A stretch of DNA of 44,091 bases from contig WELB01000094.1 in assembly GCA_009602725.1 (NCBI GenBank), positions 280,879-324,969 on the forward strand, in the 5' to 3' direction. Each line of letters starts with the position of its first letter. Within the stretch, counting starts at the first letter, position 1. Source of the DNA: Spirogloea muscicola (Eukaryota; Streptophyta; Zygnematophyceae; Spirogloeales; Spirogloeaceae). Made by a program: the position numbers and the translations under genes. Below are positions 1 through 44,091 of the stretch, one piece after another. Below the pieces are notes generated by a model that worked only from the letters and a program-made list of their open reading frames with translations, ran no database searches and had not been told where the DNA came from.

Positions 1-213
1 GCCCTCGCTGCTGCCTCTGGCTCTGGCCAGGGGACCCACTTCCAGGAGCCCAGCATCTCTGATCTGCGGCTGCTTAGCAGGGGTTACTGAGTGTCTCGTA
101 GCAGCTCTGTTTCTGTTACTTAGCGCTTCCCCTGGCCCCCTTCTCGTACTCTGTTCATTCTTTTTCGGGCTGGTTGTTCCAGCCCCTATTCTCAATGGGC
201 GAGCACTTTCTTC
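1..213 (+). mobile_element. LINE-A 3' end, truncated by the window edge
   Basis: The first 90 bases encode the last residues of the LINE-A ORF, ending SDLRLLSRGY with stop at 88-90, the same C-terminus as the long copy at 6114-8313. The 3' UTR follows and contains a perfect stem-loop at 167-185 (GGGCTGG, five-base loop, CCAGCCC). It then has AATGGGCGAGC and terminates in CTTTCTTC at 206-213. The copy at 18926-19183 is nearly identical over this whole stretch, so both are young. Confidence 0.85.
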
Positions 214-840
214 TTAATGGAAGGGCGCTCCGCAGAGAGCGAAGAGAAGAAGGCCATGGCTGTGAAAGAAAAATAGAGGAGGGCACCTTGTCCGTTCCAC
301 TTGGCTGGCCTTTTGCAGAGCCAGCCCTGAGAAGCCGGACTCTGAAGAGCAGCTTCTTCTTGAAAAAAATTTCTTTCTTCAAAGAAAGGGGCCAGCGCCC
401 TGGTGGGACCAAAGGTGAAAGTCTGTCACAGAATGGGCCGCAGCGGGTGGAATTGGGAGTACCCATCGAGAAGAATGTTTTCTCCTGCAGAACTCCTATT
501 CTTGATGTAGCGACAAAGACATGCGGCCCCCAAGGAGACAGGGCGGCATGGAGACCGGAACTGCGGAGAGCATGGGAACTGGAGAATCACGTGCTTCGGG
601 GGCGCGCCTTGGCTGGCGGCGCATGCGCGGCGTGCCTCGGGCGACGGCGAGGCCGCTCCGGGGGGACGTTGGACCAGGCCCCGCCCGCGCCGCGGATCGC
701 GCCGAGGCGCACTGCCGGGATCTGGCGGCGGCGTGCCCGCCATGGCCGCCGGCCTGTCGCGCCGGCCTTATGCCTCCTGCGCAAGCCACGGCCATTCTCT
801 GGCGTCCGTGTTTATGGGTCCTTCTGAAACTGGCCTCTTA
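214..840. other. GC-rich segment between LINE tails, no gene assigned
   Basis: Overlapping open frames exist on both strands, mainly because 520-790 is very GC-rich. None shows a recognisable domain, and none is long or coherent enough to call. The segment is bordered by LINE-A tail sequence on the left and by LINE tail remnants from about 880 on the right. It may be captured host DNA or the 5' part of an unseen element. Confidence 0.4.
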
Positions 841-1637
841 CTAAGCGATACTCCTACATGGTCCTTGCTTTAGTCATATCTGTCGGCTTAAACGCTTTTC
901 TGGCCCCTTCGAGATCTGTTCAATCTATTATTGGCCTGGCCAGTAATCGCCCTTTACTGGAAGAGTCTTTCTTCTTTCAGCCGGAGACTAGTTGATCTGA
1001 CCTGCGGCTGCTCAACAGGAAGTATTGAGCACCCAGTGGCCACTTGGACCGCTGCGTGCTCTAACGCTTTTTTGGCCCCTTCGGACATTGATCAATTCCT
1101 TTCCTGGCCATGCTATGGCTGCGGCTTCCGGGTCTCGGTAGAGTGCCGCTTTTCCTGCTCCGAGTTACTCTGATCTGCTGTTGCTCACACGTGGATGCTG
1201 AGCATCCATCTGCATCTCCCTCTGCACCGTCTCGCAATTTGTAGTGTAGTCCTTTTTCGACACTTCTTTCTTTGGCTTTGGACATTGTGCATTCTTTTTG
1301 GGTTGGCTTTGTCAATCTGGCCGCGCTTCCTATCTTTGCCAGCCCCTCTTCTCGATGGGCGAGCTCTTCTCTCTTTCCTGGCATGGCCAACCACAGCCAT
1401 CGCCCTGGAAGAGTCTTTCTTCTCTCAGCAGGTTTGGGCCCCTTCGACCCTTGTCAATGTTTTCGGGATGGCTGTCCACAGCCCTCGCCCAATTTGGGTG
1501 AGCCACTTCTTAGAGGGCCGCTGGTCACATTGGAAAAGCCGTTTCTTTCCTCTTCTGCTCCTTCCGGCCCTCTCAGACCTTCCCAATTGCTCGACCTGCT
1601 AGCCAGGCTTGCGCAGCATGTTCCGCAGGCGGGGTGA
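841..1637 (+). mobile_element. Cluster of nested LINE 3' tails (subfamily C)
   Basis: Several partial copies follow one another. The repeating order is an ORF end like SDLRLL, then GGCCCCTTCG, then a GGCTGGC...CAGCC stem, then GGAAGAGTCTTTCTTC. Clear tails lie at about 900-978, 1068-1140 and 1436-1530. The segment 1160-1330 is the closest local paralogue of the empty target of the insertion at 6114-8313: the run from CTGTTGCTCACACGTGG through CATCTGCATCTCCCTCTGC is uninterrupted here. All copies are 5'-truncated and fragmentary. Confidence 0.7.
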
Positions 1638-2235
1638 GCAGGTTTACTTCAACGCCACTGGCTCGTAAGCCCAGGTCTACCGAGCGCCCATCAGGGCTGG
1701 CATTCCACAGACAATTGCCCCTGTATGACAGAGCAATCTCTTTCTTAGGGCTGGCCGCATTTGTGGCTTGGCTGGTGAGGAAAAAACAAAAAGAGAAACC
1801 AAAGAGAAACCCAGAAAACAAACGGAAAATTCGCCCCCTGCTGGGATGAGCTTGTTTCACTCTGACAGCCATCTCCTCTCCCGCGATGACCGTCATCTTT
1901 CTGCGCAAGCGGGCCAGCCGCGTGCGGCACGCTGCGGCGTGGCAAGAAAGGTGGGGCCCTGCCGCCATGGGTGTCCCCGTGGCGTCGCTTGCGCCGGCTC
2001 TGCACTGTGGGCGAGGCGCGGCGCCGTGAGGGCCACGACGAGCGGCGAGCGCCCTCGGTGCGCTCCAGCCATCCTGGTGCCGGGCTCGCCAGCCAAAACG
2101 GCATATACTGGTTGCCCCATTTCCTGCCATTTCGCCAAGGTGGTTCGACGCAATTTATGTTGGGGGGTGGTTGCCCCTGGACTCAGACTCTTTCCTCTAT
2201 GGGCGCGCAGTGTCCTCGCGGCTGCTGACTAGGGG
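1638..2235. other. Non-repetitive insert between LINE tails, no gene assigned
   Basis: The left half holds an A-rich stretch (about 1775-1830); the right half (about 1890-2110) is GC-rich. Minus-strand frames of up to 185 codons cross it, but no domain is recognisable. It is flanked on both sides by LINE debris, so it may belong to an unrecognised element or be a stray piece of host sequence. Confidence 0.35.
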
Positions 2236-4511
2236 GATACTGAATAACCAACTTCGTGGTTCTTGCTTGATACTTTCAGCCTTCCCCGGCCCTTCCGGAC
2301 TATGTCCATTTGTTTCGGCTAGCTTTTCACAGCTCCCGCCCCTTTCTGATGAGCTTATTTCTCTCCCCTTGGCCTTTATCAGATCCTGTTCGTGTCTTTG
2401 GGCTGGCCTCTCACAATTAATGCCTTAAGGTGGAAAAGAAGGGCCTCTCACAGGAACTCGTCCATTCTTTTTCGGGCTGGCTTTCACAGCTCTCGTCTTA
2501 CCCTAGAAGAGAGCTATTTCTTCTTGGCTGGCCTGTCGCGCCCATCCAACCGCCTCTTGGGAGTGCTTCTTCCCCTCCACCCTACACGTCCACATCCACT
2601 TCCCCGCCACAGCCACTTCATTTACCACAGCCCTCGCATTCTTTTGAAAGAGCTGTTTCTTCTTGGGCTGGCCTGTCGCAGCCATCCCGCCACCTCTTGA
2701 TTCTGCTTCTTCATCCTATACCTCCGCCGCCACCTCGCAACAGTGCATGATGCGCTAGGAACGTATCCCGAGTGGTCACCTTTCGTACTCGCCTTCAAAG
2801 GACCTTGTCCAACCCTTGGGGTTGACCTCTTACAGAAGAAAGGAAGACGGGCTCGCCCATAGAGGATAGAAGATGGAAAAGGCCAGCCCAAAGGATGAAC
2901 AAAGTGCGAGGAGGGGCCAGGAGTAGCACTAAGAGAAGAGAAGTGGCTCTACGAAGGAGAAGGCCGAGGGCTGTAAAAGGCCAGTCCAAGAAAAATGGAC
3001 AAGTTGCAAAGGGCCGAAAGCCATAAACATGACAGCTTTGCAAGTGGCTGGATCGAGTGGGAGCTCAATGAACCTTAAGTCAGCAGCCTCAGGTCGGCTT
3101 ACAGCTGGAAAATAGTCACCCCCCACGGATATTCAGAAGCAGCAGCCCAAGTGCGGCCTGCCCGCAAATGCACTGCATGAGCTTGGGACCGCCAAAATAA
3201 GAGCCGAATGCGGATCACTTAGGCATGCGACTCAACCGCACTGAAGCCGACACACTTGCTGTCCTTGACGACAGTTGATTGCCCGCCGTGTACCGCCGTT
3301 TAAGCTGCTGCAGGAGGTTTCACAGACTGCCAAATGCCTCGTGCACACCCATAACCAGCGCCACAATCGATTTGTCAGCAGGGTGGTCCACTTAATTCCG
3401 CTCATTATCGTCCCCCGCAGCCCTCGCCCACGGAAGAGCTTACATTGGCTTTTGACTTTTCTTTCACTCGTCAACTATTGCTCTTTCGTGAATATCTCTC
3501 ATCTTTCCGGGCTGCCTTTCACAGCCATGGCCCCCCTGCGGAGGAGCTTCTTGTGAAAGGTAGGCCAATCTCTAGTTCGGGCAGAAGCTAGTGCCAAAAG
3601 CGGGGTTACACGAAAAGCAGCCCTATGCTAATGGCCTAAGGTATAAGTGGTCGTTAGTACCCGCGAGTGAGCACATACGAATCCGACGGGCTAACTTAGG
3701 GAACCGGAGCACCGCGCGCCTTCTCTCTTAGAAAGGCTTCTACTCGTGCTTTTCTGAACCTTGTTCATGAATGGCCTTCCACATCCATCGACCCCTTTGG
3801 AAAGAACGTCTTAAGAGAGAAGAAAGTAAGCTTTACCCCATGAGGGAGGCGGTAAGAGAAGGCAGTAGCTGGGAAAGGCCAGCCCAGAAGAGATGGAGAG
3901 GGCTCAGGGAAGCCTTAACGTGGAAGCGCAAAGCGCTCAGCAAGCGTCTATCGCAGATGGCCTCTTAGTGAACTCTTGTCAGCAGCGGCAACTTGGGAAT
4001 TGCACATCCGACACCCGTGCTCTTGTCATCCTCCCCTTTCCCTCCCTACTTCTTTACATGCTCTGAGGCCTGGCAACTGATAGCCACTACCCTGTGTAAA
4101 ATTTCTATATGTAAGGGACCCCCTTCAATACATTTTCTGCTAGCAAACACTTGTTTGCTAGATTTGTCTTGTCATTGTGGAAATCGTCCATTCTCTTTTG
4201 GGCTAGCCATTCACAGCCAAGCCTTCTCTGTAAACAGCATTTGCATACCTGTTGAGTCTCCTGCATTACTTTGATTCTCTTTCGTTCTCCTCTAGTCCAA
4301 TGTCTTCTGTGGCTGCTTTTTGCAGCCCTCGCCCCTCGGAAGAGCGCTTCATAGTCTTTACCTAGACTTCTTCTAAGGCTATTTTGTTGTCATAGACCCC
4401 CTTCAATTGCGTGTTTCATTCTAGTGGATTTCTCTTTTTCTTCTCACAGAGTGTACTGCCTTGCTTTTGCGTCCCTTTCAATGAATGCGCATCACGCGCC
4501 ACAAGCCTTAA
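2236..4511. mobile_element. LINE tail debris in both orientations
   Basis: Plus-oriented tails with the GGCTGGC...CACAGCC stem and a purine-rich GAAGAG box occur near 2290-2370, 2465-2520, 2640-2700, 3495-3556, 3760-3815, 4190-4230 and 4310-4350. Minus-oriented ones lie near 2810-2990 (for example GGGCTCGCCCATAGAGG) and 3865-3900. Between them are short unique stretches without a supportable gene. No copy retains more than a few ORF codons, so this is an old accumulation. Confidence 0.6.
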
Positions 4512-5028
4512 TTTGATGTGGTTGTGACGGAGACGTACAAGGATTCAGCATCGATCCACATTGCTGGACACTTACTGGGAAGTGCAGAGCAACGAAAGCT
4601 GCAGCACTACTCTTACCACCCCCGTAGCGATCACCTCCTACCAGCCGCAAATGCACCCTTTGGCTTCATGGATTCTCCTTTTCATACCCTACTTGAAAAT
4701 ATCGCAACTCTAGGATATACACAACGTGAGGATATGCTTGCAGCCGAGTTAGGCATGCCGGCAGCCCTTCTGTCGTGTTTGCATTGTCGTGTGTCAGCCT
4801 GTTTGCAACGAGCAGGATAATGGCTTTGCAATGGAAAAGTTTGTCGAGCCTTAGCTGGTGGACAAGGGCTTGTCAACTGCCTTCCAGTATTCGGGCATCG
4901 ATTAGCGACCTCTACTTGCTGACTCGTGGTTACTGAGCTTGTCAGCTTAGCAGCAGGTAATGTACACCTGTCAATGTGCTTGCCATTGTACTTGGCCACT
5001 CAGGCCTCCATCACTCAATAGACACTCC
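4512..5028 (+). mobile_element. LINE-B 3' half-copy
   Basis: The frame from 4518 begins inside the endonuclease-like domain (VVVTETYK, matching VVVTEAYK of the copy at 13294) and runs into a C-terminal block (LSCLHCRVSACLQRAG). It then shifts frame and ends at a stop at 4933-4935 preceded by LLTRGY. The 3' UTR has GTACTTGGCC-ACTCA-GGCC at about 4987-5007 and ends near CACTCC (5023-5028). This is a 5'-truncated and frameshifted remnant. The family name LINE-B is used only in this annotation. Confidence 0.75.
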
Positions 5029-6113
5029 GTTCTCTGTTGTCTTCTCTTCTAGCTCGCTTCCGCACCAATGGCACCCGAACCGGCACGCGGTAGCCAGTCG
5101 GCGGGCTGCCGGTCAGCAGAACGACCACCCACAGCTTTTCTTGTGACTGGCTTTTTAACAGGCACTCGCTACCCAGAGACTAGTTTCTCTGACCTGCGGC
5201 TGCTCAATAAGAGAGAGACGCTTACAGGAGGGCGGTGGCTGGGAGAATAAGGGCTCGCCCATTGAGAAGAGGGGCTGGCCAAGCCAGCCCAAGAAGAATG
5301 GAAAAAGGAGAGGCCCGCCCAGAGAAAGAAATGAACGAAGTTTGAAGGGGCCAGGGAAAGCGCTAAAAGACAGGGCTCAATAGGAGATATTAAGCACCAA
5401 ATGGCCACTTGAGTCGCTGTGTGCGATGACGCTTTTCTGGGCCCTTCGCCTTTCGGTCACTCTTTTACTGGGCTCGCCAATCACAGCCACCGCCCCCTAC
5501 CGGAAGAGTTTATCTCTTTTAAACAGCCACTCTTCTTCAAATGGCCCACGCCTTGCATCTGCGTGCTGGCCGTGCTCTCGCTGCGGCCACCGGCTTTCGT
5601 CGTTGCTGCTTCCTGGTCTCGTCTGCCTGCATCATTTCCAGCTTCGAGCTACTCTGACCTGATGTTGCTCACCCGCGGGTATGAGAAAGAAAGTGCTCGC
5701 CCATTGAGAATAGGGGCTGGAAAAGCCAGCCCAAAAAAGAATGAACAGAGTACGAGAAGGGGGCCAGGGGAAGCGCTAAGAAACAGAAACAAAGCAGCTA
5801 CGAATCACTCAGTAACCTCTGCTAAGCAGCCGCAGGTCGGAGATGCTAGGCTCGTTGAAGTGGTTCCCCTGGCCAGAGCCAGAGGCAGCAGCGAGGGCTC
5901 TGCTCATTCTTCATTCATTCTTTTTCGGGCTGGTTGTTCCAGCCCCTATTCTCAATGGGCGAGCACTTTCTTCTGCTTGAGCTTCCTGTGTTTCCGCCGT
6001 GTCTAGCTGTCTAGATGCCTAGCTGTGTGTTTCCCTTGTGTTCGGCACCTGTTGTGGCTCTTTACTCTGATCTGCTGTTGCTCACACGTGGATACTGAGC
6101 AGCCATCTGCATC
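5029..6113. mobile_element. LINE-A/C fragments, including an inverted pair
   Basis: A plus-strand tail occupies about 5380-5530. At 5541-5690 is a plus-strand ORF end (ALHLRAGRALAAATG, then SDLMLLTRGY). It is interrupted by a minus-oriented LINE-A 3' fragment (about 5688-5905), directly followed by a plus-oriented LINE-A tail with the GGGCTGG/CCAGCCC stem at 5927-5945. Positions 6060-6113 are the left half of the older tail into which the long copy inserted; they end with the target duplication CTGCATC (6107-6113). Confidence 0.65.
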
Positions 6114-8313
6114 GAAGAAAGGGCTCGCCCATTGAGGATAGGGGCTGGACAAGCCAGCCCAAAAAAGAATGAACAAAGAACGAGAAGGGGGCCAGAGGAA
6201 GCCAGAGGAAGCGCTAAGAAACCAAAGCACACAAAGAAAGAAAGCAGCTACAAATTACTCAGTAACCCCTGCTAAGCAGCCGCAAATCAGAGAGGCTAGG
6301 GTCCTGGAAGTGGGTCCCCTGGACAGAGCCAGAGGCAGCAGCGAGGGCTCTCCCGGCACGAAGGTGCAGCGCACGGGCCATGGACCTCTGCAGCGAGACG
6401 GCCAAGCGCATGCGATACACTTGCGCCAGCGACCCGGCTGCAGGAAAGTCTACCGGTTCACCATGGAAGCGACGGGCGATTGCGTGGCGGGCGAGCTGGT
6501 TAAGTAGCTCAAGCCACCGAGCGCCCAGTGCCCCATGGATGTCAATTGCCAACGGGAAGAACTCGTCTTCCGGTGGATGGTCGGCGTACTTGATCTCTTT
6601 TGCCCGAGCGGCGCAGGCGACCGCATACCCAGCCTTGGTGGCAGACTGGGCTGGGTGGGAGCGGTCAAATGCGTCGGTAGTCACCACATCCAGAAGCAGA
6701 CGTGGCCCGCCGGCCTGTGGGGTGGCCACCAGGTCGACGCGACGAGCGTGGAGACCGTCGGCCCTGGCCTGGAGCGGCATGACGCCGGAGTGCTCCGCTG
6801 CCACCGCGAAGCCAGCCTCCACCAGGATGCTGTGCATCGCGTCCCGGAGGCGGTCGTGGGCCGCCGTCCTCTCGCCGCCATGGGAACAGCGCAGGACGTG
6901 AGCAGCCAGCTCGCCAGGCTTGGCCCCTCGCTCGCCACACTGGCATTGACGCACGCCCTGGAGGCATGGAGGCGGCAGCCCCAGGAGCCGGTGGACGGCA
7001 GTGCGAAACACCTCATCTGGGAGGGTCAGGGCGTCAGTGATGGGGAGTGCCTGGAGCCACGCCGCTGCCCCCGGGGAGGAGGCCGAATGTAGTCTCGCGC
7101 GCCCGCGCAGGTCAGCCTCAGGAAGCTGCAGCACGGCGGTGGTGTAGGCGGCCTTGTCGACGACGGCCGCGAAGCGCGCTTGGACGCGCAGGTCAGCGGT
7201 GTGCGCGAGGTGCGCAAAGGAGACCGCCTGGCCGGCCATGTCGGGGTGCGCCGCGAGCAGCTCCTGGTGGGCGGTGCGAAGCGCCACCTGGAACGGCAGC
7301 GCGCCTTTGTCCACCTCCACCACCGCCTGCTCCAGTGCACGCCGGCCATGGACCATGAAGCGCTGAGCCACGGAGGCGGCAGTCTGCGCCCAGCTGCCGA
7401 GGTATGCAGCCCGGCATGAGCGGACGAGCGGGCGCAGGCCGAGACCCCCGTGGCTGATGGGTAGCGCCGCCTGGTGGATAGCGGCTGGCGACTGGGGGAA
7501 GCCCTGGTGGCGGACCAGGGCCGCCAAGCTCGCCACCATGCCCGCGTCGAAAGTCGCGTACGCCGCCAATGCCTCTGGGGACGGCGGGGTGGCCCGCGTC
7601 AAGTACTGGGGCCGCTGCCCGATGGCCTTGGTCAGCATGGCCAAGGACAGCTGCATATCCTCCAGCTCGGGGAGCCGGGCCGCGGGCTGAAGGTGCTCCG
7701 CGAGGCGGGCTCGCAGCTGCCCCTCCACGAAGGCTGGCGTGCCGATGGGGACTCCCAGGAGGGTGAAGCCGTCTGCCGGAGTCCGGCAGCCCGGGGGCAG
7801 CGCCAGGGTGGGTAGGATCACGCCAGGGGACCAAGCCGCGCACTTCGCCGGCCGGATGGTCAGGCCGAGGGTGGCCAGCTGCTGCGTGAAAGTAACGAAG
7901 GCCGCCGCCACGTCTTCCGGAGGGCCGACGATGGTGGTGTCGTCCGCGTAGGTGGGAAGAAGGACTCCTGGGTGGGCCGCAGCGGTAGCCTGCAGAGCCC
8001 GGTTGTGCGCGAGCGCAAAGAAGAAGCCGGCGAGGGGGTCCCCTTGCCGCGTGCCCGAGCGGGACTGCAGGACCTCCACCTGATCACCCCCTGTCCACCA
8101 GAGGAGGTCGCTGGGCTGACCGTACCCCAAGCGGAAAAAGGGGACCAGGGAGGGGAAGGAGGCCCGGAGCTCCTCCGCAATGCAGGCGCGCTCCACGGTG
8201 TTGAAGGCGTTTGCCACGTCGACGGCAAGCACCAGCCAGCTCGGGTGCTGGTCCAAGGTTGCACGGACCCCGTGGACGACGGCCTCACCCCCACTCCGCA
8301 GCCCCGCGCCGTA
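6114..8313 (-). mobile_element. LINE-A, long young copy with target-site duplication
   Basis: This 2.2-kb, 5'-truncated non-LTR retrotransposon is read on the minus strand. Its 3' end is at 6114 (complement of CTTTCTTC); the 3' UTR carries the stem-loop at 6142-6160, and the ORF stop is at 6259-6261. The same 7 bases, CTGCATC, lie immediately outside both ends (6107-6113 and 8314-8320). Joining the flanks recreates the sequence seen uninterrupted near 1208-1230. There is no poly(A) tail. The exact duplication, the nested position and the open ORF all indicate recent insertion by target-primed reverse transcription. Confidence 0.9.
6259..8313 (-). CDS. LINE reverse transcriptase with zinc knuckle and restriction-like endonuclease
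   Basis: The open frame starts at 8466, but only codons from about 8313 down belong to the element. The first ~50 codons are antisense of the tail it inserted into. The reverse transcriptase palm is complete: AVDVANAFN (first catalytic Asp), RQGDPLAGFFF, and catalytic YADD about 175 residues into the frame, followed by a thumb-like region with HGGLGLRPL. Near residue 505 there is C-x-C-x12-H-x3-C (CQCGE...HVLRC). About 70 residues later comes RRVDLVATP with LLLDVV 14 residues on, matching the D-x12-14-D/E core of PD-(D/E)XK restriction-like endonucleases. Zinc knuckle plus this nuclease downstream of the RT is the layout of R2/R4/NeSL-type LINEs rather than APE-type. The N-terminus, including any DNA-binding domain, is missing. 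The frame is intact to its stop. Confidence 0.88.
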   Translation of the reverse strand, partial: YGAGLRSGGEAVVHGVRATLDQHPSWLVLAVDVANAFNTVERACIAEELRASFPSLVPFFRLGYGQPSDLLWWTGGDQVEVLQSRSGTRQGDPLAGFFFALAHNRALQATAAAHPGVLLPTYADDTTIVGPPEDVAAAFVTFTQQLATLGLTIRPAKCAAWSPGVILPTLALPPGCRTPADGFTLLGVPIGTPAFVEGQLRARLAEHLQPAARLPELEDMQLSLAMLTKAIGQRPQYLTRATPPSPEALAAYATFDAGMVASLAALVRHQGFPQSPAAIHQAALPISHGGLGLRPLVRSCRAAYLGSWAQTAASVAQRFMVHGRRALEQAVVEVDKGALPFQVALRTAHQELLAAHPDMAGQAVSFAHLAHTADLRVQARFAAVVDKAAYTTAVLQLPEADLRGRARLHSASSPGAAAWLQALPITDALTLPDEVFRTAVHRLLGLPPPCLQGVRQCQCGERGAKPGELAAHVLRCSHGGERTAAHDRLRDAMHSILVEAGFAVAAEHSGVMPLQARADGLHARRVDLVATPQAGGPRLLLDVVTTDAFDRSHPAQSATKAGYAVACAARAKEIKYADHPPEDEFFPLAIDIHGALGARWLELLNQLARHAIARRFHGEPVDFPAAGSLAQVYRMRLAVSLQRSMARALHLRAGRALAAASGSVQGTHFQDPSLSDLRLLSRGY

Positions 8314-9000
8314 CTGCATCTCCCTCTGCACCATCTTGCACTTTGTAGTGTAGTCCTTTTTCAGCACCTCTTTCTTTGGCTTTGAACATTGTCCATTCTT
8401 TTTGGGTTGGCTTTGCCAGCCCCTCTTCTCAATGGGCGAGCACCTTCTTCTTTGGCTTTTGTCCATTCTTTTTTGGCTGGCTTCTGCCAGCCCCTCTTCT
8501 CAATGGGCGAGCCCATTTACTTTTCTATGGGCGAGCTCCTCTCTTTTGGCCGCGCTTCTTCTTTCGTCAGGGGGATAGTTTCCCGGCAGCTAGTCTGTCG
8601 GATTTGAGGCTCCTCACTCGTAACTACTGAGGTTTGCATCCTCCCTCCTTTCTGAAATAGCATCTTCAGGCCCCTTCGTAGCTGCTAAGCGTTTTTCGGC
8701 CCCTCCGTCATTTGGCCCCTTCGCACCTTTGTCAATTCGGGCTGGCATTTCACAGGAAAAGCGCGGCCGAATTGACTGGTGGCTGGGAGGAGCCAGCCCA
8801 AAAGGAATGGACAATGTCAAAAGGAGCCGAATGGCACAAAAAGCAGAAGACTTTCACAGCCCTTGCCCCCATTAGGAGTGCCACTTCTCAAAAGTGGCGA
8901 AGGCCAGCCCACAGGTTAAAAGAGCCAAAAGGCGCTTAAAGTACACAGCTATGCACGAACTACCGCAGATGAGAGCTTAAGTTACCACGAGTAATCTCAG
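8314..9000 (+). mobile_element. Right half of the interrupted tail and further LINE tails
   Basis: The target duplication (8314-8320) is followed by the continuation of the older plus-strand tail, with stem-loop GGGTTGG/CCAGCCC at 8404-8422 and AATGGGCGAGC. A second, nearly tandem stem with the same box follows by about 8510. An ORF-end remnant (CGGATTTGAGGCTCC, stop near 8628-8630) and subfamily C tails follow near 8690-8760. A minus-oriented tail lies near 8780-8835. Confidence 0.65.
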
Positions 9001-9420
9001 CACCAGCATTCTTCTTCTCCGGCTGCGGCGGCCGAGACGACGGGAGGGAAAAGGCGCGCGCCGCTTTGCGCTAAAAACGGTGATGCGACGACGGCCCCGG
9101 GCAGCCACTTTCCGTGCGCCGGCGGCTGGTCCCGCTGCTCCAGCAACCCCCGCGACGTTGCGGACGTGGCCGCGCCACTGGGCCCGCACGGGACGTCGGG
9201 GGCGGGCCCCACCGAGACTCATCTCGCCCATTCCCCCGAAGAGATCGGCACCTTTGACGTCAAGGCTCCTTAGCGCAGCGACGGCCTCAGGGAGCTCAGC
9301 CGCGTCGCGAGCGCCGAACTGTATCCAGCCATGAGGAAGGGGCGGACGTCGGGCACGTTGGGCGCCTGACAGTGGGCGGCCGTCGAGGGGCCCTCGAGGA
9401 GCGTCGTTTCGAAGACTAAG
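9001..9420. other. GC-rich island inside the LINE zone, possible gene fragment
   Basis: This very GC-rich block lies between LINE tails on both sides. On the minus strand a frame from 9519 to 8977 stays open and contains a balanced stretch (ELPEAVAALRSLDVKGADLF) unlike repeat-derived sequence. No domain is recognised, and no clear start or splice sites could be chosen. It may be a host exon carried in or surrounded by retroelements. Confidence 0.3.
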
Positions 9421-9789
9421 CACGCTCAAGTGGCGGTAATAAAGCTCGGAAGGCCAGTTTCGCTCTAAACATAGCGACGGGACCAACAGTCCACCGGATA
9501 TAGGAAGAAGCCCTTTCACATGAAGGGCGAGAGGGCTGTGAAAGTTTTTGCACAGGGACTTGCCGGCGTCCGAAAGACCCGATCTTCGTATTTCCGGCAG
9601 ATCGGATTTGCGGCTCCTTACTCTTACTTATTAGTCGGTACATCCTACCCCAGTTCTGAGATAGCGCTTTTGGCCCCTTCGTAGTTTGGCCCCTTCGAAC
9701 CTTGTCAATGCTTTTCGGGCTGGCTTATCACAGCCCTTTGCCCCATTTGGAGATGCCTCTTCTTATATGCTGAGCGGATAGGGTGACCC
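9421..9789 (+). mobile_element. LINE tails, subfamily C
   Basis: A short ORF-end remnant (GATCGGATTTGCGGCTCCTT at about 9600) is followed by two GGCCCCTTCG boxes near 9670 and 9690. A stem GGGCTGGCTTATCACAGCCC (9717-9736) and a terminal CTTCTT stretch near 9768 follow. This is the last LINE tail before the promoter region of the next gene. Confidence 0.6.
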
Positions 9790-9895
9790 CGTGCTAGATT
9801 CGGACAAGGGCCGCTGAACGACAGGGCCCGCCGGCAGGGGGGCGCCGAGCGGACAGGCGCCTGCTGCAGCCAGGAGCCTCCGTGCCGGGCGACGG

Positions 9896-9917
9896 CCACG
9901 TCACCACTGCCACGTCA
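9896..9917 (+). promoter_or_regulatory. Two ACGT-core boxes (CCACGTCA x2)
   Basis: CCACGTCA occurs at 9896-9903 and again at 9910-9917, both followed by CC/CG. ACGT-core elements are typical bZIP targets in plants and algae. They sit about 280-300 bp upstream of the TATA box at 10197. The same octamer occurs three times upstream of VPS24 (24128-24197). Binding is inferred from sequence only. Confidence 0.45.
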
Positions 9918-10007
9918 CCGTGGACGGTGACGGCTCCCCGCCCCCTGCCCAACCGCCGGCCGGCCGGCCGCACGACCCGGATCCGAGACGTTCGGAGCAG
10001 CGGCGGC

Positions 10008-10043
10008 CCAATGAGAGCCCGCCGCAGCTCACCAAGGCCCAAT
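10008..10043 (+). promoter_or_regulatory. Paired CCAAT boxes
   Basis: CCAAT is present at 10008-10012 (GGCCCAATGAGA) and 10039-10043 (GGCCCAATCAGA), spaced 31 bases apart and about 155-190 bases upstream of the TATA box. The shared flanks (GGCCCAAT) and the spacing of about three helical turns resemble NF-Y type elements. Confidence 0.5.
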
Positions 10044-10196
10044 CAGAGTGTGCCGGCGCCATCGCCACGCGGCGGCCGCCGCGCGGGCCGCATGCCGCCA
10101 GGTAAAGGGAGCAGAGACTTGTCGCGGCGCGGCGGAGCGGCCGGGCTGCGATCCAGCCCGCGCCATCCACGCCCCCCCCCCCCGAGGAGGCGGCGT

Positions 10197-10204
10197 GATA
10201 TAAG
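10197..10204 (+). promoter_or_regulatory. TATA box
   Basis: GATATAAG stands out in otherwise GC-rich sequence. A CT-rich stretch (10220-10260), a likely transcription start region, follows about 25-60 bases downstream. The ATG of the next gene is at 10409, so the 5' UTR would be about 170-180 bases. Confidence 0.6.
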
Positions 10205-10408
10205 ACCCCCCCCGACACACCTCCGACCACCTATCCCTCTCACTCTCTCGCTCCCCTAGCTCCCTCACAGCCGCCGCCGCCTCGGTCAGCGCTGAGCCAA
10301 GCCAGCCGCCCCCTCTTCCGCCCGCCACCCATCTCAGCTTCGTCTCCGCGCCTCCGCTACACCAGGCGCAGCCGAGGCCCGGAGCCGCAGCCAGCCAGCC
10401 AGGCGGCC

Positions 10409-11309
10409 ATGGCGCTGGAGATTGCCCGCGTGTACGCCGAGATCCTGGCCAGGATGCCTCCCGCGCCCGAGTGCCAGGCGCCGTACGCCATCCCGTCGCC
10501 CACGGCGTGGCGGAGCTTCAATCCGCCGCGCGGCGCCTCCCGCCGCAGCAGCTTCTCCGACGGCAACTTCTCGGACGCCTCGGAGGAGGACGACCTCGCC
10601 GAGACGGCCGAGCGCGTCGCAATGTCCATGCTGTCCGAGCTGCCGGCAGGCGGCCTCAGCCGCACCAGCTCCTCCTCCGACTTCTCCGCATCCTCCTCGT
10701 CCTTCACCAGCCCGTCCTGCTCCCAGGGCTCCTCCCCTACATCGGTACTGGCTGGAAAGGGCGCCCAGGCCTGGGACCTTCTGTATGCTTCTGAGACCCT
10801 CGCTGGGACTACTGGAAAGCGGAGGCCCAAGCAGAAGAAGCAGGCGCAGCACCAGCAGCAGGCCGCAAGGGCGGCACCTCCCCTTGCCACCACCTCCACT
10901 GCCGCGACCCAGGAGTTGAGCGGGACTGGGGTCTTCCTGCCCAAGGCTGGCACTCCTGCAAAGCCTGCCAGCAAGAAGCCTGGTGAGTCTGCAGCTGCAG
11001 CCTCTTATGATGCCAGTCTATCTCTACTTCTGAATTGCTGCTGGTCTCACAGTATGCATCCTCCGGTATATGCGCTCTGAGGCTGACCCAGCTTGCAACT
11101 TGTTATGTGCAGTATGCCCTGTGCTCCTGCCTGCCCACATTGTCGAGGCGCTCAAGCTCAATGTCAAGGGCGATGAAGTGTACGCAGCACCCCGCAATGC
11201 CACATCCTCTGCCACCATGACCTTCAAGGTCATCGACACCAAGTCAAGGACTGCTCGTGCCAAGCAAGCACGGAAGACCACAGGTCTAATCAAGTCCGCA
11301 AGCTTCTGA
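10409..11309 (+). CDS. Unknown Ser/Ala-rich protein, two exons, 256 residues
   Basis: The start ATG (10409) sits in GCGGCCATGGCG, a good eukaryotic context, below a TATA/CCAAT promoter. Exon 1 is 10409-10982 and exon 2 is 11113-11309. The intron begins GTGAGT and ends GTGCAG, and phases agree (1/1), giving 256 residues with stop at 11307-11309. I do not recognise a family. Visible features are: a conserved-looking N-terminus (MALEIARVYAEILARMP); serine clusters with acidic residues (FSDGNFSDASEEDD) that look phosphorylatable; a basic Lys/Gln patch (KRRPKQKKQAQHQQQ); an Ala/Pro/Lys region; and a compact last exon (HIVEALKLNVKGDEV). No signal peptide or membrane segment is seen. It is probably a mostly disordered nuclear or cytoplasmic protein; function is unknown. 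Confidence 0.7.
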
Positions 11310-12650
11310 CTCAAGTGCCCTTGCAGCAGCCTTGACCCTAGTCAATCTAGCAAATTCATTGCACCCAGCCCTCGTTGAGCTTGTGGTGTTAGAGAACAAG
11401 CTCTGGCCATTCCAGAGCAGCCTCTTGATTACCAGTGTATGGATCGGGAGATGCTTGCATGGATCTGTTGCCCTTCCTTCTTAGAGAAGGCTGGATCCAG
11501 CAAGATTCTTCCTACCCTTTGCATAGGAGTATGTAACCATCAGGCACAAGCTAGGCTTCCTGAAAAATCAGGCGCAGTGAATAATAAGTACCACTACTAT
11601 GGCTCCACTGCCCAGACTACACAGTCCTTCCTGCTAGTCTTTTTAGACAGCTTAAGGACAATTAGGCTTAGATGTACATCTCATCGCCTGCAAGGCTTGG
11701 CAAGCAGGTTGATGCAAGTTACCAGTATAACTGACATCAAACTTTTTTACAAAATATCAGCTGGTCTGCCCGAATGTAAGATTCCATGTTGTCCTTGCTC
11801 ACACAACAGCTGGCCAATTTGGTTCTCCCTACTATATCCCTCTTAAGCATGCGGTGAATCTTCCAGTGTGAAGTGTGAATCTTCTATCTCATTGTAGTCC
11901 CACGTCACAAGGTCTCCAGACTTTCACTGACAAGCAAAGTGACAGTCTTGTGACGGCCCTGAAGTACAACTACTAAAAGTTCTGGCTCAGTCCTGATGGA
12001 AGTAGACAGCCAAATACATCATTGACATCCGACTGGACAACAGTGGCTTGGCCCACCTTGCTCGGCGGCCTGTCATGCCGTACATGTTGAATGCTATATC
12101 ACGTCGATTAAACAGATTTGTAGGAACTCAGGTGAAATGTTGGAGTCTGCGTGACAGACAGCGCAATACATTGTGTAAAACTAAAACACGCGACATGCCT
12201 ACTGTTGCAGATAGGTCAACCCCAAAACCCTAAACCCTAAATCTATAACCTGTAACCCTGAAAAGATAGCATAGGAAAGGTATGACGAGAATCCGAGCTT
12301 GTGATGACTGATTGCAAGTTAGCAGAACCTTACTTGTGCAAGATTTTGGCCAGCCAGGCCTGTACCAAGCTTGTTCTGCATAATAGTCCAAGGTAAGCAG
12401 TCTGCTGACATCCCAACATATAGTGGCATTGTCACAGGTGTTTCCCCAGCACAGGACAGACCAAGAGAAGCTGATACTCTGATTCCATAAATCTCACTCC
12501 AGAGACAAGTCAACGCATGATGTGTTCTGACAGACCTCTACTGCAGAAGCATGAAGTGGTGCAACTTTGTGCGCCAAATTTATCAGAGAAGGTCTTGGGC
12601 ACTGCATCGATGGCTGGTTAACCACTGCACTTGATGAAGCCAAAGATAAG
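11310..12650. other. 3' flank and intergenic DNA
   Basis: No gene with recognisable content is visible. A plus frame at 11439-11846 is open but low in coding character and has no recognisable domain. Telomere-like CCCTAAA units lie at about 12227-12242. The sequence is AT-richer than the flanking genes and shows no LINE tails. Confidence 0.5.
12222..12262. repeat. Interstitial telomere-type repeat (CCCTAAA)
   Basis: Two adjacent CCCTAAA units preceded by CCAAAA, with degenerate derivatives (CTATAACC, TGTAACCCTG) downstream. CCCTAAA/TTTAGGG is the telomere unit of land plants and of several green algae such as Chlorella. A second short array lies at 43337-43383. Confidence 0.7.
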
Positions 12651-12658
12651 CCCCTCAA

Positions 12659-12790
12659 TCATAGGTGGAGAAAGCCCACAGGAGCACGTCGGAAAGCCTC
12701 GACAAACCGTGGGTAACCGGCTAGGCCGAGAAAGCTCTTGAAAGCACGTCGAGAAGTGTGATTGCCTCGACGAGCCTTGAGGAACGGGCC
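12659..12790 (-). pseudogene. Ty3/gypsy-like pol scrap
   Basis: The minus frame reads FKSFLGLAGYPRFVEAF. This resembles the LRxFLGLAxYYRRFI signature at the reverse transcriptase / RNase H boundary of LTR-retrotransposon polyproteins. Only this motif is convincing; the frame (13000-12659) upstream of it is not recognisable as pol and stops soon after the motif. The assignment rests on one signature and is tentative. Confidence 0.4.
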
Positions 12791-13204
12791 GGGCAGTGGT
12801 GGGGAATTGTAGGTAGTGGTAGCAGTGAGTCTCTGGCTACACTGGCCTAGAGACCTGGGGAACCAAATGGGCCAGATGGCCCAACCCAACAAACTTTGTA
12901 ATGCTTTATCTGACCAAGCATAAGGGGTGTGGAGGGCCAGGGCAGAGGAGTCAACTCGGTTTGGTAAAGGCGAAGATGGTGGGGATAAGAAACACGGCAC
13001 TCAATGCAATGAAGCTCAAGACGAGCGACAGTATGTCCTTGATTATTGCCCTTCGCTATTTCTTGATGTGTCCTAATTCACTATTTCCGAATGGGTCCTG
13101 ATGCACTATTTCCCTCCTCTACGCCCTGTTCCTGCACTAGGACGCCCAGGCAGCCGCTGTCAGGGGGGGTGGCTATGAAAGGAGAGTTGCAGCAAACAGG
13201 ATGT

Positions 13205-14000
13205 TCGTGTACTTGAAACAAAGAAAGGCCCAATGGCCAAGTACAAGGCAAGCACATCTAGAGACGTACATCACCTACAGCAGATTGACCAGCTCAATAA
13301 CCACGGGTCAAAACATGAAAGCCGCTACTCGATGCCTGAATACTACATGGCAGATACGAAGCCCTTCTACCACCAACTAGAGCTCGCCCAGCTTTCTGGT
13401 GCAAAGCATTAGCCTGAGCACGCTGCAAACAGGCCGAAACGCGTCGGCGCAAGAACGACAAACATGCAGCTGGCAGGCCCATCTCAGCCGGAAACACATC
13501 TGCACGTCGTGCATAGCCTAGATTGGCAATATTCTGAATGAGAGTGTGGAAACGAGGACCTAGACATCCAAAGATGTCGACTGCCGCTGGCAGGACTGAT
13601 CGCATTGGGGGTAATTGGAGTAGTGCTGCATCTTTCTTTGTTCTGCACCGCCCACTGTGTGGCCAGCGATGTGCGTCGATGCTGGACCTTTATAGGCCTC
13701 CGTAACAACAACATCGATCAATGCCCGTACTTTTCCACCAGATTGCACGCCTACAATGTCAAGTGTGCGACGATGATGACGTCCCGGGGCATCCGTGGTG
13801 ATAGGCATGATGCTGTTCACTTCCACAACGGCACGGTATCCAGCGTTGCGCATCAAACCCGCCAGGGCATCGCGGAGGAGGTTGTGGATGCCCACCACTT
13901 CTGGTCCAGTAGGGCATCGCAGCATGTTAGTGACCAGCAGCACTACTACGACTACCCCACCTTCTATTAGCGCAAACGACATCTTCTGGTAGCTTACGTT
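13205..14000 (-). mobile_element. LINE-B copy, 5'-truncated and frameshifted
   Basis: On the minus strand, 14000-13560 encodes a half-zinc motif end (MLRCPTGPE) and an amphipathic block (LLRDALAGLMRNAGYRAVVE). The endonuclease core follows (RRTLDIVGVQ, then LIDVVVTEAYK 14 residues on), the same order and spacing as LINE-A. The frame then shifts, and 13605-13294 encodes the C-terminal block (LRRRVSACLQRAQANALHQK) ending LTRGY. The 3' UTR contains GTACTTGGCC-ATT-GGGCC (complement at 13228-13245). LINE-A and LINE-B are therefore divergent families of one architecture. Confidence 0.8.
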
Positions 14001-14760
14001 CTCGTTGGAATGCTTTGCTGGAAGTTCTGCACAACGTGAGGATGTGCTTTCGGCTGAGATGGGCTCGCCGGCGGTACAATCTGTCATTCTTGCGTCGTCG
14101 TGTGTCACATCAATGACAGCAAGCTCAGCTCAACCCTTGCACCAAAAAGCTGGGCGTGATCCACTTTATGGCATAAAGAATAGCGCGTCCTTATTGACTG
14201 GTGGCTGTGAGAGGCCAGCCCAAAATAACTGGACAAGGTCTGGAGGGGCCGAATGGCGTTAAAAACGATATAAAAATTGCGACGCCGGCAGCAAGGGGCC
14301 GCTCAATACCTAGTCAGTAGATGAAATCGGAATAGCTAGCAGGCGGATAGACGTCGCCCTGACGGAAGCCGGAGGCTGCAGCCAAGGCGCGGCCTGCACG
14401 CAAGTGAACCGTGAATGCCAGGGAGCGCTGCAAGGAGATAGCCAAGCGCATCCTGAAATGCTTGGAGTTTGTCGATTAGCATCTGGGATTACTTGGCGCC
14501 CTCTACATTGCTTTTGGGTCTCGTTGGGGTGCCTCTTTTCCAGCTGACAACATACTCCGACTTGCGGCTGCTGACTCTGCATTATGAAGCTCCTATTCGC
14601 TGTAGCTCTTGCATAGCTGTCTTGTTTTGGCGCCTTCTGGCCCTTTGGACCTTGCTCAATCTCTTTGGGCTGGCCTTTCACAGCCACTACCTTGGATCGG
14701 AAGAGCTGTCTTCTCTTCGTGCTGACCCACGGTTAGTAAGCGGGTCGGCCTAAGTCAGAC
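14001..14760. mobile_element. Small LINE-B and LINE-C fragments
   Basis: Plus-strand LINE-B fragment at about 14028-14150 (SAQREDVLSAEMGSPA, then HQKAGRD). A minus-oriented tail at 14190-14265 (GAGAGGCCAGCCC). A plus-oriented tail at about 14470-14740 with an ORF-end remnant (TCCGACTTGCGGCTGCTGAC) and stem GGGCTGGCCTTTCACAGCC at 14667-14685. Positions 14760-15170 show neither a gene nor further tails. Confidence 0.55.
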
Positions 14761-15170
14761 ATCTGAGGAAGCTGCGCTTTTCATCCATAGCAGCTCAGCA
14801 TGCACTGTGACTTGAGTCTGACTACACGGAAGCTACGCTCCACATCCATCTCGGCTCTAAGGGCCCTTACCTCCGGGACGTCTTTCCCATTGTAATCTCC
14901 GTGAGCTCCCTTCTGCCTTTCCTTCTGTCGCGCCTGCGCCCCTCCTCAGTGACGTCCCTCCCTTCTCCTCCGTCCCACCTTCCTTCTACCTGACAGACCC
15001 TGTGGCACTGCTTTCTGTTTGGCACTGCAGGTCTTCATGATGCCACTTTGAGAGGTCACCAAGCACCCAGCTGACCTTATCAGCGAATGTGCCGCCCATC
15101 TTGAGCCTTCTTTACAAGATCCAGGACTGGGCAAGCTCGACTTGAGATGCAAAACATGCTTTTCATGGCC

Positions 15171-18100
15171 TTACACTTTATTGATGGGGCTCGGAGGCTT
15201 AGTACGCCCGAGCATGTCAATATCTGGCACATACCCGTCATTGAGGGCCCCTGTCCGAAGGTCCGTCACAATCGTGTGACAGGTATTGTTCTTGGAGCTG
15301 ATGCCGCGCACGTGCTTGATGTGCAGGACTTCCAGGCTGACATGATAATTATATGCATCACGCTTGAGCCAGCCACCTGCAAGCTTGACAGCATAATGTA
15401 TCCCTGCCAGCACCACCTCCCCAGTCCTGGCCATCCACTTCTGACGGTGCTCCGTCCTGTTGATATGCCGATAGGGCATGCGCTGTGCCAAGATGGGGTT
15501 GGCTATGTGCGAGGTGGCATTCTCAGGCAGGCACCAGCGCACTTCAAATCTGTAGTCGTACATTCGGAAGTACTTGCGGTCCTTAAATTGCTCCACGATT
15601 GTGTCTGCAGCCGCCAAGCTGCCTCGAGATGGTCAGGCAACACAAGGGGCCTGGATTGCTGCGGCACACATCCATCCTGGTGAGGTAGGTTAGCACTGTA
15701 TGGAGAAGGGGGGAGGGGTTTGAGGCCCTCGCCAAGAGTCTTGGGGGGCACCGGGAAGAGGTACCCGTCGAGGTTGCAGAAGAGGGTCCACTCTGACAAA
15801 CCCCTAGTCCTGTATATGCAGTCATTCAAGTACACTTGCTGGCTGTGATACCATGCCGGATACTTGGGCTCCTCCCTCACGTCCACCAATGTCATGCGGC
15901 CACCCTCAACATATCTCTGTACATGTCGAGCAGCACAGCCCACCTCTCGACACAGTGCCGCCAACTGACTTGTTTGCAGGATACGATGGTGACCCTGACC
16001 TTGACCATGCATGCTCGCACAGCAAGCTTGGCTGTGCGAGCGCAGGGCACTTCCAAGCCCTCCAATTTGTTAGTTGGCACCCTTGAATGCCACCAAGTCA
16101 GTCTAGCCGCAGCTAGCCACATACGGCTACTTGTGGCCATACTGTGTGCTACTTGCTGCATCCACGCCAGTGTCTGATCCTTGGGGCATCACCAAAAGCA
16201 TGGTACTTGCCTGATACGAACGCAGGAGGTCTGTTGTCATGCTGCCTTCTGCCAGGTATAATACATAGTGGACGCTGTTGTGCATCAGGTAATTGTGATA
16301 CCGTAGCCATTCCGCCACATTTGAGGCATGGATGACGCCATGCATGGGAGGTCCGCAGTTGGAGTATTTGAAGGCTGGAGGAGCCCTGCGACCACAAGCG
16401 ATAGATGATGACGGGCTCAGCAACCTGGTGAGACCAAAGCTCTTGCTAGGGCGTGCCTCACCCACACAAAGAGGTGCCCGCCCCTGCCACCGCACTGTGC
16501 ACGGCGGTAATCACTGCGGAGCGTGCCTGCTGGTGCCCGCCTGTGTCGGGGTTTGCGACACATTGAAAGGTTTCTCCATAGACCAGCTTGTACTCCAGTT
16601 CTTGGTCGTCCTCCTTCCCGTTGAACTGTGGAGCAAAGCAAGCACAGGTGTCTCGGAACACAGATTTCTGGATCATCTATTTGCCTCATACTGCAGGGCC
16701 TCACTGTGAGCAGCGCGCCGCAAATCCTCCGCAAAGGATTAAGTGGGCTCAAAAGCTTCGATGCATTATGAGAAGTACGAGCAGGCAATTTGCCTCTGCT
16801 CAATCTGCTGGGCAGTGATGTCAGCTCACAAGCTGGCTCGCATGGCCATGCCTTTGCGACCGCGAGGGCTAGAGCAGGGAGGTCACACATTGAGGTCATG
16901 GAGTGCAAGGTACAGCTGCCCTCCTTTAGAGGCGGCAGTGTCATCTGCTGAGAAGTTGCACTATATAACCGGCGCCTCATATGGCATATCCATACCATTG
17001 CCTGCTCAGTGCGCCATATAAGACAGTGAGAGGGGCGACTGCGAGCCTGTGCACAGGAGGTTGTGTCATGCAATGGATGCAACAAGGGTGCAACATGGAC
17101 GACAAAGAGGCTGCAGTAGGTCGCAAGTGGCTGGCATGGCATGTTTCCTCGTGTACTGAATCGCACACTGCCATCTGCATGGCCAAATTGAGCCTGAGCG
17201 AATCAAGCCAGGATGACACTCAGCAACCCAGCAACCAGTGAGACAAGCTGGCCACTTGCCTAGCAGCATATGGACTGCAGTTCCCCTGACGCCAAGATCG
17301 CGCAGGTACACTTCGTCTACCTGCAGAAGCAACTTAATGCATCAGCGTGCTCACTCGAGTAGCACTTCATGGCAAGGAGCCTGCCTGCAGAGGCACGTTG
17401 GATAATTCACAAAGATGAAAGTCCTGCTTGTCCTGCTTGATGAGATGCCTGGCGCCGCTCGATGAGAAAGAAAAGATAGAGCCATCCTCACTCGGGCCTC
17501 GGCCTTTTCTTTCAGTCTGGAATGAGGCGAGTGCTCAGCCCACGCCGCCTACATATCTGCAGGTAGGCACCTGCAACACGCTGCTGCTGCATGTTGCCGA
17601 GGCAAAGAGGATTGCTGGACACGAACGGGCTCCATGGAGTACGGCGCCCAGATGCAGAAGTGGGCTGGATCCCCAGATGCTTCCTGCTTGCGTCCACCAA
17701 GCCAGCAGAGGCCACCGCAGCAAAGTAGGAGCCGAGGTCTGTGAGCTGATGAAATGGGGTGCCCGGCGGCCAGCTCGGCAAGCAGCAGCCAAGTTGCAGC
17801 TGGACGTTTAGCTGCTCGCGGCTTCCGATATCAAGCTCGTCTGGGCTGCCTGTCCACAGGGACACGACAAGATTGAAACCCAGCCATTGGTCCAGTCTAC
17901 TCACCCTCAGGCTGGTCGCGCAACTCCCAATGGCAGCGAACTCGTCGGGGCCTGTCCTGTACGCGCCGAAGTGCACGTACTCTTGCGGGGCGCCTCCGCT
18001 GCGCTTCCGCATGCTGAAGGGAGCGAACTGGACGCCCGCCAAGGCGTGCCTGCTGGGCAGCCCCTCCTCGCCACCCTGACCGAGCTCCCCGCGAGCAGCG

Positions 18101-18363
18101 TCACCGGCGCCGTCGGTCTGCCATGGTCCACCTCCTCGGCCGCTGTCTGCGGCGGAGTCTGTGGCCTGCAGGGCGCCGGCGGGTGGTAGCGACAGGGCAG
18201 CTGCTGATTCGACACAGGGGTGAGCGAGGCGGGCGCAGCCGGGGCAGAGGCGTGCACGGCGGGCCCGGCCTCGGCTGGGCGAGGTGCTGTGCAGGTGTGA
18301 AGGGAGTCCAGTCACCATGCCCATGTCTGATCGCCCGCAACAGCACCCCGGAGAAGAGGGCAT
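15171..18363 (-). CDS. GT92-family glycosyltransferase, five exons
   Basis: Exons on the minus strand: 18363-17905, 16625-16462, 16385-16211, 15916-15697 and 15604-15171. Phases match at every join and the sum is 1452 bases (483 residues). Blocks typical of plant GT92 (formerly DUF23) proteins appear in order: YVHFGAYRTGPDEFAAIG; KYSNCGPPMHGV with NVAEWLRYHNYLM; QQVYLNDCIYRTRG with TLFCNLDGYLFPVP; and KWMARTGEVVLAGIHYAVKL near the end. GT92 enzymes add galactose to glycans or pectic side chains; the substrate here is unknown. The usual DxDE motif reads NLDG, so the canonical acidic residues are partly absent. The intron after exon 3 starts GC (CAG|GCAAGT). The join after 15697 is the least certain. 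The N-terminus has no clear membrane anchor, so a further upstream exon, perhaps in the gap region, is possible. Confidence 0.72.
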
Positions 18364-18557
18364 GATACAAGCTCGCGGCGAGAGAGGGGATCGGGAGCGC
18401 TGGCGCAGCGCCTGCTGCTTGTCGGGCGCGCAGGAAGGGCCCGCGGGAGGTAGGCGGGTGGGGAAGGAGGAGCTGGAGCGCCATTGCGGGCGTACGGGCG
18501 GCGGCGCATCCTCGGGCGCGGGAGGCGCGCCGGGCGGGCCGCAGCGGCGGGCGGCGC

Positions 18558-18715
18558 NNNNNNNNNNNNNNNNNNNNNNNNNNNNNNNNNNNNNNNNNNN
18601 NNNNNNNNNNNNNNNNNNNNNNNNNNNNNNNNNNNNNNNNNNNNNNNNNNNNNNNNNNNNNNNNNNNNNNNNNNNNNNNNNNNNNNNNNNNNNNNNNNNN
18701 NNNNNNNNNNNNNNN
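18558..18715. other. Assembly gap (158 N)
   Basis: A run of N inside very GC-rich sequence just upstream of the GT92 gene and just before a LINE-A tail. The missing bases may hold the GT92 promoter or first exon. Confidence 0.99.
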
Positions 18716-18925
18716 GCCGGGCGGCGCTGCGGGCGTCGTTTGCGGCCTGGTTGTGGGCCCGCGGCGAGTCGGCGCAGCGGCCGGCCGCCCGGCTGCTCCG
18801 CCCGCCCACTAGCGCGCGCGCCTCCCCGGCCCCCTCACCCCCTTCACATCCATCCTCAGTGGGCGAGCACTTTCTTCCACGAACCCCGTCTCTCCATGAC
18901 CTGAGGCTGCTTAGCAGCGCTTCCC

Positions 18926-19375
18926 CTGCAGAGGTCCATGGCCCGGGCGCTGCACCTTCGTGCCGGCAGAGCCCTCGCTGCTGCCTCTGGCTCTGGCCAG
19001 GGGACCCACTTCCAGGAGCCCAGCATCTCTGATCTGCGGCTGCTTAGCAGGGGTTACTGAGTGTCTCGTAGCAGCTTTGTTTCTGTTACTTAGCGCTTCC
19101 CCTGGCCCCCTTCTCGTACTCTGTTCATTCCATTTCGGGCTGGTTGTTCCAGCCCCTATTCTCAATGGGCGAGCACTTTCTTCCCCTGGCCCCCTTCTCG
19201 GGGCTCAAGCTCCCTCAGACCTTGTCCATTCTTTTGGGCTGGCCTTTCCCAGCCACCAGTCAATCTGGCCGCGCTTTCTCTCTTCTCGTACTCTGTTCAT
19301 TCCATTTCGGTCTGGTTGTTCCAGCCCCTATTCTCAATGGGCGAGCACTTTCTTCTTCTTAGCAGGGGCTGCTGA
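18926..19375 (+). mobile_element. LINE-A 3' fragment plus further tails
   Basis: A 5'-truncated LINE-A copy starts within the ORF (MARALHLRAGRALAAASG), ends SDLRLLSRGY with stop at 19058-19060, and has the stem-loop at 19137-19155 and the CTTTCTTC end at 19176-19183. It is near-identical to 1-213. Two more tail copies follow to 19375, including stems near 19235-19255 and 19315-19333. A shorter tail piece with AGTGGGCGAGC precedes it at about 18846-18875. Confidence 0.8.
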
Positions 19376-19881
19376 GGGCCTGTTTACACTTGGTCGCGCG
19401 GCCACGCACGTGCTGACCGCTGGGTCATGGGTTTGGTCACCCCGACGGAGGCCGAGGCCGCCTGCACGTGCGGTACCACCTCCCAAGCCCCGCCAGGTCG
19501 GATTGGCTGCCCGGCGCGCTGGGCCAGCAGCTTCAAACCCCGGCAGCAGCGCCGCCTCCCGCCGCCTGGTCGAGCGCCCCCGCAGGCGCACGCTCCCCCC
19601 TCCGGTGCTGTCAAGATGTGCATGTGCATTGACCTGTGCGGTGACGACAGCAATGCATCGATGCCGATTGAATGCTAGACTGCGGGCCCACGGACGAGGA
19701 CAACACCAACCACTCCAATGTCCACGAAGCGGCTCAAGGCGCTCAGAGGAGGGATGCGCTCGCACGCACCCTCTATGAACTGCGAAGATCTCTGAAGAAG
19801 ACATGCTCATTGACAGTCAAAATAAAAAGTCGTACATCAACGTCTTCCAATATCGTTGCTGCCGCCCCTTATTACATCTTC

Positions 19882-20086
19882 TCAATCAGCCTGCTGAGCA
19901 GGGACATGAAGTTCTGCGACTCTGCTTCCCGTTGCTGTTGCTGATGCTGTAGTTGCTGTTGCTGTTGTTGCCGGTTGCTGATGCTGTAGTTGCTGTTGCA
20001 GATGCTGTTGTTGCTGTTGCATAAGCTGCTGTTGCTGTTGCTGATGCTGTTGTTGCTGTTGCAAATGTTGTTGCTGCTGTTGCTGA

Positions 20087-20127
<41 letters not shown>

Positions 20128-20918
20128 TTCTACCATGTGAGTCAGTAACGTCTCCAGCCGACTTGTCTGTTCGTCGGCCTTCCTCTTCCGCTGACTTGTC
20201 GAGGCCTCCTCCCTGGGCGCCATGCCCGGAAGATCGGTCGAGCAGCCGGTGCTGTCAAGATGTGCTGTAGTGCAAACATGAGACACCGATCCCTGATATG
20301 AGTCGCTGATGCCGATGACCTCGGCCGCAGTGCCACGAAGAGTTGATGCCGCCTCGCCGCTCGTGCCCCTCTTCCTTTTCTCCCACTTGTAGAATTTGTC
20401 GAGGCGCTTGTACTTCTGCCGACAGGCTTGAATATCCTTGTCAAAGCTCGGATGCTTCCCGACGATGGCTGTGAGTATTCGCTTCCACTCAGCCAGCGCT
20501 TGGCTTGAAGCAGACAAGAAGAGGCGGTCAGTGGCTCAGTGACACCGGTTGTCGCGGAAGACCGTTCGCAATGATGGCGCAATTGTGCAGACCGGTGCTC
20601 ACCTTGCTTGACCACGCCGCTATTCTTGGCCAAATCGGCGGCTCCCTTGGCGTGTACGAGTGCGACTACCCACTCATGTCTCCACGAGCCCCGGCCGTCA
20701 TCGCCGGGGCTGATGCCTGCGTCAGCACCACTGTTTCACCCTTGCTGCTCCCGGATGGCAACGTTGGGGTCGAGGATGCGAACTGGCTCCATGCCCCCGC
20801 GCAGCGGAGTGCCCCCACCAGCTGGCGCTGTTGGCGCTGGTAGAGGTTTCACTGGCGACGAGGCAATGTTGCCGCTGTCGCAGACTACAAGCGGTATGTC
20901 AGCTGCTGCGATAGCCAC
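19882..20918 (-). pseudogene. Myb/SANT-like polyQ protein gene with internal stop and frameshift
   Basis: Exon 1 runs from ATG 20918 to 20603 (donor GTGAGC) and exon 2 from 20498 to 19882. Phases agree (1/1). Across the join the protein reads GSWRHEWVVALVHAKG, then ALAEWKRILTAIV, then CRQKYKRLDKFYKWEKRKRG. These are the spaced tryptophans and the basic CRxKYxxL helix of Myb/SANT-like DNA-binding domains of transposon-derived and trihelix-type proteins. A basic patch (SQRKRKADEQTSRLETLL) leads into a long Gln/His run. Exon 1 contains an in-frame TGA (20736-20738) upstream of the domain. The Gln run shifts into an Ala/Thr reading, whereas the alternative frame ends with a natural-looking C-terminus (FMSLLSRLIEKM, stop 19872-19874). 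It looks like a decaying copy; a start downstream of the TGA is the alternative. Confidence 0.6.
19928..20130 (-). repeat. CAG/CAA trinucleotide tract (polyQ) with an internal duplication
   Basis: On the plus strand this is a (TTG/CTG)n tract broken by GATGCTG, giving Gln with scattered His. A unit of about 24 bases (TTGCTGATGCTGTAGTTGCT...) occurs twice, near 19939 and 19975, separated by TTGTTGCCGG. The out-of-phase duplication explains why the reading frame changes at the C-terminal end. Confidence 0.8.
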
Positions 20919-21124
20919 CAGCTGCAGCTGCCCTGCCGACTGCGGGACTGCGCGGCCTTGGCGATCAGGATGGCGCTATGACAGCGCTGCAGGCCAGAGC
21001 TGCCGGGAGGGAGGCGGGAGGGGAGCAGGGGCGGGGGACTTCGACTGTGAAAAGCCGACGTTCATGCTTGCCTCTACAAGCAGCTCAATATTAAAGCGGC
21101 GGCAATCATCCGCCAGTCACAGCC

Positions 21125-21244
21125 TTATTGGTCATGAGGCTGTGACAAAAGCGATAAGAGCTCCTCATTAGAAATGGCACCGAGCTTTGCAGCAACCTCC
21201 ATGGCGTCTTGCCAGCACTGTCCACACTGGTTGCACTTACGCCC
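21125..21244 (-). CDS. Possible terminal exon with CxxC motifs
   Basis: Behind a good acceptor (TTGCAG) the minus strand encodes 39 residues beginning GRKCNQCGQCWQDAMEVAAKL and ending LSLLSQPHDQ at a stop (21125-21127). The clustered cysteines could bind zinc. Another exon-like stretch upstream (about 21490-21410, NSELRQVLGKPWGGTFYI) could precede it. I do not recognise the protein, and the gene model cannot be closed. It lies inside the candidate TIR element. Confidence 0.3.
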   Translation of the reverse strand, partial: GRKCNQCGQCWQDAMEVAAKLGAISNEELLSLLSQPHDQ

Positions 21245-22093
21245 CTGCAACATCAGGTCACGACAGTGTAAATGGATGCTGACACAGACCACTATTGATT
21301 CCTGGCTACAGCAGACAGCAAAACATAAGCTGCTCCAGTTGCTCAATTAGACAAGCCAACATCCTATCTGTCGAGGAGCATTTCAGCGATATTGTCAGCT
21401 TAGGACTGCGTGATGTAGAAGGTTCCTCCCCATGGCTTCCCGAGAACCTGCCGCAGCTCCGAATTGCAGTAGCAGCTCGACCATGCATCAGAGCATGACA
21501 ACTTGTCAGTATCCGGCCCTAGTATGAGTCGTGCAGCCTGCATCTATAGCGCCATGCATGACACATCGAATATATCCTTTGGGTTGGATCACGTGTGTAC
21601 AACACTTTGTATAATCCATGTGCTGGTTAGAACATGCAAGTAGCCAGCTAACTTTGTGGGTTGCTTGTACATGGACGAGACTCAGAAGGTCTCTGGGTAG
21701 GACTGACGCCGGTTGTGGGGGTTTGCTGTGACTTGACATCTTTCCCGCTTTTTGAGGTCGAGTGTGTACATAATGAGCCCTTGCACACACGCCTATCAAT
21801 GAAAGAATTGCCCACGCAAACGCTTACCATCGCTGCGAGTAGTGCAGCTAGACGCCTTCCTCAGTTAAACCACGAGCAAGCTGCGAAGAATGCCACTACT
21901 GACCAAATCTCAAGCAGCCTGTGCGACGGCTGCTGAGCAAAGGGGGCAGCGAGTCTGGATATATTGAACGATGAATCAGTAGCTCTTGACTGGACCCGGG
22001 GGCTGACGAAGCCCATACATCCGAGTTCGTCCTGTTTGGGCCGGCAGCGTAAGATCTCGGGACACGTAAGTGTTCAGCTCCTCGTTAGGGAAT

Positions 22094-22151
22094 CGAGTGT
22101 GTATGAAGAGATGGAGGGCCTGTGTGGCCAAGTACAAAGGCAAGCACATTG
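22094..22151 (-). mobile_element. LINE-B 3' terminal scrap
   Basis: Read on the minus strand it is AATGTGCTTGCC, GTACTTGGCC-ACACA-GGCC, ending near ACACTC. It matches the 3' ends at 39640-39702 and 4975-5028. Only the last ~55 bases of the element are present. It lies near the right end of the candidate TIR element. Confidence 0.75.
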
Positions 22152-22424
22152 GGGGGGTGGGTGTTTCCATGCCCTCCTGCTGGTTTCCGAGCTCCACAGC
22201 TCCACAGCTCCACAGGTGATCCCAGTTCAGAAGAAAGTTCCCAAACCCACCCCCCCCAACCGCCCGTGCAGGCGGCCTCGGCCTCTGTGGCAGCGACCAC
22301 CACCTTGACCCGGCGGTCAAAACTGCTGTGGCCGACCGACCCTGCGCGACCCGGCCGCCGGAGCACCGTATTGAGTCCTGTGCTAGGCACGAAAAGGCTG
22401 GCGGTGCTGGGGGGCGTCCGTTCT

Positions 22425-22500
22425 TGTCCATTGTCCATTCCTTTTGGGCTGGCTTCGCCAGTCCCTCTTCTCTAGTTAGGCGAGCAATTCTCCCGTCCGC
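22425..22500 (+). mobile_element. LINE-A 3' stem-loop scrap
   Basis: TTGTCCATTCCTTTTGGGCT leads into a stem GGGCTGGC-TTC-GCCAGTCCC (22446-22465) and a CTCTTCTC...GGCGAGC box. Only the last ~75 bases of a LINE-A-like element remain, between the TIR end at 22357 and the sulfurase fragment. Confidence 0.7.
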
Positions 22501-22701
22501 GGCCGTGGTCGTCAGCAGCTTGGCAGGCGCCGGTTGGAGCCAAACTGTTGGCTTTCTGCGCCATCATCATCAGCACTAAGGACACACACAAGTACCTTAC
22601 TGGCAGCACGCAGCGGGCCCCTTTTGGCTACTGTGGCAGCGGTGGTGGTGGACACATTGATGGGGTCTTACTCTATCTCGCCACCCGCGATGGCCACGCA
22701 G

Positions 22702-23516
22702 GCTCCGTGTATGTGGACCACGCAGGCGCCACGCTCTACGCAGAGTCGCAGTTGCAGGAGGCGATGCGGGACAGTCTGTCAACCTCTGCGGAAGTCCTCG
22801 TATCCGCTGTGCAGTCCGAGAGCCTTTTTGGTGGCCCATAGTTGTTTGGCACAACCTGTGCCAAATGACTATGAAAGGCGGCAGGCGTTGCGAGGCTGCA
22901 GCAAGACGTAGTCACCATCTGAGTGGGGATGTGGCATGAGCATTCAGCAATGTGCATCAGGCATCCTTGACAGAGGACCACTGCAGACAGCCAAAGCGAC
23001 AGCGCCAGCCGTGCGGCCAGTCTCGTGGACAAAATGCGGGCTGAGGTGTGCGCGCGTTCCCGTCCCTGTCGGTACACAATGGGCTGGTCCATAAGAGGTG
23101 CCCGTCACCTGTTGTCACTTCAGGCTCTCGAGGCATCCTCAAGGTTTCCATGCATCGGCCTGGTCACTAAGAAGACCGCAGAGAGAAATCTTGTTCTCAG
23201 ACCAGATTTGACAGCCCTTCGTTTTTACTTCGGAATAGCTCAACAAAGTTGTTGGAGGCGCCCTTGTGAGGTTCCAGTCCAGACATCTATGTGACCTGGG
23301 GTGAGGGAGGTAAGAGCTCTGGGGTCATGATGGCGCATCCTTCCGACTTCTGCAGGTTCTTGCCTTCTGTGAGGCCCGGCAGCCAACCAGAGCATGCGTG
23401 CGTCTTCACAGCCGGGGCCCCCGCTGCTCTCAAGCTAGTTGGCGAGACGTTCCCGTGGAGCAGGGGCAGCACATTTCTCTACCAGCTGGAGAGCCACAGC
23501 AGCGTCCTGGGCATCA
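22702..23516 (+). pseudogene. Molybdenum-cofactor sulfurase fragment (three N-terminal exons)
   Basis: Exons 22702-22773, 22987-23071 and 23356-23516 join in phase (1, 2, exit 1). They read VYVDHAGATLYAESQLQEAM, then NSQSDSASRAASLVDKMRAE, then HACVFTAGAPAALKLVGE and FPWSRGSTFLYQLESHSSVL. These are successive blocks of the NifS-like, PLP-dependent domain of Moco sulfurase (MOCOS/ABA3), which activates aldehyde oxidase and xanthine dehydrogenase. The family is about 800 residues long; only about 105 are present here. The exit splice site at 23516 is followed by a TIR element (23549-23921) and then by a different gene at 24364, with no further sulfurase exon. The PLP lysine region and the MOSC domain are absent. 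The fragment is a truncated copy, a partial duplication or an assembly misjoin. Confidence 0.7.
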
Positions 23517-23548
23517 GTGTGCGCGCGCTATTTGTGCCCGATGCCTTA

Positions 23549-23921
23549 GGGCCGGGTCACACCGGGTCGGTCGGGCGTAAAACGTTCTGACCGCCAGGTC
23601 AAGGGGTTGGTCGCTGCCACGGAGGCCCCGGCCGCCTGCAAGTGCGGATGCGTATTTGAATTTCCGGCCACCCGGCCACTTTCGGGCGGGGGCCGTGGGG
23701 GAGGCCGGTCGGAACTGGGTCGGGAGGTTGTCCCGATTTCGGCCACCATCGTGGCACGCGGCGCCCTTTCCTCCTTAACGGGGGCCAACTGCGTCCTGGT
23801 CAGCGTCCGATGTGGCGCCCCCGTGGCGTGGGACCGCGACCGGGTCCGCACCGGTCCATCCACACAAACGCGCGACACGGGCACCTCGGCGCGGGGCGAC
23901 CGACCCGGTGTAGCCCGGCCC
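23549..23921. mobile_element. Small non-autonomous TIR element (MITE-like), 373 bp
   Basis: Imperfect terminal inverted repeats of about 28 bases: GGGCCGGGTCACACCGGGTC... at 23549-23577 and its complement at 23893-23921 (CGACCGACCCGGTG...CCCGGCCC). Inside the left end is GACCGCCAGGTCAAGGGGTTG and GAGGCCCCGGCCGCCTGCA, shared with 19376 onward and with 22250-22357. No coding capacity and no obvious target duplication. It directly follows the last sulfurase exon. Confidence 0.75.
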
Positions 23922-24127
23922 CAAGAGACTTGCAATGTCGTTCAATGGGAACATATGTGTCCATCTTGTACAAGCACCCACTTCCACGACAGCAGATTCC
24001 AAGTGATGAGCAGAATTCTCGATGTCGTAAGGAAAAGAACTCGCGCTTCTCAATCGAGGACATGCCAGGGTCGGGGCTTCCAAATAACGGGACTGCGCAC
24101 ACGAAATGGGGCCCGCGTCAGCGACTT

Positions 24128-24197
24128 CCACGTCAGCCGCTGTAGGCTGCCACCTGCGCAGAGAGCGCGTCCACGTCATGGACAAGCATCCACGTCA
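24128..24197 (+). promoter_or_regulatory. Three CCACGTCA boxes upstream of VPS24
   Basis: CCACGTCA at 24128-24135, 24171-24178 and 24190-24197, about 165-235 bases before the VPS24 ATG. The same octamer is doubled upstream of the gene at 10409. ACGT-core/TGACGT elements are bZIP targets in plants; function here is inferred. Confidence 0.45.
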
Positions 24198-24363
24198 GCC
24201 CCAGGCCGTGCCCTAAAGGGCCGGGACCAAACACCGCTCCTGCCGTCACTCTAGCAGCGCCTCCGGCCAGCGCGCCGCACTCTGCGGCTGCGGCGGTGGC
24301 GGCGGCGGCGGCGCTGGCGGCGGTGGCGGCGGCAGCGGCGGCGGCGACGGGGAGGGGAGGAGG

Positions 24364-24511
24364 ATGCAGAAGGCGGTGGAGTCGGTGCGGGGCGTGTTCA
24401 AGCCGCGGCTGACGCCGCAGCAGCAGGTGCGGGAGTGGCAGCGGCGTGTGCGCCAGGAGGCCCGCAACATCGAGCGTCAGATCCGAGGTCCCGCCACTGC
24501 CGCCGCCGCTG

Positions 24512-24554
<43 letters not shown>

Positions 24555-26279
24555 AGCCGCCATTCGCGGCCCGCCTGTCCTGGTGTTGACTGTGGCCGGC
24601 AGCACTCGGCGGGCGCAGACATCCAGCGGGAGGAGACGGGGGTGCGCAAGTCCATCAAGGACGCCGCCAAGCGCAACGACCTCACCTCGGCCAAGGTCCG
24701 CCCGCCCGCCGCCGTCCGCCTCGCCGCCCCAGCTCCTGTGAGAGGCCGGCCTTGTGCAGGACGACCTGCGCTCCCGGCAACTGGCGGCTGGTCACGGCGC
24801 TGCTCTGGGAGCCCTCTGTCCGAGCCGGGGGACGCTGCTCTGCCGGCTGCGCGAAGACTGTAGCGTCAAGCCCTGACCCTAATCCTCTCCCTGAGCCAGT
24901 GGCCCTAACAGATACTGGGCCCTCTCATATCTGCGCCCTCATCGCACTGCCTGTGAATCACATTGTTTCACATCACTTTGCCCTGCGGCTCAGCTCCTCG
25001 CTAAGGAGATCGTGAGGTCAAGGAGGACGGTGGCCAGGCTCTATGAGAACCGCGCGCAGCTCAACTCAATCTCCATGCACCTCGGCGAGAACCTGGGTTC
25101 GAATCTGACCCACGACGCTCTCTGGATATTCCGAGTCGCCGAGTGTCCTCTCTGATTACTGCATGCATGCAGCTGGGCCTACTTCCGCTTCGTGGTTGAC
25201 GCCGACCCATCTGGCTGCGTGCACCGCAGCGACAGTGCGAGCCGTTGGCCACCTGCAGAAGAGCGCGGAGGTCATGAAGCTCGTCAACGGCCTGGTGAAG
25301 GCGCCAGAAGTGTCCGCCCAGATGCAGGAGCTCTCCCAGGAGCTCATGAAGGTGACAGAATGACGCACTCCTCCAAAGCCTGAGCCTAATTCATTACAAT
25401 CATGAGCTGATCTGTGATGTCCCTGCTGCAGGACTTTCCTGACTTTTCATTATCCCTCTCTAATCTCTTCACTCTAGTAAATCACTGCAGAGGTCAGGGG
25501 TGAGATGATCATGCTTTGAGCGAGCTGTGTGGAAGTCATATCAGAAATCCCTCTGAGATAAGGGCCTGTTCCTCTTGCCCCGGCTGTCCCGAGCAGGCAG
25601 GGGTCATGGAGGAGATGGTGTCTGAGTCCATTGATTCTGCACTGGACACGGACGAGATCGAGGAGGAGACAGAGGAGGAGGTCGACAAGGTTCTGTCGGA
25701 GATTGCTGGCGAGACTGCCGCACAGCTGCCATCTGCGGCGAGGAGAGAGAGGGAAGAACAGCTGCCAGCGAAGCAACAGCAAGTGGTCGAGAAGGTGAGC
25801 AGGTTTGCACTGTGGGGTACATACTATGATGAGGCCAATTTAAAGATACAGGTTCTCCACGTTGTACAGTTGCTACAGTTGCACATCCAGATACAGTGCA
25901 GAGCACCAGGGTCCGAGATCTAGGGTCGAGAGACTCAGGGCAGTTGCTGTTGTGGTTGAGTAGTCTTGCCTGCATATGACATGGCATGCCCAACTGACAA
26001 GCCTGTTTAATGGCAACGCTGTAAGCCGCACCAAGTAGCTGGTACATGAGCAAGAAGTATTTGGGCACAATGTATCTTGCTGCATCGTGCAACCACGTTT
26101 GAATTGCATCAAAGTTGTGGACTTAATCTTCTGGTCTCCATGTTGCCATAAAGATGACGGCAGCTTGTGTTGTGCAGCAAGCTGAGGAGCTCCTTGCGGA
26201 GGCTGGTGGAGGTGACGGCAGTGGTGATGCTGCAGAGCTCGAGGCGCTTCGAGCAAGATTCAACTCTGTCAGGACGTAG
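24364..26279 (+). CDS. VPS24: ESCRT-III subunit VPS24/CHMP3
   Basis: Six exons: 24364-24487, 24619-24695, 24994-25096, 25230-25351, 25597-25794 and 26178-26279. All phases agree, giving 241 residues with a TAG stop (26277-26279). The joined protein follows plant VPS24 closely: LTPQQQVREWQRRVRQEARN with NIERQIRD at the basic N-terminus; SIKDAAKRNDLTSAK; LAKEIVRSRRTVARLYENRA; LNSISMHLGEN; VGHLQKSAEVMKLVNGLVKA; the acidic autoinhibitory region (AGVMEEMVSESIDSALDTDE); and IAGETAAQLPSAARRE. The C-terminus LEALRARFNSVR is a MIM1-like helix that binds the MIT domain of VPS4. The protein polymerises on endosomal membranes with VPS2/SNF7 in multivesicular body sorting and membrane scission. Length is slightly above the usual 220-230. 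The ATG follows a G-rich leader. Intron 1 is filled by a GCC repeat. Confidence 0.95.
24497..24560 (+). repeat. (GCC)n microsatellite in VPS24 intron 1
   Basis: A nearly pure GCC/CCG tract inside the 131-base first intron. A related GGC-rich stretch precedes the ATG (about 24285-24355). In an unspliced transcript it would read as polyalanine, a likely trap for gene prediction. Confidence 0.9.
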
Positions 26280-26778
26280 GGCATTCTTAGACGTTTCAGT
26301 ATTAGAAACCCCCCAGGCCATGGCCCTTGCCATCACGTGCTCCACATGTCCACGCCTAGTCAAGATTGTGCCTGGTCTTGCGGACCTAATCCCCAAACCC
26401 CTCTGGTGTGTCAAAGACTATAGTCCACCATTGCACCTGCAGCACTAGTGGTTCTGGAGGAACTGACCCTAGTATTTCTGACTGGTGCACCGTGTTCTGA
26501 GGGCCAACACTGTACACATAGTCACTTAGTCCTCCCAGCTAGCATGCTTCAACAATGGCATGTAGTCTTGCGTCACTTAATGCTAAGGCGTGACTACTAC
26601 TGTAGTTGTACTACATTGCTGCTGGTTTACTTAGGGTCCCTATCTGCTGGCGGCTTGATGGATTGTCACTTCACAATGGTGATTCCACTGCCTTGCATAT
26701 CGATTTAGAGGATGAGGATGCGGATTTGGTTCATCAATTGTACGTCGGGTGCCCGGATATGACCATTGTGAGATCCCG
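26280..26778. other. Shared 3' region of convergent genes
   Basis: VPS24 (plus) ends at 26279 and fibrillin (minus) ends at 26779. The 499 bases between hold both 3' UTRs. No further gene, LINE tail or repeat is recognisable. Confidence 0.6.
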
Positions 26779-28857
26779 TCACACCTCATCAGTCCAAGCA
26801 TATGGAGCTCGCTCGACGATGAGCACGTCTCCTCTGGAATCCTTGGCCACGCGCAGCTGGTCGTCCATGTAGACGCTGTCCAACCTGTTCAGGAGAGAGA
26901 CTGTCATTTTCCAACGAATATCTTAGGCAGTGGAGCAGAGGTTAGGCAGACATAAGCGAGTGACCTGGATCCTATGCTGGTCTATAGTCACACCTGACCC
27001 TGCCTTCACGACTGGTTCCAATTTTTTGGCCACAGCCGAGCACTCTATGAGTTGGTCCTAGAATCACTTAAGTACGTCCTTCCACACTAACGAAGGTGGC
27101 TAAGATGTCCGTCTTGTATTAATCAAATCAGAGGAGGCTTGCTCACCAGCCCTGCCCAAAGGGAGGCAGCCCAAAGGTGCGCCCCACTGTCTTGAGTTTA
27201 GCCCCTGTGAACCTGCAGACCCGGCATGCCGAGAACGCCGGTGGAGGGAAAGCAGTAAGTGTCAGGCTTCAGCACCACCAATTACTTTATGTCGTTCTTA
27301 TAAGCTGCTGCTACTGAGCCAGCAGCCAAGCTGCTACTGTTGAAGTGACATCAACCCTGCACACACAGGTCATGCTAAATGTGAGCCTGAAGTGAAGCTC
27401 TAGGGCGAGACGTGGCAGCCTCACCTGAAGTTCATGCGCTGATGAGAGGCGACCTGCAGCGTGGAGTCCACGATGAAAGCGCCACTTGGGGGGAAGAGGA
27501 TCACGTTGTTCAGCCGTGCTTTCTCCACGTCGATCACCTGGGCAGGTCTCGCAGCAGGCCCCGCTGTGGAGGTCCTCAGGAGCAGAGCATGTCCGCCAAA
27601 CACATGGCTCCCAATACATGGCTCCCAGCATTCCTCCCTTGCTTAAGATAAGAACAGGTCCTAGATCCCACAGAGCACCTAGAGCTCAGGAGTGAAGCCT
27701 GAGTCTTTCAGGGAGAGGACTAAGACGCATTTCAAGGTTTCAGGCCAGGCTAGACATGCATGTCAAATGCTGAGTTTACGACAGGAAAAACTCACATTTG
27801 GGCTTGTGGATCAGGGTTTAAGATTGAGGGCCCTGCAACCTAAGGTTCAGTTGTGAGGGCCGGGGCTTTAGTGGGACGGTGGCGCTGCCATGGACACTCC
27901 CTACCAGCAGAACGTGCAAGGCTTCCGCAGTGAGTGACTCGGTGGAAATTGGCAAGACCCTGGTGCATGATGCTTTAAGAAGAGCGACAAGGGTCCAGGG
28001 CTTGAGAACGACTGATCGCTCAACCGCAACTTGTCAAACATAGAGTGCTTGAGGTGCTTGCACATGAGGGTGTACCTAGAAGGTTAGAGCTTAGAAGAGA
28101 GGCGTGAAGGCGTCCCAGCTATATGATCTACTAATTTAGGTAAGGCAGTGAAAATATAGTCAAGTATAACTATCTGAATACCTGGAGGACGTCGCCAGCG
28201 CGCGTGCCGAACCAGCCGGCGGCGCGCCGCAGGATAAACAGCGTCTCCCTCTCGGTCGTCCACAGCAGGCGCCACGTGGCGCTCAGGCCCGGGCCGGTGG
28301 TGACGGCCTCCGCGCCCAGCGCCGCAAGCGCCTCGACGGGCCGCAGCACGGCGCCGCGCTCCTGCTGCTTGGCGTTATGCCATCACATAGGCTTATGATT
28401 TAGAGGTCAAGCATTCATGGCTTAGCTTTCAGCTGCCGCCGCATCGGCTGGATGCCAGGAACTGCTGCTGTAGTGGAACTTATTTGGGCGCCCACATCGT
28501 GTGTGCACCCATGAGCTCTATGGCGTTGACACGCAGAAAGGCACGTACTGCGGTGCAGGTGCGCACGCCGCGCTCGGAGCCCGCGATGGCGGCCAGGAGG
28601 TCGTCCTTGACCAGCCGCGCCTGGCTTGCGGCGCCGGCGCTCGCGCTCCTGGCAGGCGAGGCGGAGGAGGCCAGGCACAGCACCGGCAGTGGCAGAGGGC
28701 CCCTCACGCAGCTGTCCTGCCGCTGCCTCGGCCTCCAGCGCCAAAGCCTTCCGCCGCCGCAAGCCAGTGGCGGCTCCAAGGCGAGGCGGCCATTGCCGTT
28801 TCTCTCCAGTGCAGCCTTGCAGCAGGCCGGCGTCGCCAGCTGCAAGGCTGCAGCCAT
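26779..28857 (-). CDS. Plastid-lipid-associated protein (fibrillin, PAP family)
   Basis: Five exons on the minus strand: 28857-28549, 28364-28182, 27537-27425, 27212-27147 and 26884-26779. All phases agree, giving 258 residues. After a ~65-residue basic, Ala/Arg-rich leader resembling a chloroplast transit peptide comes VKDDLLAAIAGSERGV. The PAP/fibrillin domain follows: LSATWRLLWTTERETLFILR, FGTRAGDVLQVIDVEKARLN, VILFPPSGAFIVDSTLQVAS, MNFRFTGAKLKTVGR, and the diagnostic C-terminal block GWLDSVYMDDQLRVAKDSRG with DVLIVER. Fibrillins are lipocalin-like proteins of plastoglobules, thylakoids or stroma that bind lipids, carotenoids or quinone precursors. The subgroup could not be fixed by eye. 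The acceptor of exon 2 could lie three bases earlier (28367), adding one Gln. Intron 1 is short; intron 2 (28181-27538) is the longest. Confidence 0.9.
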
Positions 28858-29705
28858 AGCCGCAGGTCAAGCAGGCCCCTAGCAGCTCTCCCAGTCAGCC
28901 TGGCCACACCGCGGCCCGGCTTCTGAGCACATCCTAGAATGCTGCAGGTTGTGAGGAACTGGGAGTGCCGAACTCAACGAGCTTCTGTTGCAGGTACTGT
29001 TAGAAGACGAGAACACGGCTTCTAAATCAAGGGCCGCCTGTGAAAGCCAGCCGAGTGTAACAGAGGGAACTTGGAGGAAAGTCACACTCTGTGGAGCCGC
29101 AGAAAGAAGCAGGTCATTGAGAATGGAGTGTGTATTGGATTGTGGAGGGCCTGAGTGGCCAAGTACAAAGGCAAGCACGTTGACAAATGTACATCAGCGG
29201 CTGCTAAGCTGACCCGTTCAGTAACCAAGAGGCATCACGAGCCAGTGACCACGAGTCTTCGAAAGGGTACCGCTGGTATTGTTGGAGAGTCGGCTTTTCT
29301 GTACGAAGTGCTGGCCAAGCTTTTCATGATTGGCCTCAATGGTAGATCTCTGACATCAGCCACTGCTGCCTTTGCTGCAGGCCCCTGCAGGCCTCTTCTC
29401 TGCTGAAGAGGCGACAGCACTGTCTGCCTTTGCTGCCGTCCAGTGCAGTATGAAGTGGCTCACAAAGCGGGTGCCAAGATGACAGGCAACAGTAAGTGTC
29501 ATTTATCCAAGGCGCGAAAAGAATAAATTGGGGCAGAATTCTCTGCAACTACGAAAAGGGCACCACCTGTGCTGTTGGATCACATATTTGAGCTTGGCCT
29601 TACGTAGACACGACTCTTGACCCCGTCACAGTGTATACAAGCGGTGGGGAAGTCTTGCTGCCTAAGACAATGGGAAGCATTACACTGGAAGCGGCCCTAC
29701 ATGCT
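28858..29705. other. Intergenic region between fibrillin and uL4m, with a LINE-B scrap
   Basis: It contains the LINE-B 3' end at 29125-29232. The remainder, especially 29240-29600, has open frames on both strands without recognisable domains. It should hold the fibrillin promoter and the uL4m 3' UTR. Confidence 0.5.
29125..29232 (-). mobile_element. LINE-B 3' end
   Basis: Read on the minus strand it starts just before the ORF stop (TTGGTTACTGA), continues GGGTCAGCTTAGCAGC and GTACATTTGTC, then has GTACTTGGCC-ACTCA-GGCCC and ends near CACTCC. About 108 bases are present. It aligns along its whole length with 39592-39702 and with 4921-5028. Confidence 0.85.
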
Positions 29706-32602
29706 TCACCGGTTGATTGGGGCGCGGAGCCGCTCCTCAACACGTCGGACGGCATCAAGCGACATGACCAATGCGTCATGTTGCAAGATGCTGTACACGT
29801 TTAGGCCCTGCAATACAGCACAGCCTGAATTGTTCAGGGTTATAAGATCTTGCCCAGTCAGTCCCACGTCGCTCGGGGTGTGAATGCAGACACAAGTAGA
29901 TTATCAAGGGCAGGGAGTCTCACGGCTTGATATAGCAGGTTCCTGTGCTGGACCTGATGTCATATTTAGGGACTCCCCACGGGCAATGTGATAGCGTCTT
30001 AAGAAATGGGGTGTGATACGCATTATCTAGCAGTGGGGCCAAGAGGACAGTGCCTTGCACAACACAATCTGGCCCAGGCTCCCTGTATTTGAGCATTGTT
30101 TGCTAGAGCAGTGTAAATTATCAATACACACAACACAGCATTCCTGCTAAGCTGTGACTTCGAGATCGACACAGAAGCCTTGAAGAAGGAGAAAGAGCGA
30201 TACAAGAGGAGGTTTAAGAGAATGGAGGAGGAGGTGAGGAACAGAGACACTAAGAGAGCGAGGGTAAGAACCTGATAGGGCAGGACATCAACATAATAAA
30301 GATTGCCGGTGGCCCGCTTTAGCGCGTCATTCACCACCGGCGAACCGTCCACCAATAGGACACGCCGAAATGCGCCCCAGCTCCGTATGCACCGCTCCAC
30401 GTCCTTGGTCTTCAGTGATGGCGGATTCACATCCTCCAACACCAGTAGCTGCTAAATCGACAAGGAGAAACCTCTGGACCTCAGACTCCAATTTGCTTGA
30501 GAATATAAAGATGGCCACTATGAGCACTTGAAGACATTGCTCTGACTGAAAGATGCTTACAGTACAACTGGAGGTTGCTGATGGAGAGGAGAAGAAAGGC
30601 TTATAAGGCCGTACCTTCCCTTCGGCAGCTCGAGCCGAAAGTGCCGACTTGAGGCCAAGCCGTCGGACCTTCTTGGGTAGGCTGTGGGCATGGCTCCGTG
30701 GCTTGGGACCGTGCATCGTTGCTCCCCCCCGGAACTGCAGGTTGGCTCAATGCCTCATCTAGACTTTGAGCTCTTACTCTATAATCAGATTGCTCGCTAC
30801 TCTGAAATTGCTGAAGTTCTGAAGCAAAGCCAGCTTCCTGTTGCAATCACCACCATGCAGACATGCGCCTTGGCGCTCTGTCTGCTTTTCCAATTCTCCA
30901 TCAGTTGATGGCGTACTGGGTCTAATAATGGGTGTGGCATATGGAATTGATCAAGCTAAGATTCTGTCCCAGTAAAGAAGCTCATAATATTGGTCGGACT
31001 ACACAGTGAGCATGATCAAAGGGTCCGCCAAGAATTTGCCATGTGCTGCCAACCTGCGGGCCACGGAGGCTGCCATGGCGGGCCCGCCCGCTTCCTTTCT
31101 GCGCCCACGGCTTCCTCCCTGTCCCACTGACTTCCGCAATCGTCTTGGTGGAGTGATTGCCCTGCACCATTTGATAGGCAAAGTCAGGCTTCGAACATTC
31201 TTAGAGAGTGATATCTAGCATACTCCGTCCAAGAAATGTAAGAACCAGAATATGTGAAGGCTACATCTGGGAGCATTGGAGCAGGGCCAATTAAGGAAAT
31301 CATTCATCAGGGCCGGAGTTCAGAGGAGGGGATCAAGGAGCTAAATTCAGAACACAAGAAGATAGCTCATGTCATCAGGCGGGCTGCATGACTTTCTCAG
31401 CGCTCGTCCTCAGCTGATACATACATATTATTATATTACTAAACCCTAAGTCAGCCATCATGAGTACGGATAAGGTCAGTGCAAACACCACTCGAGCTCA
31501 TCATCATCAGGTTAGCAGACGTATTTCAGGTCAACCCTACTTGACTATCACACAAGCTGCAGGAAAAGCACTGTGCCCAACTTAGCGCAGCGCTGGCTGA
31601 GTGGCGTTTGCAGTGACTGATGTGTGAGGTGTGCAAGGTGATTTGACCCAGCGTGCCAGATGGCAGGAGAGGCTAGACGTGGGCTTTAGGTGCAGCACAT
31701 GGGGCGTGGCTTCTGGAGAGGGGAGCCCGGTGATGCCACACCTGCCGGCGCTTGGCGAGCTGCCAGCGCACGACGCGGTGCACGATGTCAGGCCGTATGG
31801 GTGTGCCGAAGATGTCGCCGCCCAGCGCGACCACGCCCCGGTCCTCAAACAGGAAGTTGCGGAGCGGGACCTCCAGGTCGCCTGCACATTCCACGAAGCC
31901 ACGGAAGCGGTCGTGAGTTATTGCGAGCGTGCAATCAGGGCATTGCAGACCCAGGTCCTAGACAGCCTCCACACTGCCGAGCCGGGAGTCTGAGCTCCTG
32001 AAGACCAAACCCATAAAGCCAAGCCGAATCCTGTAATATATCTTGCCCCCTCTGTTGGCCCGCTATGGGATGGAGTGTTTATTGGGTGCTGGAGGGCCTG
32101 AGTGGCCAAGTACAAAGGCAAGCACAGTGACAGATTGCTGTGGTGCATTGCAAGTGGAGGCGAGAGGGCAAGGCCAGCTCCATGGCAGTGCCTCAGCCCT
32201 CAAAGGCTCAGATTACTCTTGGAGCTGTCGACTCACAGGGACCTCCATCTCCGAAGGCAGGGCCTCATGCTCGGGCTCTGGTGACCATGTCGGCTACCGT
32301 TTGGCGGCTAAGTCACGGCCCAGGCAAAGAAGGCATGGGGGCCGGCATAGGCGTGACTGACCCCGGGCCGGCACGTCCGCCGCCTCCTCCGCTGCCGCCG
32401 CCGTTGCTGGGAAGAAGCGCCGCCGCCACCGAGGACGGGCGGCGGCGGCGGCAGCGGCGGCGGCGCTCGCCGCCGCGCNCGCTTGCCGGTGCGCGGTGGC
32501 GGCGCGGCGCCGGAGGCCAGGCCAGGGCAGGCGCCGCAGCTTGCGCCGGGCCTGGCCCCGCGGCACGATGCGGCTCCTTCCCAAGGCCAGTGCGGCCCTC
32601 AC
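29706..32602 (-). CDS. Mitochondrial ribosomal protein uL4 (L4)
   Basis: Six exons on the minus strand: 32602-32362, 31881-31742, 31161-31054, 30734-30615, 30448-30272 and 29807-29706. All phases agree, giving 295 residues. Exon 1 encodes an Arg/Ala-rich, acid-poor leader ([20 protein letters not shown]) typical of mitochondrial presequences; it includes one ambiguous base (32479). The L4 body follows: [32 protein letters not shown], the signature loop [20 protein letters not shown] and [56 protein letters not shown], and C-terminal [20 protein letters not shown]. The loop and the [10 protein letters not shown] stretch match plant mitochondrial rather than chloroplast L4. uL4 binds 23S-type rRNA near the exit tunnel. 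Intron 1 (31882-32361) contains a LINE-B 3' end in sense orientation. Confidence 0.93.
32072..32137 (-). mobile_element. LINE-B 3' scrap inside uL4m intron 1
   Basis: Read on the minus strand: TGTGCTTGCC, GTACTTGGCC-ACTCA-GGCCC, a short spacer, AATAAACACTCC. The orientation is the same as the host gene's. It lies 140-290 bases from the flanking exons, so splicing need not be affected. Confidence 0.85.
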
Positions 32603-33030
32603 CGTCGCGCTCCTCCTCGCCGCGGCGGTGGCGGCGGCGGCGGCGGCGTGCTGCCCGGAAGCTCCTTACGCCTCGAGGTCTGCCGGTGGCGGGTCCAGCA
32701 GCCCTGCTCGGCACTGGCCTGCGGCGCCGTGTCTCTGGGGCCGCGAGTGCCGCTGCAGGGCGGCCATCGCTGGTCTTGGCGCTGTCGGGGATGCCGTCTT
32801 AGCCATGGCTGCGCGACCAGGCTCACCTGGGCGTCAGGGATGTTGCCGAGCTCCGCTGCATGACCACATCCGCCAAGATGTTGAACTCGTCATGCCACAG
32901 ATTAAGAGGCGGTCCTTTTCGTAAAGAAGTACTCTTCCAGTATAAGGCGATGGCTTTGATCGGCCAGCCCAGACAAAGGAATGAACAAATTTCGAAGGGG
33001 CCAGAAAAGCGCTGAAGCACTCAACGAGCT
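32603..33030 (-). other. uL4m upstream region, an exon-like stretch and a LINE tail
   Basis: On the minus strand, about 32915-32827 reads LNLWHDEFNILADVV and MQRSSATSLTP and ends at a consensus donor (CCCAG|GTGAGC), which looks like a real exon. I do not recognise it. Directly upstream (32930-33030) is a minus-oriented LINE tail (GGGCTGGCC, GGCCCCTTCG), which cuts off its expected 5' continuation. The region 32603-32826 is GC-rich and probably includes the uL4m promoter. Confidence 0.35.
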
Positions 33031-34260
33031 CATAGCTCAACATGCGACTGAGGACCGCCTGTCAGCGACAGCAGTGGCTGGCTCAGCGAGCAGTGTGCAA
33101 ATCAGGGCTCAGACAGTGCCGAGAGGGAGTCTCCCTGCACCGTCTCCCTGCGGTCGCTTTTCTGCTCGAGATTGGTACGCCTTCCTCTGACCTAAGCGGC
33201 GTTACCCACACGATAGCGAAGCCTTCTCCAATGAGACCACATTTTCAATATCTATGGGCCTCAGCGGCCAAAGTCCTCGGTGATGCCAGTGACGAAGCCT
33301 CCAACCTGGTCTAGCGAAGAGCCCAACCCATCATCCAAACAGCAACTCGTCGATCCCGAGGAGGGGACCAAGGCCAAGACCACATTGGCGGCCCATGCTG
33401 TTGCTCAAATGGATAAGTTATGTCAGCATCCAATAGCTGACGAGCTGGTGGATGGTCGTCATCTCCGGCGGGCATTTCCAGAGAGCTAAGAGTTGGAAGG
33501 GCAGCTTTTGCCCTGTGACGATGTGGTGGCGGATTTGGAACTTCCAGGTCTGCAGCTTGAGGCGCTTGAAGTCGTTCCAGGACGACGAAGGCGTTTATGA
33601 TCCACTATACGCTGTTGGAGAGTTCACTACTGCTGTCCTTGAGCTGAGATAACGTCATGATGCGATACTTGTCCCCCGCTGGTTATGACTGGGCAGCACA
33701 ATACTTGCAAATCAAGAACCAGGACTATATGAATGCTCAAACAGACGAACAAGGATAAGAAGAGCCGAATAGCGCAAAATACTCACCAAAGCAGATTGCT
33801 CTTCTGTATAGCCACCCCATAAGCCCAAGTAACAGCCACAAGTCATGATATTTAGCAGCTGGAGAGAAGTTGCTCGGTGGATAGCCCCAGCAGCCACCAG
33901 GGCACCGGCAACATTGTTGAACAGTCTGAGGGACGTGTGTAGGTTTGACACGGTCATCACATTTCTTGGTTGCATGGACGGGGCCATGAGAAAATTGGAG
34001 ATTGTACATGCCAAGCTCATCCAGGAGGAGACTAGGTTTTGGAACAAGGAGCCAGAGAGCCAGGCCAAGGAGTTGGCATTGGTCGGACAGACTCATAGAA
34101 CCATTGGTGGCGGGACAGATACTCAAGAGCAAGGAAAGGCGACAGGTAGTGCTTCAGGGATATAAGGACTTGTTGCAACTACTGCTTTCAGCGCAAGGCA
34201 CTTAGCCTTCCAGTGCCCGGGCTGTCTGCGTGACAATGTGCCCTGCCCTTCAAGGCCGAC
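33031..34260. other. Unassigned region with possible exons
   Basis: On the minus strand, about 33878-33806 is an exon-like block (LLNIMTCGCYLGLWGGYTEE) bounded by an AG acceptor and a GTGAGT donor. The plus strand at 33845-34165 is also open and contains a charged stretch (AMRKLEIVHAKLIQEETRFW). Neither could be tied to a family, and a complete gene could not be closed on either strand. No clear LINE tails are seen. Confidence 0.3.
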
Positions 34261-35350
34261 ATTACCAGGTTGGTCTGGTCATCATCGTCCATGATATCCA
34301 CAACAATGCGGGACCCCCGGCCAGGCATGACGGCGACCAGCTCGACATGCCTTGTATGGGGTCCTTCGGCCCAGCATAAGTTGTGGGTTTATCATAGCAA
34401 CCCAATACCTGCTCTCCTGGAAGAAGCTGAACATAGCAGCCCTGAGGATGTCATGAGCAGCCCTCCTCTTTCCTCCATGTGCACGATAGAGCATTAGAGC
34501 CGCCAGCTCCGTTGAATCCGTCCTCTGCACCCACTCTGCATCATGCCAAGGAGACACCGTGGAGGGAGGCCTAGGAGGCGGTGGATGGCTGTCCGAGAGG
34601 CTTCGTCCATCATCCACGAAGCAGCATATGTAAGGGAGCGCTATCAGCCATGCCGCCACCTTTCAGAAGGACGCCGGCTGCAAATAGGCTTGCAGGGGGT
34701 CATCCAGGAAAATCTGTGCAGTATGGACTTCAAGGGCCACCTTGTCCACCTTGGCGCTGTATCAAGCCAGAGTGCGCAGGTCGGCGGTATGTGCCAGGTG
34801 CGCGACGGGGACTGCTCGCTTTGCCAGGTCTGAGTGTTCTGCCAGCAATAAGGTGGGGACCAAGCGGAGAATCACCTGGAAGATCACCAGCAGTGAGCTG
34901 GTTGCCACTTCCACTACCGCCTTCTCCGCAGCCCGACGACCATATACTATAGAAGCTGGCACTAGGTCTCAGCTGCCTAGGGAAGCCACCCTGCATGCGG
35001 AGGCAAGCGGTCGCAGCCCAGGCCACTGCAGCTGATGGACAGAGGCGCATGTTGCAGACCAGCTTGTAAGTTGTTGATGGCCTGGTAGTGGATGAGGGCT
35101 GCAACGCCACAACACTCGTATGAAACACCGCATACACCGCCAGCGCCCCTGGAGAGGAAAGGATAGCTTGAACGAGGTTCTGTGAACTCTGATGAGCACC
35201 GCGAGTGCCAGCTGCACGTCCTGTATTTTGATAAAGCGGGCCACTGCTGGAATTGCAATATTTGACACAAGCATCAAACTGGCGGCCCTCATCTACCACC
35301 AGGCCTGCCTTGCACCAACGGCTGCTCTGCACGGGCGTATTTGCCACCAA
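34261..35350 (-). pseudogene. Decayed LINE ORF copy, minus strand
   Basis: Segments in shifting frames align with the LINE-A ORF in order: VQLALAVLIRVHRT (thumb), GLRPLASACRVASLGS (LINE-A: GLRPLVRSCRAAYLGS), YGRRAAEKAVVEVATSSLLV and LAKRAVPVAHLAHTADLR (LINE-A: MAGQAVSFAHLAHTADLR), then HGGKRRAAHDILRAAMFSF after the knuckle. Several frameshifts and stops are present and the catalytic RT region is missing. It diverges more from LINE-A than the tails at 1-213 and 18926-19183 do, so it is older or from another subfamily. Confidence 0.75.
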
Positions 35351-35735
35351 CTGCAGTGGCCTGGGCTGTCAACTGCTTTCCTGTGCGTGCAGGACGTACC
35401 TGGGCAGCTTAAGTCACCGCTCCTGTGTTTCAGCACTTTGTGCTGTGTGGTGTGTTGAATGCTGGAGATGGCGATAGTGGTGGAGACCGTCATGCTGCCC
35501 TTGCTGGTGACCCTTTGCACGGCCCACTGCTTGCTGCTGGCAGAACAACCAGAACTAACGAAGCGAGCAATGCCCTTTTTGCACCTCATCCACACTGCCG
35601 GATCCCATGGTCAGGCTCGCTATACAGGTGGACAAGGTGGCCTTCGAGTCCGCTTTGCCGCCCCTCGGAACTTTGGCTTCTAAGGATGTCACAGCACGTT
35701 CACGTCTTGAGACAATACCAAGCACTGCTCATCTT
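35200..35735 (+). pseudogene. Decayed LINE ORF copy, plus strand, inverted to the previous one
   Basis: Plus-strand frames align with the same part of the LINE ORF: SGLGCQLLSCACRTYLGS, then MLEMAIVVETVMLPLLVTL with TAHCLLLAEQPELTKRAM, then IQVDKVAFESALPPLG and SRLETIPSTAHLLMAM (LINE-A: VVDKAAYTTAVLQLPE). It faces the minus-strand copy head-on and partly overlaps it in the terms of this annotation. Its right end touches the stop codon of the methyltransferase gene (35729-35731). Confidence 0.7.
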
Positions 35736-38700
35736 TTGATGGCGATGAACGTTCTCTCGTACATGCTGTTTGCCAGCAGCCATAGGCAGTCACCGTAGAC
35801 AATGGCGTCGCCAAAGACCTGCAGAATCTCCTCAACCTGCAGCCGCTTGGTCCTGGACAGCATAAAGACTGTGATGATGATAAGTATCTGGTGGGAGCCG
35901 TGGATGGCAAATGATGATGGACATTAATAGCAGGTGCCTCTTATGTTGCATGTGTTGAAGCTCAGCAGCGTGATTCGGTCCACTGTTACAAGAAGTATAT
36001 GCTGACCTTGCTGCTGCACCTGTCTGCCGCATCGTCAGCAGCCAAGCATTCATCCTTGGCAACTGCTTCTGACATCCTTACATCAAAGCTAGTGGCACAT
36101 CCACCCAAAGCAGACACTCGCACTCACTTTCCCTTTCCATGGAACTTAAGTGACATCACAAGGACTCCTCCGCTGGCAAGGCTTGGAAGGAGCGGGGCCA
36201 ACATTCGCGCTGCTTCTGCCGGGTGCTTGTTCACGTCGCAGACAAGCATGTCAACCTTGCCCTCTCCTCGCCACACCGCCAGGTCGTCTAGCGCATCTTC
36301 TACCTTCAACATGCCGCGGAGGACGTCAAACGACTCGCCGACTTAGACGGACAAGTCAGTGGCTCATCATTACAGCCTGCATGTATCAGTGTTCAGGGAA
36401 TGGCATAAACCAATTTGTGAAAAGTTCAATGGTACAGCTTACGCTTTGTGGATCACCTTCTTGGCAATGTGATGCACATTTGGTCGCAGAGCCTCAATGC
36501 TAAGCTGTCCGGGGTCCACCGCTGCAACTCCCCCAATGCTTGTGCTTAGGTACTGGGTCCAAGCGCCCGGCGCAGCGCCCACATCAATGGCTGCAAACAG
36601 AGAGTCAAGACAATTGCTGTGCAGAAAGGTGATAGTTGGCTGTCAATCTTCAAAGACGTTGTAGCATGCTGCAGATTGAACATTCAAATAAGAACATCAA
36701 CTGAGCAGACAATCACAAGCTGTTAATTACTCCACAAAGACATGTTGGTTCCACGCTTAGGATCATAGGTGAGTGTGAGACCTGTTTATTGAGGGCATCA
36801 GAAGGTGGCACCTCTCATGGTGTGATGGGGAATGATAGCTGTTACTGCAAGCACCTCTTCCAGCTTCAGAACGGCCCTGGATGCGCAGTTCGCAGCTCGC
36901 CCTTCCTGCCAGCTTGGCGTTAGATACATATCGCCTGCTGGAGTGATCGAGTACCTCCATCTTTCTCCGGCGCCACTCTCATCTTGCAATACGACAATGT
37001 TGAGTGTGTGCGAGAAAGTCTTCGGGCAGCACTCGGCAAAGCCGTTCACGTCGTCAATCAGAGCTTCTGCAAGCTCCCTAGGGAAAGTCTGCAACCGCAG
37101 CACGCCCCTGTGCTGGCCGGGTAGTGCCAGAGCCAAGCTTTCACCGAAGTGCTCCCCATTCTTCTGGTTCCTCGGCTCTGCCAATGTTGAAAATTTGCTG
37201 TTATCTTCAGCACTGCCGCTAACTGTTGAGTGTGCATCTTGATCTCTTGATCTGTTGGCCTTGAGCGACTGGCTCAACTGCAGCTCCCTGCTCTTTTTAT
37301 CTGCTTGCCTTGCTGCAAGGGCCTCGTGAGAAAGCGGAGCGATGCTCCGCCAAGGATGCCTGCTTCTGTCCCCCTTGCCAGCACCACGACATCCCGAAAT
37401 AGGGCTGGAAGTGTCGACAGCCATGCCGGCAAGAGCACCGAGCTTTTGTTGGGCAGACGCAGCGCCAGCAGGCAGTCCGAGCGTCGCTGGCTTATCAGGC
37501 CTCTGCCAGATGCTGCCCAAGTGCTGGCCAAAGACCGATATCTTGGTATCCTCCTTTCGGCCGTCAGCGGTCGAGCTTAGAGTCGGTCGCCGCCTGCTGT
37601 CGTCCTCCAGAGCCACGTGCTCCATGGCCAGCTCCACGGCGTGACCGTGGGCCGCCTGACTTGTGACTGCACAGACAATGCCAGCGCTGTCCTTGGCCGC
37701 CGTCTGACCTGACACGGCCCCCGCCTTCTGGCCTTCTTGGCTGGTGGTTGCTTGTGAAACAATGGCATCAGGCAGCCCGCTCGCCAGCAGCATTGGCAGG
37801 TGCCGCAGCAGCGCCGCCCTGCTGGGGACCTCGTGCTCGCACCAGTAGATGCGGACGATGTACCTGCCTCAAGGTGCACAATGAAAAGTCAATCAACGAA
37901 GGTGACCAGGCCCTCAATCACATGCCAGCGAGTATGCAGCGGAGGGGCCGACTTGCCAAGACCAAGACCTTGATCTTTAGAAGTCCTGGAACTCAACTTG
38001 AATTTGTTGGCAAGATATCATGCATCAATAGAATGTAATCTAGTGCATCCACTGGTCTGCCCCTAATATATCAAAGCCTAAAGCCCCTGCAAGGCCGGGA
38101 AGCTCGTCAGCTCCTTCTTGACTACCGGGCTAGTCAACACAAGATCCAGCTGCCACTGACTAAATGCAAGGTTTGCCTGCCTTGGCTGGTTCTGTAGGAG
38201 AGGTCTTGAAGTACATCGCACTCTGACTAAGCCCGCCTATTTGTAGATAAGAAATGCAGCTTATGATCTAACACAGGAGCACGTTCTCATCCTCCATTCC
38301 TTCCACAACTACCGCATCTCCATCCAACCATGTCACAACCAAGGTGTATAACGACGGCTTTATGGCATACTATTAGCTATGTCAATCAGAGGTAGTTGCT
38401 GCCTTTCAAGAGGCCCTGCGCCTGCAATTGGCACAATGCATTTGGTGAGGCTTATGGGTAATTGAGGTTTAGGCACAAGGGTGCCGTGGATTGGACTGTG
38501 AGCCTCACCTTGACAGGAAGGTTCTCTGCACGAGCCGCAGAAGGTCTTGGCGGGACGCCATGCAGCCACGGAAGAGCACGAGGCCACACCGGCGAACCGC
38601 CGGAGGTGGCAGCCCGACCTCGGTGGCATCTCGCCCCAGTGCCCGGCCGCCTGGGAGCTCCTGCAAGCGCCATATTGTGCTCAACTATAGACTATCTTCG

Positions 38701-38978
38701 GTCTTATTTTCTTCCGCATTTGTATTCTTATTGCTAAGTGAAACTTCTGTCACTGATATTAAGCGAGGCCGCCGGCTGCAGTGGCGACTGACGGCAGCAG
38801 TGGAGACGCGGCAGGCCTAAAACCCTGACCTCAAGGGCTTAGGTTCCAGGGCTTATGGCAGTCGGGATCCGAGCCTAAGGTATGTGGCAGCAGCGTGCAC
38901 CTGCAGGCGGCCGGAGGTGGCGTAGAGCGTCAGCCGGTGAGCGTCGTTGTGGGTGCCCAGCTGCAGCACCACGTCCAT
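35729..38978 (-). CDS. FtsJ/RrmJ-fold SAM-dependent methyltransferase
   Basis: Minus-strand exons supported by phase: 38978-38901 (ATG in GCGGCCATGG), 38660-38509, 37863-36812, 36590-36457 and 36333-36128. The last exon (about 35866-35729) encodes RLQVEEILQVFGDAIVYGDC and LWLLANSMYERTFIAIKR before the stop. The catalytic fold is clear: SRAVLKLEEVL, then motif I AIDVGAAPGAWTQYLS, the acidic GVAAVDPGQLSIEALRP, VDMLVCDVNKHP, and GGVLVMSLKFHGKGK. FtsJ-fold enzymes methylate ribose 2'-OH of RNA; RlmM-like members also carry an extra N-terminal domain, as here (YIVRIYWCEHEVPSRAALL). The RNA target is unknown. The middle of the large exon is low in complexity. The join to the last exon does not fit in phase, so one small exon is probably missed. 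An alternative donor for the third exon would lie just after LEEVLA. A LINE remnant abuts the 3' end. Confidence 0.75.
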
Positions 38979-39249
38979 GGCCGCGGTAACACCTGCTGAT
39001 GCCGCAAAGCCTGACGACACTCGTCACTGTGATCGTTACAGTCGCAGGCCACCAGCCTCTTGTCCAGAGCTCGAGCTGCCCCACCGCCCTAGTGTCCTGG
39101 TCGCAGCTACTCGACCAGCTGCGCGGCCACCATTCTTGCTCCAGCACACTGTACACAAAGCTTCGTCTTCGGCTGCCCCGCCCACAGCTATTGCCCGCCC
39201 TGCTGCGGACCCACTTAGCGTGTCCGAAGTAGTGAACTCTGTCTGTCGC

Positions 39250-39350
39250 TTTGGTACAGGTAAAGATCTTCCAGTGGAGGGCGATGGCTGTGACTGGCCA
39301 GCCCAGACGAAAGAAGGAACGAACTCCGAAGGGGCCGGAAAAGTGTCAAA
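39250..39350 (-). mobile_element. LINE-C 3' tail, minus orientation
   Basis: Read on the minus strand: GGCCCCTTCGGAGTTCG, a stem GGGCTGGCCAGTCACAGCC, CATCGCCCTCCACTGGAAGA. It is the same tail as at 32930-33030 and 900-980. It lies upstream of the methyltransferase gene and just before a LINE-B copy of opposite orientation. Confidence 0.7.
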
Positions 39351-39414
39351 GCACACGGCGACGCAACTCCCCGGAGAAGCCACTTTCGCTCCTCCTTCCA
39401 TTCCTTTCCCAGCC

Positions 39415-39702
39415 CAGATGGGTATCCCGGCAGCCTATCTGTCATTTCTGCGACGTCGAGTGTCAACCTGTCTGCAACGAGCTCAGGCGTATGCTCTGCA
39501 TCAGAAAGCTGGTCGAGCCTTAGCTGCTGGCACAAGAGCTAGTCAATTGCCGTCCGGTATTCGAGCGTCAGCTAGCCACCTCTATGTGCTGACTCGTGGT
39601 TACTGAGCGGGTCAGCTTAGCAGCAGGTGACGTACATTTGTCCAATGTGCTTGCCTTTGTACTTGGCCACACATGGCCTCCCCATCTCTTAATATACACG
39701 CA
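39415..39702 (+). mobile_element. LINE-B 3' copy
   Basis: The plus-strand frame encodes the C-terminal block AYLSFLRRRVSTCLQRAQAY, ALHQKAGRALAAGTRAS and LYVLTRGY with stop at 39604-39606. The 3' UTR has GTCAGCTTAGCAGCAGG, TGTGCTTGCC, GTACTTGGCC-ACACAT-GGCC, and ends near AATATACAC. It is 5'-truncated to about 290 bases and is the best-preserved LINE-B C-terminus in the window. Confidence 0.85.
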
Positions 39703-40317
39703 CTTTCCATGAGAGTTCCTATACCATAACTTGCACAACCCACCTCAGGGGGGGCAGAGTTGCGGCTATCAGCTGTGAAAAGCAAGCTACATGAGCACCA
39801 CGAGAGGCAGACGGTATGGGCCTGGACTGGGCGATTCCTGACGATCTGCAAGTGACATGAAATCTCAAGTGTGCATGCAGGCGAGGTAGACAAGATGATA
39901 ATAGTAGTTACAGACGATTCCTGGTATTGCACGATATTTTGCCCCTGCGAGTATATTATGGTAATTGTCTGCTTGGGCATTCTATACATGCTTTGACTGG
40001 TACAAAAGCCCACAGCCTGGTCGATGATCGCAGCACACACTGGGCGGTCAATAAAATGCCTGCTAATCTTGGCCGGTATAAAGTCGAGGATTAATGATCC
40101 ACAATTTTCGGCAATATGGGGGCTATAAAGAGGTGCCTGATTACATCATGCCCTGATCTGCAAGGAAATCTTATTCCTGACTCTATAGATACATGGATTT
40201 GTTTCCACTGACCCGAATTGAGGGACCGATATCCTACCATATCTACAACTCCAAATTTAGTGCTATCTATATACAAACCCCAGTATCAGAAGTGTCAAAT
40301 TATGTCATTGTTGGTCA
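39703..40317. other. Intergenic and acyl-CoA oxidase 3' flank
   Basis: AT-richer sequence without a recognisable gene. A minus frame (40040-39612) is mostly LINE-B antisense plus unique sequence. The acyl-CoA oxidase 3' UTR should lie at its right end. Confidence 0.5.
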
Positions 40318-43300
40318 TCACCAGCCAACGTGGTGGCTGTACTCCACATACTGCCCTGACTTGAGGCCGATGGGCGCACGCACGAGGTGGTCTGGAATGC
40401 CAAACCCATCAACAAGCTCCCTTGCAATGCCGCGAGCCTCGAAGCACAGGCGCTCCACCAGCCGGTGAATGGCCTGAGCACGACCAATGTGTCTGCTTAA
40501 TGACTTATAATCGCTTTTTCTACTGTTATTCAAGTGTAGCACGAGCTGAAGTGCAAGGACAACGAGACACTCTTGTATACTAGACTGGGGTTCACAACTG
40601 CAAGAAAATGTTGGTGAGGCAATTGATGCTAATACTGCACACAGTCTTCATGGTTGGCAAAGAAGAGATGCAGATGTTAGGCGCAGATGTATGCTCTCAA
40701 TGGATGTGGCCTTTGTTAATGAACAGACCTTTGCCTTGTTTGGCGCCACATAGTCCTCGTTGCGGTACGTGCCAATGTCCTTCCATATGCGCTCCAGCGC
40801 AAACAGGTCGCATAGCAGCTTCAGCGCCGCTTTGGCCCCAGGATCATCACAGCTGCGAAGCAGAGCAGAAATGTCAATAAACACAGGGTTAGTACATGCT
40901 CTTGAGTTCCTCAATTTTAAAGACAGCATACTGGAAAAGTCACACGGATAGCTAATCAGGAAAAGCAGACGGCCCACAGTCCACCGCAGGCAAATCAGAT
41001 CACACATGTATATTTGGACAATGGAGAAGGGTACTGTAGCAAGTCATTGTGGGTCTGCCGCTGAGCTTGGGCATGATGCCCAGCCACACCTGTTGACAGC
41101 GTCGATGAACCTCGCCAGAATGACGGACTCGACATGCGACTCGGCGAGGGTCAGCAGGTGGTTGAGGCAGCGGTTCCACGCGCCGAAGCTGCCAAGCTTC
41201 TTGGAGTGCTTGCGCAGCCTCAGCGCCGCCGTATGCAGCAGCTTAGCTGTGCGATACTGCACCCCACCAGCAGGAAGGTAACATGTTCAGGCAAGAGACT
41301 AGTAGCAACAAGTGATCAGGCACGCAGGAGCGCGACTTGTCAATCAGGCAACTATTGGGCACTGAATTATGTCTCATGGCACTTGAGCAATCTCTTTAGA
41401 AAGTAGGGTCGATAGCATCAACTTTACAATGGTGCAGGGCCCAAGCGAGTCAGAACACTAAAGTCTGCAAGGACGAACTTAACTTTTCTATATTGTCCTG
41501 CTATATTACCAGACTTATAATCAAATCCATTGCAAGCTACAGCCGCTACTCTTGCCTTATGTCTTGGCTGTGTCCTGTTTGTACCTGGAAGGCGTCAAGC
41601 TGGAAATGAGGATCGCGTAGGTGTGCATAGCCCTCGCGGTGCGTCGAAACAGGGTTGGTCTGGCTTAGGTACGTGCCCATGTCAGCCCGCAGGTAATTCC
41701 ATGTCACTGACAGCGGCCCCACCGAGAATTTCTCCCGGTATCTCTTCAACAGGTCTGCCGAGAGCTGCCGCACGGCACGAGATGAAGTCAGTCATTGGAG
41801 GCTTAAGCAGAATCTGACCGCAACTACACTGGAAGCAAGAGCCTGTCACTAACTCCATCAAGTCCTGCAAAAGTGCGTCCTTTTCTGGTTGTTGCCCATA
41901 TTCAACAACTCAGAGATAGGCTTATGCAGGTGCTGTGATGTTCTCAGGCCTGCAGGCCTTGTTGAGCTCACAAATGCTAATCTCCTGCCATTGCAATGTT
42001 GTCGCAAGCAGCAGAGTACTGAACTTCATGATAGGATGAAGCCTTGGAGCATCTAGCTATTTGGTGACCTTTTTTGGTGGCTAAAGGTGGAGCATACTTT
42101 TGCAAACATTCCGCTACAAATCTGGGTGACCCCAAGTACTTGTTGCAATCAAGTCATGTACTAGAATAAGGCAATATGGACGTGGAGGCAGAGAAATGTA
42201 GGTGTCTGTGTGGCCACGCTTTTACCTGCTGCAAGAGAACAGTGTTGTCTCCCTCGAATGTCTGGAAGATGTCGTGGTCGTTGCGCAGAATGCCAAAGCG
42301 GTTCACCGCAGCGTACCCGTGGCCGCCGCATGACTCGCGGCACACGCTCAGGCACCGCTGCGTGTACGACGTGATGTACGCCTTGAGGCCTGCCGACAGC
42401 GCGTGCACGTCCATGACCAGCTCCTCGTCCTTGGTCTGGCCGAAGCAGAAGAGCACAACCATTGTATCAAGCATTCGTGTGGAAACAGAATTGACAATCA
42501 AAAGGTGATCAAAAGTCATTCATTGTGCTTAGTGACACTCTCTAGCCACATCTGGACCCAAATTTCCAGATTGCAGAATGGATTCTCTACAACATTCACA
42601 CTCCGAATCATTCAAAATATGGGGACCCTTACATAAACCTGCCTTTATCCTACTATGATGAAACTGATTATAAAGGAGAAGCAGATGGTCTAGCCAGCAA
42701 GCTGGCAGAGGGGCAGCACCTTCTTCATCGTGACATACTGCTTGACGAGGTAGTCAGCGGCGAAGTGGAACGCATACGTGTGCGCGAGCATGGGCATGAG
42801 CTTCTGCTGCTGGCTCTGGTAGTCCAGGATCGCGATCTCGGGCTCGTCGGGCGGCCCGAACTGCTGGCGCACGAGCGAGTAGCGCACCGCGATGGTCGCG
42901 GCCACCTTGAGGACGGCCACAGAGCCATACGCGAGGCCCACGCGGCCTCCCACGAGCTCGCCCAGCGTCGCCGCGAAGCGCTTGGATGCCGTCGAGAGGC
43001 TCGACGTGTACTTGCCCTCGGAGGAGACTTCGCCAAACCTGGGTCACAACGACAGGAGAGCATAACCCTCAGTCTAATAGTGCCGACAATGCACTAAGTG
43101 AGGAAATACCAGCCTTATAAGCTGGATTCCTTCTAGAGACAATGGAGATACTTATGTAACTCTGGCGCTGACTGACCGGTTGAGGAGGTTGTCGCGGGGG
43201 ATGCGGACGCCGCTGAAGCGGAGCGCGCCGTTGTCCACGCCGTTGAGGCCGACCTTGAGGCCGCAGTCCCGGATCTCCACGCCTGCCGCGAGGGACGCAG

Positions 43301-43933
43301 CGCAGACGGCCGTGAGCTCCTGGCCAGCAATCTCACGCTAAACCCTTAGCCCTAAAACCTGAAACCGCAAACCCTAAACCCTGAGGTTATGGGGGTTTGG
43401 TTCTCATTAGTCAGAGATTCAATTGCTGTTGTGGGATTATTCGGGACCTGGGAGGGGCCGGCCGTCGGCGGAGCGGAGGGGCACGACGAAGGCGTGCACG
43501 CCGAGGTCCTGGTGGAGGTGCGACGCGGGCGAGGGCAGGAGCAGGCGCGCGAAGACGGTGGCGGCGCGCCCGTGGCACGCCGCATTCCCGATCCACCACT
43601 TGGTCGCGCCCTCGTTGGGCGTGTCTACCACGAACTCGCCCGCCCGCAGGTCAAATGTCGCCGTTGTCTGGATGCCCTGCACGTTGGAGCCTGCATGCAT
43701 GCAGCGCGCCGGAGGAGGTAAGAGGGCGGAGGAGGGAGGAGATGGAGGGACGAGGGAGAGGGGTGAGGAGGGTTGAGGGAGCAGAGGCAGGCAGACTGCA
43801 CAGCGCACCGTGGTGGAGCTCAGTCATGGCGAAGCAGCCCGGGAGTGCGACGCTCTCGATGTTGCTGAAATACTTCTCGTAGTGCTTCTGCGTGCCGAGG
43901 TTGAGCACGGAGCCGCCCCACAGGCTGCACTTG
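40318..43933 (-). CDS. Peroxisomal acyl-CoA oxidase, 5' part outside the window
   Basis: Nine exons on the minus strand: 43933-43809, 43690-43448, 43282-43177, 43038-42720, 42435-42226, 41764-41585, 41256-41090, 40852-40729 and 40473-40318. All phases agree, giving 542 residues with the first exon(s) missing beyond 44091. The protein performs the first, H2O2-producing step of peroxisomal beta-oxidation. Key blocks are [12 protein letters not shown] and [15 protein letters not shown] (acyl and FAD binding); [69 protein letters not shown]; and [14 protein letters not shown] with the catalytic glutamate. The C-terminal domain ends [15 protein letters not shown] and EYSHHVGW. There is no C-terminal SKL-type signal, so targeting would need an N-terminal PTS2, as in plant ACX2/ACX3. 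The stretch 43934-44091 looks like pyrimidine-rich intron. Confidence 0.94.
43337..43383. repeat. Telomere-type repeats in an acyl-CoA oxidase intron
   Basis: CTAAACCCTTAGCCCTAAAA, then GCAAACCCTAAACCCTGAGG: degenerate and perfect CCCTAAA units inside the intron between exons 43690-43448 and 43282-43177. A similar short array lies at 12222-12262. Confidence 0.75.
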
Positions 43934-44091
43934 CTGGCAGGACAGCATGATCAGCACCCCTTTTCGAGGGAGAGAAGAAAGAGGGGGAGAGAGTGGGGCG
44001 GACGGCGAGGTAGGGGCGAGGTAGTTGGATTGGAGCAAAAGAGGATGGGGCTGGGTCAGAGTGCGGTGAATTGTGTGGGTGGGGGGAAGGG

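Follow-up and report, generated by a model that had tools for sequence, protein, structure and literature searches.

LINEs of the R2 clade proper insert at one site in the 28S rDNA. LINEs carrying a restriction-like endonuclease (RLE) have been described as having a single ORF in which the reverse transcriptase (RT) is followed by a PD-(D/E)XK-like endonuclease (PMC3636483); the conserved endonuclease residues named for such elements are H, D..D, KX2KY and GXW, and the published spacing of their zinc knuckle is CX2-3CX7-8HX4C (PMC5678591). Utopia is described as inserting in U2 snRNA genes (PMC4640811), and BLAG, from a cockroach, and HERO as RLE LINEs without one fixed target (PMC7650587, PMC3636483, PMC4640811). 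Two groups have been described from green algae: Dualen/RandI, from Chlamydomonas and its relatives, with RLE, APE and non-poly(A) tails (PMC3747384, PMC8226300, PMC3636483), and Zepp/ZeppL, from Coccomyxa and Chlamydomonas, which form nested clusters (PMC3446292, PMC8226300).

The arrangement described here, located in a window of 44,091 nt (the whole stretch of Spirogloea muscicola DNA analysed), is very probably best explained as a recent, 5'-truncated TPRT insertion of a LINE with an R2-type RLE, and with no APE found, into the 3' UTR of a sister subfamily. The inserted copy, an RLE-encoding member of subfamily A, spans 2,200 bp at 6114-8313 on the minus strand, as delimited by the target-site duplication, the junctions and alignments. 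In agreement with the preliminary description, CTGCATC was seen immediately outside both ends (6107-6113 and 8314-8320, from flank alignments), and removal of the element together with one repeat restored an uninterrupted sequence. Indeed, the flanks joined with one CTGCATC aligned over 150 nt, without gaps and at 93% identity, with the H-like tail at 1165-1314 (plus strand) that had been proposed as the empty site, scoring 245 versus 228 when both CTGCATC copies were kept. A closer empty site was found in the tail of another copy (G000:C4:818869), which is 100% identical to 6075-6113 and 8314-8450, the two matches overlapping by precisely the 7-bp repeat. Alignments of longer copies begin 3 bases ahead of the 5' junction (CAG), indicating a 3-nt microhomology at this end. 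The inserted copy differs by 1 mismatch in 2,199 nt from another family copy, and 6114-8313 is a recent insertion.

By sequence, the host is assigned to the 3' tail of a sister subfamily (H). Its left part (6062-6113, plus strand) comprises the last codons and the start of the 3' UTR of a 5'-truncated subfamily-H LINE, and its right part (8314-8450, plus strand) the remaining 3' UTR, which ends in CACCTTCTTC. Although this host had been called an older LINE tail, its identity to another copy and the presence of its 32-mer at 233 places do not bear out that age; the exact count of this empty-site word (114 + 119, with 0 for the control) was obtained in a 153-Mb assembly that contains gaps and stretches read as N. 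In a partly inferred reconstruction, the H copy itself seems to have inserted into the tail of another H-like copy, placed at 5977-6061 (plus strand), the similarity to H-like sequence beginning at 5569-5682 and resuming near 8451-8512. Inside this outer host, a head-to-head pair of two family tails with their ends outward was found at 5687-5972, with a possible 4-bp duplication, TGAG.

The 3' UTR of the inserted copy (6114-6258, minus strand) ends in CTTTCTTC. This end, and the lack of a poly(A) tail claimed for it, agreed with other copies: the base past the 3' end was A in 8 of 110 flanks, a count that is only partly independent, since the ends had been located with the tail pattern. The last 67 nt are predicted to fold into a two-tier hairpin (z -2.9), for which neither covariation support nor a supported consensus fold was obtained. 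Also in line with this end, an exact 23-mer tail from a sister subfamily occurs 1,697 times.

Across the family, targets are variable, most of them starting with T. The first target base was T in 76 of the 110 copies, against a background of 22%, and in 82% of the 34 copies without family DNA in the first 150 nt of flank. Words of at least 6 nt were shared between the two ends in 31 of 58 copies, whereas 200 re-pairings gave 7.8 on average and 16 at most; duplications measured roughly 4-15 bp. The 110 3' flanks all differed from one another, leaving a single 28S rDNA target of the R2 type unmatched; a U2 target of the Utopia type was likewise unmatched, given the varying targets and the absence of any Rfam match in a scan of window positions 1-20000. 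Visual inspection of several flanks suggested a motif around TGGAAG, which was discarded because the enriched words did not include it.

The preliminary description also held that the element inserts into its own relatives' tails. A preference of this kind, exerted through tail recognition or through base pairing with CTTT words, appears rather unlikely as the explanation, even though several counts favor it. In 47 of 109 copies, family DNA began no farther than 15 nt from the 3' end, versus 15% of positions and 8-21% in controls, which a laxer E-value (1e-3, versus 1e-4 for the flank counts) would, if anything, have made too high; a T-weighted site model raised the expected family share merely from 14.9% to 15.6%. 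Neighboring exact tails lay no more than 500 bp apart in 10 of 95 cases, against 0.53 expected by Poisson, and family coverage at 10 loci fell from 38-54% in the 200 nt next to the 3' end to 1.3% at 1.0-1.3 kb. CTTT words lay in family DNA in 179 of 709 cases, versus 15% for C overall, and the 3' flanks of four copies (L135, L154, L151 and C295) start at the same TTGTAGCTGCT word of K-type tails.

Family DNA was also present in the first 150 nt of 36 of 50 3' flanks, a set in which C149, C44 and C36 matched library pieces cut from themselves, compared with 45 of 208 random pieces and 42 of 275 window pieces, the latter control being raised by two library pieces (1120-1420 and 8540-8800) that came from the window. 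These 50 flanks remained from 57 copies with a 3' region after removal of 7 unusable ones (6 without a recognized end and 1 mostly N); C149 and C44 match further library entries, and C36, without any other match, was excluded from the count of 47 of 109. A control of 16 randomly drawn loci, 5 of them wholly N, gave a patchy picture, with family DNA in 5 of the remaining 11, one of these with only 104 bases.

This early, strong signal of self-targeting weakened once random points, T-rich points and the requirement for both flanks were brought in. Of 87 insertions, 10 had both flanks within a single relative, close to the 56 of 600 random genomic points and 42 of 400 TTT points, which does not establish the claim; all these tests were run at E 1e-3, and the control points ranged from 3 to 10.5%, the insertions lying above the window points (18 of 600). 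In addition, 233 exact H-tail sites stand empty against one that holds the insert, and one copy (L179) consists of two tails in a row within one duplication, so the excess of tails beside tails may be partly composite. No special targeting is needed in a genome where about 12-18% of the sampled sequence belongs to the family, and landing in a relative looks mostly a matter of chance in such family-rich DNA. Nevertheless, a degree of local preference would be compatible with the fall of family coverage with distance and with the excess of family DNA beside the 3' ends (47 of 109 copies). A bias toward same-sense insertion was also considered and rejected: adjacent tails were 25 sense and 11 antisense, but both-flank cases were 6 sense and 4 antisense, 2 of the 6 sense cases falling within ORFs.

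The insertion contains a 5'-truncated open frame (P0001) of 684 codons at 6262-8313, with a TGA stop at 6259-6261, all on the minus strand. As read earlier, it runs open from the RT (7747-8262; Pfam RVT_1, E 3.1e-13), with its YADD motif (7939-7950), through the knuckle C-x-C-x12-H-x3-C (6886-6945) to the RLE with RRVDLVATPQAGGPRLLLDVV. The RLE core at 6514-6858 comprises H486, D527-x14-D542, K572-x2-K575-Y576 and G-x2-W, the residues being those named in the available description (PMC5678591). Across the nine family members compared, the RT motif reads YADD or FADD; the putative RLE residues H, both D of D-x14-D, whose loss would have counted against the earlier reading, and both K of KX2K were kept in all nine, the Y of KX2KY was kept in six and replaced by H in three, and GXW was present solely as G-x2-W. 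The knuckle was CX1CX12HX3C in all nine and did not match the published spacing, which we treat as a departure from the described RLE-LINE form and not as a ground for exclusion. No endonuclease family was found in a Pfam scan of P0001, and AlphaFold, run on the single sequence of the RLE region, gave no usable model (mean pLDDT 39.1), so that the element is said to encode a putative R2-type RLE on the basis of motifs. Of the 23 PDB sequences listed with E ≤ 10, only three, all R2 proteins, matched the RT domain (E 1.4e-7 to 2.4e-6).

Related long copies with an open frame, anticipated in the preliminary description, were found, two of them with open frames of 1,350 and 1,363 aa. Several long copies of one subfamily start within about 20 nt of one another, and thus their 5' end seems complete. 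Two N-terminal C2H2-like motifs were seen by eye in the long ORF, where Pfam matches (E 0.019-0.4) stayed below cut-offs. In codon comparisons of 8 pairs, the frame is shown to be under purifying selection, with dN/dS of 0.13-0.19 for the frame as a whole and 0.10-0.23 for its RLE part. The family is spread over many contigs, and no relative was found in a scan of viral contigs. Separately, head-to-head units with 947-bp perfect inverted arms and an apparent 5' transduction were observed.

With its single ORF holding an RT and then an RLE, the latter recognized by motif, the element resembles the R2 group (R2, R4, CRE, NeSL, HERO and Utopia), as it does in its putative N-terminal C2H2-like motifs, its central RT matching R2 proteins, and its C-terminal knuckle followed by an RLE with H, D..D and KX2K(Y). 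It differs in that no fixed target was seen, in its knuckle spacing, in its algal host and in its duplications of about 4-15 bp. BLAG and HERO are, as described, similar in being RLE LINEs without a single fixed target, but their hosts are animals. Zepp shares, in published accounts, the nesting in algal LINEs, but is an L1 whose end is (A)n and whose clusters are centromere-like, whereas the present family lies on many contigs, carries an RLE and ends in CTTTCTTC without poly(A), and its two long frames gave no APE. That the element is a Dualen/RandI LINE with APE and RLE, or a derivative without APE, is improbable: Dualen is the RLE-bearing group named for green algae in the cited sources (PMC8226300, PMC3747384, PMC3636483), and shares the RLE and the non-poly(A) tail, but carries an APE. 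Pfam detected no APE family in the frames of 1,350 and 1,363 aa with a cut-off of E ≤ 1, and the 5' end seems complete, to judge from the long copies of one subfamily. Loss of APE from a Dualen ancestor is possible.

An origin of the arrangement by segmental duplication or recombination between LINE copies, for which the richness of the region in related tails might speak, is extremely improbable, since the target duplication is exact, the 27-mer of the 5' junction and the 29-mer of the 3' junction had a single occurrence each in the same gap-containing 153-Mb assembly with up to 2 mismatches allowed, and the empty site was counted 233 times, pointing to a single insertion. The nested insertion proposed earlier is thereby upheld, and a second copy with the same insert at the same point was not found in that assembly.

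For the preferred reading, a TPRT insertion, the following course may be envisaged. The RLE would nick at a site where T is usually the first base of the target's sense strand, in many cases preceded by a C possibly common to the tail; the freed 3' end would pair with the U-rich end of the RNA (CUUUCUUC) and prime reverse transcription; synthesis would stop early; and the second end would be joined through a few bases of microhomology, giving a duplication of about 4-15 bp. A broader scheme, which we regard as unlikely, would see here an RLE-only lineage of green-algal LINEs, distinct from Dualen, whose tails act in three roles: pairing of the U-rich RNA end with CTTT words in relatives' tails, placing tails on tails; re-copying by the RT of its own tail, yielding tandem and head-to-head units; and mobilization of a downstream full-length copy by an upstream relative's tail in a read-through transcript (5' transduction).

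According to the available account, LINEs with an RLE sit on deeper branches than those with an APE, and the majority of RLE clades are target-specific (PMC4640811). An algal family that is abundant, recently active, RLE-only and bound to no fixed target would make it easier to locate the changeover between RLE and APE, and its thousands of copies are material for reading target choice, priming and the formation of 5' ends.

The 2,200-bp LINE copy on the minus strand, from 8313 down to 6114, is a young insertion of a LINE encoding a restriction-like endonuclease (RLE), and its anatomy is clean. Its reading frame is open over 684 codons and begins within the reverse transcriptase (RT) because the copy is 5'-truncated; 145 nt separate the stop codon from the 3' end, CTTTCTTC. 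CTGCATC is found at both ends, and joining the flanks with one CTGCATC dropped gave a gap-free alignment of 150 nt with window positions 1165-1314 (93% identity), confirming the target duplication and the restored uninterrupted sequence claimed in the preliminary description. Indeed, the tail of a copy at C4:818869 is 100% identical to 6075-6113 and 8314-8450, and its pieces matching the left and right flanks overlap by exactly 7 bp. Segmental duplication, which the preliminary description gave as a refuting alternative, is contradicted by the occurrence of each junction pattern only once in the assembly, with up to 2 mismatches allowed, and of the uninterrupted site 233 times in exact form. 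The insertion is thereby confirmed as real and single. The empty-site matches identify the host as the 3' UTR of sister subfamily H (66% protein identity to the element), leaving the earlier label of an "older" LINE unsupported.

The element fits the broad definition of RLE-encoding LINEs in the available excerpt of PMC3636483 (a single ORF with RT followed by a PD-(D/E)XK-like nuclease), the nuclease being putatively assigned by its motifs. All nine family members compared with the residues named in the available part of PMC5678591 have the H that opens the first helix, D-x14-D and KX2K; the Y of KX2KY is Y in six members and H in three, and the GXW motif is present as G-x2-W. The knuckle, C-x-C-x12-H-x3-C in 9/9 members, departs from the CX2-3CX7-8HX4C given for RLE LINEs in that same part. 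In eight pairs, dN/dS was 0.13-0.19 for the whole frame and 0.10-0.23 for the RLE; these values come from simple Nei-Gojobori counting, which approaches saturation between subfamilies. Pfam detected RT in the element's protein, and no APE, the other LINE endonuclease type, in this protein or in two long open frames. When the family profile was compared with solved structures, the R2 proteins 9nl3, 9dou and 9nl2 were the only RT-domain matches among the 23 listed.

At least 68 matches to the element's protein were found in its own genome, at least 31 of them covering residues 1-684; these are lower bounds, as scoring covered 65 of the 17,323 first-look candidates. The closest copy among the matches listed differs at 1 base in 2,199. 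Several long copies have a single frame open from stop to stop (about 1,330-1,360 aa), which encodes RT, knuckle and RLE together with a proline-rich stretch and a pair of C2H2-like motifs. In one ORF (L019, contig C295), repeats at an offset of 147 nt (49 codons) expand the N-terminal proline-rich part, so that the frame reaches 1,558 aa. The family comprises at least four groups with 66-72% protein likeness. A/B, E/K and H tails can be aligned across their last ~65 nt, and G/F tails have the GGGCTGG hairpin in common with the other groups and a different end. More diverged, frame-split RLE and RT-linker fragments at 13417-13928 (minus) and 34308-35623, roughly 30-47% identical to the element's protein, probably represent a second RLE LINE family of this genome.

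The window lies on contig C94 (280879-324969) of a 153-Mb assembly in 471 contigs. Exons of a nuclear gene for the RuBisCO small subunit and arrays of TTTAGGG repeats indicate a photosynthetic eukaryote, probably a green alga. Among the matches listed, opposite-strand arrays abut head to head at C27:905790-906317, resembling fused telomeres or a join made in assembly. One subfamily's exact 23-nt tail occurs 1,697 times, 845 on the forward and 852 on the reverse strand, against 0 for the control. Family DNA occupies 17.7% of the 31 kb sampled at 11 random, readable loci; for the remainder of the window the figure is 11.6%. By this rough estimate, the family therefore forms a large part of the genome.

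This abundance bears on the proposal that insertion targets relatives, which we consider unlikely. In 47/109 copies, family DNA starts no more than 15 nt from the 3' end, above random (82/600), window (49/600) and TTT points (83/400); of 95 neighbouring exact tails, 10 are no more than 500 bp apart, where a Poisson model expects 0.53; and family DNA, which makes up 38-54% of the sequence up to 200 nt from the 3' end, drops to 1.3% at 1.0-1.3 kb (10 loci). However, both flanks were contiguous in one relative in 10/87 copies, a lower bound since the both-flank rule overlooked a further nested case with a 17-nt filler, read by eye (C195), against 56/600 random, 18/600 window and 42/400 TTT points. 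Clean nested insertions are thus about as frequent as repeat density predicts, and the excess is confined to insertions with only one side recognised as a relative. At locus L179, two successive tails lie inside one duplication, which fits re-copying of the tail by RT. Of the original interpretation, the young RLE LINE and its nested insertion stand, whereas the suggested preference for relatives' tails is unlikely: the nested position is mostly what family abundance predicts.

The first target base was T in 76 of 110 distinct 3' junctions, in which T is frequent up to base 5, and in 82% of the 34 junctions lacking family DNA in their first 150 nt (background T, 22%). Words of at least 6 nt were common to both ends in 31/58 copies, whereas 200 re-pairings gave 7.8 on average and at most 16. 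Ten of the 31 start with CT, five of these with CTTT, and the C at their start could be the final base of the tail itself. In the simplest reading, target-primed reverse transcription would proceed with the primer end paired to the U-rich RNA end. A two-tier hairpin was predicted in three of four tails folded (z -2.9, -4.5 and -3.3; fourth tail, -0.7); a search for covariation support of this hairpin found none.

Three long, near-full copies, C453:14242-14942 (L077), C66:680324-681024 (L083) and C135:50792-51492 (L087), have a common extension ahead of the usual 5' end, which combines an upstream LINE tail in the same sense with a 173-bp spacer. Over this extension and the element's first ~340 nt, C453 and C66 are equal at 640/641 positions and C66 and C135 at 677/677; farther upstream, C453 and C135 diverge from C66 at different points (16/55 and 2/20 positions equal). 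Such a pattern would be expected of truncated copies of read-through transcripts, suggesting an apparent 5' transduction. Loci L014 (1270-6723) and L015 (1367-6817, turned to the element's sense) have in common a 5,451-bp unit (99.98% identity) between differing flanks; the initial 947 nt of this unit repeat its 3' end in inverted orientation at 100% identity, with arms ending in LINE tail. L015 also carries inverted sequence in its flanks, and may therefore have been locally rearranged or misassembled. At 5687-5972, two family tails lie head to head, ends outward, within the outer host tail; this small pair may be bordered by a 4-bp duplication.

Among known LINEs, the family is set apart from R2 proper by its 110 different 3' junctions instead of a single 28S rDNA site, from Utopia by its varied targets (those of Utopia being U2 snRNA genes), and from Zepp by the lack of a poly(A) end and of an APE in the frames scanned. 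Dualen as defined encodes an APE, so the family is not Dualen on that evidence. The table available from PMC3747384 tallies the green-algal LINE clades L1, RandI and RTEX, and the available text of PMC8226300 names L1 and Dualen. Among the papers listed by literature searches, none dealt with an RLE-only LINE of green algae; this young RLE LINE insertion sits in an interesting host group.
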